This document shows, piece after piece, positions 1-64,000 of a stretch of 64,000 bases of DNA (its first letter is position 1; every line of letters begins with the position of its first letter). Position numbers and translations under genes: made by a program. Source of the stretch: Aliiglaciecola sp. M165 (GTDB taxonomy: Bacteria; Pseudomonadota; Gammaproteobacteria; Enterobacterales; Alteromonadaceae); the NCBI RefSeq assembly GCF_007197995.1, contig NZ_VKKH01000002.1, forward strand, positions 248,001 through 312,000, in the 5' to 3' direction. Under the pieces are notes generated by a model. It had not been told where the DNA came from, did not search any database, and saw nothing but the letters and a program-made list of their open reading frames with translations.

Positions 1-683
1 ATACGCAGTACGTTTGCGCCTAAGCCAGCCAACGTTCGGGTAGCAACCGGCCCTGCCAAAACCCGCGTCATATCCAATACTTTTAATCCTTTGAGCGGCC
101 TTTGTGGGGTTCCTTTCCAAGCTTTAGAACGCCCACTTGTGCCGTGCCAATCAACTAAAGGTTCGTCTTTGAGACAACTTCCATGAGGATGATTCTGCCA
201 TTGAGCATTGCTGCGCATAGCTGCGGCAACGCCGCCTTTTTCAACAATGGCAGATTCCAGCGCGTCTTTCTTCCAGTTTAACAAAGCCTGCTGGACATCA
301 TCTCGAACGGCTTTTGTGCCAATCACCTGAAGCGCCGCTTGTCGATGATGAGCCAAATTGGTGTGCAGCCTTATCCAGCCATCGCTACATTGATAAATTC
401 CTGCGATTGCATCCCATACCGGTGGTAGTGGCCAACCGATTGGATACAAGGATTGAGCAAACCACATAGATGCTAATCGACGGTCGACCCCGGGTGGTCC
501 TGAATCAATTTGTGCAACAGATTGCAGTAAATCGCCCAAGGCACAACCCACTGCCGCAATTGAAGCGACGGCCAAATCAGTGACGGCAAAACAAGAGTGT
601 AATGACGGTCCAGGCGAGAGCTGAAAATCTTGTTTGATACCCAGCGCAGAAAAAATCGCTTGCTCGATTTTTACAGTGCTCAT
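1..683 (-). CDS. CoA-transferase family III (CaiB/BaiF-like), 3' end beyond window
   Basis: An open frame reads leftward from an ATG at 681-683 to the window edge without a stop (227 codons visible). The first ~190 residues are rich in Trp, His and Ala. They are followed by a segment containing LKGLKVLDMTRVLAGP, which is the usual N-terminus of a family III CoA-transferase domain (the same block opens the complete enzyme at 49272). The protein is therefore probably a long, two-part member of the family with an N-terminal half-domain; the catalytic Asp region would lie outside the window. It starts 3 bases after the stop of the hydrolase-like gene at 687-2117, so the two are likely co-transcribed. 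The acyl substrate cannot be told. Confidence 0.8.
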   Translation of the reverse strand, partial: MSTVKIEQAIFSALGIKQDFQLSPGPSLHSCFAVTDLAVASIAAVGCALGDLLQSVAQIDSGPPGVDRRLASMWFAQSLYPIGWPLPPVWDAIAGIYQCSDGWIRLHTNLAHHRQAALQVIGTKAVRDDVQQALLNWKKDALESAIVEKGGVAAAMRSNAQWQNHPHGSCLKDEPLVDWHGTSGRSKAWKGTPQRPLKGLKVLDMTRVLAGPVATRTLAGLGANVLR

Positions 684-686
684 CAA

Positions 687-2117
687 TCACAAATCGCCAG
701 AAAATGACGTGAGGTTTAAGGCTTGGCGAAGTTTAACAATATGCTCAGGACTACCAAGTTGATCATAACTGCTGTGCCACTTCCAGTAATTCGTATGAGT
801 GAAAAAACCAGGCATGGAGCCAGGTTTGTTAGCCTCTACCGCAATATCTAATACTGGCGTGACCGGTTGGGACTCGGCTTTTTGTTCAGCTTTGGTAATT
901 TGAGGATTGGCAAACGCCCGACTAACTGGGCCAGAAATGATATCCCCGCAAAATATCTTGCTTGATGGTGAATAAATATTGGTCCACCGCACAGGTGCAA
1001 ACACTGCGCCGTGATGAAGGAACTGTTTGTTATCCGTCTGATAATAATAGTGCTGGTTTTCTTTTACCGGTGGCGCGGTTGGATATTCTCTGTCTAACTT
1101 GCGTTCTACAAAATGTTTTTTGTCTTTAAACAACATAAAGTCGGCATAGGTCAAAGGACTGCCCAGAGTCACTAAGTCGGAAATTAACCAGGGACTGTGT
1201 TTTACCCTCGTTGAAGCCGCTTGTGCTACATCTTGTTGCAGCAGCAAAAATAGCTGGTGTTGAAGCTCGCGATAGCGCGCCATGTTTGCTGACCCATCAA
1301 TAGATTCCATTTCGTGGATCAGGGCCAACGCCTCTTTCGACAAAGGGAGCGACTTGCCAGTATTACTTTTAAACTTATTACTTCGTGCCCAATATTGGGT
1401 CAAAACGTCATAGGCAATGACTGAACCTAAACTGTGCCCAACCAGCACGATACGGTCATATTTCCCTGTAGCGACTATGCTTTCAAGTAATTTCACTCCA
1501 CCATCACGTATGGCTTGTCGTACTTTTATATTCGATGGGGAGGCTGTGATATATCGCGCTACATCACCCAGATAATTGACGATAATGCCTAGCAGTGCAC
1601 CTAAACCTAGAATGAGTACAGGTTTTAATATCGTGAAATAGAACCAAGACAACTGATTAACAGACTCGGATGTCGCCGTTGGGTCGGCAACATCATCGTT
1701 ACCAGACGTAAACCAAAACAACATGGCGATAGCAAAAATTAGCGTCCATACAAGGTAGATAATAGGCCGTAGCGCAGAAGGAAAATCAGAAGGTTTACGC
1801 AGCAACATCGACACCAGCCAGGATTTAACTTGATCGATGGTTGTGCCAACGGTGTGATGGGCCCAATAGTATTCGTAAAAATCCACCCGTGAGGTCTTTT
1901 GAGCTGATTCAGAGCTTTTAATGACCGCGTAATCGGTGGTCAGACGGCGGTGTTCAAAAGACTCAGATACCTCGCTAGGTTTGTTCCAAAATCGCGTGTT
2001 CTGCAAACTCTCGTCTTTAACCCAAACGGATTTGACAAATTCCCTTACCGTTTCCATGGGCCGCTGTTCGCCAATTCCATGCACTAAGATTACAGCTTGC
2101 TTTTTTGGGCTATTCAT
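687..2117 (-). CDS. Membrane-associated alpha/beta-hydrolase-like protein
   Basis: A protein of 476 residues. An N-terminal VILVHGIGEQ strand-loop and, near residue 228, a GHSLGS nucleophile elbow indicate an alpha/beta-hydrolase fold of the lipase/esterase kind. Between them, around residues 118-138 and 160-185, are two strongly hydrophobic segments, so the enzyme is probably membrane anchored with the fold interrupted by the transmembrane pair. I chose the ATG at 2115-2117 because GAGG lies 5 bases upstream; the in-frame GTG two codons earlier overlaps that site. Substrate unknown. The long C-terminal half after the elbow shows nothing I recognise apart from a possible acid/His region. Confidence 0.6.
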   Translation of the reverse strand: MNSPKKQAVILVHGIGEQRPMETVREFVKSVWVKDESLQNTRFWNKPSEVSESFEHRRLTTDYAVIKSSESAQKTSRVDFYEYYWAHHTVGTTIDQVKSWLVSMLLRKPSDFPSALRPIIYLVWTLIFAIAMLFWFTSGNDDVADPTATSESVNQLSWFYFTILKPVLILGLGALLGIIVNYLGDVARYITASPSNIKVRQAIRDGGVKLLESIVATGKYDRIVLVGHSLGSVIAYDVLTQYWARSNKFKSNTGKSLPLSKEALALIHEMESIDGSANMARYRELQHQLFLLLQQDVAQAASTRVKHSPWLISDLVTLGSPLTYADFMLFKDKKHFVERKLDREYPTAPPVKENQHYYYQTDNKQFLHHGAVFAPVRWTNIYSPSSKIFCGDIISGPVSRAFANPQITKAEQKAESQPVTPVLDIAVEANKPGSMPGFFTHTNYWKWHSSYDQLGSPEHIVKLRQALNLTSFSGDL

Positions 2118-2244
2118 TGGCACCTCAATGTTTTTATCTGAACATCAGCAATTGGACTGCACAGCTCTCGCCAAACCATTTAACGTTATTGTTACCCATG
2201 CTACTGCAGCTGACAACAATAGTTATCCTGGTCGTATCAGACTT

Positions 2245-2272
2245 ATACCAATCCACATAAAGAAGTGGTCAG
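2245..2272 (+). repeat. Solitary copy of the ATACCAATCC terminal repeat
   Basis: Twenty-seven bases here match the left terminal repeat of the element at 19614-19878 with one difference (CACATAAAG against CACACAAAG). No partner repeat is found within the next several hundred bases, so this is a one-ended remnant or an independent short copy between two leftward genes. Confidence 0.7.
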
Positions 2273-2303
2273 GTTTCGTTTACCAGTGAGCTTTAATGGA
2301 GTT

Positions 2304-3656
2304 TTACTCAGGTTTGGCGTTCAATTGATGTAACGATAACTCGAGGGACTCTACGCAACATTGAAAATCGTTTAGATCGACGCCTTGGTATGGCTGGAGT
2401 GCATGAAGGCGCTTAATTGCATCAAGTTGTTCTTGGGCAAATTGCCGGGTAGCAGATCCACTTCTAAGTTCAACCAGATGAGTCAAACCCTCTATTAGTC
2501 TAATTGTTACCGCTACTGAGGAAATTCCATATTGACGAATCTGATCATAGGCAGTACTCGCCAACCCTGCGAAGGAGTGTGGGCACCCCTCTAAACGACG
2601 TACTCCGTTGTCATCACAACTAATCTGTTGGTCTATGTCAATTTGGGCAATTTGGCATAGGATTGTCGTCAATTTGTCTACACAAGTTATTGCGGTATAA
2701 GGATCATTAACCCCAGGAGATAATGCCCTCACCGCAACTTCTACCAACTGGTGGATGGCATATTCTGGATCTTGAATAGGGGTACGTTGGCTGCCGATGA
2801 CCATGCTTTCAGTCAAATCGTGCTCATCTTGAGATGAAAGGCTATGGTTTGATCGTATTTCGGCCAAAATCATTCCCTCGATAATCAAATTTCCAGGTCG
2901 CTTTTTAAGTTTAACGAATAAGCCTTGTTCAACAGCTTGTTTAAATAGGCTGTCTCGGTTCACCACCTGAAGATAACCATTTTTAGTTGCCGAAATGAAT
3001 GACAGCTCAGTAAAGGCAGGTTGTACTTTAGCTGGTGTTCTTTCACTTTCTTGCAATGCTGTTTTATTGCCAGTTGAATCTTCGCCTTTAAGCTGGCCAA
3101 TTGTGTGATCAATTTCACAATAAACGTCATTGACCACATGATCTGCACGAATAGACAACGCTACGTGATGGATAAAAAATATTAATACTAGGACACAAAA
3201 CGCGGTTGACGCTAAGCACCAAAGTACACCAAGGCGAAAACCGATGTCTTGGTTTGATGCCAAACTCATAGCGTAGAGTAAAATAACGCAGTATGAGAAA
3301 TTGGAAATAAAAGTGCCAAGGACAAACTGGGTGCCGGGATCGTTCATAAAATTTCGGATGAGGCGCGGTCCGAATTGTGAAGACGCTAAGGTCAACACAA
3401 CGATCGTGATCGAGAATGCAATACTAGTGACAGTAATCATAGATGCCGCCACCGTGGATAAAAGGGTTTGCACGGTTTCGTGATCTAACGCGGACAGTGC
3501 ATTGTACCAGCTAGCGTTTTTGCTATGCATCACCCCATCGACATGAACAAGAACCCACGCAACAAAAACTGACAGAATGACCATTAACACAGGTATAAAC
3601 CAAAAGCTGGTTTTAACTGCATCGATCGTTTTGATTAGTCGATTGGATAGCTTCAA
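2304..3656 (-). CDS. DUF2254-family membrane protein
   Basis: A protein of 450 residues. Hydrophobic segments lie near residues 17-38, 65-90, 110-132 and 143-168. The SMITVTSIAFSITIVVLTLA stretch followed by SQFGPRLIRNFM is the conserved core of the DUF2254 predicted membrane family; the C-terminal half is soluble and contains the conserved ALSPGVNDPYTA block. Length is normal for the family. The function is unknown. It stands alone, with a decayed repeat end on its left and a terminator for the next gene on its right. Confidence 0.85.
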   Translation of the reverse strand: MKLSNRLIKTIDAVKTSFWFIPVLMVILSVFVAWVLVHVDGVMHSKNASWYNALSALDHETVQTLLSTVAASMITVTSIAFSITIVVLTLASSQFGPRLIRNFMNDPGTQFVLGTFISNFSYCVILLYAMSLASNQDIGFRLGVLWCLASTAFCVLVLIFFIHHVALSIRADHVVNDVYCEIDHTIGQLKGEDSTGNKTALQESERTPAKVQPAFTELSFISATKNGYLQVVNRDSLFKQAVEQGLFVKLKKRPGNLIIEGMILAEIRSNHSLSSQDEHDLTESMVIGSQRTPIQDPEYAIHQLVEVAVRALSPGVNDPYTAITCVDKLTTILCQIAQIDIDQQISCDDNGVRRLEGCPHSFAGLASTAYDQIRQYGISSVAVTIRLIEGLTHLVELRSGSATRQFAQEQLDAIKRLHALQPYQGVDLNDFQCCVESLELSLHQLNAKPE

Positions 3657-3827
3657 ATCGAGTCCACGAGTATTAACATTAGATTGCTTCCGATAGAAAC
3701 GATAAATAAACAGTAGCGCACAAATCTTTTTTCAGCATGTATTTTTAGAATCTAGATTATGAAGAAAGAGGAGAAAAGCGCTGCTTCGGTGTGCCTTAGA
3801 GAGTTTTGCCCAATACGCCCGCAGCGC

Positions 3828-3851
3828 AAAAAGAGAGCCGAAGCTCTCTTT
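3828..3851 (-). terminator. Intrinsic terminator of the small lipoprotein gene
   Basis: A perfect 9-bp stem (AAAGAGAGC / GCTCTCTTT) with a 4-base loop lies 10 bases beyond the stop codon at 3862. Read on the minus strand it is followed by a run of T. Confidence 0.75.
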
Positions 3852-3861
3852 GCAACGAGAC

Positions 3862-4056
3862 TTAACAGTCTTTATCTTTAGCGTCTACGCCTTCTTTGAC
3901 CTCTTCACAAGCATCTTCGACAGCATTCCCGGCGTCAGTCACGAGTTCATCTACAGTTTCTCCCGCCTCCTCTGCGCTGTCGTCTCCGCAAGCAGCTAAA
4001 GATAAAGTGAAAAAAGCGACTAGTGATAACTTTGATAATAAATTTAGATTTTTCAT
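3862..4056 (-). CDS. Small acidic lipoprotein
   Basis: A protein of 64 residues with a clear lipoprotein signal: Lys near the start, a hydrophobic core, and LSLAAC with the lipidated Cys at position 23. The mature part is only 42 residues, strongly acidic and Ala-rich, with two further Cys near the C-terminus that could pair. AAGGA lies 8-9 bases before the ATG. It resembles the many short envelope lipoproteins of gammaproteobacteria but I recognise no family. It sits next to a DUF1328 gene on the same strand and has its own terminator, which supports a real, separately ended transcript. Confidence 0.8.
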   Translation of the reverse strand: MKNLNLLSKLSLVAFFTLSLAACGDDSAEEAGETVDELVTDAGNAVEDACEEVKEGVDAKDKDC

Positions 4057-4107
4057 GACGATTTCCTTATTTAGTAGAAATTTACTTATATAGAGTTTTT
4101 ACTGCAT

Positions 4108-4284
4108 TTAAATTCTAGGCGATTTTCCGCGAATAGCCTGCGCAATGAGTGAAACAACCAGCAGGACAACAAACAAAAAGAATACAAACTTTGCAATTCC
4201 TGCGGCGGCACCTGCGATACCACCAAATCCAAAGACTGCAGCGACGATTGCGATAATGAAAAAAGTTAAAGCCCAACCCAACAT
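4108..4284 (-). CDS. DUF1328-family small membrane protein
   Basis: A peptide of 58 residues made of two hydrophobic helices (about 3-20 and 27-50) joined by a Gly/Ala-rich turn ([15 protein letters not shown]), ending in a short basic tail. This is the usual composition and length of DUF1328 (YtjA-type) inner-membrane peptides, whose role is not established. The ATG at 4282-4284 is preceded by GGAGG at 7-11 bases; a longer in-frame reading to 4323 lacks such a site and is not used. Confidence 0.88.
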
Positions 4285-4540
4285 TGTTTTTTCCTCCAGT
4301 TTAAAAAGCGAGAACACTAACAATCACTTGCAAATTTACGTGATACTTCTGGAAGTGCAGTTTCAACGATTAGGTTGCGAATTATGCGCCAATCTTTCAG
4401 ACTTATTTAACTATATGTTTTTAATCACTTTTAATAAACATTTTAAAAAAATCTCAGAATGAACTTTTGATTAGAATTGCAAGTATTACACTTAACGGCG
4501 TAATAATTTCATAGCCGTTGGCAATTTTGAGAGAGTAATA

Positions 4541-5749
4541 ATGAGCAGTGAAGGAAATTCAAACAGTCGCGTTTACAGATTATTGTTAGGCATTTCCAGC
4601 TCGACTAAAATTGCAGACCTACTTGTCTCTCCCAAAACCACATTGCCCTACATCCTAACCGCGAGCGGTGCACCAGGTTGGCTAATTCCACTTCTGGTGC
4701 CCATAAAGGAATCTGGTTCACTTATTCCTCAGTGGTTATTAAAAACGACCGTTTCAAAAAGATTTGGTAATCGCACTAGCCTGTGGCGTATAGGGGCACT
4801 CACTCAAGGTTTGGGGATCCTTTTTCTTGTCGCAAGTATTGCATTGTTTACCGAGCAGTTACTCGCAGCAAGTGTGCTTGGACTCTTGATTTTGATAAGT
4901 TTTGGCCGATCGATTTGTTCGTTAAGTATGAAAGATATACAAGCTGAAAGCATTGCTAAAGGCGAGAGAGGGAAATTGATTGGCCTCGCCTCCTCCATTT
5001 CAGGTGGGCTGACAATGGTCTCATCAGCGGTTTTTTTATTGTCTGACCAACCCCTAACGCAGGGCATAAGCTACGGGCTACTAATCGTTGGTGGGTTATT
5101 ATTTTTGTTATCCATGTTATTTTCGTTGCCACTTTCTGTTCGTTATTCTCCAGAGTCCTCTGAACAGGAAAACATGCAACATTTCTGGCGGACAATTACA
5201 GAAGAAAAGAATTTACGCCATATCATTCTTAGTCGAATTCTAATGCTGCACAGTGCCTTGATTGTACCTTACATCGTCGCATCTGCTGTCGACAGTACCT
5301 CGACTACCTCTCAACTTCCTTTCTTTGTTGGCTTGTCGGCATTTGCATCACTCATCTCTTCATACATTTGGGGGATGTATGCAGACAAGGGAGCCATTAC
5401 CACTTTGCGTATAGCCGCTACTGTTTGCATCTTAAGCGCATTAACCTTTGCAATAGGTCTCGATGAGTTAACCAATACAATGAAACTGATGCTGTTCTTT
5501 TTGTTAACCTTAGGCCATGCAGGGATTAGGACAGGAAGAAAGACCTATTTATTGGATATAACCGAACGTTCAAACCGAACCGGCTATGTCGCTGCGGGCA
5601 ATACATGTGTCGGCATTGGGCTATTGTTATTGGGTGGTTTCTACGCACTGTTATCAAACTATATTGATGCAAATGTTGTGATGGTGATGACCATCGTTAT
5701 GATTTTAGGGCTTGCTCATACTGTGAAGTTGAAAAGCGTCAAATCCTAG
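4541..5749 (+). CDS. MFS transporter
   Basis: A protein of 402 residues with about ten to twelve hydrophobic segments spread over its whole length in two halves, with a polar loop in the middle (around residues 205-230, SPESSEQENMQ). This is the layout of a major facilitator superfamily permease of usual size. GAGAG lies just upstream of the ATG. No charged signature identifies the substrate. It stands alone, divergent from the DUF1328 gene and convergent with hemB. Confidence 0.72.
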   Translation: MSSEGNSNSRVYRLLLGISSSTKIADLLVSPKTTLPYILTASGAPGWLIPLLVPIKESGSLIPQWLLKTTVSKRFGNRTSLWRIGALTQGLGILFLVASIALFTEQLLAASVLGLLILISFGRSICSLSMKDIQAESIAKGERGKLIGLASSISGGLTMVSSAVFLLSDQPLTQGISYGLLIVGGLLFLLSMLFSLPLSVRYSPESSEQENMQHFWRTITEEKNLRHIILSRILMLHSALIVPYIVASAVDSTSTTSQLPFFVGLSAFASLISSYIWGMYADKGAITTLRIAATVCILSALTFAIGLDELTNTMKLMLFFLLTLGHAGIRTGRKTYLLDITERSNRTGYVAAGNTCVGIGLLLLGGFYALLSNYIDANVVMVMTIVMILGLAHTVKLKSVKS

Positions 5750-5799
5750 TCAGCTGCCCCTGTCAGGCAGCGTTGGGCTTCCAAGACATCTAGTAATAG

Positions 5800-6804
<1,005 letters not shown>

Positions 6805-6820
6805 TCACAACCTTCATTAG

Positions 6821-8719
6821 TTAAACGCTATCACGAGCATGAACATGATCGGCGACCACTTTGTTTCTTCCACCTCGTTTTGCCTCGTAGAGAAACTTAT
6901 CTGCGGTTTCAAGCAAGTTTTTCTCGTCTTCAGCCGATGTCACGACTGTGGTCGCCACTCCAGCACTAATTGTAATATTCATCACGATGTCATCGACTTG
7001 AATAGGCTTATCTTCGATCTGTTTTCGCACTGTTTCAGCGACTAACGTGGCCCCGGGCAAATCAGTATTGGGCAGGATCAATGCAAATTCTTCGCCACCG
7101 TATCGACACGCATCATCAGTTGTCCGCTTAAGGTTTTCTTTTAACGTTTTTGCTACGTTAATGATCACTTCGTCTCCCACTACATGACCGTGGGTATCAT
7201 TGATTTGCTTAAAGTTGTCTATGTCTAACATCACCACAGACAACTCCGTTTGTTCTCGCCGGCAACGTCGCACTTCGGCCTGATATTTTTTATCAAAGTG
7301 CTTGCGGTTGCGGATACCTGTCAGACTATCGGTCAAGGTTTGTTGCTCAAGCTCATTGTTAGTATCGGATAATTCCCGCAACGCTATCTCCAACTCCAAC
7401 GTGCGTTCTTGTACTTTGTATTCCAAGTCCTCTTGGGCTTCTTCTTGCAAACGTAATGTTTTTTCTTGTGACTCACGCGCCATCCGCTCTTCAAGCAATG
7501 CCAGTTCCTGAACTTTAAATTGCTCATCCCGTTGTTGCCCATAAGCTATCGCCAGAGCAAACGCCAGCATGAAGGTTTCAATGGCAGCACCAAACATTAA
7601 AAGGTAATGTGCAGGGAGTTCGACCTTAAGAATATCCGCACTTTCAATGCTCGATAAAAATCCGCTCACTAACAATGCCGACCAGGCAAGTAAATAAAAA
7701 CGCGCTAACTTAACACCCTTGATCCACAGCAGCGCTCCCGTGGCAAAAACCAGAGTCACACTCAGGCACAATAAAACCAGGTATAGCATGATGTAATAGT
7801 GATATGGAACGATAAAGCTGGCGACTAACGCGATACTCAGGACAACTTTGGAAATATTTAGCAGCCGCTCCATGATGCGACTATGAGCTTTAACATTGAG
7901 TAGCTGTTGACTAAAAATCATCACAAACAAGATGGTACAGGTTGCAAAAATACCGATACTACGACTTTGCAGCCAAATCCAATCTGGCCATAAATATTTG
8001 AAGCCCAACCCGTGCATTGTGAGCAAGGTTAACGTCATCGAAACGACGTAAATACTATAGGTTAAAAACGTATTTGAACCGGTTGTTACGTAAAAAAACA
8101 AATTGCTTAAGGTCATAGCGGCCATAAAACCAAAAAACAATCCTAAGACCAGGTTGTGTTCGCCGTTGTAGATCAAATAATCACTTTCATGCCAAATTCT
8201 GATTGGCAGCTTAACGGTGCCAGCCGTTTGAATCTTCACGATCACATCAAGTTGAGTAAGCGATTGCGGCACCGGAAACAACAATTTCTCGCTTTTAATT
8301 GCACGTTCTTCAAATGGCTTCTTGTCACCGCCATGATATTCCGCAACCAGTTCACCGTTTTGGAAATACCAGATTTCAACCACGTCCAACACTGCGTAAT
8401 CAACTTCAAGCAAACGGGGTTCTGGGTTGATCGGCGGGGGGATGATGAATTTAAACCAATACGGATTTGGGTTCATGCCATAGGATAAAAGCTCATTCGA
8501 CTCTTTTTCCCACTCTAAATCTGGCAATGCCCGCATGTTTTCGATGGTCAGATCGTCATTCTTATCCTCGATAAAAAGCGTGCCTTTTCCTACCTCAAAA
8601 AGATAGTCGGTGGCTTTTCCCATTTGCGCAACACTTATGATGCAAAACAGCGCCAAGACACACACCAAGCCAACTGACCAAGTCTGGTTAAAGCGAACTG
8701 TTTGGCTATTCAGAAGCAA
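6821..8719 (-). CDS. 7TMR-DISM membrane diguanylate cyclase
   Basis: A protein of 632 residues: an N-terminal signal/anchor, an extracytoplasmic domain (about 35-180) of the 7TMR-DISMED2 type, seven hydrophobic segments (about 190-400), a coiled coil (about 405-460) and a GGDEF domain. The active-site loop reads GGEEF and an RTTD inhibitory site stands five residues before it, so it should make c-di-GMP and be product-inhibited. The best start is the TTG at 8717-8719, with GGAG 7 bases before it lying inside tatD; the two genes overlap by 14 bases, which suggests translational coupling. The ligand of the outer domain is unknown, though such domains often bind carbohydrates. Confidence 0.9.
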   Translation of the reverse strand: MLLNSQTVRFNQTWSVGLVCVLALFCIISVAQMGKATDYLFEVGKGTLFIEDKNDDLTIENMRALPDLEWEKESNELLSYGMNPNPYWFKFIIPPPINPEPRLLEVDYAVLDVVEIWYFQNGELVAEYHGGDKKPFEERAIKSEKLLFPVPQSLTQLDVIVKIQTAGTVKLPIRIWHESDYLIYNGEHNLVLGLFFGFMAAMTLSNLFFYVTTGSNTFLTYSIYVVSMTLTLLTMHGLGFKYLWPDWIWLQSRSIGIFATCTILFVMIFSQQLLNVKAHSRIMERLLNISKVVLSIALVASFIVPYHYYIMLYLVLLCLSVTLVFATGALLWIKGVKLARFYLLAWSALLVSGFLSSIESADILKVELPAHYLLMFGAAIETFMLAFALAIAYGQQRDEQFKVQELALLEERMARESQEKTLRLQEEAQEDLEYKVQERTLELEIALRELSDTNNELEQQTLTDSLTGIRNRKHFDKKYQAEVRRCRREQTELSVVMLDIDNFKQINDTHGHVVGDEVIINVAKTLKENLKRTTDDACRYGGEEFALILPNTDLPGATLVAETVRKQIEDKPIQVDDIVMNITISAGVATTVVTSAEDEKNLLETADKFLYEAKRGGRNKVVADHVHARDSV

Positions 8720-9503
8720 AATCAGGCTCCAAGTTCAAAACACTGAGTGTATTTCGCCAACAATGATGCTTCAAGTACTGAACGTCCACATCGAGTAATT
8801 CAGCAACAAATTGGGCAATGTGAGGAATAGTTGCCGGCTCATTGTTGCGGGATTTGGTTTTTAGTGTTTTAGGCTTTAAATACGGTGCGTCGGTTTCTAG
8901 CAAGAGTTTATCGATGGAGATATGCGGCAGTGCTGTCCGAAGATCTTCACCTCTTTTTGGATCGCACACCCATCCTGTAATCCCAAAATAACATCCCAAT
9001 GAGGCGTAAGCTTGCATCTGTTCTAGGTTACCAGTAAAACAATGCACGATGGCTGCTGGAAGGTCTTTGTGATATTTCTCCAGCAGCGCGAATTGTTGCT
9101 CAAAAGCGTCTCGTTCATGCAAATATACTGGCAATTGAATTTCGCATGCCAACTGTAATTGTTGCTCAAAAACGCTTAATTGCTGGTCAGCGGGTGAAAA
9201 GTTTCGATTAAAATCCAGACCACACTCACCGATTGCCACGACTTTGGGATTCGTCGCCAAATGCCTGAGTTCATCGATGAAATGACTCGACACATCTTTA
9301 GCATTGTGTGGATGCACGCCCGCAGTACTTAACATGTTTATCGGGTATTGCTCGGCAAGTTTAGCTGCTTCAGCACTGTGCGGATACGAGGTACCTATCA
9401 ACAGCATATGATGCACGCCCTTTTCAAGGGCATGCTGAAGGGTAGTTTCTGGATCTAGACGCTTATCGGGCATGTTTACCCCTACGTCAAACCAAGCTTC
9501 CAA
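8706..9503 (-). CDS. tatD: TatD-family metal-dependent DNase
   Basis: A protein of 265 residues matching TatD along its whole length: TAGVHPHNAK, VAIGECGLDFNRNFSP, HCFTGN, GITGWVCDPKRGE and LLLETDAPYL carry the metal-binding His, Glu and Asp residues. One unusual point is the N-terminus (MEAWFDVGVN), where the His pair of many homologues is absent, as in E. coli TatD itself. TatD is a 3'-5' exonuclease linked to DNA repair and is not part of the translocon. It follows the small secreted protein gene after 1 base. Confidence 0.95.
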   Translation of the reverse strand: MEAWFDVGVNMPDKRLDPETTLQHALEKGVHHMLLIGTSYPHSAEAAKLAEQYPINMLSTAGVHPHNAKDVSSHFIDELRHLATNPKVVAIGECGLDFNRNFSPADQQLSVFEQQLQLACEIQLPVYLHERDAFEQQFALLEKYHKDLPAAIVHCFTGNLEQMQAYASLGCYFGITGWVCDPKRGEDLRTALPHISIDKLLLETDAPYLKPKTLKTKSRNNEPATIPHIAQFVAELLDVDVQYLKHHCWRNTLSVLNLEPDFASE

Positions 9504-9504
9504 A

Positions 9505-10065
9505 TTATTTGACTCGACTAACCCGGATACGTCGATTAACAGAATCTTTGCTCATATGAAAAGAACCAATAGCCCCGCGCTCGACATAAATCACATCATT
9601 TTCTTTAATTGACAATGAACTTCCATCTGCTTCTCGCCATACATGTCCGTTATCGAGAGTAAACAGGCGTTTTTTTCGGGCGTCTTTTTTAATACTGACA
9701 ACAGTCGCGTAAATTTTATCTTCTGTGTCATCACGAAGATTACGCTGCTCCATGCCAAAATCCTGGTTCCTCGATGGTGACGCACTGACCGCAGGTTGCT
9801 GAGGCGCCGAGGTTTGAGGAACCGATGCAGATGGAGTATTTGCCGAAGTGGCTGGCAGAGGCGCTGGCACACTCATTAATTCATCGAGGCCGCCATATTT
9901 GTTTAAGTCGTTTACGATGCCGTCATAGCACACCAGTCTTTTTAGACTGTTCTGAACTTGACCACATTTTTTTAGAGCTTGAGAGATACTTTCAGCTTGC
10001 GCAGGCAAAGATAGCGAAGCGCTAACTACAACAAGGGACATTAACGCACTTTTTATATTTTTCAT
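9505..10065 (-). CDS. Secreted protein with a C...RLxCYD motif
   Basis: A protein of 186 residues with a Sec signal peptide (cleavage likely after LPAQA, residue 24). A short N-terminal segment KCGQVQNSLKRLVCYDGI carries the C...RL.CYD pattern found in several small periplasmic proteins. A Pro/Ser/Thr-rich linker (about 68-100) leads to a C-terminal beta-rich part (about 115-186) with the phrase FTLDNGHVWREADG. Its ATG overlaps the tatC stop by 4 bases (ATGA), and tatD begins 1 base after its end. I know no function. Its place inside the tat operon is notable. Confidence 0.75.
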   Translation of the reverse strand: MKNIKSALMSLVVVSASLSLPAQAESISQALKKCGQVQNSLKRLVCYDGIVNDLNKYGGLDELMSVPAPLPATSANTPSASVPQTSAPQQPAVSASPSRNQDFGMEQRNLRDDTEDKIYATVVSIKKDARKKRLFTLDNGHVWREADGSSLSIKENDVIYVERGAIGSFHMSKDSVNRRIRVSRVK

Positions 10066-10808
10066 GAAACTTCCTGATGTTCTTCTTTTTCTTCAGTTTT
10101 ACGGGAATATAGACTTCCAATGATCACCCCTACCTCAAATAGGAACCACATCGGGATAGCCAGTAAAGATTGTGATATGACGTCTGGTGGAGTCAACAAC
10201 ATGCCGACTACAAAAACACCAACAATGACAAAGGGACGTTTGGCCCTGAGTGTGGCTGCATCAGTAATACCTGCCCAGCACATCAGAATAATCGCTACGG
10301 GGATTTCAAACGCCAATCCAAAAGCAAAAAACAGTTTTAATACGAAATTTAGATAACTACTAATATCGGTAGTAAAAGCGACACCGGTAATTTCAATTCC
10401 TGCGAAAAACGCAAAAATAACCGGAAAAACAACAAAGTAAGCAAATGCGATACCCGCATAAAAGAGTAAGGTACTCGACAACAGCAGCGGCGCAATAAGT
10501 TTTTTTTCATTGCGATAGAGGCCCGGCGCAATAAATCCCCAGATTTGATACAACACAAACGGAATAGCAAGGAAAAAAGCCAGCACCAAGGTTAGTTTAA
10601 ACGGGGCAAAAAAGGGTGCCGCAACGTCGGTCGCAATCATTTGCGAATTATCTGGCATAGCATTAAGTAGAGGCGTTGCCAGAAGGTGATAGAGATCCTG
10701 AGCAAAGAAAGCCAGCGGAACAAATACCACCAAGACACTAAGCAATGCTTTGAGAATTCTGCTGCGCAGCTCGATAAGATGCGAAATAAAGCTATTCGGT
10801 TCAGACAT
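10062..10808 (-). CDS. tatC: Sec-independent protein translocase subunit TatC
   Basis: TatC is the six-helix receptor of the twin-arginine pathway that binds the RR signal peptide and recruits TatB. The protein has six hydrophobic segments, the N-terminal FISHLIELRSRILKAL block and the conserved FAFGLAFEIPV segment. The start taken is MSEPN at 10806-10808, which overlaps the end of tatB by 8 bases; an ATG four codons upstream is also possible. Size (248 residues) is normal. Confidence 0.96.
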   Translation of the reverse strand: MSEPNSFISHLIELRSRILKALLSVLVVFVPLAFFAQDLYHLLATPLLNAMPDNSQMIATDVAAPFFAPFKLTLVLAFFLAIPFVLYQIWGFIAPGLYRNEKKLIAPLLLSSTLLFYAGIAFAYFVVFPVIFAFFAGIEITGVAFTTDISSYLNFVLKLFFAFGLAFEIPVAIILMCWAGITDAATLRAKRPFVIVGVFVVGMLLTPPDVISQSLLAIPMWFLFEVGVIIGSLYSRKTEEKEEHQEVS

Positions 10809-11133
10809 CTTTGTGCCCATCTTTTTTGTCGAGCTCAGGTTTTTTATAGGGTTGATTAACTGAATCTGCGGCAGACTTTAATTCTTCTACCGTTTTTTGC
10901 AAATCAGGAGACAGGTTATGCATGCCCTGTTGTTCGGCTTTTTTCAGATTTTCATGCAGTTCGTGAACACGCAACTGCTCTTCCACTTCGTTTTTGAAGC
11001 CAGAAGCCATGCTTCTGACGCTCCGGAAGGTTTTGGCCAAACTTCGCATAGCTCCGGGCAGCCGCTCTGGACCCAACACTAAAAGTGCTAGGACCCCGAC
11101 GACAAGAATTTCCAAAAAGCCAATATCAAACAT
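10801..11133 (-). CDS. tatB: Sec-independent protein translocase subunit TatB
   Basis: A protein of 110 residues with one N-terminal hydrophobic helix containing Glu (FDIGFLEILVVGVLALLVLG), the PERLPG hinge, an amphipathic helix and a charged tail, the plan of TatB. It is somewhat shorter than the E. coli protein. It follows tatA after 20 bases and overlaps tatC. Confidence 0.95.
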   Translation of the reverse strand: MFDIGFLEILVVGVLALLVLGPERLPGAMRSLAKTFRSVRSMASGFKNEVEEQLRVHELHENLKKAEQQGMHNLSPDLQKTVEELKSAADSVNQPYKKPELDKKDGHKDV

Positions 11134-11153
11134 ACTGATTCAAGTACGCAAAG

Positions 11154-11390
11154 TTATTCGGTTTTTTCAGACTGTTTAACAGACTCACTTTTTTGTGCTG
11201 TCTGTTCGGTTTTGTCTTCAACTTTTTTGCTTTCTTCTTCAAACTCAGCATCTTTGTCAGATACTGCTTTTTTGAATCCTTTAACAGCAGACCCCAAATC
11301 TCCGCCAAGTGAGCGAAGTTTCTTTGTTCCAAACAACAACAATACAATTACTAATACTATGAGCAGTTGCGCCCAACCGATGTTTCCCAT
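11154..11390 (-). CDS. tatA: Sec-independent protein translocase subunit TatA
   Basis: A protein of 78 residues: an N-terminal transmembrane helix ([18 protein letters not shown]), the [14 protein letters not shown] hinge and amphipathic helix, and a Lys/Glu-rich tail. This is the pore-forming subunit of the twin-arginine translocon. It is the first gene of the leftward operon; the promoter should lie in 11391-11508, between it and the divergent gene. Confidence 0.96.
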
Positions 11391-11508
11391 CTCATTACTC
11401 CAGTCTAAATACTTGGGCTATTATACGTAGCAAATCGTAAACGTCACTGGATTTGATACGCAGAAAAAAAAAGAGCATGATTTATTGACCTAAATTGGAG
11501 TGTTTAGT

Positions 11509-12426
11509 TTGCAAAAAATTGGATTTATTGCACTTTTTTCTGTCCTAAGTGGGCTAATTCCTTATGCTGAGGCAAATCAGCAGGACGATGTGTGGCTTGA
11601 TACCATGCATAAAAGCATCTCAGAATCTGTCATGGACTCTGCGCAGTGGTTTGACGACTTTTTTGCAAATCAGAATGTAACAGAAGATCAACAGGCCAAA
11701 GGAGAAGTAAGGCTCAGGCTTGGCTGGGAACCACGCTCAAGAGAATTAGACGAGTTTGAAGCAAGGCTCAGAGTCAGGGTGAAGCTACCAAAACTTAAAA
11801 ATCGCGTTGACCTAATTCTATCTGACTCAGACGAAAATATTGACGATAAAGTCCGTGCTGGCCGCCAAGAAGACATAAATCGGCAAGACGACTTAACCAT
11901 TGCGCTGCGCTATAAAATCAAACCAGACAGCGGCTTGTCACATAGAATTGGTTTTGGACGACGTTTCCAATATTTCGCCAAATCCCGCTATCGTGACAAG
12001 CACGACATAACTGATAAGCTCGAAATGCGCTATGACGCTTCAGTTTACTATTACAATCGCGACAAATTTGGCACAGATGCAGGATTGGGGTTTGATTATG
12101 AACAATCCAGTAGCACCTTATTGCGTTTCGAAAACCGTTTCTATTATCGTGATAAAACCGATGATTGGTTGTGGCAACACAGCTGGCAAGCCCTGCATCA
12201 ACTCGATGAAAAAAGTGCCATTGTTTTTGGTTATTTTATTGAAGGTCTTAGCCGTCCCAATTACCGGCTAGAGGAATATCTATTGAGCGTTAAACTGCGC
12301 AGAAACACACTTCGAGAATGGCTGTATTACGACATAGAACCTTTTATTTTATGGCGCAGAGACGAGGGGTTTTCTGCATCCTATGGCATAGCATTAAGAT
12401 TAGAAGGATTCTTTGGAGAGCGTTAA
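11509..12426 (+). CDS. Predicted outer-membrane beta-barrel-like protein
   Basis: A protein of about 305 residues with a signal peptide ending near PYAEA. The mature part has many alternating hydrophobic/charged strands rich in Arg, Tyr and Phe, spaced like beta-hairpins (for example EARLRVRVKL, LRFENRFYYRD, FILWRRDEGFSAS), and ends in a Phe-rich strand (ALRLEGFFGER). I infer an outer-membrane barrel; no named family is recognised. The TTG at 11509 has GGAG 8 bases upstream; a GTG at 11500 overlaps that site and is less likely. Divergent from tatA; the cytochrome gene follows after 98 bases. Confidence 0.6.
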   Translation: MQKIGFIALFSVLSGLIPYAEANQQDDVWLDTMHKSISESVMDSAQWFDDFFANQNVTEDQQAKGEVRLRLGWEPRSRELDEFEARLRVRVKLPKLKNRVDLILSDSDENIDDKVRAGRQEDINRQDDLTIALRYKIKPDSGLSHRIGFGRRFQYFAKSRYRDKHDITDKLEMRYDASVYYYNRDKFGTDAGLGFDYEQSSSTLLRFENRFYYRDKTDDWLWQHSWQALHQLDEKSAIVFGYFIEGLSRPNYRLEEYLLSVKLRRNTLREWLYYDIEPFILWRRDEGFSASYGIALRLEGFFGER

Positions 12427-12524
12427 GGATATCAACTAAAATATTAGGACAAAATTCCTCAATCGATACCCTGAATACATTCAAATTGGCAAATTTGAGT
12501 ATTCGAAAGTCTGGAGCGATGTTT

Positions 12525-13367
12525 ATGATTTCAATCATCCGAAATCTTCTTATGTTTACAGCGTCGGCTGTAGTCATAGGTTACATAGCAGTTTGGGCAC
12601 TGAGTGAATACAAACTAAGTAACGTAGACGTGCCTGCTCCTTGGTCCTACTCTATTGTCAGAGACGATACTGCGCTTGACCATGGCCGACATATTGCCAG
12701 AACCCGAGGGTGTTTCGGCTGCCATGGCCAACAATTGGAAGGCAGGGTATTTACTGATCAGTGGCCATGGGTAAAGCGCGCTGTTGCACCAAACTTAGCG
12801 GCTTTTGCCAAACAACATTCCTCTGAGGTGCTCGAAGCCTCGATCCGTCATGGCGTCGGCTATTCAGGAAAGGCTCTATGGTCTATGCCGTCGTATAATT
12901 GGGTGCATTTACGCGACATAGATCTCGCATCATTGATTGCTTTTTTACAAGCGGCACCAATTGTTGAAAAATCCTTACCCGATCCCGAATTAGGTTTTCA
13001 GGCAAGATGGGACATGCTTTTAGGGCGCGAACAAAACATGGTTGAATGGGTTGCCAAGGAGTCGTCACTAAAATACGAAACCAGTGCAAATTCATTGTTG
13101 AAAAATGGAGAGTATCTGGCAAAGACCACATGCAACGAATGTCATGGAACAGATTTAACAGGAATGTATCAGGCACCTAGTCTTGCCATTATCGCAGCGT
13201 ACAACAAAACGCAATTTAGACAATTAATGAAAACAGGTACGTCTCAAGATGGTAGAACGGATTTGGGTTTAATGACAATGGTTGCCAAAGACAGGTTTGC
13301 CCACTTTAGTGACACTGAAATTGATCAATTGTATGCGTATTTAAATCAAGTTATCGCAGCCCAATAG
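12525..13367 (+). CDS. Membrane-anchored diheme cytochrome c
   Basis: A protein of 280 residues with one N-terminal hydrophobic segment (about 5-26) that is a signal or anchor. Two CxxCH haem c sites are visible, CFGCH at 63-67 and CNECH at 203-207. Met-containing segments that may supply the sixth ligands follow each (for example SMPSYNW and LGLMTMV). The layout of two class I cytochrome domains in tandem resembles electron-donor subunits of periplasmic dehydrogenases, but no dehydrogenase gene is adjacent. The ATG at 12525 has GGAG 8 bases upstream; upstream in-frame codons overlap the preceding gene and are not used. Confidence 0.85.
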   Translation: MISIIRNLLMFTASAVVIGYIAVWALSEYKLSNVDVPAPWSYSIVRDDTALDHGRHIARTRGCFGCHGQQLEGRVFTDQWPWVKRAVAPNLAAFAKQHSSEVLEASIRHGVGYSGKALWSMPSYNWVHLRDIDLASLIAFLQAAPIVEKSLPDPELGFQARWDMLLGREQNMVEWVAKESSLKYETSANSLLKNGEYLAKTTCNECHGTDLTGMYQAPSLAIIAAYNKTQFRQLMKTGTSQDGRTDLGLMTMVAKDRFAHFSDTEIDQLYAYLNQVIAAQ

Positions 13368-13435
13368 CTCAAAAATATTGGTCCAACTGCACTTATCGAC
13401 AATACACACAGCTGTCGTTTTACCTCTTTGATATC

Positions 13436-14332
13436 CTATTTGAATACAACTTCCCGAGCGGTATCGAGTATCGATGCGATTGCCGGATGTTTGATTTTCC
13501 GTTCTGCAGATATTGCGTAAAATCGCTGTTTGATTTCCTCCACCCTGCCGATGCATTTAACGTTAAAGGTCGTGCATATATCGTGTTCTATCGTTGATGG
13601 CATGAAAAAGACACCCAACCCAGATTGACCAAAACTCTTCATCAATGCGCTATCGTCAAATTCGCCGGTAATTCTTGGGAACAAATTGGATTTTTCTGCC
13701 CAGGCATCAAATTGTTGACGCACGGCGTATTGTTTTGTGGGCAACAGCATCGCAGTGCCATTTAAATTCGCAGGAAATTCCCCTGATAAGGTATTCGCTA
13801 ATTCATCACTTGCAAAAAAACTTAATGGCGACTCTCCTAGATAGTGATTGTGTGCCTTAATACTAAATGCAGAAGTTATAGGGGTATCGCTAAGAACCAG
13901 GTCTACTTCGTGGATAGCCAGCTCAGCCAAAATACTCTCTACCGGCCCTTCTTTGCATCGCAGCCGCAAATCTTTTGCAACGCCTAAACAAGGCTCAATA
14001 ATTTTGTGCACGATGGTCTTCGGCAAGGCACTGGCTGCGCTAACTATAAATTCGCTGGAACCACTTAATATTGAGCCTCGAAGCACATCATTCAGCTCTT
14101 TACCTAAACTAAAAATCTCTTCAGCATAACGCATAACAAGATGTCCGGTTTCGGTAAGCTCCAGAGAGCGCCCCACTTTGCTAAATAGATCATGCCCAAG
14201 CCTGTCCTCTAACAGACTGACTTGACCGCTAATGGTTTGCGGCGTGATATTGAGTGCTTGGCTAGCTTTGGAAATTCCACCCTCTTTAGCGACCCGCCAA
14301 AAATAATAGAGATGTTTGTAATTAATTTGCAT
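13436..14332 (-). CDS. LysR-family regulator, NhaR-like
   Basis: A protein of 298 residues. The N-terminus MQINYKHLYYFWRVAKEGG and the following winged helix-turn-helix (ALNITPQTISGQVSLLEDRLG) match the NhaR branch of LysR regulators closely; the rest is the usual ligand-binding fold. NhaR of E. coli controls nhaA and pga genes and responds to sodium. No antiporter gene is near, so the target here is unknown. The ATG at 14330-14332 is preferred over a GTG three codons upstream because of the match to NhaR. It is convergent with the cytochrome gene and divergent from the HPF-like gene. Confidence 0.85.
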   Translation of the reverse strand: MQINYKHLYYFWRVAKEGGISKASQALNITPQTISGQVSLLEDRLGHDLFSKVGRSLELTETGHLVMRYAEEIFSLGKELNDVLRGSILSGSSEFIVSAASALPKTIVHKIIEPCLGVAKDLRLRCKEGPVESILAELAIHEVDLVLSDTPITSAFSIKAHNHYLGESPLSFFASDELANTLSGEFPANLNGTAMLLPTKQYAVRQQFDAWAEKSNLFPRITGEFDDSALMKSFGQSGLGVFFMPSTIEHDICTTFNVKCIGRVEEIKQRFYAISAERKIKHPAIASILDTAREVVFK

Positions 14333-14459
14333 GGAATTCACATTTAATTGCTGATGATATTAGTTCGAAAAATTCGAGCTTTTGGCTCACTATTTTCGAT
14401 TTTTTTTAAGTTATTTTACTTGTTAAGGTTCATACAGTTTTGAAAAGAGGGTGTTTACG

Positions 14460-14927
14460 ATGAATATTGATCTGCAAGCAAGAGACTTCAATTTGACCAA
14501 TGCACATGAACTGCAAATACGGCAGAAGCTTAAGGTTGTTCTCAGTCGTTTTAGCCACAAAATACGACTCGCTCGAGTTGTTTTGTCGGATATCAACGGA
14601 CCTAAAGGAGGGAAAGACAAGCGCTGCGCCATTTGTGTTGAGGTAAATAACCACAAAACAGTAGTAGTAGAAGAAGTCTCGGAAAACATGTTCGAGTCGA
14701 TAAACCGCTGTTCACAGCGAGTCAAACGAACATTGACACGGATGTTAAATAAACGCCGAGTCAATACACGAGAAGACATTTTTATTGCGACAACCTGGAC
14801 AAGTGATGGAAAGCAACATCGCGAAGTCGATGAAAGTTTTGACGAACGAAGAGAGCACCGCCGAGACTACGAGGCGATGAACGACTCGGAAGAATTTTAC
14901 GGGGAGTATCCTTCGTTAAGAGCCTAA
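14460..14927 (+). CDS. HPF/RaiA-family ribosome-associated protein
   Basis: A protein of 155 residues. Residues 1-105 fit the hibernation-promoting factor fold: LTNAHELQIRQKL helix, VVLSDINGPKGGKDKRCAI strand pair, and a second helix ending in RVKRTLTRML. A long, charged C-terminal tail (105-155, ESFDERREHRRDYEAM) is unlike E. coli HPF and unlike the long-HPF dimerisation domain. The likely role is binding the small ribosomal subunit under stress, but this is a divergent member. GAGGG stands 10 bases before the ATG at 14460; the GTG at 14451 touches that site. Confidence 0.72.
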   Translation: MNIDLQARDFNLTNAHELQIRQKLKVVLSRFSHKIRLARVVLSDINGPKGGKDKRCAICVEVNNHKTVVVEEVSENMFESINRCSQRVKRTLTRMLNKRRVNTREDIFIATTWTSDGKQHREVDESFDERREHRRDYEAMNDSEEFYGEYPSLRA

Positions 14928-14955
14928 AAATGATGACTAAATATTGAAAGTAACT

Positions 14956-14999
14956 CCAACGCCGGATAGGGCTTATTAACCTCACCTATCTAGCGTTGG
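14956..14999. repeat. Long imperfect inverted repeat, possible terminator
   Basis: Fifteen-base arms (CCAACGCCGGATAGG and CCTATCTAGCGTTGG) pair with two mismatches around a 14-base loop, 28 bases after the HPF-like gene. No run of T follows, so it may be a factor-assisted terminator, an mRNA-stabilising hairpin or a small palindromic repeat. Confidence 0.45.
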
Positions 15000-15099
15000 T
15001 ACTGGCGCCTCATATGGAAAACAATGACTAATTTGTGAGACTAAGCTAGGCTACTATGCGATATAAAAAAGTATCAAATAGAATTATTTGGAGGTGAAG

Positions 15100-16071
15100 A
15101 TGGGGTTATTGCAAAACGGTGAGTGGGTAGACCAGTGGTACGACACCAAATCAAGTGGTGGTAAATTTGAACGTCAAGCTTCACAATTTAGAGACACCAT
15201 TTCTCTAGACGCATCAGCAAAATTTAAACCTACATCTCAGCGCTATCATCTCTATGTCTCACTTGCTTGCCCTTGGGCACACCGCGCTCTGATCTACAGA
15301 AAACTAAAAGGACTTGAAGCTCACATTGATGTTTCTGTGGTAGCACCTGACATGCTAGAAAATGGTTGGGAGTTTGCTGACTTTCCAGATGCTACAGGTG
15401 ACAAATTATTTGGTTTTGACTATATGCACCAGGTGTATACCAAAGCTGACCCCAAAATTACTACCCGGGTGACGGTTCCAGTTCTATGGGACAAAGAAAC
15501 TGAAACAATTGTTAATAATGAATCTGCTGAAATCATCCGTATCTTCAATACTGCATTCGACGAGTTAACCGGAAACACCCATAATTATTACCCTGAGGAG
15601 CTACAGGCGCAAATAGACGAAGTGAATGATCGGGTCTATCACAATGTTAACAACGGCGTCTATAAATCCGGCTTTGCTACTAATCAGATGGCCTACGAAG
15701 ACGCGGTAATTCCATTGTTTGAAACCTTGGATTGGTTGGATCAACGCTTAAGTCAACAACGCTATTTAGTCGGTGATAAAATCACCGAAGCAGACTGGCG
15801 CTTATTCACCACTTTGGTTAGGTTTGATGCAGTGTATGTCGGGCATTTCAAATGCAATATACGGCGTATTGCAGACTACCCCAACTTATCGGGTTATTTG
15901 CGAGAATTGTATCAATATCCTGGTATTAAGGAGACGGTCAACTTCGTGCACATTAAACGACACTACTATTTCAGCCATGGGCACATCAATCCAACTCAGG
16001 TGATACCTGCAGGGCCAGTTTTAGATTTGGAAAAACCCCATGGACGAAAAGAAATGGAGTATTCGATTTAA
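15100..16071 (+). CDS. Glutathionyl-hydroquinone reductase (YqjG/Ecm4 type)
   Basis: A protein of 323 residues, usual for the Xi class of glutathione transferases. It removes glutathione from glutathionyl-hydroquinones. The catalytic Cys is in SLACPWAHRAL; the N-terminal GEWVDQWYDTK and KFERQASQFRD and the C-terminal YPNLSGYLRELYQYPGI blocks are typical. The ATG at 15100 has GGAGGTG about 5 bases upstream. It may detoxify quinones made by the respiratory or catabolic functions nearby; that is inference. Confidence 0.92.
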   Translation: MGLLQNGEWVDQWYDTKSSGGKFERQASQFRDTISLDASAKFKPTSQRYHLYVSLACPWAHRALIYRKLKGLEAHIDVSVVAPDMLENGWEFADFPDATGDKLFGFDYMHQVYTKADPKITTRVTVPVLWDKETETIVNNESAEIIRIFNTAFDELTGNTHNYYPEELQAQIDEVNDRVYHNVNNGVYKSGFATNQMAYEDAVIPLFETLDWLDQRLSQQRYLVGDKITEADWRLFTTLVRFDAVYVGHFKCNIRRIADYPNLSGYLRELYQYPGIKETVNFVHIKRHYYFSHGHINPTQVIPAGPVLDLEKPHGRKEMEYSI

Positions 16072-16085
16072 AAGCAGTTTTTTTG

Positions 16086-16451
16086 TTACTTGGGCGAACG
16101 TAAACCTATCATATTGCCCTCAGTATCAATTACCAAGGCTACGAAACCGTATTCACCTATTTGCATTTTTGGTCGTTGGAGTGTTCCTCCGGCGGCTTCA
16201 ACTCTGGAAGCTTCAAGAGCACAATCATCACAAGAAAAGTATATCAAGGTGCCGTTTCCTTCAGGTTTATAACCTTCCACACAAACTAAAGCACCGAATC
16301 CCTGGCGATTCTCATCGTTTGACGGAAATGCCCACATTTGCACTTGAGGAGATGGGATTTTATCCAAGGTGATATCAAGCATTTGCTCATAAAATGCCTT
16401 TGCTCTGGGCATATCTTCTACATAAATTTCAAACCAGCCAATCGGATTCAT
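16086..16451 (-). CDS. VOC-family (glyoxalase fold) protein
   Basis: A protein of 121 residues: GWFEIYVEDMPRAKAFYEQM opens one beta-alpha-beta-beta-beta module and LIYFSCDDCALEASRVEAAGG the second, ending in IDTEGNMIGLRS. This is the YdeR/GloA-like VOC superfamily of unknown substrate. It follows ubiB-side genes on the same strand but lies downstream of ubiB by 17 bases, so it may be read through from the ubi operon. Confidence 0.85.
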   Translation of the reverse strand: MNPIGWFEIYVEDMPRAKAFYEQMLDITLDKIPSPQVQMWAFPSNDENRQGFGALVCVEGYKPEGNGTLIYFSCDDCALEASRVEAAGGTLQRPKMQIGEYGFVALVIDTEGNMIGLRSPK

Positions 16452-16468
16452 CTTTCCCCCTTTTTTCG

Positions 16469-18097
16469 CTATGGCGTTTTAAGCCAGGCTACAAACCAGG
16501 ACACCAGGCCTGCGCCCGCTAAGCCCGCGCTCGGCCAAACACTACCAACATAAAGCGGCAAAATGCTAGCTAAAACCAGAAAGGTCGAACCGGTCAATAT
16601 ATAAAAAAGGTTCTTTTGTGAGCGCTGCTGTTGTAGCTGTTGCTGTTCAAAATGCTTTTGTTGCAACGCTGGCAGTTGTTTCACCTGACGCAAACTGTCG
16701 TAGATAAGATCAGGCATCTCTGGCAGCTTTTCTGACCAAAATGGTAGATTGGCGTTGATTTTTTTAATCATGGCAGTAAAGCCAATTTGTTCTTTCATCC
16801 AGCGCTCCAAAAAGGGTTTTGCAGTCTGCCAAAGGTCTAGCTGTGGGTACAACTGTCGGCCCAAACCTTCAATGTATAACAAGGTTTTTTGCAACAAAAC
16901 CAGTTGAGGTTGCACCACCATATTAAAACGTCTAGCGGTGTTGAACAGCTGCATCAACACATTACTGAAGGAAATTTCTGCCAGTGGTTTTTGAAAAATG
17001 GGTTCGCAAACGGTGCGAATCGCAACTTCAAAGGCCTCTATGTCTGTGTCGGCAGGGACCCAACCAGAATCCACATGCAGTTCAGCAACTTTTCTGTAGT
17101 CGCGATTGAAAAAGGCGATAAAATTTTCCGCCAAATAGCGTTTATCATCACGATTTAGTGTGCCGACGATACCAAAATCGATGGCAATGTATTTCGGATT
17201 TTGCGGGTCCTGTTTGGACACAAAAATATTACCAGGATGCATGTCAGCATGAAAAAAGCTGTCACGAAAAACTTGGGTAAAAAACACTTCTACGCCGCGC
17301 TCGGCGAGTAATTTCATGTTGGTATTTTGTGCTTCTAATGATTCTACATCGGAAATGTGGATCCCATAAATACGTTCCATCACCATGACATCTTTAGCAC
17401 AATGGTCACTGTATATTTTGGGTACATACAATGAATCAGAATTATCAAAGTTTCGTCTAAGTTGGATACCGTTTGCCGCTTCTCGAAGCAAATCCAATTC
17501 TTCGACAATGGTCTTTTTATATTCCTCAACCACTTCCACAGGGCGTAAACGTTTGCCATCGGGTAATAGCTTTTGCACCACAAACGCAAAGGCCAGCATA
17601 AGTTCAAGATCAGCATGTATCGTATGGGCGATATCAGGGCGGATAACTTTAACAATCACTTCTTTTTGATTGTGTTTTAAAATCGCACTGTGAACCTGGG
17701 CGATAGACGCAGAAGCAAGAGGCTCTGTTTGGAACTCCTCAAACAGATCTTCCAAATCATTGAGCTGCAATGATGATTTGATGATATCGATTGCTACCTG
17801 GCTATCAAATGGCTCAACCTTGTCTTGCAACTTGGCCAATTCATTCGCCACATCGGGTGTTAACAAGTCCCTTCTTGTTGAAAGCATTTGGCCGAACTTA
17901 ACGAATACCGGTCCTAACGTCTGTAAAGCAAGTCGAATACGGCTACCTAGTGATTTATCAGGGTGTTTGTTGCGTAACCAAAACTGGCATTTTCTACCAA
18001 CCTTTGCATACCAAGGCAACCACTTATCTGGAATGAGTTCATCCAGGCCATGTTGCAACATAACCTTATTGATTTTATACAGTCGCAATGCCCGCAT
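16469..18097 (-). CDS. ubiB: UbiB, protein-kinase-like ubiquinone biosynthesis factor
   Basis: A protein of 542 residues with the ABC1/UbiB kinase-like core: [21 protein letters not shown] (KxGQ motif), ASIAQVHSA (Ala-rich nucleotide loop), [11 protein letters not shown] and AIDFGIVG metal-binding motifs. Two hydrophobic C-terminal segments (about 495-535) anchor it in the inner membrane, as expected. It helps extraction of ubiquinone precursors. It is the third gene of ubiE-ubiJ-ubiB, 6 bases after ubiJ. Confidence 0.96.
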
Positions 18098-18103
18098 GCT
18101 GAG

Positions 18104-18727
18104 TTAATCCTGCCCTAATTGTCGTTCGAGACGTTGGATCCTGGCTTCCAATCTCGCGGTGTCGCTGCGCAACACATTGATCTTATCGCAATAATCTACA
18201 ACTAATATTTTATGCGCTGCAATTTGCTTTTCTTCGATAGCACCTTCAGCTAATACTGTTGTCAGTGTCGATATTCGATGATTCATTCGAGCAATGACAG
18301 ACTTGCCCGTTTGCATCAGTGTGTGCGCGGCAACATCTCCAGTAACCTGAGACAAATGCTCTTCCCAATCGATATCCATTTCTGTGATCAACTGACTGAA
18401 CGCCTGTGCCACATGAATATCACCGTCTAACACCAGATCATTGTTTTGAATCAATCGGGTAATTTGACTACTATCTTTTAAAACGCCAAGGGTGTTGATA
18501 GACAACTTCATTTGGCAATCTGCTTGGCTTTCTTCATCTCGATTGGCGATCAACACGTCTACCCTATCTGAAAAGCTAAAAACGAAGGGCCAGGGCGACT
18601 CAGTAATGTCGACCAGCATTTGCTTTCCTGACAATTTAGCCAGTTTGTGCTCCGATGTAGGATCCATATCAAGCAACTTATTCAGAGTTACTTCAAGCGC
18701 AGCACTGACGAGTTGGGCGGCTGGCAT
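18104..18727 (-). CDS. ubiJ: UbiJ, SCP2-domain ubiquinone biosynthesis accessory factor
   Basis: A protein of 207 residues. The N-terminal two thirds form an SCP2 lipid-binding domain (VLKDSSQITRLIQNNDLVLDGDIHVAQAFSQLI), and the last ~30 residues are a coiled coil (LRSDTARLEARIQRLERQLG). UbiJ scaffolds the soluble Ubi complex. Its start overlaps the ubiE stop by one base and ubiB follows, the standard gammaproteobacterial order. Confidence 0.93.
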   Translation of the reverse strand: MPAAQLVSAALEVTLNKLLDMDPTSEHKLAKLSGKQMLVDITESPWPFVFSFSDRVDVLIANRDEESQADCQMKLSINTLGVLKDSSQITRLIQNNDLVLDGDIHVAQAFSQLITEMDIDWEEHLSQVTGDVAAHTLMQTGKSVIARMNHRISTLTTVLAEGAIEEKQIAAHKILVVDYCDKINVLRSDTARLEARIQRLERQLGQD

Positions 18728-19554
18728 TAAAATTTAAATCCTCGATGCAGAGCAACAATGCCACCGGTCAGATTGTAATAACTTGTCTGCTCGAAACCCA
18801 CAGCATCCATCATACCTTTGAGGGTTTCTTGATCTGGATGCATGCGAATGGATTCTGCTAAGTATTGATAGCTCTCGCTGTCGTTAGCAACCAGTTGGCC
18901 CATTTTTGGCAACAAATGGAAGGAATACACATCATAGGCTTTGCTCAGGAGTTCGTTTTCCGGTTTAGAAAACTCCAACACCAGTAGCCGCCCCCCTGGT
19001 TTTAGTACTCGATACATTGACGCTAGGGCTTTGTCTTTGTCGGTGACGTTTCGCAAACCAAATGCAATGGTGATGATATCGAATGTATTGTCTGGAAAGG
19101 GCAGCATTTCAGCATTTGCCTGGACGTAATCGATGTTGCCGACAATGCCCAAATTGCGCAATTTGTCGCGACCGACGTTGAGCATCGCGTTATTAATATC
19201 TGCCAATATCACTTGACCATTTTCACCAACAATTTTGGAGAATTTGGCTGCAAGATCACCGGTACCGCCGGCTAAATCGAGCACTTTATGTCCAGCTCGT
19301 GCACCAGAACAATCAATGGTAAATCGTTTCCACAGGCGATGGATCCCCATCGACATTAGATCATTCATTACGTCATATTTTGCTGCGACTGAATGAAATA
19401 CCTCGGCCACCATTGAAGCCTTTTGGTTTTTTTCAACCTGCTTGAAACCAAAATGGGTCTGCGCTTCTGCGTCGCTTTGCTTATCACCTGCGACGACTTC
19501 CGCTCCTTCAGTTACTGCGGTGTCATTGGAATCGGAAACTTGGCTGTTGCTCAT
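18727..19554 (-). CDS. ubiE: Demethylmenaquinone/ubiquinone C-methyltransferase UbiE
   Basis: A protein of 275 residues. The SAM-binding loop [16 protein letters not shown] and the family blocks [18 protein letters not shown] and LLVLEFSKP are present. An acidic, low-complexity N-terminal extension of about 25 residues (up to AQTHFGF) is longer than in E. coli. It is the first gene of the leftward ubi operon; an inverted-repeat element begins 60 bases upstream of the start, so the promoter must be in 19555-19613 or inside the element. Confidence 0.96.
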
Positions 19555-19613
19555 GCTTAATCCTTGTAAATTTCTGCGCCAAGTTTAACTAAATAACGCG
19601 CTGATGCCTAATA

Positions 19614-19878
19614 ATACCAATCCACACAAAGAAGTGGTCATGCAGCGAGAAAGTAAATGGGCGTAATCAAGGCGCTTGAATGAATCAAGAGTGGGGCTCT
19701 TTTAAGTTCAAGCAACGCTGAGTACGCCCATTTAAATCTCGCCCGAAGGGAATGTCCCAGCGGCTTTTAACCGGCATTGTCGCTATTTGAAAGGGAACCA
19801 CCCTTCGGGCATAGCGCCGCTTTGTTCAAAAACCGCTGGGCGCATTCTGACTGATCACTTCTTTATATGGATTGGTAT
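19614..19878. mobile_element. MITE-like element with 27-bp terminal inverted repeats
   Basis: The 265-bp element starts ATACCAATCCACACAAAGAA and ends with the complement of ATACCAATCCATATAAAGAA; the 27-base ends pair with three mismatches. An inner pair of GCCCGAAGGG / CCCTTCGGGC arms folds the middle part. No open frame of note lies within. A solitary end of the same kind is at 2245-2272. I infer a non-autonomous mobile repeat of the type common in Alteromonadales genomes; no clear target duplication could be defined. Confidence 0.75.
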
Positions 19879-19893
19879 AACAATCATAGAGTT

Positions 19894-20595
19894 CTAATTG
19901 TCAGCTTGAATATGATTGTCACCGACACTAAAAGAAATGATTTGGCTTATTTCCTGAAATGAACGATCACTTTGTTGGTGGAAATGATTAAACGCAGCCT
20001 GAATTGCATTGAGACTACGTTTTGATGTCGCTGAGCCGCTGATCACGTCTCGCTTGGTAAAATACCCGACGACATCCTGACTAAGTAAAAACGTATCTTT
20101 CCCCACAGCTCTAAGACCGTAGGCTCCGGTATTGCCACCAAGTCGGGAACCGTGCTTTTTAAGGTATGCCCATAATCCAACAATGTCATGACTTGGCCAC
20201 TGGGCGACAAATTTTGCAAAGCTGCCATGCTCTCTGCGCACCGCATCGATCATTAACGCATTGTCTCGAATGGTTTTGACTTTGTTGTAGTTACGGATAA
20301 TCGACGGATCAGTCGCTTTGCTTTCGAGCATCTCATCAGGCATTAGCAATATTTTGTCAATATCAAACTGAAAAAAGACGCGTTCAAAATCAGGCCATTT
20401 GTCTCGCACGACACGCCAAACAAAGCCCGATTGAAAGACCTTCTTAGTAAACTCTGCTAAAAATCGGTCGTCAGTGATTTTTTCCAGTTGCCTTGGAGAT
20501 TTAGGTTTGCCCAACAACACCTCAAGCTTGCCCGGTCCACCTTTGCGTTCACATGCGCGCTGAAATAAATGCTCAAAACTTTCTAAATGAGCCAT
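19894..20595 (-). CDS. DNA-3-methyladenine glycosylase I-like protein
   Basis: A protein of 233 residues. The middle part (FTKKVFQSGFVWRVVRDKWPDFERVFFQFD ... IIRNYNKVKTIRDNALMI) follows the helical HhH-GPD plan of the Tag family (Q/SG-W-V, FDP-like, I-R-N/H-x-K). The Cys/His zinc ligands of classical Tag are not evident, so this is a divergent branch and base-excision activity is inferred. It lies 22 bases upstream of prlC's stop side on the same strand (prlC 20618-22672 is transcribed first), suggesting co-transcription. Confidence 0.65.
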   Translation of the reverse strand: MAHLESFEHLFQRACERKGGPGKLEVLLGKPKSPRQLEKITDDRFLAEFTKKVFQSGFVWRVVRDKWPDFERVFFQFDIDKILLMPDEMLESKATDPSIIRNYNKVKTIRDNALMIDAVRREHGSFAKFVAQWPSHDIVGLWAYLKKHGSRLGGNTGAYGLRAVGKDTFLLSQDVVGYFTKRDVISGSATSKRSLNAIQAAFNHFHQQSDRSFQEISQIISFSVGDNHIQADN

Positions 20596-20617
20596 GAATT
20601 GCCTCTTGTGTCTAAAT

Positions 20618-22672
20618 TTAGGCTGCTATGCCTGAATGCCTTAGCAATGCGTCGACCTGGGGTTCGCGTCCTCTAAATGCCACGAACAAGTCCATAGGCT
20701 CTTTACTTCCACCCATCTCAAGAACGTTATGCAAGAAATCTGCACCAACATCTGGGTTAAAAATACCTTCTTCTTCAAAGCGGCTGAAGGCATCAGAGCT
20801 TAACACTTCCGCCCATTTATAGCTGTAATAGCCCGCAGCATATCCACCAGCAAATATATGTCCAAAGCTGTTTTGGAAGCGATTAAATTCTGGCGGCACG
20901 ACAACTGCGACTTGTTCTCGAACTGAATTCAATACGCTCTGAACCGAAGCGGGCTGCGACGGTTGGTAGTGCTCGTGCAAAGTAAAATCGAATAAGCTGA
21001 ATTCCAGCTGTCGTACCATTTGCATGGCAGACTGAAAATTACGTGCAGCAAGCATCTTGTCGAGCAGGTCCTGAGGCAAAGGTTCATTAGTCTGGTAGTG
21101 ACCAGAGATAAAAGCCAGAGCTTCGGGCTGCCAGCACCAATTTTCCAAAAATTGGCTAGGCAACTCTACCGCATCCCAAGGGACGCCATTTATGCCTGAC
21201 ACGCCAGACACATCAATCTTGGTTAGCATGTGATGAATGCCATGTCCAAACTCGTGGAACAATGTGATCACTTCATCATGGGTGAACAATGCCGGATTGT
21301 CGCCCACTGGACCATTGAAGTTACAGGTCAGATAGGCCACTGGGAATTGCTCACTCTGATCAATTCGCGTGCGCTTCACCTGGCATTCATCCATCCATGC
21401 TCCCCCACGCTTTTTCGGCCTGGCGTATAAATCGAGGTAGAAACTACCTCTTAAGGCACCTGTGTTGTCGATAATGTCGTAATAATTGACATCTGCATGC
21501 CAGGTATCCACATTTTCGCGCTTAACAATATTTACGTTGTATAGACGATTGACCACTGCAAACAACCCAGCCACGACTTTAGGCTCTGGGAAGTATGGGC
21601 GTAGCTGTTCATCGGAAATGGCATATTGTTGATGTTTGAGCTTTTCACTGTAGTAGGCCAAATCCCAAGCTTCTAGGGTGTCGACTTGATACGCATTGGC
21701 CGCAAAACGACTGACTTCTTGCAAATCTTGCTCGGCTTGAGGTTTAGAACGTTTTGCCAAGTCGGTCAAAAAGCTGGTGACCTGTTCGGTTGTTTTCGCC
21801 ATTTTGGTCGCCAACGAGCGCTGAGCATAATTATCAAAACTGAGTAAATTTGCCAGTTCGTGACGCAGAGCTAAGGTTTCTTCAATAATTGCTGTGTTGT
21901 CAAACTCACCACCGTTTGGCCCCTGCTCTGATGCGCGAGTAGTATAAGCGATATACATTTCTTCACGAAGTTCGCGGTTGTCTGCATAAGTCATTACCGG
22001 CAAGTAGCTTGGAATGTCCAGGGTAAATAACCATCCGTCTAGGTCTTTACTTTTGGCTAATTGCGCTGCCGCCGCGAGTGCAGAATCAGGCAATCCAGAT
22101 AATAGTGATTTGTCGTTGACATGCTTTTGCCATGCAAGTGTGGCGTCCATCACATTATTGCTGAAGGTTGAGGACAACTCAGAAAGTCGGCTCTTAATTT
22201 CACCATAACGACGCTTTTTCTCACCTGTTAGTGCAATTCCGGATAATTTAAAATCGCGGATACCGTTTTCTATCACTTTTTGCTGAGCTTCGCTCAAACT
22301 AGAGAATTGCTCTGAAGATTTGATGTGTTGATAAGCTTCAAACAGACCCTGATGCTGTCCAACCCAGGTGCCATAGTCTGATAGCAAAGGTAGGCAGGCG
22401 TCGTGTGCCTCTCGCAGCTCATCAGAACTGACTACAGAATTCATATGGGATACTGGTGACCACAGACGACTTAGCGCATCATCAACTTCATCAATAGGAG
22501 CCACGACATTCTGCCAATTTGGTGGCGAAACGGATACCGCCTGATCGATAGTGTTTTTACATTGTTCAATTGCCTTTTTAACCTGCTCTACAACAGCACT
22601 GACATCGATTTTCGAAAACTGAGGCAAGGCACTGATATCGGATTGCGTTACCTTCGCAATGTCTGTATTCAT
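20618..22672 (-). CDS. prlC: Oligopeptidase A (M3 family metallopeptidase)
   Basis: A protein of 684 residues, typical for this cytoplasmic thimet-type oligopeptidase. The zinc motif HEFGHGIHH is at 473-481, with the distal Glu expected about 25 residues later (DAVELPSQFLENW). Surrounding blocks (FNGPVGDNPALFTHDEV; FGHIFAGGYAAGYYSYKWAE) are typical. It degrades peptides and signal-peptide remnants. It is divergent from the glutathione reductase gene, a pairing also seen in E. coli. Confidence 0.95.
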   Translation of the reverse strand: MNTDIAKVTQSDISALPQFSKIDVSAVVEQVKKAIEQCKNTIDQAVSVSPPNWQNVVAPIDEVDDALSRLWSPVSHMNSVVSSDELREAHDACLPLLSDYGTWVGQHQGLFEAYQHIKSSEQFSSLSEAQQKVIENGIRDFKLSGIALTGEKKRRYGEIKSRLSELSSTFSNNVMDATLAWQKHVNDKSLLSGLPDSALAAAAQLAKSKDLDGWLFTLDIPSYLPVMTYADNRELREEMYIAYTTRASEQGPNGGEFDNTAIIEETLALRHELANLLSFDNYAQRSLATKMAKTTEQVTSFLTDLAKRSKPQAEQDLQEVSRFAANAYQVDTLEAWDLAYYSEKLKHQQYAISDEQLRPYFPEPKVVAGLFAVVNRLYNVNIVKRENVDTWHADVNYYDIIDNTGALRGSFYLDLYARPKKRGGAWMDECQVKRTRIDQSEQFPVAYLTCNFNGPVGDNPALFTHDEVITLFHEFGHGIHHMLTKIDVSGVSGINGVPWDAVELPSQFLENWCWQPEALAFISGHYQTNEPLPQDLLDKMLAARNFQSAMQMVRQLEFSLFDFTLHEHYQPSQPASVQSVLNSVREQVAVVVPPEFNRFQNSFGHIFAGGYAAGYYSYKWAEVLSSDAFSRFEEEGIFNPDVGADFLHNVLEMGGSKEPMDLFVAFRGREPQVDALLRHSGIAA

Positions 22673-22956
22673 AATTTTCCCAATGGCTACTTTACATGGT
22701 GATGTAGTGTAGGTGTGGTCAAATCCTCAGAATTACAAGGTTGCTTTTCACAAAACTGCACATAGATTGTTAGCCCTATTGAAAGATTTTCGTTACTCCT
22801 GAGTTCTTTTGAATTTAATGGAGAAGAGCGTAATGCAGTTCAAATTGTTCTGATGCGGGTTAGTCTTGTTTCTAGATAAACATCGAGTTCAGGTTAATAT
22901 TTCACTGGCACGGATTTGTGCTAGTGTTAGTTTTGTCGTCAACAATGGGATAAACA

Positions 22957-24303
22957 ATGGCAGATTTTGATTATATATGTATCGGTGCGGGTAGTGGTGG
23001 TATAGCATCGGCAAACCGAGCGGCAAAATACGGTAAAAAAGTCGCAATTATTGAAGCGAAAGACATTGGTGGCACCTGCGTAAATGTTGGGTGTGTACCG
23101 AAGAAAGCCATGTGGTACGGGGCACAAGTTGCCGAAGCTATCAATTTGTATGCACCGGATTATGGCTTTGATGTCACGGTCAATAATTTTGACTGGAAAA
23201 AGCTGATCGAAAGCCGTGACGCCTATATCGAGCGTATCCATGCATCTTATGATCGCGTACTAGGCAACAACAATATTACCGTTATTCAAGGATTTGCCAC
23301 CTTTGTTGATAAAAACACAGTTGACGTCAACGGCACACAATACACCGCCGATCATATTTTGATTGCCACCGGTGGTCATCCGAATATCGACAATGTACCC
23401 GGCGCTGAATACGGTATTACGTCTGATGGATTTTTTGCCCTGCAAGAGCAGCCCAAGCGCGTAGTGGTGGCAGGCGCAGGATACATTGCTGTCGAACTGG
23501 CCGGTGTGATGCATAGCCTTGGCAGTGAAACCCATTTGTTAGTTAGAAAAAATGCGCCATTACGAGATTTTGACCCCATGCTCAGTGAAACGTTAACTGA
23601 GATAATTCGTGATGACGGCCCAACGCTTCATACACATCACATTATCGAGGAAGTAGAAAAACACGACGACGGAAGTTTAACGGTTGTCATGACTAGTGGA
23701 GAGCGCATTGATACCGACTGCCTGGTTTGGGCAATTGGTCGCAGCCCTTCAAACGACAATATTGGATTGGACAAAATCGGCGTTGAGCTGGATGAAAAAG
23801 GCTACATCAAAGTCGATAAGTACCAAAATACCAATGTCGATAATATTTATGCCGTAGGTGATTGCATTGGCAAAGTCGAATTGACCCCAGTCGCGGTAAA
23901 AGCAGGACGACTGCTTTCCGAGCGCTTGTTCAATGGCCAGTCCGATGCACATATGGACTATGATTTGATCCCGACCGTAGTATTTAGCCATCCGCCAATT
24001 GGCACCATGGGCTTAACCGAACCTCAAGCCATTGCAAAATACGGCGAAGAAAATATCAGAGTCTACAACTCCAGTTTTGCCGCCATGTACACAGCGGTAA
24101 CTTCACATCGTCAGATGACCAAAATGAAATTGGTTTGTGCGGGTAAGGAAGAGAAAGTTGTTGGTTTGCATGGCATTGGATTTGCGATGGATGAAATCCT
24201 TCAAGGCTTTGCCGTCGCCATTAAAATGGGTGCAACCAAAGCGGATTTCGATGCTTGTGTGGCGATCCATCCTACATCGGGTGAAGAATACGTTACGATG
24301 TAA
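22957..24303 (+). CDS. gorA: Glutathione-disulfide reductase
   Basis: A protein of 448 residues, normal length. It has an FAD-binding [14 protein letters not shown], the redox pair Cys41/Cys46 in [13 protein letters not shown], a second Rossmann motif ([13 protein letters not shown]), the [16 protein letters not shown] block, and the C-terminal catalytic His438-Glu443 (HPTSGEE). It keeps glutathione reduced with NADPH. A strong terminator follows directly. Confidence 0.95.
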
Positions 24304-24318
24304 TTTTTTTAGCAAATT

Positions 24319-24368
24319 AACTAGCTCCAATATTGCTGCTTAGTAAAAATTGGAGCTAGTTTGTTTTT
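24319..24368 (+). terminator. Intrinsic terminator of the glutathione reductase gene
   Basis: A perfect 13-bp stem (AACTAGCTCCAAT / ATTGGAGCTAGTT, arms 24319-24331 and 24349-24361) is followed by TGTTTTTAG, 15 bases after the stop codon. Confidence 0.88.
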
Positions 24369-24573
24369 AGTTGTTCTACCCTGCACATTTAAAAGATTTT
24401 TCTGCCTGTTTTCCAAATCGAAAAAAATCCTGTAAATATTCAATTTTTTGTGTAACGAAATTGTAGTGGATTAGATCCTAAATCAATAAAATCTTGTCCG
24501 TCTAAAACGAAAAGGACAAGTTGTTCTGCTGCTGCTGTCATATTGAAGCCTCATTTTAATTGAGGAAATGACT

Positions 24574-25368
24574 ATGCATATAAAAAAATCTCTGAGTACA
24601 TTCGCACTCTTATTCACAACTTTTTTCATGATCAATCACGCAAGTGCGAAAGACGTATTTCATGGAAAAACGCTAGTGCTGGTAGTTGAAGCCGTGGCGG
24701 AAAATTCAACCTTGCACCCATCTCAAGGAGCCATTGTCCAGAAGTATGATAGGAAGAAAGTGCTAATTCAAAGCTTTGGCGACGATATTGAGTTAACAGC
24801 AAACAGTCGTTATCGTATTACGCGTAATAGAGCGCGCGTTTTGAAAGAAAGATTTGAAGACAACAATGGCAACGAACTGATAACCAAATATGTCTTCACA
24901 TCTAAATACAAAGGAGACTGGACACGATTCACCGACGACAACGAATATTTGTCTAGCGGTCACTTTTACAGCATACCAGCCAATGCAACTGATTTTGCTC
25001 CGGAATCCCACGACGAAAAAACTGTAGTGCTCAGTTTACTGCTCGCGAAAAGTGATGTCTTAGAAGAAGGCACATATCCAAATCAAGGAACTGTTGTATT
25101 GCAAAGTTACCAAAATGATTTAACTTACACTGGTCAAGGATTCGGGCCGGGTACAGTATCCCACGAAGGGACTTTTAGTTTGAAAAAAATAGCACCAAAC
25201 ACGTTTATTGAGGAAACCATTCAAACCATCCCCGATTTTAACTATACCGCACCTTATGTCATGGTTTACCACTACGACAACTCATTTTCAGGGACTTGGT
25301 ATCAAATGTTTGTAGACGGTTTAATACGCTTTGGTGGGAACTTTACCACTTATACAACAGCGCCTTAG
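24574..25368 (+). CDS. Secreted protein of unknown function
   Basis: A protein of 264 residues with a Sec signal peptide ending near NHASA. The mature part is beta-rich and consists of two similar halves in style (LVLVVEAVAENSTLHPSQGAI near the start; VVLSLLLAKSDVLEEGTYPNQG in the middle), each followed by strands with Tyr/Thr/Phe. I know no family. The ATG at 24574 has GAGG 8 bases upstream; the ATG two codons earlier is too close to that site. It is probably co-transcribed with the AraC regulator that follows after about 45 bases. Confidence 0.7.
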   Translation: MHIKKSLSTFALLFTTFFMINHASAKDVFHGKTLVLVVEAVAENSTLHPSQGAIVQKYDRKKVLIQSFGDDIELTANSRYRITRNRARVLKERFEDNNGNELITKYVFTSKYKGDWTRFTDDNEYLSSGHFYSIPANATDFAPESHDEKTVVLSLLLAKSDVLEEGTYPNQGTVVLQSYQNDLTYTGQGFGPGTVSHEGTFSLKKIAPNTFIEETIQTIPDFNYTAPYVMVYHYDNSFSGTWYQMFVDGLIRFGGNFTTYTTAP

Positions 25369-25377
25369 AAGGAAAAT

Positions 25378-25416
25378 ATGAATAAATCAAAACAACCGTT
25401 TTCTTTATTCTCATGA
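25378..25416 (+). CDS. 12-codon leader peptide overlapping the AraC gene
   Basis: ATG at 25378 opens a 12-residue frame (MNKSKQPFSLFS) ending in TGA at 25414-25416. It has its own AGAAGGA Shine-Dalgarno sequence about 6 bases upstream, while the AraC gene's ATG at 25413 overlaps the leader stop (ATGA) and has no such sequence. This looks like a coupling peptide. It is inferred from sequence only. Confidence 0.45.
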   Translation: MNKSKQPFSLFS

Positions 25417-26507
25417 TCGAACTCTACAAACTTATATTTGTTTTTTGCGCAGGCTTCACCGCTTGCGCGCTCGCGAACCTTGTGTTTGTAAGACGCGGGG
25501 ACAAAAAACTTAAATTACTTCAATGCACCCTAATTGTTTTGCTTTGCCTTCCTTCAATAAGCGCTTATTTCAAGCTGTTGGGGTTGCACGAATTGTCTGC
25601 TTTGCAGAGGATCAGCCAATCTCTCACTTGGACCTATGGCCCATTATTATATCTAAGCGCGCGACTAATTGTCGGAAATGCCGTGTCATGGGAACTACTG
25701 GGAATTCACTTATTTTTTCCGCTTTTTACACTTTTTTGCATTGGGATGGGGATCTCAATTCTTCCTACTGGTTTAATTCACGTTGTGGTGATGTTGCTTT
25801 TTCTGGTCGCTTACGTCAGTGCCACTATACGCCTGTTTACACAACACAAGGCCAGGATCCAAAAGCTGATAAGCGGACACCGCTATAACACATATTACTG
25901 GCATTTGTTTCTGATAGCAGGGTTGGTATTTTTAATCGTGTATGATTTGGTATTAATAACGATGTTTTACCAAAATTTATTAAAAGAATCGTTGTTTATC
26001 ACCCTTATTTCTTCAGGACTTTGTTTGTTGGCCAGCATTTCGGCGCTTTTGTCCTTATTTCAACCAGGTTCAGAAAGTATTGCCACTATTAATAACAACC
26101 ATAACGATTTGAAGTCAGAGATCGAGCCTGAACATCGTGTGCATCAACTTACTGCACAAGCAGCCAATTCTCTTAAAGCCCAATTGCAAGAATTAATGGA
26201 AAATGAAAAACTGTTTTTAGATGAAACACTAACCCTGGAATCACTGGCGAATTCGCTAGTGATATCTCGATATTGGTTGTCTGAGCTACTCAATATCCAC
26301 ATGAAAACATCATTTTATGAATACCTGAATGAAAAGCGATATGAAGAGGCTGTCAAGATGCTGCGCGATCCAAATTTACAGTTGAGTATTTCAGATATTG
26401 CTTACAGCTCAGGGTTTAACAACCGAAATAGCTTTTATCAAACGTTTAAATTAAAAACCGCAATGACACCCACTGAATTTAGGAAACAAGCGGCCAAGCA
26501 AAGTTGA
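25413..26507 (+). CDS. Membrane AraC-family transcriptional regulator
   Basis: A protein of 364 residues. The first ~215 residues hold six to seven hydrophobic segments (LIFVFCAGFTACALANLVF ... LLASISALLSLF), a linker follows, and the last ~100 residues are an AraC/XylS double helix-turn-helix: LANSLVISRYWLSELLN and ISDIAYSSGFNNRNSFYQTFK, then TPTEFRKQ. Such membrane AraC proteins sense an envelope or external cue. The likely target is the upstream secreted protein gene or itself; this is inference. Translation seems to depend on the overlapping leader at 25378-25416. Confidence 0.85.
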   Translation: MIELYKLIFVFCAGFTACALANLVFVRRGDKKLKLLQCTLIVLLCLPSISAYFKLLGLHELSALQRISQSLTWTYGPLLYLSARLIVGNAVSWELLGIHLFFPLFTLFCIGMGISILPTGLIHVVVMLLFLVAYVSATIRLFTQHKARIQKLISGHRYNTYYWHLFLIAGLVFLIVYDLVLITMFYQNLLKESLFITLISSGLCLLASISALLSLFQPGSESIATINNNHNDLKSEIEPEHRVHQLTAQAANSLKAQLQELMENEKLFLDETLTLESLANSLVISRYWLSELLNIHMKTSFYEYLNEKRYEEAVKMLRDPNLQLSISDIAYSSGFNNRNSFYQTFKLKTAMTPTEFRKQAAKQS

Positions 26508-26525
26508 TCTTACGCTTATACCATC

Positions 26526-26700
26526 CTAGTTATTAAACTTGCTTTCACCAATAAAGGATGTCCAATCCATGTTTGTTCGATACTGGTACTCTCTCCAGCG
26601 ACTGATTTTCTGGTTCTCGATTTGAACAATAACAATACCGTGAGTCAGTTTACCTTTATACCCGTTGTGGAACAGAGCCGACATTACAAGGCTTTGTATC
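26526..26700 (-). pseudogene. C-terminal remnant of a SnoaL-like (NTF2-fold) protein
   Basis: Read leftward, the last ~50 codons give GKLTHGIVIVQIENQKISRW followed by REYQY and DWTSFIGES, which is the typical C-terminal end of SnoaL-like polyketide-cyclase-fold proteins. Upstream of about 26700 the frame continues into sequence that makes sense only on the other strand, and no start or N-terminal domain exists. I take it as a gene broken at about 26.69 kb. Confidence 0.5.
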
Positions 26701-27097
26701 GCGCGGTTTGTTACCGGCACGTGCGCAAGATTTTGGTGACAAGATGTCCGAATTTTTGCTTGCAATGGATTCTGGAACCTCACCTTTAGTTGGTCATCAG
26801 GTCATGCTTAATAGCAATATTCAGGCTGACGAATCATTGTTGATCAATGCAGCTGAAGCTGGACGAATTGAGTTGATCGCTTTTGTTTATGCTGAAATTA
26901 ACCTTATGAGCTTCAAGTACCAGCCCGGCGATCAACTTTGGCAACCTAATAGTGGTCAGGAACAAGCTATATCACTAGACAGTTTGCGCCAACAAGCAAC
27001 AAACGCATCAGTCCTGTTAATGGGAGTGTACCCCGGCACTGCAAGACGTTTGGCACTGGACTATGACCAAGACGATTGGATGAACCGATCACAGTAG
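26696..27097 (+). pseudogene. C-terminal remnant of an unidentified protein
   Basis: Codons from about 26696 to the TAG at 27097 give a sensible protein end of ~130 residues (LLPARAQDFGDKMSEFLL, PLVGHQVMLN, LLMGVYPGTARRLALDYDQD), but upstream the frame overlaps the SnoaL-like remnant in antisense and meets a stop at 26630-26632. A TTG at 26708 is the only possible start and lacks a ribosome site. It is probably the 3' part of a longer gene whose 5' end was lost. I do not recognise the family. Confidence 0.45.
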
Positions 27098-27117
27098 TGA
27101 GAAATAGGCCATTTCCG

Positions 27118-27165
27118 TCAATGGCCTTTGTCAATCTGTGCTTTGTATTCTTTGAGTTTGTCATT
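27118..27165 (-). pseudogene. Remnant of the 3' end of the flavoprotein gene
   Basis: Bases 27118-27160 match 39309-39351, the final codons and stop of the flavoprotein at 39309-40712, with two differences (both G/A). Decoded leftward they give DKLKEYKAQIDKGH and stop; the intact gene ends KLKEYKAQIDKGH. The similarity stops after about 14 codons, so this is the tail of a paralogue or a duplicated end. Confidence 0.8.
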
Positions 27166-27221
27166 GGGTCGGCAACGAACTCTAAGTCGTTGCCAACCAC
27201 CAAGAAATGAAATTTTAACAC

Positions 27222-28211
27222 TCAATTAATCGAGGCCAACCAATTCCTCAATTGCTCTCCAATATTGCTGGGCTGGGTTTCTTGTATATAGTGGATCCCA
27301 CTGCCAACATGACCGACTTTTAGATCTGGAATATCAGCCTGTAATTGCATAACGAAGTCTTCGGTGAATATGAGGCCCGGAGAAGCATGTAGTGCCAATT
27401 TAGGAGTAGAAGTTGACTTCAACCATTGATAATTCGCACCGACCCGACCGGCATTGTCTTTTGGCGTGTTGTCAATTGGGATTTCTTTTGGCCATTGTGC
27501 CACGGGTTTTCTGCTCTCAATCGTTGGGTACGGCGCTTTGTAGTAGGCCATTTCATTTTCGTTCAAGTCACGACCTGACATCATAGGCAGCATTTTTTCC
27601 ACAAAGAAATTGTCTACAGCAACAATATTGTGACCGTCTTGATCGTCTCTCAAACGTTTGAACAAGTAGGTGGTAACCATATCAGCTTCATCCCAACTCA
27701 TGGGTCTGACTACGGCTTCCATTACAGCAACGCCAGTGACGTTATTTTCATGATTTGCGGCATAGTCCAAGCCAATGGCACCTCCCCAGTCGTGCATGAC
27801 CAAAGCGATATCTTCAAGCGCCAGCGCCTCCACAAAGCCCTCAAAATATAGAATGTGATCGCTTAGGCGATAATCAATATCGGGTTTATCGCTTTTACCC
27901 ATTCCAATAAGATCAAGCGCGATTACACGGTAGTTTTGCTCCAGCGCAGGGATAATATTGCGCCATAAATAACTGCTCGTGGGATTGCCATGGAGCAAAA
28001 CAACAACAGGCCCACGGCCTGATTCTACGTAGTGTATTTTGCTGCCAAGCACATCGATATATTTGCTTTCGAATGGAAACGCATCACTGATATTGGCTTC
28101 AGCATCATCGACTTTAGGTGCAATGTAAGGCATCACCGACAAGCATCCTTGAATGCCTATCATCACAAGGATAAAAAAAAGTATTTTCGTTAACGTAAAT
28201 TTAGTTAGCAT
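27222..28211 (-). CDS. Haloalkane dehalogenase-like hydrolase, predicted lipoprotein
   Basis: A protein of 329 residues. After a signal with a lipobox IQGC (Cys23) comes an alpha/beta hydrolase of the haloalkane dehalogenase type: HGNPTSSYLWRNI with the halide-binding Asn76, DLIGMGKSDKP, and HDWGG with nucleophile Asp141 and the second halide-binding Trp142. The putative acid is Glu165 (AVMEAVVRP) and the catalytic base His307 (GIHYIQE). This is the subfamily II (DhaA/LinB) arrangement. The enzyme would convert haloalkanes to alcohol and halide; the natural substrate cannot be told. It overlaps the DUF1330-like gene by 11 bases and lies downstream of a TetR operator. Confidence 0.85.
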   Translation of the reverse strand: MLTKFTLTKILFFILVMIGIQGCLSVMPYIAPKVDDAEANISDAFPFESKYIDVLGSKIHYVESGRGPVVVLLHGNPTSSYLWRNIIPALEQNYRVIALDLIGMGKSDKPDIDYRLSDHILYFEGFVEALALEDIALVMHDWGGAIGLDYAANHENNVTGVAVMEAVVRPMSWDEADMVTTYLFKRLRDDQDGHNIVAVDNFFVEKMLPMMSGRDLNENEMAYYKAPYPTIESRKPVAQWPKEIPIDNTPKDNAGRVGANYQWLKSTSTPKLALHASPGLIFTEDFVMQLQADIPDLKVGHVGSGIHYIQETQPSNIGEQLRNWLASIN

Positions 28212-28536
28212 CTTGTTGTACCTCCATACCAGGGTTTATGCAGATTAACGACGCCGTTTTGGGATCAGACAATCGCTTGCGGATTTTAATTAGCGGTTGA
28301 TATTCGTCATCTGCATACCATGCATCAAACACTTGGCGAGAAGGAAATTTTAGTATGGCGGTCATGTTGTGGTGGGCATCTCCTTCTATCACGTCGATAT
28401 CAAATGACGCACTCACAACCTCGACTTCATGGCGCGAATTTATCCGTTGTAGCGGTTTTATGTAGTGTTCCATAAATGTTTCTTTGTCCTCAATTCGAAG
28501 CTGTGCCAGTACATGCACGGGGTGTTGCTGAGTCAT
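28201..28536 (-). CDS. DUF1330-like small protein
   Basis: A protein of 111 residues resembling the DUF1330 / dimeric alpha-beta barrel group: VHVLAQLRIEDKETFMEHYIKP at the start and ILKFPSRQVFDAWYADDEYQPLI in the centre. These proteins are small dimers of mostly unknown role, often in catabolic clusters. GGAG lies 7 bases upstream of the ATG at 28534-28536. It is the first gene of a two-gene operon with the dehalogenase and starts 44 bases after the operator at 28580-28595. Confidence 0.75.
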   Translation of the reverse strand: MTQQHPVHVLAQLRIEDKETFMEHYIKPLQRINSRHEVEVVSASFDIDVIEGDAHHNMTAILKFPSRQVFDAWYADDEYQPLIKIRKRLSDPKTASLICINPGMEVQQDAN

Positions 28537-28579
28537 TTTATTCTCCTTTCGCATCTATCAATGCGGTTTTGATACTTAG

Positions 28580-28595
28580 TTCACCGATTGGTGAA
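28580..28595. promoter_or_regulatory. TetR operator, copy 1
   Basis: The palindrome TTCACCGATTGGTGAA (6-bp perfect arms, 4-base centre) lies between the TetR gene and the DUF1330-dehalogenase operon. Its reverse complement is identical to the sequence at 29235-29250 upstream of the TetR gene, and both share a flanking TTAG on the left. Confidence 0.75.
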
Positions 28596-28612
28596 ATAAA
28601 GAGTAAATTTTT

Positions 28613-29197
28613 TTAGTTAGCTAATTTTTTAAGCGACTCACTGGCGATAGTGCGTAGGGTATCAGAACTTACTTCTGCCCGACCTAGCACACATATACTC
28701 ACATGGATCCCCATGTAAAACGTCGCGAGCTTATCGATATTATGTTGCATTGAAACCTCATCAAGAGTTTGTGCGCGTTGCAAAGCTGCCTCATAACTAC
28801 GTTTAATCTGATCAAAAAATTGATTAACGATTTCTGCTACCGGCGCCTGCTGCATGATAGGATCACGAGCTGTATTACACATTAAGCAGCCAAATCGGCC
28901 TTGGTCTTGATCGGCCATATCTGTCAGCACAGTAAAGACTGTTTTAATGTCACTAAGGCCTAAATCTCCCTGTCGTAAAGGAGATAAAAACGCTTTATCA
29001 GCTCCGGTTGCGAAATCTCTTAGTGCGGACAAAAACATTTGGGTTTTGTCACCAAAATTATTGTACAACTGACGCCGATTCAATCCTGTTCTAACTTCAA
29101 GATCGGCGAGTGATGTATCGGAAAAAGATTTTTGATGAAACAACGCCATTATGTTTTGACGTACAAGGTTTTCATCATAAAGTCGCTGTCTACTCAT
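28613..29197 (-). CDS. TetR-family transcriptional regulator (first of two)
   Basis: A protein of 194 residues. The N-terminal helix-turn-helix is FSDTSLADLEVRTGLNRRQLYNNFGDK; the C-terminal part is all-helical with the MCNTARDP segment common in TetR_C ligand-binding domains. It sits between two identical palindromes, 28580-28595 and 29235-29250, which is good evidence that it represses both itself and the DUF1330-dehalogenase operon. The ligand is unknown. Confidence 0.9.
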   Translation of the reverse strand: MSRQRLYDENLVRQNIMALFHQKSFSDTSLADLEVRTGLNRRQLYNNFGDKTQMFLSALRDFATGADKAFLSPLRQGDLGLSDIKTVFTVLTDMADQDQGRFGCLMCNTARDPIMQQAPVAEIVNQFFDQIKRSYEAALQRAQTLDEVSMQHNIDKLATFYMGIHVSICVLGRAEVSSDTLRTIASESLKKLAN

Positions 29198-29234
29198 CTA
29201 CTATTTTCATCTTTTAAAACTTCTTACACTTTAG

Positions 29235-29250
29235 TTCACCAATCGGTGAA
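29235..29250. promoter_or_regulatory. TetR operator, copy 2
   Basis: TTCACCAATCGGTGAA lies 38 bases upstream of the TetR start codon (29197) and is the exact reverse complement of the palindrome at 28580-28595. It probably serves autorepression. Confidence 0.75.
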
Positions 29251-29389
29251 AAACAAATGTAATTTTTTTTTTGGTTTTCATACAACACCCCATAGTCAAT
29301 TAGCCAAAAGTAATGTCTGGGGCAGCAATGTCGAACAGGTGCGTTCATCCGTCAGTATCTACTATGCAAAATAGTTAACCTGAGGTTAG

Positions 29390-30673
29390 TTAGAACTCAG
29401 GCTTTGCAAATCCTGTATGGGCCCAGGACAAGTAAGTGCCCGCTTTTAATGATAACAAATGATTGTCACCATCTTCGGTAACTGAGGCACGGGCATCTCG
29501 TAACAATTTCTCCATCGGACACGACTTTATCAGTCCTTTGCCACCAAATAATCGCATGCACTCTGATATGGCTATTACCGCGTTTTCTGTGACATGCACT
29601 TTAGCGACAGTTGCTGATAACAAATGTGGAGCTTTCGCCAGAGCGTTGTAATCAAAAGACTGTTTGGTCACAGCTCGCATCGATTCTATGCGCCTGAAAA
29701 TATCAAACAGTCGTAAATGAACTGCCTGATGTTTTACAATGGGAACACCACCTTGAATACGATTATGCGAATATTCCATGGCTAATTCATAAGCCCGTTG
29801 CGCGCAGCCGGTAAATACAGCAGCCATTGTGTGATTACCCTCACATAGTGCTGACAGCATGCTTGCCCGATAATCGTCAGGCCCTGCAATGATGTGATCA
29901 ATAGGCAAGCGGACATGATTAAATTTAATCGAACCTTGCGGTAGCGTGCGTTGCCCCAATTTTTCAAGGGCCGCGCCCTTACTTACGCCTTCCGAATCCA
30001 GAGGCACAAACACACCTATACCTTTTGTGGTTCCATCCTTGTTGAATAGTGGACGCTGCTTTTCGCGAAGTGGGAAATATCCAATCGCAATACTGGCTAC
30101 CGGTGCCAGCGATACCCAATCAGAAGATTCACCATATAAAATAACTTCCGAATCATTAATCTGTGCATACATTTCACCAGGCTGGTGTCTTGATTCATTT
30201 GGTTTTTCGGTTCCCTCAATATCGCCAACATCGCTTCCTCGAGAGGGTTGGGTTGCAATCCAACAGCCCATTTTTCCTGCAGCCTTCTCGGCGAGATCAT
30301 GTCTTCCAAGCAAACGGCACATGACATAGGGGTAGTTAGCGACCATCAATCCTATCGCAAATCCTGCATCACCTCGGCCCAACTCCTGGTAGGCAATGGA
30401 CTTCAATCGATTCGCTTTCAACTTATCCGTGCTGAGGTACAAATCATCCACATTTAAACCCAAGCTATTGAATGAAGAATACATTTCCCAAAATAAAGCA
30501 TTTTTTCCCACCGCTGATGCGGGAAGTTGGTCAATTAGTTTTGCCGCAGGGTTCACTACAGCATCACAAAAATCCCTCAGTTTAAGTTGAAGCGATTTTT
30601 CCTGTTCAGAGAGCCCAAGCTCTAATCCGAGTGACGACAATTCCGGTTCGGCGACTTCAGATATCAAACGCAT
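29390..30673 (-). CDS. Acyl-CoA dehydrogenase family protein
   Basis: A protein of 427 residues. The order of blocks is that of acyl-CoA dehydrogenases: an N-terminal helical part (LSEQEKSLQLKLRDFCDAVV), a middle beta part with KLGQRTLPQGSIKFNHVRLP, and a C-terminal helical part with CMRLFGGKGLIKSCPMEKLLRDARA. FAD-dependent alpha,beta-desaturation of an acyl-CoA is expected. It is the last gene of a leftward operon thiolase - TonB receptor - dehydrogenase, 18 bases after the receptor gene; GGAG stands 9 bases before the ATG. Confidence 0.88.
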   Translation of the reverse strand: MRLISEVAEPELSSLGLELGLSEQEKSLQLKLRDFCDAVVNPAAKLIDQLPASAVGKNALFWEMYSSFNSLGLNVDDLYLSTDKLKANRLKSIAYQELGRGDAGFAIGLMVANYPYVMCRLLGRHDLAEKAAGKMGCWIATQPSRGSDVGDIEGTEKPNESRHQPGEMYAQINDSEVILYGESSDWVSLAPVASIAIGYFPLREKQRPLFNKDGTTKGIGVFVPLDSEGVSKGAALEKLGQRTLPQGSIKFNHVRLPIDHIIAGPDDYRASMLSALCEGNHTMAAVFTGCAQRAYELAMEYSHNRIQGGVPIVKHQAVHLRLFDIFRRIESMRAVTKQSFDYNALAKAPHLLSATVAKVHVTENAVIAISECMRLFGGKGLIKSCPMEKLLRDARASVTEDGDNHLLSLKAGTYLSWAHTGFAKPEF

Positions 30674-30691
30674 AAATCAAATCTCCTATAT

Positions 30692-33187
30692 TCAGAATAG
30701 ATACTCTACCGACAAGCCGACCGTTCTTGGTGGGGCCAGATTACCCAACCCTAGCTGTCCTGAAACGCCACCGTTGAACACGCCATTAGTCACGACTTCC
30801 TCATCGCTGATATTGTCGGCAAACAACGAAACGCGCCAGTCATCCTCAAGGCTTTCCCATGTAATGCTAGCCTTAAACCAGTCATAACTTTCCTGGCTTA
30901 AGGCTTCGATGTTAAATTGATTGAAGTAGATATCGTCCTGGAATGACCAATCAACTCGGGCGACAAGGTAGCCAGCGTCATTTAAATCGAAAGTATATTG
31001 TGCGCCAAGCGCAAATTGCGACTCCGGCGCTTTGGGCAGCTCATTACCCGCTAAATTTAAAGGACCTAAAGCAGGTCTAGCCGGATCTTCAGTGACAAAT
31101 TCCAGGATCTCCGTGTCTAACCAGGTCGCTGAATAATCCACTACAAAATCGTCAGTAATCCTGAAAAATCCACTGATCTCCAACCCGCTGATCTCCGCAT
31201 CTGTGGCGTTTTCCACACGAATATTATTGTTTTCAACTGTTTGTACTTGCAGGTCGGTGTAATCGTAGAAAAAAGCGGTCGCGTTGAAACGAAATCGATT
31301 GTCGAAAAAATCACTCCGCAATCCCGCTTCATAAGACACAACGTACTCTTCATCAAAGTTTTCATTCTGCAAAGATCCTATATTGTAACCTCCACTTTTA
31401 AAACCAGTGGACACATTGGTATAAAGAAAAACGTTGTTACTGTACTGATAGTTCACGCCAATTTTTGGTGTGAACGAGGCGAAGGATCGGTCTTCAAATT
31501 CCGTAACATTAAAGAAGGGGTCGTTCTGTGGGATAGGCGCCTGGGTGAATAGGTCGTTACTGCCGCCTCTTTTCTCATAGGAATATCGCACACCACCGCG
31601 GATAGTAAGCTTTTCGGTGTGTTGATAAACCGCATCAACGAACGCCGAATAGGCTTTGGTTTGCAGCGAACCATTTAACTCAAATGTGCAACAAGGCGCA
31701 GTATTGTCAAAGTTGGGTAGCAGATTGAGTGATTCAATCGGATCAAACCCCGTTGCTAAAAACACCCCCATAACAGCTAATGTGCTAGCAATTGGGTATT
31801 CATTTTGAATATCGTTTTCTTCTTCAAAATACGATAAACCAGCTATCCAATCGAGTTTTTCGCCGAGGGTCGATGCGACTTGGAACTCCTGAATGAACTG
31901 CCATTGATCTTCCGCACGATACTGGCTACCTGCAAACGCGGTAGATAAATCAAAATCAGTAAAGTTTTCAGGCTTGGTCTCTCGATAAGCGGTGAGCGAA
32001 GAAAAGGTAAAATCATCTTTTTCATAATCAAATCGTCCACTGATACCAAAGATTTCCGGCGTATTGAACGGCACGGTATCGGCATATTGATCGTCTCGAG
32101 AGCGCAACTTACTCGGCGTACCCGGCGTTATCGCCCCATTGTAGGTATTTGGACCAAAAAACAGGTCGGCTAGCGAACGCCCCACATCAATAACGAATTG
32201 ACCAGTATCTGGCCCCAAATCTCCTCTCTGGGCAATATAAAAGGGATTGATCCCCCGAAAACCTTCTGGAAAAACATCACTTCCAGTAAACACACCAAGT
32301 GGTGTCACCGCCGGCTCTACACCTGATCCTCCGGGCAGAATAAAAGGGTGAGCTGTGGGATCAGTCACAAAAAAACTGTCCGCAATAGAAAAGAAAATAT
32401 TGTTGCGGTCATCTGCCTTGTAATAATCTGCAGCTAAAGAAAACGTCAGGTGCTCAGATGCCCGATATTCCAGCACACCTCGCAAGAATGTCTCATCCTT
32501 ATCTTCCGCCTCAATAATATTGCCGTCACCTGTTTGCAAATCAGTGAATCCATCTCGATCATTTTTTTGAGCAGCCAATCGATACAACAACACGTCTTCC
32601 ACGATGGGTCCGCTAATCGCAGCAGATATTTCCCGCCTGTTGTAACTACCGATTGTGCCTTTAAATTCTCCAGTGAATTCTTCTGTTGGCTTTTTCGAGG
32701 TGATGACAATTGAACCTGCCGTAGCATTTCGACCATATAATGTCCCCTGAGGACCTTTTAGGACTTCTACTTGTTGCACATCAAAAAAACCGGGAATGGA
32801 TGCTGCCGCTCTGGATAAGAATTCGCCATCTTTGTAAATGGCTGTCGAGCCTTCTGTCCCCCCAACGGTAATGGGTGTTCCTATGCCGCGCATAAACACT
32901 TGAGCCTCACCTTGATAAAAACTCACTTGGAGGCTGGTATTGCTAATGCCTAGATCTTCGACATCGTCTATGTTGCGCTTTTTCAGATCATTTATTCCCA
33001 GCGCACTAACAGAGGCGGCGGTTTGTTGAAGATTGGTTGCCCGTCGTTCAGCAGTGACGATGATTTTTTCATAGTCTTCTGTATCAGGAGTATCAGTCTG
33101 CGCATAAGCTATTGCAGGAATACCACATAGGCTAGCCAATGTGATCGCGATGAGTGTGTGCCCAAAAGGCTTTTTGTTAGTATTCAT
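30692..33187 (-). CDS. TonB-dependent receptor (first of two)
   Basis: An 831-residue outer-membrane receptor. The signal peptide ends near AIAYAQ; a TonB-box-like DYEKIIVTAERR follows; the plug contains VQQVEVLKGPQGTLYGRNAT; and the barrel ends in an aromatic C-terminal strand (TVGLSVEYLF). This is the type seen in lipophilic-compound uptake clusters of alphaproteobacteria and gammaproteobacteria. The ATG at 33187 is chosen because the frame upstream runs into the thiolase gene; 34 bases separate it from the thiolase stop. Sandwiched between a thiolase and an acyl-CoA dehydrogenase gene, it probably imports their substrate. Confidence 0.92.
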   Translation of the reverse strand: MNTNKKPFGHTLIAITLASLCGIPAIAYAQTDTPDTEDYEKIIVTAERRATNLQQTAASVSALGINDLKKRNIDDVEDLGISNTSLQVSFYQGEAQVFMRGIGTPITVGGTEGSTAIYKDGEFLSRAAASIPGFFDVQQVEVLKGPQGTLYGRNATAGSIVITSKKPTEEFTGEFKGTIGSYNRREISAAISGPIVEDVLLYRLAAQKNDRDGFTDLQTGDGNIIEAEDKDETFLRGVLEYRASEHLTFSLAADYYKADDRNNIFFSIADSFFVTDPTAHPFILPGGSGVEPAVTPLGVFTGSDVFPEGFRGINPFYIAQRGDLGPDTGQFVIDVGRSLADLFFGPNTYNGAITPGTPSKLRSRDDQYADTVPFNTPEIFGISGRFDYEKDDFTFSSLTAYRETKPENFTDFDLSTAFAGSQYRAEDQWQFIQEFQVASTLGEKLDWIAGLSYFEEENDIQNEYPIASTLAVMGVFLATGFDPIESLNLLPNFDNTAPCCTFELNGSLQTKAYSAFVDAVYQHTEKLTIRGGVRYSYEKRGGSNDLFTQAPIPQNDPFFNVTEFEDRSFASFTPKIGVNYQYSNNVFLYTNVSTGFKSGGYNIGSLQNENFDEEYVVSYEAGLRSDFFDNRFRFNATAFFYDYTDLQVQTVENNNIRVENATDAEISGLEISGFFRITDDFVVDYSATWLDTEILEFVTEDPARPALGPLNLAGNELPKAPESQFALGAQYTFDLNDAGYLVARVDWSFQDDIYFNQFNIEALSQESYDWFKASITWESLEDDWRVSLFADNISDEEVVTNGVFNGGVSGQLGLGNLAPPRTVGLSVEYLF

Positions 33188-33221
33188 ATTAAATCCCACC
33201 CGTGTAAAGTTTTTGGTAATG

Positions 33222-34403
33222 TCAGTTTTTAACCAGCACGCTAACCACGGCGGCACCGTTGAGACCAACGTTGTGCTGCAAAGCCGTTCGTGCATTAGGA
33301 ACTTGACGCGCCTGCGCTTGGCCGCGCAATTGCAATGTAAGTTCAGTGATTTGAGCAAGACCCGTTGCGCCTAATGGATGGCCTTTCGACAAAAGCCCAC
33401 CCGATGGATTCACCACGACTGATCCGCCATAAGTGTTGTTGCCATCAACAATAAATTTTTCAGCGGTTCCCTTGGAGGTCAGTCCCAGTGACTCATAGCT
33501 GAGCGCCTCATTAATAGTGAAGCAATCATGCAGTTCGACTACATCGATTTCATTTGGACTAATGCCCGATTCGTTGTATGCGTGCGACGCTGCTCGTGCG
33601 GAAATATCGTATCCAACCATTGAAATTGCACTTCCAGAAAAAGTGCTATTGGTATCACTGGTTAAACCCATACCCTTGAGCTCAACGTCTGTAGATAAAC
33701 CATTTCGTTTGGCGTAGCTAGCGGAACAAATGATGGCAGCAGCGGCACCGCTAGTTGGTGGACAGCACTGCAATTTCGTCAGTGGAGATACGATTGCACG
33801 GCTACTTAGCACTTCTGCTATGGAGACTGGATTTTGATAGGCGGCCTTTGGATTTCGCGCCGCATGAGCACGGGCTTTGACCGCAATCATTGCATAGGCT
33901 TCGGCGCTTATTCCATCTCGGCGCATATGCTCGACACCCGCGGCGGCAAATATTCTTGGAGTAAGCGGTCCGGAAGAAGGGTCTATGGTTTTATCGGCGA
34001 TAGCCGCATGCAATTCAAGAACAGAACTACGATCAATAAAAAATAATTCCAGAGCACCCGCGGGCATTTGTTCAAACCCAACTACCAGTGCGCAATCAAC
34101 TGCACCATTTTGAACGGCCTGTCTTGCTAAATATAAAGCGCTAGATCCTGAAGAGCATGCATTGTTGACATTGAAAAAAGGAACGCCAGTGGCCCCTAAA
34201 CTTGCTAATGCTCTTTGCCCACTTGTTGTATCGCCGTAAGCCCATCCGGCATAGATTTGTTGGATGTCAGTATATTCTACGCCCGCATCAGTTAATGCTA
34301 ATTGCACTGCTTGTGGCGCAAGCTGTTCGTAACCGATAAGGACGCTAGGTCGATGAAAGGGTGTCATTCCGACACCCGCAATATAGACGGGTTGTAGAGG
34401 CAT
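33222..34403 (-). CDS. Thiolase family protein, SCP-x type
   Basis: A protein of 393 residues. The nucleophile Cys83 is in NNACSSGSSALYLA; a His-containing block SKGHPLGATGLAQITEL is present. The end QHNVGLNGAAVVSVLV matches the SCP-x/lipid-transfer thiolase branch rather than the CxG end of classical thiolases. SCP-x thiolases cleave branched or sterol side-chain 3-ketoacyl-CoA esters. ATG at 34403 is preferred to a GTG ten codons upstream. It is the first gene of the operon, and a perfect palindrome lies between it and the second TetR gene. Confidence 0.88.
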   Translation of the reverse strand: MPLQPVYIAGVGMTPFHRPSVLIGYEQLAPQAVQLALTDAGVEYTDIQQIYAGWAYGDTTSGQRALASLGATGVPFFNVNNACSSGSSALYLARQAVQNGAVDCALVVGFEQMPAGALELFFIDRSSVLELHAAIADKTIDPSSGPLTPRIFAAAGVEHMRRDGISAEAYAMIAVKARAHAARNPKAAYQNPVSIAEVLSSRAIVSPLTKLQCCPPTSGAAAAIICSASYAKRNGLSTDVELKGMGLTSDTNSTFSGSAISMVGYDISARAASHAYNESGISPNEIDVVELHDCFTINEALSYESLGLTSKGTAEKFIVDGNNTYGGSVVVNPSGGLLSKGHPLGATGLAQITELTLQLRGQAQARQVPNARTALQHNVGLNGAAVVSVLVKN

Positions 34404-34467
34404 TTTCTTTGTCTCGCTGCATACTGTTAACACTATGTTAACTATTGGTAACGAAACTAAGAATATA

Positions 34468-34483
34468 TTACCTTTTAAGGTAA
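34468..34483. promoter_or_regulatory. Putative operator of the second TetR regulator
   Basis: TTACCTTTTAAGGTAA has perfect 7-bp arms around a 2-base centre and lies between the TetR gene end and the thiolase start. GTTAAC and GGTAAC half-sites occur just to its left (34424-34452). A GGTAA...TTACC pair recurs upstream of the TetR gene itself. Confidence 0.6.
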
Positions 34484-34499
34484 CGCAAGCTGATAAATA

Positions 34500-35075
34500 T
34501 TACCGATGCAATAATCCAAACCTCAACAACTTGCTTAACTCTTCTAGACTCTCGGAAAAAGTCATCCCTGATTTAGCTAGAAAATCAGGTTCGCGGACAC
34601 GTCGAGTCACCTGAATCATCACTTCGGCGACGAAATAGGCGTGGTACTTTTCAAACTCACCAGATTCTATCCCCTCCTGAACCAGTTCTTTTAATCCCGA
34701 AATACGTTCTTTTTGTAAACTGTCAAACAATAGCTGCCCTGCTTTCGTGCTGGCGATGTCCCGATTAAATCCGTCTCCTGCACGAGATGCAGCCTGTATA
34801 CCTACCTGCAAATAATCGGTGACTCTTGTTGTCAAAGGTTTGCTAGTTGATGACACGGCCCAACCACTCTTTTTCATGGCATTAAAAAACCGATCGATTA
34901 CCAATAAAAATAGCGATTCTTTGCTGTCTGCAATGTTGTATAAACGGCGGAATGAACACCCCAAACGTTTAGCTAGTTCTTTTTGTGTAATGTCACGATA
35001 ACCTTCTGCTAAAAAGATTTCCTCTAGCGCATCCATTAACGCCTCATCGCTCATTTGTTTTTTTCTTCCAACCAT
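34500..35075 (-). CDS. TetR-family transcriptional regulator (second of two)
   Basis: A protein of 191 residues with the N-terminal helix-turn-helix ITQKELAKRLGCSFRRLYNI; the rest is helical. It lies between the leftward thiolase-receptor-dehydrogenase operon and the rightward acyl-CoA synthetase operon, with TTACC/GGTAA repeats on both sides, so it probably controls both. The ligand is likely an acyl-CoA or the free substrate; that is inference. Confidence 0.88.
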   Translation of the reverse strand: MVGRKKQMSDEALMDALEEIFLAEGYRDITQKELAKRLGCSFRRLYNIADSKESLFLLVIDRFFNAMKKSGWAVSSTSKPLTTRVTDYLQVGIQAASRAGDGFNRDIASTKAGQLLFDSLQKERISGLKELVQEGIESGEFEKYHAYFVAEVMIQVTRRVREPDFLAKSGMTFSESLEELSKLLRFGLLHR

Positions 35076-35090
35076 AACCTTTCCATTATT

Positions 35091-35116
35091 GGTAATTTTT
35101 TACTTGATATGTTACC
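35091..35116. promoter_or_regulatory. GGTAA/TTACC pair in the divergent promoter region
   Basis: GGTAA at 35091-35095 and TTACC at 35112-35116 form inverted half-sites, the same words as in the palindrome at 34468-34483, here with opposite orientation and a 16-base gap. They lie between the second TetR gene and the acyl-CoA synthetase gene and may be binding sites of that TetR. The spacing is unlike a single operator, so two separate half-sites are possible. Confidence 0.4.
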
Positions 35117-35199
35117 CAAACTGATCTAAAAATATAACACAGCGTTAACAAAAGTCGACATATATTCCAATCGGCACGATTAATTATAAGGCATTTAAT

Positions 35200-36759
35200 A
35201 TGCGATCAGACTCATTGATTCTGCGTGACCATTTTTATCAAGCACTTAAGCGCCATCAAGACAAAGTGGCCGTTACTGCCCCTGATGGTAAATTAACTTA
35301 CAGAGAATTGCTTGTTCAGGCTTCAAAACTTGCGAATGCACTCAACGCCTTGGGTGTCGGTCGCGGTGACAAAGTTGTATTACTATTGCGCAATAGTGTT
35401 GATTATGTGATTGCCGATATTGCAATTATCTTGGCGGGTGCATGCAAGGTCCCGCTAAATGATATGTTGGCTGCCAATGATGTTGGCTATATGATCAACC
35501 ATGCCGATGCAAAGGCGGTTATCTCACATACTAGTTTCGCACCCACAATTAACGCTATTCAGTCTGAATTGTCCGCGGTGAAAGTCAAAATAAGTTGCTC
35601 TGATACTAAGGACGTATTAGAAGGTTTTGTCAGCGTTGATAATGTGGTCGCAAAGACGTCTTCGACACTGAAAAGTGGGGACACTCCGGACGCTAAAGAT
35701 CCAGGGCTAATTATTTATACGGGTGGTACAACGGGCAAACCAAAAGGTGTTTACCATACGCAAGAATCCTTATTGGTGAATTTTCTCAGTCATCTGACTT
35801 ATGCAGAAATTAGACAGGACGAACATTTACTTATTTGTTCACCCCTGCCGCATTCCGCACAACAATTTGTGCTTTCAGCATTACTCATGGGGGCGCAGAT
35901 AACCATAGAAAACGGCTTTGATATCACGCGCGTTCTAAATCTGATAGAAACGACCAAAATCACTTGGTGTTTTATGGTCCCAACCATGATCTACCGCCTT
36001 TTAGATGCTCCCAGACTTGGCGAAATAAATTGCAGTTCGTTGCGCACTATAGTTTATGGTGCATCGCCTATTACTGCTGCCCGATTGCGTCAGGGATTGG
36101 AATATTTTGGCCCCATTTTTCTGCAAATCTATGGCCAAACAGAGGTCCCCAATTTCGTCACCGTATTATCCAAACAAGATCACCTCAAAGAGCAGTTTCA
36201 AACGTCTTGCGGTCAACCTGTTATGTTCTGCAATGTGGCGATCAGGGATGAATCCGGCACTGTTTTAGAGTACGGCGAAGTCGGCGAAATTACAGTTAAA
36301 AGTTATTATTCCTTAGAGCGTTATTATAAAAACCCTGCAAAAACAGAAACATCCTATATTGGTTCGCATCTACGCACCGGTGATGTTGGGTACCAACATG
36401 AATCTGGTCACGTTTTTCTCGTTGACCGTGCCAACGACATGATCATCTCGGGCGGCATGAATGTTTATTCAACTGAAGTTGAAAACGTGGTAAATGAAAC
36501 CATCCTGACCGGTCAAGTCGTTGTGATTGGTGTACCTGATGATGACTGGGGTGAAGCGGTAACGGCTTTTATTGTGGGTGTCGAAGAGCAAGTGGATGAA
36601 GATAAAATCATCAATCACTGTAAGACCAAACTGGCCAAGTACAAAGTCCCGAAACATATCAAATTGGTCGACGAAATCCCTCTAACCCCCTATGGTAAAC
36701 CAGACAAGAAAGCCCTGCGCGCACAATTTTGGGGTCAGCAATCTAGGCAAATTAATTAG
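35200..36759 (+). CDS. AMP-dependent acyl-CoA synthetase/ligase
   Basis: A 519-residue member of the ANL superfamily. The P-loop-like YTGGTTGKPKGVYHTQ, the A5 motif IYGQTE, the A7/A8 region HLRTGDVGY and the catalytic Lys near the end (LTPYGKPDKKALR) are all visible. It activates a carboxylic acid as CoA thioester via the adenylate. It leads a rightward operon with DUF3237, reductase and SDR genes (gaps 9, 25 and -1 bases). Confidence 0.92.
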   Translation: MRSDSLILRDHFYQALKRHQDKVAVTAPDGKLTYRELLVQASKLANALNALGVGRGDKVVLLLRNSVDYVIADIAIILAGACKVPLNDMLAANDVGYMINHADAKAVISHTSFAPTINAIQSELSAVKVKISCSDTKDVLEGFVSVDNVVAKTSSTLKSGDTPDAKDPGLIIYTGGTTGKPKGVYHTQESLLVNFLSHLTYAEIRQDEHLLICSPLPHSAQQFVLSALLMGAQITIENGFDITRVLNLIETTKITWCFMVPTMIYRLLDAPRLGEINCSSLRTIVYGASPITAARLRQGLEYFGPIFLQIYGQTEVPNFVTVLSKQDHLKEQFQTSCGQPVMFCNVAIRDESGTVLEYGEVGEITVKSYYSLERYYKNPAKTETSYIGSHLRTGDVGYQHESGHVFLVDRANDMIISGGMNVYSTEVENVVNETILTGQVVVIGVPDDDWGEAVTAFIVGVEEQVDEDKIINHCKTKLAKYKVPKHIKLVDEIPLTPYGKPDKKALRAQFWGQQSRQIN

Positions 36760-36768
36760 GGGACTACG

Positions 36769-37245
36769 ATGCAATCAATTGAATTAGAACTCTTATTCAC
36801 TATCCAAGGACAACTTGGTGAAGCACTGGATTTAGGCAACACCCCTGAAGGTAATCGTATTATTTTCCCGGTAATTGGAGGGTCGTTTAAAGGCCCAAAA
36901 ATTGAAGGGGAAATTGTTCCTGGTACGTGCGCAGATTGGGGGCGAATGAGAAGCGATGGATCCCTTTCCATCGATGTTCGTCTTAGTCTTCGGACTGTCG
37001 AAGGTGATTTAATTTTTATGTCTTACTTAGGAAGAGCAGGCGCTGATCATCCAGAGGGTTTGGCTGCTGCCTTCGATTTTGCCAAGCCGGACCCAAGTGA
37101 GAATAGCGATACCTACTATTTCAGAATATTACCTTTGTTTGAGACCAGCAGTGATAAGTATGCCTGGCTCAACAAAATAGTAGCCGTAGGCTCCGGTATG
37201 ACCGGTGCCGGAGGTGTTATCTATACCGTATACACGGTTAAATAA
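36769..37245 (+). CDS. DUF3237-family protein
   Basis: A protein of 158 residues of the DUF3237 beta-barrel family: ELLFTIQGQLGEALDLG at the start, IIFPVIGGSFKGPKIEGEIV in the centre, DWGRMRSDG and a strand pair carrying DVRLSLRT. The family is common in aromatic and steroid catabolism clusters but its reaction is unknown. It lies 9 bases after the ligase gene. Confidence 0.88.
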   Translation: MQSIELELLFTIQGQLGEALDLGNTPEGNRIIFPVIGGSFKGPKIEGEIVPGTCADWGRMRSDGSLSIDVRLSLRTVEGDLIFMSYLGRAGADHPEGLAAAFDFAKPDPSENSDTYYFRILPLFETSSDKYAWLNKIVAVGSGMTGAGGVIYTVYTVK

Positions 37246-37270
37246 TCATTATATCCATAGGAATCAAGAC

Positions 37271-38383
37271 ATGAGCACAACGAATGAAGTCGTATTATAC
37301 GGAGCAAGTGGATACACGGGACGTTTAGTCGCAGAGTTTTTAAGAGAGTACAGTATCTCGTTTACCGCAGCCGGACGTGATAAAGCCCGGATTGAACAGT
37401 CGCTAGCAACAGTACCTGGCATTGATACTGCCGACTACGATATCGCAGAAGCCCCTATGGAAAAGGCTGCGCTCACTGAGTTATTCAAAGGTGCAAAAGT
37501 CGTTTGCAACGTGACAGGTCCATTTGTAGATTACGGAGACATTGTTGCAGAAGCGGCACTAGATGCAGGAGCCCACTACATTGATACGACAGGTGAGCAA
37601 CCCTGGGTTATTAGATGTCAGGAACATTGGGGACCATTGTTTGCAGAAAAAAACTTGGTATGTGTGCCTTCAATGTCCTACATGTATGCCACCAGCGAAA
37701 TAGCTGCACAATATGTCCTGGAAACACCTGGAATAGACACACTAGACGTATTAGTGCTGTTTAAAGGAATTCCTACCTACGCTTCAACACAGAGTTTTTT
37801 CTCTGTACTTCAGCATGATGCATTCTATTTGCAACAAGGTAAGTATGAAAAATGGCAGCCTGGCACAAGCTTCGAGGTTCCGATTCCTTCTGAAGTCATG
37901 ACTGCGTTGGCTTTGCCATGGGGAGGCATGAGCCATCCGGTATGGTTCAAAGATGATCACCGTGTATCCAATGTACGGGCAATTGGTGGCAATCATAGTC
38001 GAGAGTTAATGAACATGGTGTTAGCAGCAACCGAAGATTTTGAGCAAAACATTCGTCCGTTACCTCAGGACGAGCAAAAAACAATATTGCTGAGTAAAGC
38101 GGATGCGATGCAAAGCGGCATGCCACCAAGAGAGAATAGACGAATTCACCGCACTATCGATTTGGTTAGAGGTCGCGGCAATTTGTCACAAAAAAGTGTA
38201 TTACTAAATGGCACGGGTGCTTATTTGCAAACAGGTTTGTTACAGGCCGTCGGTGCATTTCATCTGCTTCACAACGCACCGTTTAAAACGGGTTTTGCGT
38301 CACCGTGCCAGGCATTTGGACATAACGAATTGTTCGGCGCGCTGGAGAGTTACGGTCTGATCAAAATGGAAGAGAATATTTAA
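37271..38383 (+). CDS. Saccharopine dehydrogenase-like NAD(P)-binding reductase
   Basis: A protein of 370 residues with an N-terminal Rossmann fold (VVLYGASGYTGRLVAEFL) and the GPFVDYGDIVAEAALDAGAHY-type segment of saccharopine dehydrogenase-related, trans-acting enoyl reductase-like proteins. It probably reduces or oxidises an intermediate of the pathway; the exact reaction is unknown. The ATG at 37271 follows an AGGAATCAAGAC stretch; upstream in-frame codons overlap the DUF3237 gene. Its stop overlaps the start of the SDR gene by one base. Confidence 0.82.
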   Translation: MSTTNEVVLYGASGYTGRLVAEFLREYSISFTAAGRDKARIEQSLATVPGIDTADYDIAEAPMEKAALTELFKGAKVVCNVTGPFVDYGDIVAEAALDAGAHYIDTTGEQPWVIRCQEHWGPLFAEKNLVCVPSMSYMYATSEIAAQYVLETPGIDTLDVLVLFKGIPTYASTQSFFSVLQHDAFYLQQGKYEKWQPGTSFEVPIPSEVMTALALPWGGMSHPVWFKDDHRVSNVRAIGGNHSRELMNMVLAATEDFEQNIRPLPQDEQKTILLSKADAMQSGMPPRENRRIHRTIDLVRGRGNLSQKSVLLNGTGAYLQTGLLQAVGAFHLLHNAPFKTGFASPCQAFGHNELFGALESYGLIKMEENI

Positions 38384-39150
38384 TGACTCTCCTGGCTGAA
38401 AACAAAGTTACTATCGTAACAGGCGGGGCTCGTGGTATCGGTCGTGCTACCTCATTATTGTTCGCCAAAGAAGGCAGTAAAGTTGTGGTATCCGACATAC
38501 TCGAATCAGAAGGAATGGAAACCGTACAAATGATTCAAAATGCTGGAGGCGAAGCTCAATTTATAAGTTGCGATACGGCGAGTGAAGAGGATGTAGCGCT
38601 AATGGTCGAGCGAACAATTTCCGTCTATGGTCGCGTTGACAATTTGGTTAATAACGCAGGCGTCGAGCATATAAGCACAATTATTGATATGGAGCGCTCG
38701 GATTTCGACCGTTTGTCCAGTATCAATTTACGTGGCGTATGGTTGTGCATGAAGTACGTTATTAAGGCCATGTTGAAGCATGGGAATAAAGGCTCAATTG
38801 TAAACATGTCTTCTTTAGCCGGAAATGTCGGCTATGCAGGATTAGGCGCTTATGTAATGAGTAAACATGGTGTAAATGGATTGACTAAAGTTGCTGCTAT
38901 AGAACATTCAGCGGACGGGATTCGAACTAACTCTATCTGCCCTGGATGCATTCAAACTCCCATGATAGATAATTTAGCCGCGGCCATGGGGAACCCAGAA
39001 GCGAAGGAACAACTCGCGGCCATGCACCCGATTGGTCGGCTTGGCACCGCAGATGAAATTGCTGAAGCCATAGTTTGGGTGTGTTCAGAAAGAGCTTCAT
39101 TTGTCACCGGCAGTATTTTTACAGTGGATGGTGGCTGGGTCGCGCAATAA
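38383..39150 (+). CDS. Short-chain dehydrogenase/reductase
   Basis: A 255-residue classical SDR: the cofactor loop TGGARGIGRATSLL, NNAGVEH, catalytic Ser in NMSSLAGN, and Tyr/Lys in AYVMSKHG; ends with FTVDGGWVAQ. Oxidation of a hydroxyl group, for instance a 3-hydroxyacyl-CoA or a ring alcohol, is expected. The stop TAA is followed by a repeat of the ten bases CGCGCAATAA (39141-39160). Last gene of the operon. Confidence 0.92.
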   Translation: MTLLAENKVTIVTGGARGIGRATSLLFAKEGSKVVVSDILESEGMETVQMIQNAGGEAQFISCDTASEEDVALMVERTISVYGRVDNLVNNAGVEHISTIIDMERSDFDRLSSINLRGVWLCMKYVIKAMLKHGNKGSIVNMSSLAGNVGYAGLGAYVMSKHGVNGLTKVAAIEHSADGIRTNSICPGCIQTPMIDNLAAAMGNPEAKEQLAAMHPIGRLGTADEIAEAIVWVCSERASFVTGSIFTVDGGWVAQ

Positions 39151-39243
39151 CGCGCAATAATAAAATAAACGCCAAAGGATTTTAAAAAGCCTTCTGTGCC
39201 AAAATTCAACGCAGAAAGGCGTTTGAGTCCTTGATGTCTACGG

Positions 39244-39275
39244 CCGAAAAACAGCACTCAATATGAGTTGAGTGC
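39244..39275 (-). terminator. Intrinsic terminator of the flavoprotein gene
   Basis: An 8-bp stem GCACTCAA / TTGAGTGC with a 6-base loop (39254-39275) is followed on the minus strand by TGTTTTTCGG, 34 bases after the stop at 39309. Confidence 0.7.
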
Positions 39276-39308
39276 CGCTCTCCCTATGGAAAAGTTGTTT
39301 TTTTAACC

Positions 39309-40712
39309 TCAATGGCCTTTGTCAATCTGTGCTTTATATTCTTTAAGTTTAGCAATTGCGGGTTTGGCCGCTTTTCTCATTCGATTTAGAATTTTGAGGT
39401 TCTCGAACTCGTAGAATTTTACGCCAGCAACCATTGCCATAAAGCCGTCAAGACGGTTGTTCTGCAGCCACTTTTTTAATCCTGGTTCTTTAGACCAAAA
39501 AAACTGATTCATCATGTTGCGATAGGTCAGTTCGACCCAATCGTAATCGTGGTTAGGCAATGGAACAACACGACATAAATCGTTTTTCTTTTTAATATCG
39601 TCATAGTTCAAATCGATGTGTGCGATAAACGAGGCGCTAAAAACGGGTTGATAAGATCTGACGGTTTGCAGTGTTATCGTGTTCTCACTGAATACCGGAC
39701 TAATCTCCAGGTTAGTGATTGCACTGGCAGTGCAATCTACAACGATCTCATTATCAGGTAGCGGAATTTCACCTTCAACCAGGACGATTCTTGACGCTTC
39801 CACTGCGCTAACCCTGCCGAGTCGCACCACTTTTTTTATTTTACCCAGTTCTTCAAGTTCCATTTTACTGACCGTTGCTCCATGGAACATTTTCGGCAAC
39901 ACATTTCTATCTAGGCGCAGAAAAACCCCCGCTTGCTCTAATCTCAAAAACATGTCTTCCATTGAAGTAGAGTTGGCGATGGCTTCCATTTGCCCAGCTT
40001 GCGCACCTATGGTGTCGGCAAAGAATTCTTTTGTAGGCTGGGTATTTCTTCGATCAATTAACCAAGCATCTCTTGGCATGATCCAGCGAATGTTATCTGC
40101 TGGAACACCTCGTTCCAACAACCATAGGCAAGTATCTATACCTGTTTTACCACCACCGATGATAGTGACACCGTCAATCTTGGTTTGTAGTTTAGGTAGA
40201 TTATTAGGTGGCATGAAATTGACTGAATCATCAATGCTAAATACTGGCGTGTGCGTCGCAGGAATGCTGGTTTTGTAATAGGTAGAGTCAACTATTTTGT
40301 TAGCCTCCACGTTAAACGTTTGCCCGGTGAGGATTGAACGGATCACCCCATCACCTAGGTATTCACATTTTGGAAAATAGCGCACTTTGCCACTGGGTAA
40401 AAAGGTCTCGCGCATTAACTCATCAAAGTAGGCCAGCACTTCAGCGCCAGAGGCTAGCTCATTCAACCCCTTGTTTAATCCAACTTCGTCTTTCACACCG
40501 CGACTTAATTCTTTAGAGCTTACACCGTAAAATGATGAGGGCTGATGCAAGGTCACAAAGGAATAAGCATGGTTCCAATGACCACCTGGCTTGTCTTCTT
40601 TATCCACAATGATCATAGTCGCGTCAGATTCGCTTAAAACGGTATCGGCAAAGGCGACACCGCTAGCGCCGGCACCGATTATGAGGTAATCGGCTTTGAT
40701 TGTTTGTGACAT
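39309..40712 (-). CDS. FAD/NAD(P)-binding flavoprotein (monooxygenase-like)
   Basis: A 467-residue protein with an N-terminal FAD-binding Rossmann motif (YLIIGAGASGVAFAD), the DKEDKPGGHWNHAY segment typical of flavoproteins near FMO/Baeyer-Villiger enzymes, and a second Rossmann motif (VTIIGGGKTGIDTCLW) for NAD(P)H. The FMO fingerprint FxGxxxHxxx(W/Y) is not seen, so the exact class is open. It is transcribed towards the SDR operon and has its own terminator. A fragment of its last codons recurs at 27118. Confidence 0.72.
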   Translation of the reverse strand: MSQTIKADYLIIGAGASGVAFADTVLSESDATMIIVDKEDKPGGHWNHAYSFVTLHQPSSFYGVSSKELSRGVKDEVGLNKGLNELASGAEVLAYFDELMRETFLPSGKVRYFPKCEYLGDGVIRSILTGQTFNVEANKIVDSTYYKTSIPATHTPVFSIDDSVNFMPPNNLPKLQTKIDGVTIIGGGKTGIDTCLWLLERGVPADNIRWIMPRDAWLIDRRNTQPTKEFFADTIGAQAGQMEAIANSTSMEDMFLRLEQAGVFLRLDRNVLPKMFHGATVSKMELEELGKIKKVVRLGRVSAVEASRIVLVEGEIPLPDNEIVVDCTASAITNLEISPVFSENTITLQTVRSYQPVFSASFIAHIDLNYDDIKKKNDLCRVVPLPNHDYDWVELTYRNMMNQFFWSKEPGLKKWLQNNRLDGFMAMVAGVKFYEFENLKILNRMRKAAKPAIAKLKEYKAQIDKGH

Positions 40713-41033
40713 GTAATTCCAGATTTTCCAATATTAACTGTGCCACTATGTTAGAAAATGCAGTGCTAGGTCAAGGGCCTTAAAACGAAATTTCCGCTTC
40801 AAATCGTTTACCCTAATCCGATTCCACATTGTGTGAACTGTTTTGCATATGTTAGGTAAAGATAACTCTCCAAAACTCTTTATTCGTCAATTGTTTGTGC
40901 AATTTTCAGCGTACATTGCCTATACTTGACGATAATTAGTCAAGGATGCCAATGTCCTAAAACATACAGGGAAACGATGGCCCTGGTTTAATCGGCGCTA
41001 ATCTTGTTGCATAACTAAAGAGAAGTAGCCTAA
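40713..41033. other. Intergenic region without a recognised gene
   Basis: A 321-base divergent spacer between the flavoprotein and the GAF-GGDEF gene. It must hold both promoters. No open frame with a ribosome site, no palindrome and no RNA-like fold was recognised. Confidence 0.5.
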
Positions 41034-42017
41034 ATGAAGCCTAAGTTATCGGGTGCCAGTACAATTAAAATGTTGCAAGCATTGTTGGATGTCGATGCGT
41101 CATTGCATGGCTTAGATTATTTACAGGCCATTGCGGTGAATTTGTGGAAGCAATTCGAGTTTGAGTACATATTGTTTGGTTATGCACTTAAACCCACTTA
41201 CACAAAAATACAAACCGTTGTGACTTTGGTGAGAGGTGAGGTCGGAGACAATTTTGTGTATGACCTTATGGGCACGCCCTGCCAGAACGTTTTTACTGGC
41301 AATCGTGTGTGTATACATCCAGAGCAGGTCGCAGAGCGTTTTCCTGACGACACCATGCTAGTAGATATGCAAGTGCAGAGCTATATTGGTGCCCCTACCA
41401 TTGTACAAGGAAAACTGTTTGGGCTTATCGCACTATTAGACTCAAACAAAATTATTGATACCGAATATTATAGCTCCTTCATTGAATTTGTCGCAGCACG
41501 TGTCTCTGTTGAACTTGAACGTTACACCAACCAACATCAAATTGAATTGTTAAAGCGCCAAGCACAAAGAGACCCACTTACGGGTCTATTCAATCGTCAT
41601 GCTTTTTACAATACCGTTGAGATTGTTTCTGAAGACTTGCAGGTTTCTTCATTGATGTTCATTGATGCAGACGACTTTAAAGTCATTAATGATACTTTCG
41701 GGCACGTCTATGGCGACGATGTGCTTAGGTTTATTGCCGAAACCATTAACCAATGTATCAGGGCAAGCGATGTATTAGGTCGCTTTGGGGGTGAAGAATT
41801 TGTCATTTATTTACCTGGAATCGATTTAAAAGGGGCTAAACCTATAGCCGATAGAATTCATCAAAAAATTCGCGACAATAGCGAATTTAATATTACTTTA
41901 AGTATTGGTTTAACATCCTGTGATTCAACTCAATCCCTAGACAACATGATAGAGCGAGCAGACAAGGGCGTATACCAAGCAAAACGACAAGGTAAGAATC
42001 AAACTTGTATTGTGTAA
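41034..42017 (+). CDS. Cytoplasmic GAF-GGDEF diguanylate cyclase
   Basis: A 327-residue protein with no membrane segment. Residues ~20-165 fit a GAF sensor domain (SYIGAPTIVQGKLFGLIALLD); residues ~175-325 are a GGDEF domain starting RDPLTGLFNRHAF, with the active loop GGEEF and an RASD inhibitory site five residues before it. It should make c-di-GMP in answer to a small cytoplasmic ligand. It lies 79 bases upstream of the orphan binding-protein gene. Confidence 0.92.
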   Translation: MKPKLSGASTIKMLQALLDVDASLHGLDYLQAIAVNLWKQFEFEYILFGYALKPTYTKIQTVVTLVRGEVGDNFVYDLMGTPCQNVFTGNRVCIHPEQVAERFPDDTMLVDMQVQSYIGAPTIVQGKLFGLIALLDSNKIIDTEYYSSFIEFVAARVSVELERYTNQHQIELLKRQAQRDPLTGLFNRHAFYNTVEIVSEDLQVSSLMFIDADDFKVINDTFGHVYGDDVLRFIAETINQCIRASDVLGRFGGEEFVIYLPGIDLKGAKPIADRIHQKIRDNSEFNITLSIGLTSCDSTQSLDNMIERADKGVYQAKRQGKNQTCIV

Positions 42018-42096
42018 TCTTGCTAATCCAGTAAAAAGAGATTAGATTTAACCCTGTAGTCACTCGCAAGGCAGCGATTCAACAGTTGAGAGATTA

Positions 42097-44004
42097 TTGT
42101 TAGCTAAACGCCTGAGTATATTCTGCTTTCTTATTTTGAGCTTTGCCTCAAGTGGGCTTCTCGCGTCTGATAATAAACTCAAAATCGCCATACTAGCCAC
42201 CGGGCCCGAGCAAATGCGGGTCTATTCAAACTTGTTTACTCAATTCGAAAACTCAACTGATATACAAGTCGACGTACAGTTTTTTAGCGACATCAATTTT
42301 AAAAAACATATTCGTAACTGGGTGGAACTAGGTACATATGACGTTCTCTACTGGCAAGGAGGAAAGCGACTTACAAACCTTATTTCTAAGCAAGAGATTG
42401 TTCCTCTGTCTGACCTTATCGACATCACCCACTTTAAACAGCAATATCTGCAAAGCACTATTGACGCAGTCAGCAGCCAAGGGCAGGTTTATGCACTGCC
42501 TCTGGGTCACTACATATGGGGGTTTTATTATAATAAAGAGGTGTTTTCAGAGTTTGACTTAAAGCCACCGAGTAATTGGTCGGAATTTATTGCGATTAAC
42601 GAAGCCTTAAAACAAAATGGCATTAAACCCCTTGTCCAAGCAACAGTCGACGAGTGGCCAGTATTAGCTTGGTTAGATTATCTTGCATTGAATATCGGTG
42701 GGGTTCCCTATCGCAATAAGCTACTTGCTGGTGAATTTGGCGCATCCATACAAGATAAAAAATTAATAGAAGCATTTGACTATTTGGTGTCGAAGGATTT
42801 GTTTTTTGCTAACGAACATGCTTGGAATTGGGAGCAACCCATTGTTTCCGTTGTTCGTAAGCAAGCGGCCATGACATTAAGTGGTCAATTTATAGAAAGC
42901 AAAGCCCAACGAATCGCTGATGACAAAATCGGCTTTTTCCCCTTCCCTCAATTTGAAAATACTCCTCGCCAAACTGAAGTTGCTCCATTGGAAGTTTTAG
43001 TCGTTCCGGTTTCAAGTTCGAATTCCGAGAATAATGCAAAGCTATTGGAGTTTTTAATCGACTTCACAGCAATTGATGCAACTGCGTACAAATTAGGTTG
43101 GCTGTCTGTAAGCAATCAACCTAGTCAGGCAGTAAAGACTTCCGCCCGCACCAGAAGTGCGCAACAGTGGTTAAACAAAACCAAACAACAAATACAGTAT
43201 TTTGATCGGGATACGTCAATCCAAACGTCTTCTTCATGGGCACAAGCAATTACGCAAAGTATTAAAGTTGCCAACGTGAGCCACATAGAGGCGCTAAGCT
43301 CTTCTGATTTAGCCACGAGCACTGAGGAAGCGCCCGATTCAATCGACAACAGTAAACTACTTAGCTTTTCGACACTCAGCGGATTGCGAGGCACGTTTTT
43401 CGTATCCAAAATCCTACATCATGTATACAAACAGCTAGGATACACGTTTCACGTTAACCGATTTGATACCTCGGATGCGGTGATTAACTCGCTTCGTTTG
43501 GCAGCAGATGGTGATTTGATTAGAGCCATTGAATTACCTCAACTGGAAGAATTGGCTATCAAAGTGCCAGAGCCTGTGGGCATTAACAAAGTGTTTTTAG
43601 TGGGGAAAAGCAATACCTGCCAATTAGAAAATAACCAGATTTTGACCGGTAAATCCCTTGGCTATAAAAGCGATGCTGTCGCTTTGCAACAACTGGCTTC
43701 TTCATTAAGCAGTGACAACCTTATTGAGCGAGACCTAGACGCTACGTGGCAAGCTTTTGAGCAGGGAAATCTGGATTACGTATTAATGTTTGAGTCTGAT
43801 CTTCACACCAAAAAGGATCGACTGTTTGATTTATGCCTGAATAAATTGATGGATATTCCTGTTTATCATTATTTAGCCAAGAAGCATGCAGGTTTAGTTA
43901 ATGACGTCTCAGAGTCGCTGCGGACATTCAAGGAAACGGACGAATACAAAGCAATTACTAATGAATTTGGTATTGCGTCACTTCCCGAAACATTGAACTT
44001 CTAA
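42097..44004 (+). CDS. Periplasmic protein with two fused solute-binding domains
   Basis: A 635-residue protein with a Sec signal peptide (to about LLASD). Residues ~25-350 are a family 1 (sugar-type) solute-binding domain: LKIAILATGPEQ, YDVLYWQGGKRL, IWGFYYNKEVFSEF and LKPPSNWSEF are characteristic. A polar linker (~350-425) leads to a second domain (~425-630) with the style of a family 3 binding protein (FFVSKILHHVYKQLGYTFHV ... VLMFESDLHTKKD). No permease or ATPase gene is adjacent. The TTG at 42097 has GAGAG 5 bases upstream. It is probably a sensor or scavenger rather than a transporter part. Confidence 0.72.
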   Translation: MLAKRLSIFCFLILSFASSGLLASDNKLKIAILATGPEQMRVYSNLFTQFENSTDIQVDVQFFSDINFKKHIRNWVELGTYDVLYWQGGKRLTNLISKQEIVPLSDLIDITHFKQQYLQSTIDAVSSQGQVYALPLGHYIWGFYYNKEVFSEFDLKPPSNWSEFIAINEALKQNGIKPLVQATVDEWPVLAWLDYLALNIGGVPYRNKLLAGEFGASIQDKKLIEAFDYLVSKDLFFANEHAWNWEQPIVSVVRKQAAMTLSGQFIESKAQRIADDKIGFFPFPQFENTPRQTEVAPLEVLVVPVSSSNSENNAKLLEFLIDFTAIDATAYKLGWLSVSNQPSQAVKTSARTRSAQQWLNKTKQQIQYFDRDTSIQTSSSWAQAITQSIKVANVSHIEALSSSDLATSTEEAPDSIDNSKLLSFSTLSGLRGTFFVSKILHHVYKQLGYTFHVNRFDTSDAVINSLRLAADGDLIRAIELPQLEELAIKVPEPVGINKVFLVGKSNTCQLENNQILTGKSLGYKSDAVALQQLASSLSSDNLIERDLDATWQAFEQGNLDYVLMFESDLHTKKDRLFDLCLNKLMDIPVYHYLAKKHAGLVNDVSESLRTFKETDEYKAITNEFGIASLPETLNF

Positions 44005-44089
44005 ACATCCTGGCTGCTATTTTGCTTTCCTTGGAACATTGACGCCCTCTCAACAATACTCACTGAATCGCTTTTGCCTGGAGAAAAAA

Positions 44090-44515
44090 ATGCGCGACAC
44101 CTTATCTGTGCATCACATTAATTTCTTAGTTAAAGATCTCGATACAACCTGCGAGTACCTTTCAAAAGTGCTAAGCCAGGATGCGATTAGAGAATCTCTT
44201 CCTTTACGAAACGTTAATACCGCTCGCTTTCAACTTAATAATTGCTGGCTTGTATTGGTTCAACCTCTTTCAGAGCAAGGCGAAGTCGCGCGTATTCTAG
44301 CGCATCGTGGCGAAGGTCTTTTTTTACTCTCATTAGGGTGTGATGATTTAGACAAACAAATTTCTAGGTTGGAGAAACAAGACATCTGTGTGAATGCAAA
44401 AAGTAAACGAAAAGGGCTGTCAGATTGGTCCGTCGTCGACCTTGAGCACCCATCTGGACTCGGGCCAGTTTTGCAGCTTTGCGCGTTAATTAACCCAGCT
44501 TCTAGTAACTCCTAA
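44090..44515 (+). CDS. VOC-family (glyoxalase/lyase fold) protein
   Basis: A 141-residue protein with the opening SVHHINFLVKDLDTTCEYLS of VOC enzymes and a second module later (LFLLSLGCDDLDKQISRLEK). It resembles methylmalonyl-CoA epimerase and glyoxalase-like proteins in size; metal ligands cannot be assigned with certainty. GGAG lies 6 bases before the ATG at 44090. It stands just before the sigma-54 regulated operon. Confidence 0.72.
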   Translation: MRDTLSVHHINFLVKDLDTTCEYLSKVLSQDAIRESLPLRNVNTARFQLNNCWLVLVQPLSEQGEVARILAHRGEGLFLLSLGCDDLDKQISRLEKQDICVNAKSKRKGLSDWSVVDLEHPSGLGPVLQLCALINPASSNS

Positions 44516-44529
44516 TCTCCTCAATTTAA

Positions 44530-44560
44530 TTCATTTTGAAATTTTTTATTTCAAAATGAA
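44530..44560. promoter_or_regulatory. 13-bp-arm palindrome, likely upstream activator site
   Basis: TTCATTTTGAAAT and ATTTCAAAATGAA are perfect inverted arms around TTTTT. It lies 101 bases upstream of the sigma-54 element at 44661-44676, the normal distance for an enhancer-binding protein such as the one encoded downstream. Confidence 0.7.
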
Positions 44561-44660
44561 CTTTTTCTTACGCTTTTGCTTAAAAAGTAGTCTCGTAACA
44601 TTTTTTTAACACGCGTTAAATATGGGCCTTGCGGCTTAGCGGTGAGAATTTAATTAACCG

Positions 44661-44676
44661 TGGCATGCCTAATGCA
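44661..44676 (+). promoter_or_regulatory. Sigma-54 (-24/-12) promoter
   Basis: TGGCATGCCTAATGCA matches the sigma-54 consensus TGGCAyr-N4-TTGCw with one mismatch, with GG (44662-44663) and GC (44674-44675) exactly 10 bases apart. Transcription would start near 44687, before the regulator gene's ATG at 44743. Confidence 0.65.
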
Positions 44677-44742
44677 CATGACAAGATATATAGGCATATC
44701 ACGACAAGACAATTGCGAAAACTGAACGGGACGCATTCGTTA

Positions 44743-46599
44743 ATGAATCACTTTGTACACGACGTATCGCCGATTAAAGTATTGATTTTTGGGCATAAAG
44801 AATTCAGCCAATTGGTGAGCAACTTGATGCCTAAATATGAAGCTATGGCGAAGTTTATCATCGTCGATGCCTTGATTGGCAGTGCTGAAGAAGTGAAAAG
44901 CCATGTCAAGGTTCATCAACCCGATGTGATCTTGAGCGGCGGTGCCAATGCTATGTATTTGCAGTCGTGCCTGGATATTCCGGTTGTCCCGACACAGGTG
45001 ACTGAAGCCGATATTATCGAAGCTGTGAAACGTGCCTCGCAAGTCTCTCCAAATGTTGTGCTAATTACCTTCAATGGTCCTTCACCCGTTGTTCCTCTGC
45101 TAGAAGATGCCCTGGGGATCCAAATTAAGGAAGAAACTTATTCTAGAACGGACGAGGCTAGAGAAATATTTCATATTGTCAGCAAACAACCGGATGTTGT
45201 GATCGTTGGCGCGAGCTTAGTTTGCGGATTAGCGTCGCAAAGCAATATTCGATCAGTATTGTTTTATTCTGCTCGGTCATGTGCTTTAGCGATGGAAAAA
45301 GCCATTCAACAAGGACGCCAACGCAGAGGTCAGTTGGAGCAAAAGTCTTTACATAACTGGTTAATGAACCAATCGAAAACTCCCATTATCATGGCTGACC
45401 CCAATGGGAATTCACTGACATTAAACCAAGCGGCAAAACGTGACTTAAATTTGTCATTAGATTTCGAATTTGATTTACAAGATCTCATCCATCCTCAAGA
45501 AAACGCGCAGCCGAGTGATGGCGAATGTTCAATTAATGGCAGCGATTGGTGGTTCCATCGTGACGAAGTGCAAAATGACACGCAGACGATGAATGTCTAC
45601 CAGTTATATCGCAAAAAACCGAAAAACCCAACACTCCCTCCCGTCACATCTCAACCTCATCAAATGGCCTTCCAATCGGCAGACATTAATAAAGTTATGT
45701 CGCAAATAAGTTCATTTGCCTCATCACCAAGTAATGTTTTGATATATGGAGAGTCAGGCACAGGTAAAGAGCTCGTTGCACGTGAGATCTATAGCAAGGG
45801 AGCCTTTAGCCAGGGCAAATTTGTCGCTTTGAATTGCAGTGCCATACCCACCGAATTATTTGAAGGAGAACTTTTTGGTCATCAGGATGGTGCTTACACT
45901 GGATCACGCAGAGGCGGGAGAAAAGGTCTAATTGAGGAAGCACAAGGCGGTGTCCTGTTTTTAGATGAAATTAGTGAATTAGCTCTAGACCAACAATCCA
46001 AATTATTACGTTTCTTGCAGGAGAGAATGTTCCGCCCCCTAGGTGCAAACGAAGAGAAATCTGTTCATTTGAAGCTCGTTGCCGCCTCGAACAAACCCCT
46101 TCACGAACTCGTCGAAGAAGGCAGTTTCCGTCATGATCTTTTTTATCGCCTCAATGTTTTTAACATCACGATCCCACCATTGAGACAACGCCCAGAAGAT
46201 GTGTTGTGTATAGCCCAATCTAAGTTAGACATTTTTTTAGAACGCTACCAACTTCAGATGGATTCTGAAACTGTGCTGGACAGTATCAAACATTTGTTAA
46301 CGCGATATACCTGGCCGGGCAATGTGCGCGAACTGGAAAACATATTGGAAAGGTTAGTTGCGGTGCTATCGCCCCAGCAAGATCTTAGCAACATGGAAGA
46401 CTTGGTCCGAGACATTGCCCCTGAATTGTTTTTGGACCAACAACTATCAACATCAAAAAGCCGGATTAAAAACAAAGAGTTGGAGATGGTCGCCGATGCG
46501 ATGGTGCAGTTCTCCGGAGATAAACAACAGGTAGCGAACTACCTTGGACTAAGTCAAACCACACTTTGGCGAAGACTTAAGCACCTACAAAATAACTAG
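44743..46599 (+). CDS. PrpR-like sigma-54-dependent regulator
   Basis: A 618-residue protein. Residues ~10-190 resemble the PrpR_N ligand-sensing domain; a PAS-like segment follows (~205-285); the AAA+ domain (~320-550) has Walker A GESGTGKE at 336-343 and the sigma-54 contact loop GAYTGS at 383-388 (a GAFTGA variant also near that of PrpR); a Fis-type helix-turn-helix ends the protein (SGDKQQVANYLGLSQTTLWRR). PrpR binds methylcitrate; here the ligand is unknown. I chose the ATG at 44743 because the sigma-54 promoter starts transcription downstream of earlier in-frame codons. The TonB receptor gene follows after 15 bases. Confidence 0.88.
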   Translation: MNHFVHDVSPIKVLIFGHKEFSQLVSNLMPKYEAMAKFIIVDALIGSAEEVKSHVKVHQPDVILSGGANAMYLQSCLDIPVVPTQVTEADIIEAVKRASQVSPNVVLITFNGPSPVVPLLEDALGIQIKEETYSRTDEAREIFHIVSKQPDVVIVGASLVCGLASQSNIRSVLFYSARSCALAMEKAIQQGRQRRGQLEQKSLHNWLMNQSKTPIIMADPNGNSLTLNQAAKRDLNLSLDFEFDLQDLIHPQENAQPSDGECSINGSDWWFHRDEVQNDTQTMNVYQLYRKKPKNPTLPPVTSQPHQMAFQSADINKVMSQISSFASSPSNVLIYGESGTGKELVAREIYSKGAFSQGKFVALNCSAIPTELFEGELFGHQDGAYTGSRRGGRKGLIEEAQGGVLFLDEISELALDQQSKLLRFLQERMFRPLGANEEKSVHLKLVAASNKPLHELVEEGSFRHDLFYRLNVFNITIPPLRQRPEDVLCIAQSKLDIFLERYQLQMDSETVLDSIKHLLTRYTWPGNVRELENILERLVAVLSPQQDLSNMEDLVRDIAPELFLDQQLSTSKSRIKNKELEMVADAMVQFSGDKQQVANYLGLSQTTLWRRLKHLQNN

Positions 46600-46614
46600 A
46601 ACTGGAGAACAACC

Positions 46615-49191
46615 ATGACACGCTTCAAGCCGCACAAAATTGCTAAATCTCTGGCCGTTGCACTCGCCTGTGGCAGCTTATACGCGCCGGTAGGAGTAAT
46701 GGCGCAGGACTCTGCTGATAATGAGGAATTGGAAATCATCAGTATCTCCAGAAAACGTCCAGAAAGCCTGCAGCAGGTGCCTATCGCAGTAACCGCACTA
46801 TCTGAAAAAGACATCGTTTCCGCGGGCGTAGAAAGACCAGCAGATTTTATTAGTCTCATTCCCAATATCAGTATCGTCGATAGCGCCAACGTGGGCGATA
46901 CCCAAGTTAGCATTCGCGGTATTGTCTCCACCCGTGACGCAGAATCCACCTTTGCTTATGTGGTTGACGGCGTGCTGATAACCAACCCGAATGGCTTTAA
47001 CGAGGAGCTTTTAGATATTGCTCAAATTGAAGTGCTTAAAGGTCCACAAGGCGCTCTTTATGGCCGAAACGCTGTGTCTGGGGCGATTCTCGTTACAACC
47101 AAAGCCCCTTCTGACGAATTTGAAGGGAATGTCAGAATCGGTTTAGGTAACAACGACACCCAACGATTTAGCGGCGTGATAAGCGGCGGTTTGTCAGAAA
47201 ATCTTCGAGGACGGCTTACGGTTAATACAAACAAAACTGATGGTCATTACACCAACGTTTTTACTGGCGCAGACGACTCAGTCGATTTCCTTGAAGACAC
47301 ATCTATCAAAGGCCGATTAATGTGGGATGTAAGTGAAGATTTCACTCTGGATATGCGTTTTGCCCGCAGTGATGTAGAAGGCGGTGCGATTAACTTTAAT
47401 GCGGTATTTGCCCTGCCGTCATTTGAAACAGCCTTTGTTCAACCGGCTTATTTTGCTGACGTCAATGATCATGACTTTATTTTTGCCTTTAACGTGCCCG
47501 GTGAAAACGAACAAGAAACCACAGAGCTATCGATCAAGGGAGACTGGGACCTGGATGGATATGATGTGACTGGGATCCTAGCCTACAATGATCTCGAAGA
47601 ATATTTACTCTCAGACGGCACCAGTGCGTCATTTTATGGCTACGAATTAACCCCACAATGTCAGACGGATCGCGCCACCTTGAACAACGCTCCAGAAGCT
47701 ATTGGCGGTGCGGGTCGTACCGACTTGTTTGGGGAATTCTTTGCACCCTTTGGCGTTTTCCAGCCCGGCGTTGAGTTTACTGGTGTTTACGGCCCTTACA
47801 CACCTACAGCCTGTGATGGCTATCAATATCAAAACCGCAGTCAATCAGATTTCAGTGGTGAGCTTCGCTTTACCTCTGACGAAAACGATGAAGCCTACCG
47901 GTGGATTGCAGGGGTTTATTTTGCAGAGATCGAGCGAGATGTAGTTGTCGCTTATGGGGCGGACACAGGCCAAGGGTTCTTGCGTCAGGCATATGTGCCA
48001 GCGAGTGGGCCAAACCCGACGGACTTGTTGTTCGATGATACCTTTGACACCTCCGTACTTTCTGCATTTGGTCAAGTGGAATATGACTTAAATGACCAAT
48101 GGGAACTCGCGGTAGCCTTGCGTTATGACTACGAAGACAGAGAGGTTTCTAACAACGTACCCAATGTTAGCGCCTCAGGGTTAAACATTAACACTATTGT
48201 TAATGGCGTCGTAGGTCCAATTAACCCAGCATTCACCGCCAATCCCGATGGTATTCCTAACCGGAGTCGGTCGTTTTCCCAGTGGCAACCCAAAGTCACA
48301 CTTGCATACGATGCCAGTGAAAACGTTAATTGGTATGCCAGTTATGGCGTGGGCTTCAGAAGTGGTGGTTTCAATTCCATTGGGACCCAGGCGACCTTAG
48401 ATTTCTGGTTTAATCAATCTGGCAATGGTACGCCAGGAGATGCGGTCAATGCACAATTGAAAGTGGCAGATGAATATGAAAAAGAAGTCACTACCAACAT
48501 CGAACTGGGCTTCAAGTCCAAATTGATGGATAACAAAGTGCGCCTAAATGCAGCGCTCTTCCGGACAACCGTTGAAGACAATCAATTCTTTGAATTTTTT
48601 GCCGGGCCTTTTGGTTTATTGCGCGCAGTAACCACAATAGACGAGTTGGAAATCAGTGGATTTGAAATGGATATTCAGGCGCAAGTCACTGAAGACGTGC
48701 GACTATTTGCCGGTGTTGGATTGTTGGATTCAGAAATCAAAGAAAACCAAAACCGGCCGCTCACCGTTGGAAACAGTGCTCCTCAGGCTCCAGATGAAAC
48801 CTTCACCCTAGGCTTCATGTGGGACTATACGCTTAGCGAAGATTTGTTTGTGACCACTCGCATTGACTATCAATACATTGGCGATACCTTTTTCCATACC
48901 TTACAAGGCGAACGAACTCCGACTATTTGGGACTTCTTTGGCACCTTGGGTGGAGGTGTACCACCAGGCCCACACTCACAAGACTTTAGCCGTGCAAAAC
49001 GAGATGCTTACGGCACACTCAATGCCCGCATCACCTTTGATGCCGAGGCTTGGTCGTTGGCATTGTGGGCTAAAAACTTAACAGATGAAGAATATTTGCA
49101 AGAAGTCATACCTGCGCCGGAATTTGGTGGTTCTTTTATTCACCCTTCTGCCCGGGATTCTTACGGGGTTGAATTCACCTATCGATTTTAA
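46615..49191 (+). CDS. TonB-dependent receptor (second of two)
   Basis: An 858-residue outer-membrane receptor with a signal peptide ending near GVMAQ, a TonB-box-like EIISISRKR, the plug blocks QVSIRGIVSTRD and IEVLKGPQGALYGRNAVSG, and an aromatic C-terminal strand (YGVEFTYRF). GGAG lies 9 bases before the ATG. Being the second gene after the PrpR-like activator, it probably imports the pathway substrate. Confidence 0.93.
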   Translation: MTRFKPHKIAKSLAVALACGSLYAPVGVMAQDSADNEELEIISISRKRPESLQQVPIAVTALSEKDIVSAGVERPADFISLIPNISIVDSANVGDTQVSIRGIVSTRDAESTFAYVVDGVLITNPNGFNEELLDIAQIEVLKGPQGALYGRNAVSGAILVTTKAPSDEFEGNVRIGLGNNDTQRFSGVISGGLSENLRGRLTVNTNKTDGHYTNVFTGADDSVDFLEDTSIKGRLMWDVSEDFTLDMRFARSDVEGGAINFNAVFALPSFETAFVQPAYFADVNDHDFIFAFNVPGENEQETTELSIKGDWDLDGYDVTGILAYNDLEEYLLSDGTSASFYGYELTPQCQTDRATLNNAPEAIGGAGRTDLFGEFFAPFGVFQPGVEFTGVYGPYTPTACDGYQYQNRSQSDFSGELRFTSDENDEAYRWIAGVYFAEIERDVVVAYGADTGQGFLRQAYVPASGPNPTDLLFDDTFDTSVLSAFGQVEYDLNDQWELAVALRYDYEDREVSNNVPNVSASGLNINTIVNGVVGPINPAFTANPDGIPNRSRSFSQWQPKVTLAYDASENVNWYASYGVGFRSGGFNSIGTQATLDFWFNQSGNGTPGDAVNAQLKVADEYEKEVTTNIELGFKSKLMDNKVRLNAALFRTTVEDNQFFEFFAGPFGLLRAVTTIDELEISGFEMDIQAQVTEDVRLFAGVGLLDSEIKENQNRPLTVGNSAPQAPDETFTLGFMWDYTLSEDLFVTTRIDYQYIGDTFFHTLQGERTPTIWDFFGTLGGGVPPGPHSQDFSRAKRDAYGTLNARITFDAEAWSLALWAKNLTDEEYLQEVIPAPEFGGSFIHPSARDSYGVEFTYRF

Positions 49192-49271
49192 TCGCTAAGT
49201 TCTCGTGCAATGTGGGGGGAGTGTGTTTATTCCCCCTCAAATCTATACAGTTTTTAGGAGTAACGGTTGAA

Positions 49272-50471
49272 ATGAACAAGCCACTTGCTGGTATCAGAAT
49301 ATTGGATCTGACACATATGTTGTCAGGACCATATTGCGGGATGATTTTAGCTGATTTAGGTGCCGAAACAATCAAAGTAGAACCCCTCAAGGGTGAGGGT
49401 ACTCGAAAATTGCTCGCCAATGATCCAGAAAATTCACTTAATGGAATGGGCGCATACTTCATCACACTCAACCGCAATAAAAGTAGCGTTTGCATCGATC
49501 TCAAATCAGAACAAGGTCTGGCTGTTTTTTATGATTTGGTGAGAGAGGCGGATGTAGTTATCAATAATTTCGGAGCAGGAGTACCGACGCGACTAAAAAT
49601 CGATTTTGAACATCTTAAACACGTTAATCCGCGGATTATTACTTGTTCCATTACCGGCTTTGGCAATGATGGGCCCAATTATAAACGCCCTGCATTTGAC
49701 CAGGTAGCACAAGCTACGGGTGGCGGCATGTCTATCACTGGTGCTTCACCCGAACAGCAGGTCAGAGCGGGCATTCCCATAGGCGATTTGGGCGGCGGAA
49801 TGTTTGCAGTAATGGGTATTCAGGCTGCGTTGTTAGAACGAGAAAAAAGTGGGTTCGGACAAGACGTCGATATCTCCATGTTGGATTGCCAGATTTCACT
49901 GCTCAACTATATGGCTACAATGCACTTCCTCTCTGGTAAAGATCCCTATCCTATCGGCAACTCGCACTTTGTACATGTGCCTTATGACACCTTTAAAACA
50001 GCGGATGGTTTTATTGTGATAGCGGTCATTACTGACAATTTCTGGGCCAATTTAAAGGAAGTTGTCAATTGCCCTGATTTTGATTGTGTGCTGTTGGATG
50101 GTCAACCGGGACGGTTCGAGTTTAAAGATATGATCACCGACAAACTTAACGAGATATTGTCTACCAAACCCTCGGCCTATTGGATTGAAAAACTGGAAGA
50201 GGCGCGAATTCCTTGTGCCCCGGTTAACAAATTTTCGCAAGCGCTGAGTGACGAGCAAGTGCTCTACCGTAATATGGTTGTCGATTTGAAACATCCTGAC
50301 GGTACCAGCACAAAAGGGCCAGGCAACCCAATTAAGTTCTCGCGCACAAACGAAGAGAGTTTTTCTCCTGCGCCTGATTTGGGTGAGCAGACCGAGCAAG
50401 TTTTGTCTGAGTTGCTAAACATGGATCCAGTAAAAATCGCTCAGCTAAAACAGCAAAAGGTGATTGGGTAA
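49272..50471 (+). CDS. CoA-transferase family III (CaiB/BaiF)
   Basis: A protein of 399 residues. LAGIRILDLTHMLSGPYCGM opens the fold, and the catalytic Asp is probably Asp172 in IPIGDLGGGMFAV. It would transfer CoA from a donor such as succinyl-CoA to a carboxylic acid. The ATG at 49272 is preceded by AGGAG at about 13 bases. Its stop overlaps the start of the HMG-CoA lyase-like gene by one base, so the two enzymes probably act in succession: activation, then cleavage. Confidence 0.92.
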   Translation: MNKPLAGIRILDLTHMLSGPYCGMILADLGAETIKVEPLKGEGTRKLLANDPENSLNGMGAYFITLNRNKSSVCIDLKSEQGLAVFYDLVREADVVINNFGAGVPTRLKIDFEHLKHVNPRIITCSITGFGNDGPNYKRPAFDQVAQATGGGMSITGASPEQQVRAGIPIGDLGGGMFAVMGIQAALLEREKSGFGQDVDISMLDCQISLLNYMATMHFLSGKDPYPIGNSHFVHVPYDTFKTADGFIVIAVITDNFWANLKEVVNCPDFDCVLLDGQPGRFEFKDMITDKLNEILSTKPSAYWIEKLEEARIPCAPVNKFSQALSDEQVLYRNMVVDLKHPDGTSTKGPGNPIKFSRTNEESFSPAPDLGEQTEQVLSELLNMDPVKIAQLKQQKVIG

Positions 50472-51388
50472 TGACGACAAAAACTGTGATCATTAATGAT
50501 GTAGGGCCCAGAGATGGCTTACAAAATCAACCTAAAGTCCTTACTTTGGAGCAGCGCTTACAACTGATTAAGGCACTTCGTACCGCAAGCATACCAGCAA
50601 TAGAAGTGGGAGCCTTCGTGTCGCCCAAAGCCGTGCCTGCAATGGCGGGCACCGGAGAGTTGGTTACTCAACTTCCATCAGGTCCTTGCGCTTATTCGGC
50701 TCTTATTCCTAATCAGAAAGGCTATGAGTTGGGCAAGGAATCCAACATTCCAATCATGTCGTTAGTGCTAGCCGCGTCAAACACAATGAACGAAAAAAAC
50801 ATACGCCAAAGTACCAAAGAAGGGTTTATGACCTGCGCCAAGGTGCTGCAACAAGCAAAGTCAGACGGTACGCACGTTCAAGTATACGTTGCAACGGCTT
50901 GGGCCTGTCCTTTTGAAGGTGCAATCACTGAAGACTCTGTCATTAGCCTCACCGATAGATTAATGACGGCTGGAGCAAAACATATTGTGGTAGCAGATAC
51001 CATAGGAGCTGCCCACCCTGAGCAGTCTTATTTGCTTATGAGCCGCCTCGTTAATGAGTTTGGTGCCAATCAATTGTCCTGTCATTTTCATGATACCCGA
51101 GCAATGGGTCTTGCCAACGTTTACGCTGCGTTACAAGCCGGTATTCGGCAATTTGATGCATCGATTGGTGGCTTAGGTGGATGTCCATTTGCGCCGGGTG
51201 CCAGCGGTAACGTTGCCACCGAGGACGTAGTCATGATGTTGGAGCAAATGGGCTATGAAACTGGTATCGATATGCCATCTTTGTTGAATGCATCAGATTT
51301 AGCAATTGAGCTGACAGGCACTGCGCGCGGTGGAAAAGCCAAGGCGTGGTTAGAAAAATATTATGCCCAATCGGCGTTGGCCGGTTGA
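50471..51388 (+). CDS. HMG-CoA lyase-like enzyme
   Basis: A 305-residue TIM-barrel enzyme of the HMGL family: NDVGPRDGLQNQPKVL (catalytic Arg-Asp), SCHFHDTRAMGLANV (metal-binding His pair) and the Cys loop GGLGGCPFAPGASGNVATED are all intact. HMG-CoA lyase yields acetyl-CoA and acetoacetate; close relatives cleave other 3-hydroxy-3-alkyl-glutaryl-CoA esters. The gene overlaps the CoA-transferase gene and precedes hyuA by 17 bases. Confidence 0.92.
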   Translation: MTTKTVIINDVGPRDGLQNQPKVLTLEQRLQLIKALRTASIPAIEVGAFVSPKAVPAMAGTGELVTQLPSGPCAYSALIPNQKGYELGKESNIPIMSLVLAASNTMNEKNIRQSTKEGFMTCAKVLQQAKSDGTHVQVYVATAWACPFEGAITEDSVISLTDRLMTAGAKHIVVADTIGAAHPEQSYLLMSRLVNEFGANQLSCHFHDTRAMGLANVYAALQAGIRQFDASIGGLGGCPFAPGASGNVATEDVVMMLEQMGYETGIDMPSLLNASDLAIELTGTARGGKAKAWLEKYYAQSALAG

Positions 51389-51405
51389 GAAATTTGGAGA
51401 CTGAA

Positions 51406-53487
51406 ATGAGTTATAGACTAGGTGTTGACGTAGGTGGAACCTTCACGGATTTGCTACTCATCAATGAAAAAAGTGGCGAAACTTACACGGCGAAAGTCCC
51501 TTCGACCCCCAAAGATTCCTCTGTAGGTGTACTCAATGGCATAGCCAGAATATGCGAAGAATCAGGCGTAGATGTTACGCAAATCAATCGCGTCATGCAC
51601 GGTACTACGGTCGCGACCAATGCGGTTCTCACTGGCAAAGGCGCAAAAGTGGGGCTCGTCACAACCGCAGGCTACAAGCAAGTATTGCAAGTTGCCCGTT
51701 CTTTTTGTCCGGGAGGCTTAGGTGGTTGGGTTAGCTACGTGAAAAAGCCTTTGCTGGCACCACTGGAGCTAACCATTGAAGCCAATGAACGCATTGGAGC
51801 TGATGGCTCAGTAGTCGAAGAATTGGACGAACAGGTCCTTAGAGACTCCCTTACAACACTTAAAAACACCGGGCAAGTCGAGGCGCTGACGATTTGCTTT
51901 ATCAATTCATACATCAATCCAGCTCATGAGCAAAGGGCAAAAGCAATTGGTCAGCAGATTTTTGGCGACGTGCCCATTTCAATCTCCAGTGATATCGTCC
52001 CTGAGATGCAGGAATACGAGCGAACTGAAACCACAGTTATCAACAGTTATGTTCGTCCTGAAGTCGCCCGCTATGTTGAAAATCTCAACAATTCACTTAA
52101 AAGTAAAATGGGTGAAAATCTGCATCTGTCAATTCTGCGCTCCGACGGTGGATTAGCCTCAGCAAGAGCCTCCTCAGAAAATCCAGTCAACCTGTTAATG
52201 TCCGGCCCAGCAGGCGGAGTGTCCGGCGCCATTCATTTTTGTTCCAAAGCAGGCTTTGACAATATTTTGACCTTTGACATGGGTGGTACCTCCACTGACG
52301 TTGCGTTAATACAAAATGGTAAGGCCAGAGTGAGACGAGAAACTCGGGTGGCTGATGTCACGGTGCGAGCACCGTCGGTGGACGTTAGAACTGTTGGCGC
52401 CGGAGGAGGTTCTATTGCCTTCGTCCCTGAGCTCACTAAAGCATTACGGGTAGGCCCCGAATCAGCAGGTGCCGAACCTGGACCGGCCGCTTACATGAAA
52501 GGCGGCACAGAGCCCACAGTATGCGACGCAAATGTTGTGTTGGGTTACTTGCCTAGTGATGTGCAATTGGGCGGTAAAATGGCCATTGATAAACAGGCAG
52601 CTATTGAGGCGATGAAAAAAGTGGCAGATGCCATGGACGTCAGTATCGAAGAAGCGGCAGAAGGGATCATCAAGATTGTAAACGAATCAATGTTTGGCGC
52701 ATTGCGTCTGGTGTCTGTGGAGCAGGGATTCGATCCACGAGATTTTGCTTTAGTTGGATTTGGAGGAGCAGGCCCCTTGCATGCCAACGCCTTAGGCATT
52801 TTGACCAATGCATGGCCAACAATCGTTCCGCCAGGGCCCGGCGTTTTATGTGCCTACGGTGATGCGACAACAGAAGTCCGTGACGAAGCCTCTCGAAGCT
52901 TTGTTTCTCTACTAAAAGATATCGAAAACACCGACTTTGAAACGATGTTGAGTGAACTACGGGAAAAAGCAACAGACACCCTAAGCAAAGATGGCATTCC
53001 AGCAGAACAACAAAGCGTTATATTCCAAGCGGATGTGCGCTACACAGGACAAGCATTCCAATTGTCAGTGGAATTTGACCAGGCACAATGGGAGCGTGAA
53101 GGCCTTGGTCTGCTAAAAACAAGGTTCGACGAGGAGCATACACAGTTATTCACTTTTGCACTGGAAGAGGGTCACGAAATTGTTATGGTCAGAGCTATTG
53201 CTACAGCGAAAGCAGAGCCTCTGCCTGATCCTGTCGTAGGGGTAGAAGGAACAAGCATAGAAGATTGCAAGATAGCGAATAGCCAAATTTATTATGGAGG
53301 AAAGCACCACGACACGGTGATTTACGACCGGGCAAAACTGCATGAGAGTTTGGAGGTGTATGGTCCTGCCATTGTCTCTGAAATGGATTCCACCACCGTC
53401 ATCTTACCGGGCTATCTGGCAACCGTTGATCGCATTGGTAACTTACTCATCAATCCTGTTAATTCCACCTCGGCGCGAGGAGAATAA
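51406..53487 (+). CDS. Hydantoinase/oxoprolinase-type subunit A (HyuA-like)
   Basis: A 693-residue protein: the ASKHA-fold phosphate loop YRLGVDVGGTFTDLLLI, MHGTTVATNAVL, the LMSGPAGGVSGAIHFC block, FDMGGTSTDVALI and GFGGAGPLHANALG. This is the ATP-binding subunit of ATP-dependent hydantoinases, N-methylhydantoinases, caprolactamases and 5-oxoprolinases. The length fits the hydantoinase/caprolactamase group better than acetone carboxylase. The ATG at 51406 has TTGGAGA 6-8 bases upstream. hyuB follows after 3 bases. Confidence 0.9.
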   Translation: MSYRLGVDVGGTFTDLLLINEKSGETYTAKVPSTPKDSSVGVLNGIARICEESGVDVTQINRVMHGTTVATNAVLTGKGAKVGLVTTAGYKQVLQVARSFCPGGLGGWVSYVKKPLLAPLELTIEANERIGADGSVVEELDEQVLRDSLTTLKNTGQVEALTICFINSYINPAHEQRAKAIGQQIFGDVPISISSDIVPEMQEYERTETTVINSYVRPEVARYVENLNNSLKSKMGENLHLSILRSDGGLASARASSENPVNLLMSGPAGGVSGAIHFCSKAGFDNILTFDMGGTSTDVALIQNGKARVRRETRVADVTVRAPSVDVRTVGAGGGSIAFVPELTKALRVGPESAGAEPGPAAYMKGGTEPTVCDANVVLGYLPSDVQLGGKMAIDKQAAIEAMKKVADAMDVSIEEAAEGIIKIVNESMFGALRLVSVEQGFDPRDFALVGFGGAGPLHANALGILTNAWPTIVPPGPGVLCAYGDATTEVRDEASRSFVSLLKDIENTDFETMLSELREKATDTLSKDGIPAEQQSVIFQADVRYTGQAFQLSVEFDQAQWEREGLGLLKTRFDEEHTQLFTFALEEGHEIVMVRAIATAKAEPLPDPVVGVEGTSIEDCKIANSQIYYGGKHHDTVIYDRAKLHESLEVYGPAIVSEMDSTTVILPGYLATVDRIGNLLINPVNSTSARGE

Positions 53488-53490
53488 AAA

Positions 53491-55359
53491 ATGAAAAATA
53501 AAATATGCGAAACAAATACCGCTCCCATTAAACGTGTTGATGTTGATACCGTGACGGTTGATATTATTGAAAATGCCCTAAAAAATGCTCGTGAAGAAAT
53601 GGATGCTGTGCTTTTCCGCACCGCGATGAGTCCAGGGATCCGCGAACAGGGAGACTGCTTTCCAATGATAGCCAATAAAGATGGCAAAATGGTCGTTGGT
53701 CAATTTGGTTCTTTTATTCACGGTTTCATGGAAGCCTTTGAGGGGGAATTGGAAGAAGGCGATATCGTGCTAACCAATGACCCCTACATGACCAATGCCG
53801 CGGTTTCTCACCTGCCAGATTGGATCGTATTGGTACCTATTTTTAAAGATGGAAGACACATTGCCTGGTCTGCAATGTTCGGACATATGTCCGACAACGG
53901 TGGCATGGTACCCGGCTCAATTCCCATCAAAGCCGAAAGTATTTATCAAGAAGGGATCCGTATTCCTCCAACCAAATTGTACAAAAAAGGCGAGTTGCAA
54001 GGGGACCTGCTTGAGCTGATTTTACACAATGTCAGAACACCACAATGGAATCGTTTTGATCTAAATGCTTTGGTAGCGGCATGCAATACAGCAGCAAAAC
54101 GCTGCAAGGAAATAGCCGAGCGCTTTGGCGATGACATTTTTTATTCGACCATGGAGATCATGTTAGAGCGCAACCACACCGCTATGAGCGCCATCATTAA
54201 CATGCTAGTACCGGAGGAGCCCAGAGTATTTGAAGATTATGTGTGCGACGATGGTGTAGGCATGGGGCCATACAAGATCCGATGCAAAATGTGGCGCGAA
54301 GGCAATAAGGCCATCTTTGACTTTGAAGGCACCGACCCACAGGCCAGCAGCTCCATCAACTTCTATTTGAACGAAGAAATGTTCAAGATGTTTTTTGGTT
54401 CTTTCACCATAAACCTCGTTGACCCTCAGATCCTGTTTAATGACGGATTTTATGACCTGGTAGAGGTCAACATTCCAGCGGGAAGTCTTTTAAAACCGCA
54501 CTTCCCGGCCGCGCTATCAGGTCGAACCCATGCATTGGGAAGAATTTTTGATGTAATGGGCGGTTTGTTAGGCCAAGGAGCACCGGAGGCCATGAATGCA
54601 GCTGGGTTTTCAGATTCTCCTCACTTGTTTTTTTCAGGCTACGACGACAAAGGCGAGTGGTTCCAATTGTTCCAAATTGGCTTTGGCGGGATCCCAGGAC
54701 GCCCTGTTGGAGATGGTCCAGATGGGCACTCATTGTGGCCCGGATTCACCAATGTCCCCAATGAGTTTATCGAAGCTTATTTCCCTTTACGGGTCGAAAA
54801 ATATGAAACCATTGCCGATTCAGGTGGCGCAGGTCTGCACCGCGGAGGAAACGGTTTGAACGTGGCATATCGCTTTTTATGTGACGGACAAATTGCCATA
54901 CATGACGAACGCTGGTTGACCTACCCTTGGGGTGTCAATGGCGGAGAACCCGGCAAGCGCTCAACAAAATTAATCGAACGTGCAGATGGCAGCAAAGAGT
55001 GGTTACCTGCCAAATGTGATGGTATTGATGTGAAAAAAGGCGACTTATTACATTTCAATACCTGGGGAGGCGGCGGTTGGGGCGACCCATTTGAACGACC
55101 ACCTGAACTGGTGCTTGACGATGTAAAACGTCAGTTGGTGACAATAGAAGGTGCTAAACGGTATGGCGTTGTGATCAATAAGGATCTAACTGTCAATGAA
55201 GGTGAAACCTTGGCACTTCGCGCTAAACTCAGTGAGCAAAGAGGTGATGTGAGTTTGTTTGATTTTGGTGGCACGATTGAACAAATTAAGGCGCGGTGCG
55301 AGCAAGAAACCGGGCTGAAACCGCCGCAAACACCGGTATTTAGGAAAGCACGGGCATAA
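53491..55359 (+). CDS. Hydantoinase-type subunit B (HyuB-like)
   Basis: A 622-residue protein, partner of HyuA: ALKNAREEMDAVLFRTAMSP near the N-terminus, LTNDPYM, GHMSDNGGMVPGS and the C-terminal GGGGWGDPFERPPELV mark the family. The HyuAB pair opens a cyclic amide or imide with ATP. No third small subunit (as in acetone carboxylase) is present, which favours hydantoinase/caprolactamase chemistry. Confidence 0.9.
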   Translation: MKNKICETNTAPIKRVDVDTVTVDIIENALKNAREEMDAVLFRTAMSPGIREQGDCFPMIANKDGKMVVGQFGSFIHGFMEAFEGELEEGDIVLTNDPYMTNAAVSHLPDWIVLVPIFKDGRHIAWSAMFGHMSDNGGMVPGSIPIKAESIYQEGIRIPPTKLYKKGELQGDLLELILHNVRTPQWNRFDLNALVAACNTAAKRCKEIAERFGDDIFYSTMEIMLERNHTAMSAIINMLVPEEPRVFEDYVCDDGVGMGPYKIRCKMWREGNKAIFDFEGTDPQASSSINFYLNEEMFKMFFGSFTINLVDPQILFNDGFYDLVEVNIPAGSLLKPHFPAALSGRTHALGRIFDVMGGLLGQGAPEAMNAAGFSDSPHLFFSGYDDKGEWFQLFQIGFGGIPGRPVGDGPDGHSLWPGFTNVPNEFIEAYFPLRVEKYETIADSGGAGLHRGGNGLNVAYRFLCDGQIAIHDERWLTYPWGVNGGEPGKRSTKLIERADGSKEWLPAKCDGIDVKKGDLLHFNTWGGGGWGDPFERPPELVLDDVKRQLVTIEGAKRYGVVINKDLTVNEGETLALRAKLSEQRGDVSLFDFGGTIEQIKARCEQETGLKPPQTPVFRKARA

Positions 55360-55392
55360 AGGTTAATGCTCCTAACTTATAGGCTGAGCTGA

Positions 55393-55986
55393 ATGACAGA
55401 CAGAGATCTTAGAATTGGTGAGTTAGACATTGGAAGTCGCCCGGCACTGATAGTTGTGGATTTGTCGTTGGGTTTCAGCTCGCCCGAAAGTCCCCTAGGC
55501 GGCGACTTTAGTCAGGTGATTAAAGCCAATGTAAAACTTGTTGAGCAATTCAGGCGCCACAATTGGCCTATTTTCTTTTCAACCGTGGTTTACCATGACG
55601 AGAAAAAAGCCAGCGTGTTCAGGCAAAGATTACCCGATTTGAATATTTTACAAGCCAATTCAAAATGGGTAGAGATACACCCTGATATGGGTTTAACCTC
55701 AACAGATACGCTGATTGAAAAGCAGTGGCCTAGCGCTTTTTTTGATACGCCGTTGAATCAAATGCTTCAACAAGCTCATGTTGACTCGCTAGTAATAACC
55801 GGGCTGACAACAAGCGGTTGTGTGCGCGCAACCGCCGTTGATGGCTTACAACACAACTATCCAGTATTTTTGCCACGAGAGGCCTGTGGTGACCGAAACA
55901 ACAGCGCTCACCACGCGAGTTTACACGACATCCATGCAAAATATGGCACCGTGATGTCGCTCGACGAATTGCTTCAGCAACTCTAG
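55393..55986 (+). CDS. Isochorismatase-family cysteine hydrolase
   Basis: A 197-residue protein with the amidase triad of this family: Asp23 (LIVVDLSLGF), Lys110 (IEKQWPSAFFDT) and Cys143 (GLTTSGCVRATAVDG). Relatives include N-carbamoylsarcosine amidase and nicotinamidase. Downstream of hyuAB, an N-carbamoyl-amino-acid hydrolase role is plausible, as in the creatinine/N-methylhydantoin route. It begins 34 bases after hyuB and ends the rightward operon; the next gene is convergent. Confidence 0.88.
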   Translation: MTDRDLRIGELDIGSRPALIVVDLSLGFSSPESPLGGDFSQVIKANVKLVEQFRRHNWPIFFSTVVYHDEKKASVFRQRLPDLNILQANSKWVEIHPDMGLTSTDTLIEKQWPSAFFDTPLNQMLQQAHVDSLVITGLTTSGCVRATAVDGLQHNYPVFLPREACGDRNNSAHHASLHDIHAKYGTVMSLDELLQQL

Positions 55987-55996
55987 TTAACCCCAA

Positions 55997-56869
55997 TCAT
56001 GGATTGGGGTTAGATAAAGATCGGATTTCTCCCGGAGTATTAAAATAGTCTTTGCCACTGTTTATTAGTGGCTGAGGTGCTTTGACTGGCACGTGCACGC
56101 CAATGGTTTTATCCACATTCAAAATGGAATTCAAGATGTCATTCCCTTCCTTTGAAAAATAAAACCAGTATGGCGGGAATGCAGTGTCTGTTTTGCGCTT
56201 TTGCCAGTGCGATGTGAAGGGTTGATAATGCGTCGGATCAGGATCCGCGTCTCCCATGTGCATGACTGTCTGTGGTTTGGCTGGTTTGTCTGGGTGGGCA
56301 AGAGAAACTCTAAAAATCAAATTTTCAATCTCCGCTCTTCCAGGCCATCCTGCGTGAGGTATCCTCACGGCTTCAACCACTAAACCTTTACTGGTTAAGC
56401 GCACTGGTTTGTCGCCAAAATCCAGCGCCACACTTGATATACGTTTGAGCATTTCACTCGCTGGATTGAGCCCGAGGATGCGTTTCACTGCCTGCTGAGG
56501 TGCATACAGCTTGACGTCATCAAACTTGCCAAGATAGTCCAAGGTGTCTTGTTCAGAAAAGTGATCGCCGTGAGCGTGACTGATAAAAATAGCAGTAATA
56601 CCATCGAAAGGGGCTTCACCAGCAAATATCTTGCGACGAATGTCATCAGGGACTAACTGATACTGGCCGTAATGGTTATGAAAAAACGGGTCAAACAAAA
56701 CCTTTACACCCTGATTAGTCACCAATAAGGCTTCATTGCCCAAATACATAACCTGGGCATCGTCACTGGCTATAACCTTCGGTGTTTCGGCATGGGTGGC
56801 CTGATGCGCATTTGCGCTATCAATGGTTAGATTAATGCTTATCAACAGCGCTAATAGAATGGTTCTCAT
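55997..56869 (-). CDS. Secreted metallo-beta-lactamase-fold protein
   Basis: A 290-residue protein with a signal peptide ending near NSANA and the metal motif HAHGDH at 98-103. Further His and Asp ligands are expected in RIPHAGWPG and HMGDADPDPTHY. The plan resembles UlaG-like/NAPE-PLD-like MBL hydrolases (LGNEALLVTNQGVKVLFDPF). Its substrate is unknown. It is convergent with the isochorismatase gene (10-base gap) and divergent from the HD-GYP gene. Confidence 0.82.
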   Translation of the reverse strand: MRTILLALLISINLTIDSANAHQATHAETPKVIASDDAQVMYLGNEALLVTNQGVKVLFDPFFHNHYGQYQLVPDDIRRKIFAGEAPFDGITAIFISHAHGDHFSEQDTLDYLGKFDDVKLYAPQQAVKRILGLNPASEMLKRISSVALDFGDKPVRLTSKGLVVEAVRIPHAGWPGRAEIENLIFRVSLAHPDKPAKPQTVMHMGDADPDPTHYQPFTSHWQKRKTDTAFPPYWFYFSKEGNDILNSILNVDKTIGVHVPVKAPQPLINSGKDYFNTPGEIRSLSNPNP

Positions 56870-57095
56870 TTTGGTGCCCCAATTTTTCTTCGTCCATCAG
56901 TTGTACTCAATTTACTATGAAAACCCACCTTTAAGCTAACCAAAATCACTAAATTTTAATCCACAAAAACGCGCTTTTTGTTTAAGCAAGTCGCTAATTT
57001 TAAATATTTTTTGCCTTAAACTTCATAAATTCCATGGTTTTGACTAGTCTTTCGATATAAAACCTGTAAACGCCAATGGAACATAATCTAGTACT

Positions 57096-58634
57096 ATGAG
57101 TGACACCTTTTTATTTGCCGAAGATACACCGGAAGAATTGTCCGTCTGTGAAACAAAATGGAAAGTATTGGTCATCGATGATGAGCCAGAGGTTCACAAC
57201 ATCACACGCTTAGTACTCAACGATTTCACCTTTGACAACGGGAACCTAGAATTAGTTAGCGCCTATTCCGGAGCACAGGCCAGAGAACTAATGAGCGAAC
57301 CTGGCGTCGAGTATGCAGTCGCCATAGTGGACGTAGTCATGGAAACCCATCATGCAGGGTTAGACTTCGTAAAATGGGTTAGAGAAACCCTAGACAATCA
57401 TAGGATCAGGCTCATTCTGCGCACAGGACAACCTGGAGAAGCCCCAGAAGAAAGTGTCATTCGCGATTACGATATCAACGATTACAAAAATAAAACCGAA
57501 TTAACTGCGTTACGTCTTAAAACCACTATCTACTCAGCGCTCAGAAGCTTTAGAGACATACAGACCATCGAAAAACATCGTGGCGGACTGGAAAAGATCA
57601 TCGCCGCAAGTTCAGAATTCATTGAATGCGATACCCTGCCCCAATTCGCATCCGCTATTTTAAAACAAGTGGCGTTAGTGCTAGGAATTAGTGAAAAAGC
57701 CATTATCTGTTGCGCTGCTGCTAAGGATTCCACAGTCAAACAATCTGGCGTCAACATACTCGCATTAAATCAGCACGATAACATTGAAGACGGAAAAGGG
57801 AATTTACATCTACCAGAAGACGTTAACAAACGCTTAAAACTGGCTCTTAGCGAAAAACACTCCATTTACGAAGAAGATTATTTTATCGGCTATTTCACCA
57901 CAAAAAGAGGAACAGAAAACCTGCTTTATGTGGCACAAGAACGACAACTAGAACCCATGCAGCACAATTTGCTGGAGTTCTTCGCCAATAACATAGCCGT
58001 TGCTCACGAGAACCTTAAACTGAGGGAGATGATCAAAGAGTCGCAAAAAGAGCTGTCTTATGTCATCGGTGAAGCCGTAGAAATGCGTAGCAAAGAAACA
58101 GGCAGTCACGTTAAACGCGTGGCTCATGCTAGCTACTTATTGGCTAAACATTTGGGGATGAGCGAATATGATGCGGAGATGATCAAACTCGCCTCACCTC
58201 TGCATGATGTTGGAAAAGTTGGCATTCCAGACGCCATTTTAAACAAACCAGGCAAACATACCGATGATGAATGGCAGGTTATGAAAACCCATGCGCAAAT
58301 TGGCCATGAGATGCTCACGAAATCCGAAAACCCCATTTTGCAGCTTGGTGCCGTTATTGCCCATCAACATCATGAAAAATGGGATGGCACGGGTTACCCT
58401 CAGGGCTTAAAAAATGAAAACATTGATATTGCTGGCCGTATTACTGCGGTAGCGGATGTGTTTGATGCATTAGGCAGTAACCGTTGTTACAAAAATGCCT
58501 GGCCTCTACCAGAAATACTCTCCTTCATAGAGAGTGAACGAGGCAAACAGTTTGACCCCACACTCGTGGATATTTTAATCAAAAACATTGATGAATTCTC
58601 TGCGCTGAGAACGCAATTTCCTGATCCCTATTAA
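57096..58634 (+). CDS. Response regulator with DUF3369 and HD-GYP domains
   Basis: A 512-residue protein. The receiver domain (about 25-150) has VLVIDDEP and the phospho-acceptor in AIVDVVMET; a DUF3369 domain follows (~165-310), then a coiled coil, and an HD-GYP domain (~325-510) with HD at 370 (LHDVGKVGIPDAIL) and GYP at 433-435. It should degrade c-di-GMP when phosphorylated. No histidine kinase gene is adjacent. It opposes the two GGDEF proteins encoded in the window. Confidence 0.92.
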   Translation: MSDTFLFAEDTPEELSVCETKWKVLVIDDEPEVHNITRLVLNDFTFDNGNLELVSAYSGAQARELMSEPGVEYAVAIVDVVMETHHAGLDFVKWVRETLDNHRIRLILRTGQPGEAPEESVIRDYDINDYKNKTELTALRLKTTIYSALRSFRDIQTIEKHRGGLEKIIAASSEFIECDTLPQFASAILKQVALVLGISEKAIICCAAAKDSTVKQSGVNILALNQHDNIEDGKGNLHLPEDVNKRLKLALSEKHSIYEEDYFIGYFTTKRGTENLLYVAQERQLEPMQHNLLEFFANNIAVAHENLKLREMIKESQKELSYVIGEAVEMRSKETGSHVKRVAHASYLLAKHLGMSEYDAEMIKLASPLHDVGKVGIPDAILNKPGKHTDDEWQVMKTHAQIGHEMLTKSENPILQLGAVIAHQHHEKWDGTGYPQGLKNENIDIAGRITAVADVFDALGSNRCYKNAWPLPEILSFIESERGKQFDPTLVDILIKNIDEFSALRTQFPDPY

Positions 58635-58655
58635 CCAGCAAAAATCCAAGCTCGC

Positions 58656-59237
58656 TTAGCATTCGATCCCAATGTTAGAGATGCCCTCCTCCAACGCGAG
58701 GGCTTTTAGCTGTTTCACGCTTTGCGGTGAAGCTTTTAGGGTCGCTAACATGTCGATCAATTCGTTTTGAAATGCCACTTCCCAAGCCATCAAAGGATGG
58801 GCTTTAAGTTCATCCCGTTGCAAAGGCTGCTCTGAAGTCATCTCCACAAAAGCTTCAACACTTCCTTGGGAGAGCTTACTGACAATCACCGCGCCTTGAG
58901 GTTCTTCATTCATTACCAACGAAACGGTTGAAGCTAAAGAAATAGCCGCGTCTATCGCTGGATAAACACCATAATAATCATAATCAGCCGCGTCGGGCGT
59001 GATTTGTTCAACTTTGTCTAATTGTGCAGCAAAATTAATTTTGCCGGAATTAGGGGTGAGCCATTGCCAAAGCGCCGCCAAAGACTTGTTGAATTGCTCT
59101 TGATCGTCAAAGCCAGCGGATTCACAAAATAATTGAAAATTTGGCTGCATACGTTGCACTAAGGTTGTAGCAAAAGCCACAGCATGCCATCCACTTAGCT
59201 CTCTAACACGTTGAAATGTGTTTAACTTTTGCGACAT
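58656..59237 (-). CDS. DUF416 (YjaG-like) protein
   Basis: A 193-residue protein matching the YjaG/DUF416 family: FQRVRELSGWHAVAFATTLV at the start, FCESAGFDDQEQF and the YGVYPAIDAAISLA block. It is a cytoplasmic protein of unknown function conserved in gammaproteobacteria. Its ATG overlaps the stop of the MarC-family gene by one base. Confidence 0.88.
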   Translation of the reverse strand: MSQKLNTFQRVRELSGWHAVAFATTLVQRMQPNFQLFCESAGFDDQEQFNKSLAALWQWLTPNSGKINFAAQLDKVEQITPDAADYDYYGVYPAIDAAISLASTVSLVMNEEPQGAVIVSKLSQGSVEAFVEMTSEQPLQRDELKAHPLMAWEVAFQNELIDMLATLKASPQSVKQLKALALEEGISNIGIEC

Positions 59238-59833
59238 TAAGCCACTCCCAAACCGAAATAATTACCTATACCGTCAAGAAACATTTGTATCGACAACATG
59301 ATGAGAATCATCCCCATCAACCGCTCAACAGCAATTAGCCCGCGTTCACCCAATAATTTAAAGAACAGATTGGAGAACAACAAAATAGCCGCTGATACTG
59401 ACCATGCACAAAACAACGCAATAGACCAATCGGTCATCCGTAAGGGATCCTGATTGGCTAACAGGATCAGCGCTGCCAATATCGAAGGGCCTGAAATCAT
59501 AGGGATTGCCAAAGGCACTAAGAACGGCTCTTGTTCACTAATATCGTCGTCGTGTTTGCTTTTATTCGGGAATATCATTCTTATCGCGATCAAGAACAAT
59601 ATTATTCCTCCGGCAATACTTACTGCCTGTTGTTTAACGTTCAAGAAATCCAAAACCGCCTGACCACTAAACAAAAAGATGAACATGATGACCAGCGCAA
59701 ACAATAACTCTCTGATCAGCACAATTTTGCGGCGTTTTGGTTCTATGGATTTAAGAATGGACATAAAAATAGGCAAATTACCCAAAGGATCCATTATCAA
59801 AAACAGCATGACTGCTGCTGACCAAATATCCAT
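59237..59833 (-). CDS. MarC-family (YhgN-like) integral membrane protein
   Basis: A 198-residue protein with six hydrophobic segments and the family blocks LFLIMDPLGNLPIFMSIL at the start, FLVPLAIPMISGPSILAAL in the middle and RLMGMILIMLSIQMFLDGI at the end. Members are predicted transport-related proteins without proven substrate. It forms an operon with the DUF416 gene. Confidence 0.9.
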   Translation of the reverse strand: MDIWSAAVMLFLIMDPLGNLPIFMSILKSIEPKRRKIVLIRELLFALVIMFIFLFSGQAVLDFLNVKQQAVSIAGGIILFLIAIRMIFPNKSKHDDDISEQEPFLVPLAIPMISGPSILAALILLANQDPLRMTDWSIALFCAWSVSAAILLFSNLFFKLLGERGLIAVERLMGMILIMLSIQMFLDGIGNYFGLGVA

Positions 59834-60105
59834 TTTTACTCCTGAACCGTTAAAATTCTTGGCATTGTAAACGCAATTGAGCCTTAACCCTATTCTTATC
59901 TAATTGAAAATCAGACACTTGCACTATTTTGTTTGTTCACTTACCTTAAGCTAATGGGTGAAAATTTTTAGCTCATAGACTGAATATTACCCCAAGTTTT
60001 TACAAAACAATTTAAGTAAAAGCACAGTCTAGTCTGAACAAGCCTAGCAATATTCAGAGTTTGCGCTTTAATTGTATCAAATAAGAGAACGAAGAGGATG
60101 TGTAG

Positions 60106-60288
60106 ATGAGTTTAATGACTGTCAGTGAAGTTGCAGAGTTTTTAGGTGTTAAAGAGCTTCGTGTTGAGCGACTAGAGCGAGAAAGTCTGCTAATTTCAAA
60201 AGACAAAGATGGCGAAGGCAAGCCATTATTCGACAAAACAGATGTTGAAAAATATAAAGAGTTTGCCGAACGTATAGGCGGGATCTAA
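60106..60288 (+). CDS. 60-residue MerR/excisionase-like HTH protein
   Basis: A protein of 60 residues: MTVSEVAEFLGVKELRVERLERE forms a winged helix-turn-helix of the MerR/AlpA type, followed by a wing with KDGEGKPLFDKTDVEKY. AGAGG lies 8 bases before the ATG. No integrase or other mobile gene is adjacent, and a clean terminator separates it from pepB, so it is likely a small chromosomal regulator. Its target is unknown. Confidence 0.65.
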   Translation: MSLMTVSEVAEFLGVKELRVERLERESLLISKDKDGEGKPLFDKTDVEKYKEFAERIGGI

Positions 60289-60297
60289 AAAAGACGA

Positions 60298-60328
60298 ATT
60301 CTCCAGGCAAACCTTTCGCCTGGAGAAT
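60298..60328. terminator. Terminator between the small HTH gene and pepB
   Basis: A perfect 11-bp stem (ATTCTCCAGGC / GCCTGGAGAAT) with a 9-base loop. On the minus strand it is followed shortly by TCTTTTTTAG, so it chiefly ends pepB transcripts. Confidence 0.8.
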
Positions 60329-60338
60329 GACGCAAATC

Positions 60339-61631
60339 CTAGTTTTCTAATAAAGCGCGGGCAATACTTCTAATTCCAATACCACTCGCGCCTGCAGGCA
60401 TAGTCGTAGTGCCACTAGCGTTGTATGCAGCGGCTAAATCCACGTGCAACCAACCTTTACCTTCATTGGCTACAAACCGAGATAGAAACCCCGCTGCGTT
60501 GGATGCTCCGCCTGCACCACCACCTTTTTGCGGACGGCTGTTAGCGGTATCTGCAAATTGTGATGGACATTTGTCTTGATGCCACACCTCAAGAGGCAAA
60601 GGCCAAACCGCTTCGTTCTCTTGCGCAGACTGCTCAACAAATCGTTGCTGCGTGGTTTTATCGAGAGCAAACAATGCGTTGTAGTCACCGCCCGTTGCAG
60701 CAACGGCGGCACCAGTTAGTGTAGCTGCATCAATCGTTAGCTGTGCACCCGTTTCTCCTGCCGCGAGCAGCCCGTCAGCTAACACTAAACGTCCTTCTGC
60801 ATCGGTATTAACAACTTCAACAGTGACCCCGTTTTTATATGTCAGCACATCTCCAAGCTTGTAAGCATGGCCACTTATCAAGTTCTCTGCACAGCACAAA
60901 TACAGTTTCACTCTTTTGGTTAGGCCATTCATGATCGCTAAACCCAGGCCCCCGGTTACCGTTGCAGCTCCCCCCATATCACATTTCATATCCAGCATCC
61001 CTTCGCTACTCTTGATGCTGTACCCACCACTATCGAAAGTGATGCCTTTGCCTACCAGCGCCGCCGATACGGGTTCGTCCGCGTGACCTGATGGATTGTA
61101 ATCTAGCTCCAATAAAACCGGCGGACGGTTGCTTCCTCGACCCACGTTATAAATCCCTGTCCATCCGGCCTGTTCCAATTCTTCACCCACCCATTGGGTA
61201 ATTGCGATATCGTCACCAGCGATATCGGTCAACCAATCGACACTACGTTGTGCAAGAGCCTCTGGAGAGACTTCTTCTGGCGTGGCATTGACCAAATCAC
61301 GAGTAAATTCTAATGCGGCATAACGTTTTTCTAGCGTTGCTTTATCGGCATTTTCAGCCCATTCAATCGTCGCGGGATTGCGCGGTCGACGGTAACTAAA
61401 AGCAAATGACCATTGCTGTTCAATTTGCCAGTTTCCAACGAGGGTGACACCTGTCAGATTGAAGCCATCTAATTTTCGAGCCGCGGCCTGAATACGAGAT
61501 AACTGTTGTTGTTTTGAGGCGTCTTTTTGCAAGTGAATACGAGCAGTATCGCCATGAAAACTAAGTAGAGCATTCTCACCCCAATGGGTTTGGGCAGATT
61601 CGAAACTGAGTTCAACCAATAAATGTGACAT
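60339..61631 (-). CDS. pepB: Aminopeptidase B, M17 leucyl aminopeptidase family
   Basis: A 430-residue protein, the PepB size. The catalytic core contains the M17 signature NTDAEGRLVLADGL, the GKGITFDSGGYSIKSS and DMKCDMGGAATV metal-binding blocks and the HVDLAAAYNASGTT end. It removes N-terminal residues from peptides in the cytoplasm with two metal ions. The start at 61631 begins the recognisable domain (MSHLLVELSF); the long upstream extension would overlap the divergent sfsA gene and is rejected. Confidence 0.88.
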   Translation of the reverse strand: MSHLLVELSFESAQTHWGENALLSFHGDTARIHLQKDASKQQQLSRIQAAARKLDGFNLTGVTLVGNWQIEQQWSFAFSYRRPRNPATIEWAENADKATLEKRYAALEFTRDLVNATPEEVSPEALAQRSVDWLTDIAGDDIAITQWVGEELEQAGWTGIYNVGRGSNRPPVLLELDYNPSGHADEPVSAALVGKGITFDSGGYSIKSSEGMLDMKCDMGGAATVTGGLGLAIMNGLTKRVKLYLCCAENLISGHAYKLGDVLTYKNGVTVEVVNTDAEGRLVLADGLLAAGETGAQLTIDAATLTGAAVAATGGDYNALFALDKTTQQRFVEQSAQENEAVWPLPLEVWHQDKCPSQFADTANSRPQKGGGAGGASNAAGFLSRFVANEGKGWLHVDLAAAYNASGTTTMPAGASGIGIRSIARALLEN

Positions 61632-61671
61632 ACTGGATCCTTTAACAAAGATGGGATTAAGAAGAGGTAAT

Positions 61672-62388
61672 ATGCAGTTCCCAAGCCCACTTATCAAGGG
61701 CACCTTGATAAAACGATATAAACGATTTTTAGCTGATGTGGAACGTTTTGATGGCACTTTAGTCGTTGCACATTGCCCCAATACGGGTGCTATGACCGGT
61801 TGCGCAGAGCCGGGGTACACTGCATGGCTAAGGGCGTCAGATGATCCAAAGCGCAAATTGGCCTATACATGGGAGTTGTGTCAAAACGACCAAGGACACT
61901 GGATTGGTATTAACACCCATAATGCCAATAAGGTCGTTGGTGAAGCATTAGAAGAGAGAAAACTCTCGCTTTTTGCATCCTATACCTCCATTAAGCCTGA
62001 AGTTAAATATGGTGAACAGAATAGTCGAATTGATTTTTTACTCACCGCGTCAGGCTTGCCCGATTGTTATGTTGAAGTAAAGTCAGTCACATTGCTGAGG
62101 GACAAAATAGGCTATTTTCCTGATGCAAAAACACAACGAGGCACCAAACACCTTCAAGAATTGACCAATATGGTTAAAAGTGGTTCTCGCTGTGTACTCT
62201 TGTATTGTGTTCAACATACCGGGATCAAAGAAGTCACAGTCGCTCACGACATTGATCCTGAATATTACGCAGCATTGCAGGACGCACACCGTGCTGGCGT
62301 AGAAATCGTTGCTTATTCCTGCAATATCAACGAAGAAAAAATTGAGTTAAATCAACCACTAAATTTTATTCCACAAAAAAAAGGTTGA
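61672..62388 (+). CDS. sfsA: Sugar fermentation stimulation protein homologue
   Basis: A 238-residue protein: MQFPSPLIKGTLIKRYKRFL, FDGTLVVAHCPNTGAMTGCA, INTHNANKVVGEAL and the nuclease-like EYKxxTxxxGxx-style block CYVEVKSVTLL match SfsA. It is a putative nucleic-acid-binding protein linked to maltose metabolism in E. coli. AGAGG stands 6-7 bases before the ATG. It is divergent from pepB and is followed by dksA, a common gammaproteobacterial order. Confidence 0.94.
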   Translation: MQFPSPLIKGTLIKRYKRFLADVERFDGTLVVAHCPNTGAMTGCAEPGYTAWLRASDDPKRKLAYTWELCQNDQGHWIGINTHNANKVVGEALEERKLSLFASYTSIKPEVKYGEQNSRIDFLLTASGLPDCYVEVKSVTLLRDKIGYFPDAKTQRGTKHLQELTNMVKSGSRCVLLYCVQHTGIKEVTVAHDIDPEYYAALQDAHRAGVEIVAYSCNINEEKIELNQPLNFIPQKKG

Positions 62389-62602
62389 TTTTTTGGCTAA
62401 GGAGCCTATGTTTGCCAGTCGTAAAATTTAGCTTGTTTCGTTTATCGGCCCAACCATCGATGCTATACGTCTTTCAAGATTGGTTTTTAGAAAGAATGGT
62501 TATGAAAATTCGGCCGTATCAGGATTGCTAGGACAATAGGATTCTGCTATAGATAGTGGTTCAGCGACTAGCAACTGTGTCGTAGTGAAGGAGATTTGGC
62601 AG

Positions 62603-63052
62603 ATGCCAACAGCAAAAGAAAACAAAGCATTAGGTTTAATGGCCCTGGCCGGTCTGACTCCCTATCAGGAGAAAGACGGCGAGGAGTACATGAATGAAAA
62701 GCAACTCGATCACTTTCGTAAAATACTGTCAGCTTGGCGCGCTCAGTTACGTGAAGAAGTTGACCGTACCGTTCATCACATGCAGGATGAAGCGGCTAAC
62801 TTTCCAGATCCGGTAGACCGTGCGGCTCAAGAAGAAGAGTTTAGCATTGAGCTACGTACACGCGACAGAGAACGCAAACTCATCAAAAAAATCGAAAAAA
62901 CCCTCAAGCGTATTGAAGATGACGATTTCGGATTCTGTGACGCCTGTGGCATCGAGATCGGTGTGCGTCGCCTAGAAGCCCGTCCTACGGCAGATTTATG
63001 TATCGACTGTAAGACGTTGGCAGAAATCAAAGAAAAACAGCTTCAGGGTTAA
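62603..63052 (+). CDS. dksA: RNA polymerase-binding transcription factor DksA
   Basis: A 149-residue protein with the coiled-coil [19 protein letters not shown] and acidic tip ([12 protein letters not shown]), and the four-Cys zinc finger FCDACG ... CIDCK. With ppGpp it tunes rRNA and amino-acid promoters in the stringent response. GGAG stands about 10 bases before the ATG at 62603. A strong terminator follows. Confidence 0.97.
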
Positions 63053-63070
63053 TACTCTGATTGCCATTAC

Positions 63071-63094
63071 AAAAAGCCGCTATTGCGGCTTTTT
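63071..63094 (+). terminator. Intrinsic terminator of dksA
   Basis: Perfect 10-bp stem AAAAAGCCGC / GCGGCTTTTT with a TATT loop, 18 bases after the dksA stop. Confidence 0.92.
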
Positions 63095-63100
63095 GTGTTT

Positions 63101-63958
63101 ATGGAGTCTAGTTTGTCGAACCATAATCCATACATAGGACGTTTTGCGCCCAGCCCATCCGGCCCGCTGCATTTGGGTTCGCTAGTCACCGCATTGGGCA
63201 GCTTTTTGCAAGCAAAAACTCGGAGGGGCATGTGGCGCTTGCGTATAGACGATATCGATCCACCCAGGATCATGTCGGGCGCAACAGAAAGTATACTCAG
63301 TTCTTTAACAGCGCATGGATTGCACTGGGACGGCGATGTGGTGTTCCAATCTCAACACAGCAAATTATATGATGAGACCCTGGACTTCTTGCAGGATAAT
63401 CATTTGTTGTACCCATGCGACTGCACTCGCGCGCAAACGAAAGCATTGGGCCCGGTTTACACTGGCGTTTGCCGCAATAAAAAATCCGTAAATACGCCTT
63501 TTGCCCTGCGTTTTAAAAATAACGTTAAAATTGAAACCCTTGATGATGAATACTTGGGCAAGGTTGCAGTTGATGTTTCTCAGACCCAAGAGGACTTCAT
63601 CGTAAAACGCAAAGACGGTTTATATGCATACCATTTGGCCTCAGTAGTCGATGACATTGAAATGGGCGTGACGCAAATTGTTCGAGGCGAAGATTTGTTA
63701 TTGCCCAGCGCTTGCCAACTTGCATTGTTTAAAACACTTAATGTGTCACCTCCGTCAAATTTGCATTTACCTTTGGTGAAGTTCGCTGACGGACGGAAAT
63801 TCAGCAAGCAAAATCACGCGCCGGCACTGGACAATAGCAAAGCATCAGCAAACCTGCTTGCAGCATTAGAATATTTAAACCTACCGGTCAAAACTCAAAG
63901 CAAACTTCTAGAGGTAGATCAGATCCTCGATTGGGCAATTGATAACTGGTCAATATGA
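63101..63958 (+). CDS. gluQ: Glutamyl-Q tRNA(Asp) synthetase
   Basis: A protein of about 285 residues. It attaches glutamate to queuosine of tRNA(Asp). The signature FAPSPSGPLHLGSLVTALGS, the zinc cysteines YPCDCTRAQT ... YTGVCRN and the KFSKQN (KMSKS-like) loop are visible, and the tRNA anticodon-binding domain is absent, as it should be. Two starts are possible: ATG at 63101 without a good ribosome site, or TTG at 63113 with GGAG 6 bases upstream. Directly behind dksA, as in many relatives. Confidence 0.93.
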   Translation: MESSLSNHNPYIGRFAPSPSGPLHLGSLVTALGSFLQAKTRRGMWRLRIDDIDPPRIMSGATESILSSLTAHGLHWDGDVVFQSQHSKLYDETLDFLQDNHLLYPCDCTRAQTKALGPVYTGVCRNKKSVNTPFALRFKNNVKIETLDDEYLGKVAVDVSQTQEDFIVKRKDGLYAYHLASVVDDIEMGVTQIVRGEDLLLPSACQLALFKTLNVSPPSNLHLPLVKFADGRKFSKQNHAPALDNSKASANLLAALEYLNLPVKTQSKLLEVDQILDWAIDNWSI

Positions 63959-64000
63959 ACTCAATTGGATGTTTTTTTATTCATTTACCCTTTCCAAGTG

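Follow-up and report, generated by a model that had tools for sequence, protein, structure and literature searches.

A conserved sigma-54-associated gene module joining HyuAB, a cysteine amidase, a CaiB-type CoA-transferase and an HMGL-family lyase, with a possible role in cyclic imide catabolism

N-Methylhydantoinase (7hk5 series) and the caprolactamase CapAB (6YRA; PMC8453981) are each built of an ATP-binding and a metal-binding subunit, with ATP motifs, a metal tetrad and a phosphate-site lysine, Lys32 of CapA, that is described as strictly conserved (PMC8453981). NicF, a maleamate amidohydrolase (3uao; PMC5806882), and N-carbamoylsarcosine amidohydrolase (26st, 1nba) share an isochorismatase fold and an Asp-Lys-Cys triad, and act after opening of an N-heterocyclic ring. 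A CoA-transferase and a lyase for a branched hydroxy-dicarboxylyl-CoA are combined in the itaconate/methylsuccinate cluster (ict, ich, ccl, mmgE), with which an MmgE/PrpD protein is associated (PMC12290011). The E. coli PrpR/prpBCDE control region has a regulator with a PrpR_N sensor domain and a sigma-54 promoter. Relatives of these hydrolase subunits, amidases, CoA-transferase and regulator, together with a lyase, were found side by side in a 64,000-nucleotide stretch of Aliiglaciecola sp. M165 (NZ_VKKH01000002.1, positions 248,001 to 312,000), hereafter the window. The itaconate/methylsuccinate cluster has no HyuAB or amidase front end, and its (S)-citramalyl-CoA lyase is of the CitE type, not HMGL. 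Unlike N-methylhydantoinase and CapAB, the HyuAB of the window stands with CaiB and HMGL, and some related loci add LeuCD. The features are as follows.

44090..44515, + strand: VOC/glyoxalase-fold protein (Pfam PF13669), distantly methylmalonyl-CoA-epimerase-like by profile; companion gene just upstream
44530..44560, no strand: tandem operator of two 11-bp palindromes, TTCAWWWTGAA (motif search); presumed upstream activating site of the PrpR-like activator
44661..44676, + strand: -24/-12 (sigma-54) promoter TGGCATGCCTAATGCA (motif score)
44743..46599, + strand: PrpR-like sigma-54 activator with PrpR_N sensor, AAA+ and Fis-type HTH (Pfam and NCBIfam profiles)
46615..49191, + strand: TonB-dependent outer-membrane receptor (PF07715, PF00593)
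49272..50471, + strand: class III (CaiB-type) CoA-transferase (PF02515, 391.7 bits)
50471..51388, + strand: HMGL-family retro-Claisen lyase (NF004283, 313.5 bits)
51406..53487, + strand: HyuA, ATP-binding subunit of an ATP-dependent cyclic-amide hydrolase (PF05378, PF01968, PF19278)
53491..55359, + strand: HyuB, metal-binding hydrolytic subunit (PF02538)
55393..55986, + strand: isochorismatase-fold cysteine amidase (ICH; PF00857), akin to N-carbamoylsarcosine amidohydrolase and to maleamate amidase

The preliminary description of this DNA had listed nine elements read in one direction, and all were found at 44530-55986 on the + strand, seven of them genes (PrpR-like activator, TonB receptor, CaiB, HMGL, HyuA, HyuB and cysteine amidase); its view of a co-directional unit with its own activator was upheld. 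Each of the 7 proteins passed the Pfam gathering score for its own family. Mechanical ORF starts lay too far 5' for the PrpR-like, CaiB and HyuA genes; judged on the translations, the likely starts are the ATG codons at 44743, 49272 and 51406, respectively. With these revised starts, the gaps from the PrpR-like gene through ICH were 15, 80, -1 (an overlap), 17, 3 and 33 bp.

The best solved match of HyuAB was N-methylhydantoinase. HyuA scored 464 bits to that enzyme and 413 to caprolactamase (6yra), compared to 295 and 238 for carboxylases, and HyuB scored 242 and 181 to hydrolases compared to 107 and 61 for carboxylases. By score, HyuAB lay nearer the hydrolases, where it had been placed before, and the scores gave no indication of a carboxylase clade. 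In the HyuA alignment the P1 Asp was conserved in 94 of 97 rows (3 gaps), and the P2 Asp and the adenosine Gly and Pro in all 97; the lysine aligned to CapA Lys32 was kept in 94 of 97 rows, again with 3 gaps. This residue is distinct from the lysine numbered 40 in CapA by PMC8453981, whose absence would mark a 5-oxoprolinase. The Asp-His-Asp-His metal tetrad of HyuB, mapped from PMC8453981 and by alignment to solved relatives, falls at residues 55, 107, 110 and 132 and was kept in 99 (1 gap), 100, 100 and 96 (4 Asn) of 100 rows, in that order. These motifs and the tetrad place HyuAB in the ATP-dependent hydantoinase/oxoprolinase/lactamase family. Scores against the caprolactamase equivalogs NF050156 and NF050157 were 546.6 and 192.2 bits, both under the cut-off of 1000.

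The cysteine amidase fell under every curated equivalog cut-off. Its best solved match was N-carbamoylsarcosine amidohydrolase (26st, 132.5 bits), but it was about equally close to 4l07 (122.1 bits), which we take to be maleamate amidase; 3ot4/3uao and 1nba followed with 93.5 and 88.3 bits. The triad Asp23, Lys110 and Cys143 was retained, with Asp and Lys in 73 of 73 rows and Cys in 72 of 73, the other row having an X. The alignments for catalytic residues of all these proteins comprised the loci before L152, those from L152 upward being near-duplicates, and rows within set length limits.

For CaiB, the nearest NCBIfam models were succinate-glutarate and succinyl-CoA:mesaconate CoA-transferases, both scoring under cut-off, and the closest structures were a formyl-CoA transferase entry (238.1 bits) and then succinate-hydroxymethylglutarate CoA-transferase (9br6, 227.6 bits). 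The presumed catalytic Asp was kept in 81 of 81 rows. A quick tree of a picked subset of loci (SH-aLRT support only) indicated that separate lineages occupy the CaiB slot; because long branches meet in this tree, distances count as much as topology for that separation. Specificity cannot be read from the family, since citramalate and citraconate are not used by Mct, whereas the malate CoA-transferase of Chloroflexus shows high activity on (S)-citramalate (PMC5592240).

The HMGL protein, which had been called an HMG-CoA lyase, exceeded the curated cut-off for that subfamily (313.5 versus 246 bits for NF004283), and the family assignment stood; its lineage, however, lay apart from the leucine-type paralogues, so that the name need not mean HMG-CoA as substrate. 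The five catalytic positions (R, D, H, H and C) were kept in 75 of 75 rows. In a quick tree with SH-aLRT support only (rows of 251-379 aa; the Geobacillus HMGL was a long branch), 17 leucine-type paralogues, which would serve leucine degradation, formed their own clade (100), and the window's protein fell within a 60-row cluster clade (99). Five other paralogues (L183-L187) grouped with the rows of L056, L084 and L087, which adjoin other CaiB genes outside the module. The window's genome has a second HMGL paralogue, 39% identical, and a role of the module's HMGL in leucine degradation was rejected on the basis of this paralogue and the tree.

The VOC/glyoxalase-fold gene upstream, absent from the earlier count, also travels with the module: 22 of the 80 loci (the best 80 of 584 relatives) have it no more than 9 kb from HyuAB. 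We applied to its product what we assume to be the four-position metal-ligand pattern of the epimerase: the first position was His in 28 of 28 rows and the second Gln in 18 of 28, but the third was Phe in all 28 rows and the fourth Gln in 27 of them. Function as a methylmalonyl-CoA epimerase was unsupported, given those last two residues and a score of 37.9 bits against TIGR03081, under its cut-off of 114.95.

Conservation was assessed in the best 80 of 584 relatives, all Proteobacteria by title. HyuA, CaiB, HMGL and ICH all lay within 9 kb of HyuB in 38 of the 49 fully flanked loci, and 36 of these 38 also had a TonB-labelled gene and 18 also PrpR. A TonB-labelled gene was within 9 kb in 57 of the 80 loci, with at least 40% identity in 56 of them. 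Labels came from the best blastp hit with E <= 1e-12 that covered 40% or more of the query, and for CaiB identity went as low as about 26%. These counts are not independent because they are drawn from near relatives, and some loci represent the same species twice (the HMGL rows of L024, L156 and L157 are identical). Among 22 related genomes, including its own, HMGL at 63% identity or more occurred in exactly the 6 that have HyuB at 85% or more, and in none of the other 16. HyuB of module relatives was 45-90% identical to that of the window. The co-occurrence proposed earlier as a check was therefore seen, beyond what chance would give, and the union of HyuAB, amidase, CoA-transferase and HMGL is a real module, one that is a variant on already known enzyme logic; no description of this gene set was found in the open-access literature searched.

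The set, or versions with another lyase or none, was also present on plasmids of other Proteobacteria (10 of 925 matching plasmid records were examined) and in Geobacillus, Rubrobacter and haloarchaea. Some HyuAB of the group occur in other settings, including L067, L075 and L077, and related HyuAB records carry the names 5-oxoprolinase, N-methylhydantoinase B and hydantoinase/oxoprolinase family. Because HyuAB is tied to one set of downstream chemistry in bacteria and haloarchaea, a vague annotation becomes a testable pathway. All or part of the module also occurs on contigs titled SAR86, SAR92 and NOR5, a possible sign that its substrate is widespread in dissolved organic nitrogen.

In 13 of the 80 loci (best 80 of 584 relatives) a LeuC gene lay no farther than 9 kb from HyuAB, and Geobacillus too has one nearby. 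A quick tree, again with SH-aLRT support only, of 23 in-cluster rows (longer than 350 aa; L075 and L154 are identical, as are L030 and L161) and 20 biosynthetic rows required the label to change at least 3 times. A group of 8 in-cluster rows, 6 of them different, arose within the biosynthetic clade of the Alteromonadaceae (99), and the in-cluster LeuC of G010 was sister to the LeuC of its own genome (99). LeuCD hydratase has been recruited beside HyuAB repeatedly, twice apparently out of leucine-biosynthesis copies. No LeuC lay nearby in 39 of the 49 fully flanked loci, and the window's genome has none besides the biosynthetic copy; hydration may therefore lie outside the main route.

The lyase slot is also filled variously, by separate HMGL lineages, by IPMS/citramalate-synthase-family enzymes in two haloarchaea and by PrpB-like enzymes in Natronomonas and Glaciecola L069, all four IPMS-family and PrpB-like proteins scoring under equivalog cut-offs. 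IPMS, PrpB and LeuCD families handle 2-alkylmalate/2-oxo-acid chemistry. With the same slots refilled by other lineages, comparative genomics predicts a 2-alkylmalate-type intermediate ahead of any assay. In L069, LeuCD, ICH and the PrpB-like lyase are side by side, LeuCD and the lyase on opposite strands. This set resembles a branch of nicotinate fermentation in which DmdAB, a LeuCD-family hydratase, feeds a PEP-mutase-family 2,3-dimethylmalate lyase, although that branch is anaerobic and has no HyuAB. At L190, two PuuE-type cyclic amidohydrolases accompany CaiB, ICH and LeuCD in a stretch without HyuAB.

Taken together, it is most likely that a small nitrogen-containing ring is opened, its nitrogen stripped and the remaining branched acid split for food. 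Our favored reading, held tentatively and at somewhat short of even confidence, is that the island serves to break down a carbon-substituted cyclic imide, or something that yields one, which supports the earlier suggestion that a branched acid is carried on a cyclic amide or imide. The TonB receptor would import the substrate or a precursor, HyuAB with ATP would open the ring to a half-amide, and the cysteine amidase would free ammonia to leave an alkyl-maleate or malate-type dicarboxylic acid. If that acid is unsaturated, a LeuCD-type hydratase, operon-borne in some relatives and perhaps a housekeeping copy in the window organism, would hydrate it to the tertiary alcohol, a 2-alkylmalate. The CaiB enzyme would then form the CoA ester, and HMGL would cleave it in retro-Claisen fashion to a 2-oxo acid and an acyl-CoA. 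We infer the substrate, the step order, each reaction and the regulation; the families, residues, gene order, conservation, LeuCD recruitment, lyase replacement and motifs were read from the sequence. Cyclic imides are also favored by the kinship of the amidase with NicF and 4l07, by the few genes for amino-acid breakdown near the module (see below) and by the gene content of L190. Against them stand the N-methylhydantoinase match of HyuAB, the equally close N-carbamoylsarcosine amidohydrolase match of the amidase, the many loci without LeuC, the unpredictable specificity of CaiB and the HyuAB found in other settings; in addition, the classical HMGL substrate has no carboxyl on its carbinol carbon, and imidases are not known to need ATP. 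A long shot within imide catabolism is that the substrates are dialkylmaleimides of tetrapyrrole origin, namely hematinic acid, methylvinylmaleimide and ethylmethylmaleimide, which derive from chlorophyll, haem and bilins; HyuAB and the amidase would remove the imide nitrogen, and the dialkylmaleate, once hydrated and CoA-activated, would be cleaved into pyruvate plus a short acyl-CoA. Mono-alkyl maleates, however, suit the recruitment of biosynthetic LeuCD better than dialkyl ones do. If true, marine bacteria would have a dedicated, TonB-fed route for mineralising pyrrole rings.

The chemistry named in the preliminary description, opening of an N-methylhydantoin followed by carbamoyl hydrolysis, agrees with the closest solved relatives, N-methylhydantoinase for HyuA and HyuB and N-carbamoylsarcosine amidohydrolase for the amidase. 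HyuAB would open a 5-substituted or N-methyl hydantoin, the amidase would take the carbamoyl group, and CaiB and HMGL would degrade a separate branched acid from the same precursor. An allantoinase-like gene lies near HyuAB in L061 (241.8 bits, cut-off 357.85), with a homologue in L056. However, an amino acid would be left over, needing an aminotransferase, oxidase or lyase, and CaiB, HMGL and the recruited LeuCD would have no role, so hydantoin chemistry is less supported and we consider it unlikely. E. coli queries for aminotransferases, ammonia-lyases and amino-acid dehydrogenases matched within 9 kb in only 3 of 110 loci, compared to 16 for an aldehyde-dehydrogenase control, and DadA had no match within 9 kb; not all 110 loci extend 9 kb on both sides, the IlvA query was only partial, and distant aminotransferases may be missed because the queries were single E. 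coli K-12 proteins. Hydantoins also leave unexplained why LeuCD and alternative 2-alkylmalate-type lyases were brought in next to HyuAB more than once. A six-membered imide is distinctly unlikely: an alkylglutaconimide (a dihydroxypyridine tautomer) would yield 3-alkylglutaconate and then 3-hydroxy-3-alkylglutaryl-CoA, split classically by HMGL. The HMGL subfamily score and the relation of CaiB to 9br6 suit such a substrate, but IPMS-like, PrpB-like and LeuCD enzymes generally use malate-type acids, not glutarates.

Lactams such as 3-hydroxyoxindole-3-acetate have a precedent in the anaerobic indoleacetate (iaa) pathway, where a HyuAB-type step is followed by a CoA-transferase, IaaL. There, IaaCE is a hydantoinase-like hydrolase (PMC8453981) encoded at the iaa locus (PMC9613470). 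By analogy, HyuAB would open the lactam, CaiB would activate the acetate arm and HMGL would release acetyl-CoA and an aryl-2-oxo acid. This is very unlikely, as the amidase and LeuCD would have no role and the aerobic iad route is described with an acyl-CoA synthase, a thiolase and an alcohol dehydrogenase instead (PMC12633357). An indole-3-acetate/oxindole substrate, though attractive as chemistry, was rejected on the same two roleless components, and the available portions of PMC12633357, PMC11630574 and PMC9613470 name neither HyuAB nor HMGL for aerobic iad. Homology of HyuAB to acetone and acetophenone carboxylases raises the alternative that it carboxylates a ketone or enol with ATP, building a branched dicarboxylic acid that CaiB and HMGL cleave. 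The checked residues fail to separate hydrolase from carboxylase, including the Asp at CapA position 302, which is uninformative because it also occurs in acetone carboxylase beta and one acetophenone carboxylase subunit. Nevertheless, bit scores were clearly higher to hydrolases, the window has no extra subunit gene separating hyuA, hyuB and the amidase gene, and the linked amidase would be unexplained, leaving carboxylation highly improbable.

Control of the proposed imide module would lie with the PrpR-like activator, which would sense an intermediate and switch on its own operon via the tandem operator and the sigma-54 promoter. The regulator has the PrpR_N domain, as does E. coli PrpR, but scored 415.5 bits against the PrpR equivalog TIGR02329, under the cut-off of 499.2. 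A search between prpR and prpB of K-12 yielded no TTCA-N(1-5)-TGAA site, and an operator common to E. coli PrpR was rejected. The palindrome reported earlier is present but is really a tandem pair of 11-bp operators, TTCATTTTGAA at 44530-44540 and TTCAAAATGAA at 44550-44560, with starts 20 bp apart; lone copies of the motif lie elsewhere in the window at 31799 and 46064. Among loci ordered PrpR-TonB-CaiB, 16 of 17 had at least one site and 12 at least two (L023 had none), compared to 0 of 12 loci of other gene orders; shuffles preserving base counts only gave an expectation of 0.23 over all 29 loci, a count without L152 and L155-L161. The promoter TGGCATGCCTAATGCA scored 0.87 of maximum, and scores of at least 0.85 arose in 0.55% of 2000 shuffles of the region that likewise kept only base counts. 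Best -24/-12 scores were 0.83-0.97 in the 17 loci of the window's order versus 0.63-0.83 in the 12 others; L155 and L156, both with upstream DNA cut off, scored 0.50 and 0.57, and in L030, L031 and L034 the promoter fell just within the called ORF, whose start is uncurated. As a positive control, the same scoring recovered TGGCACACCCCTTGC in the E. coli K-12 prpR-prpB gap. The tandem operator pattern occurred once in the 4.6 Mb genome, and the PrpR-like activator was the sole genome match at E <= 1e-60.

The gene and element order that the preliminary description had claimed was borne out, on the + strand, by the ORF list and the sequence. All seven genes were in the ORF list and their products passed the Pfam gathering score:

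ahead of the activator gene, +: tandem operator, then sigma-54 promoter (from sequence)
44743-46599, +: PrpR-like activator
46615-49191, +: TonB receptor
49272-50471, +: CaiB CoA-transferase (CaiB)
50471-51388, +: HMG-CoA-lyase-family lyase (HMGL)
51406-53487, +: HyuA
53491-55359, +: HyuB
55393-55986, +: isochorismatase-fold amidase (ICH)

A gene for a glyoxalase-fold (VOC) protein (44090-44515) lay upstream of the operator and travelled with the module in 22 of the best 80 of 584 HyuB relatives; the protein failed an epimerase test.

HyuB was matched in 15 of 60 related genomes, at 79% identity or more in 9 of the 60 (own genome counted), one of which had two copies. At E <= 1e-120 it was found in 14 of 398 genomes sampled across the phylum (own counted). 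Among 22 related genomes, HMGL of at least 63% identity was confined to the 6 whose HyuB reached at least 85%, and all 6 had it. A contig scan gave 584 HyuB relatives, and the best 80 (77-90% identity), named as Alteromonadaceae genera, SAR92, SAR86, NOR5-3, Halioglobus, Woeseiaceae and Lysobacterales, were analysed. Of these 80 loci, 49 were fully flanked, with 6 kb or more of sequence to either side. CaiB was within 9 kb in 43 of the 49, HMGL in 45, ICH in 40, a TonB-labelled gene in 40 and a PrpR-like gene in 21. HyuA, CaiB, HMGL and ICH were jointly present in 38 of the 49, together with TonB in 36 and with PrpR in 18. Four of the 49 (loci L067, L069, L075 and L077) lacked both CaiB and HMGL, and two (L050 and L089) had HMGL without CaiB.

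The preliminary description had reported a palindrome ahead of the activator gene. The sequence is palindromic, but it consists of two TTCAWWWTGAA copies with starts 20 bp apart, or roughly two turns of the helix. Of the 17 loci with the PrpR-TonB-CaiB order, 16 (all except L023) carried one or more copies and 12 carried two or more, whereas none of 12 loci with a different gene order carried a copy; chance expectation was 0.23 of 29 loci. Likewise, the best -24/-12 element reached 0.83-0.97 of the maximum score in the 17 loci (window counted) and only 0.63-0.83 in the 12; base-shuffled versions of the upstream DNA in the window averaged 0.68. Single operator copies were present elsewhere within the window, and the tandem pattern had one site in the whole 4.6 Mb genome, at the module. 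The activator was the genome's sole match to itself at E <= 1e-60. Taken together, these data suggest that the module is autoregulated by its PrpR-like activator. The prpR-prpB gap of E. coli K-12 has a similar promoter but, when searched, did not contain the TTCAWWWTGAA operator.

HyuA and HyuB were closest to N-methylhydantoinase and to 6yra, the caprolactamase CapAB according to PMC8453981; acetone and acetophenone carboxylases were more distant. The metal tetrad, ATP motifs and Lys32 described there were kept, features that alone cannot separate a hydrolase from a carboxylase. The fourth metal-binding residue of HyuB (His132 in the window protein) was Asn in 4 of 100 rows. All five residues checked in HMGL were kept in 75 of 75 rows, and the presumed catalytic Asp of CaiB in 81 of 81. 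ICH kept its catalytic triad. Its relatives include N-carbamoylsarcosine amidohydrolase (26st), the P. putida S16 maleamate amidase (4l07/4l08) and 3ot4/3uao. PMC5806882 describes 3uao as NicF, a maleamate amidohydrolase.

The HMGL tree contained a window-type clade of 60 rows and a second clade of 19 rows (alphaproteobacterial and Woeseiaceae loci plus a few others). The lyase slot was also filled by IPMS-like enzymes and PrpB-like lyases, and the CaiB slot by several lineages in a tree that flagged long branches. The CoA-transferase and lyase slots have thus been refilled by other lineages. LeuCD interconverts 2- and 3-alkylmalates via alkylmaleates. In 13 of the best 80 of 584 loci a LeuC gene lay no further than 9 kb from HyuAB, and LeuC was found in further loci too. 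Across a LeuC tree of 43 rows, the label had to switch between biosynthetic and in-cluster three times or more; one of the in-cluster groups was nested inside the Alteromonadaceae biosynthetic clade, and the in-cluster LeuC of a related genome (G010) was sister to that genome's own LeuC (SH-aLRT 99, quick tree). The LeuCD step was therefore acquired more than once.

Matching plasmid records numbered 925, of which 11 were at 60-80% identity; ten regions were inspected, one of them lacking annotation and labelled in this analysis. Plasmids of other groups had neighbours as in the module. An Acidiphilium plasmid had HMGL, CaiB, HyuAB and ICH, with LeuD at a greater distance, and Novosphingobium plasmids had TonB, HMGL, HyuAB and CaiB, with ICH in the annotated one. 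Geobacillus had a sigma-54 activator, ICH, HyuAB, CaiB and HMGL, with LeuCD beyond a transposase. Rubrobacter had CaiB, HyuAB and ICH, with no lyase seen among the genes of the region. Two haloarchaea combined HyuAB, ICH and CaiB with an IPMS/citramalate-synthase-family enzyme, and Natronomonas combined HyuAB and ICH with a PrpB-like lyase. Two sphingomonad plasmids had HyuAB beside oxidoreductases and succinate-semialdehyde dehydrogenase (and a methyltransferase in one); because this setting differs, HyuAB of this group are not limited to one pathway.

All these sets, that of the HyuAB-free island L190 (below) included, combine a ring opener with an amidase and with enzymes acting on branched acids of the malate type. 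Within 9 kb at 110 loci, E. coli AspC, GabT, IlvE, IlvA (part), AspA and DadA found matches at 3 loci, two from the same species, and an aldehyde-dehydrogenase control query at 16. Because aminotransferase and lyase genes were rare near HyuAB compared to the control, nitrogen probably leaves as ammonia from a half-amide, and such a loss is more in keeping with an imide than with a hydantoin or a lactam. However, several points weigh against an imide processed through an alkylmalate. The window's genome had a biosynthetic LeuC and no further one, and LeuC was absent nearby in 39 of the 49 fully flanked loci from the best 80 of 584. Amidase scores did not separate half-amide from carbamoyl substrates, and the classical substrate of HMGL-type lyases is HMG-CoA. 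Every enzyme family in the module is already known, and no description of this gene combination was found in the open-access literature searched. Nicotinate-type routes are among the closest to the module in logic. So is the itaconate cluster of PMC12290011, here with an added nitrogen-removing front end.

L190:3929-18014 is an island without HyuAB from a member of the window's genus that has HyuAB elsewhere in its genome. Besides two PuuE-like cyclic amidohydrolases it encodes CaiB, two ICH, a PrpB-like lyase and LeuCD, together with an iron alcohol dehydrogenase and a methyltransferase; it resembles a parallel module in which a different ring opener is used. Islands L188:3787-13942 and L189:5932-17525 had CaiB, HMGL and LeuCD without HyuAB, so the LeuCD and HMGL pairing occurs without this front end; they also had a GntR regulator, an FAD-linked oxidase and an alpha/beta hydrolase. 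In L077:11972-19930, and in L075, L153 and L154, HyuAB and LeuCD were close to an operon encoding an FAD monooxygenase, an arylmalonate-decarboxylase-like protein (Pfam Amdase), a PuuE-like protein and an aldehyde dehydrogenase, which recalls pyridine-ring degradation. In SAR92/Porticoccaceae-type loci (L078, L085, L086, L090, L092, L093 and L095), genes resembling leucine/isovalerate degradation by eye adjoined the module on the opposite strand, with a MerR regulator, an acyl-CoA dehydrogenase, a carboxyltransferase and, at some of the loci, an enoyl-CoA hydratase.

The window also contained a second possible catabolic stretch (29390-39150) and a separate gene:

29390-30673: acyl-CoA dehydrogenase
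30692-33358: second TonB receptor
35200-36759: AMP-dependent ligase
37205-38383: DUF5938/saccharopine-dehydrogenase-like protein
38383-39150: short-chain dehydrogenase
42097-44004: 635-aa protein, N-terminal half an SBP_bac_1 extracellular solute-binding domain

For the second half of the 635-aa protein, some 300 residues long, the Pfam search gave no family at E <= 1e-5. A contig labelled as a Klebsiella pneumoniae metagenome bin (L083) carried a marine-type module with an HMGL nearly identical to that of an uncultured gammaproteobacterium (L064), and the label is probably wrong.
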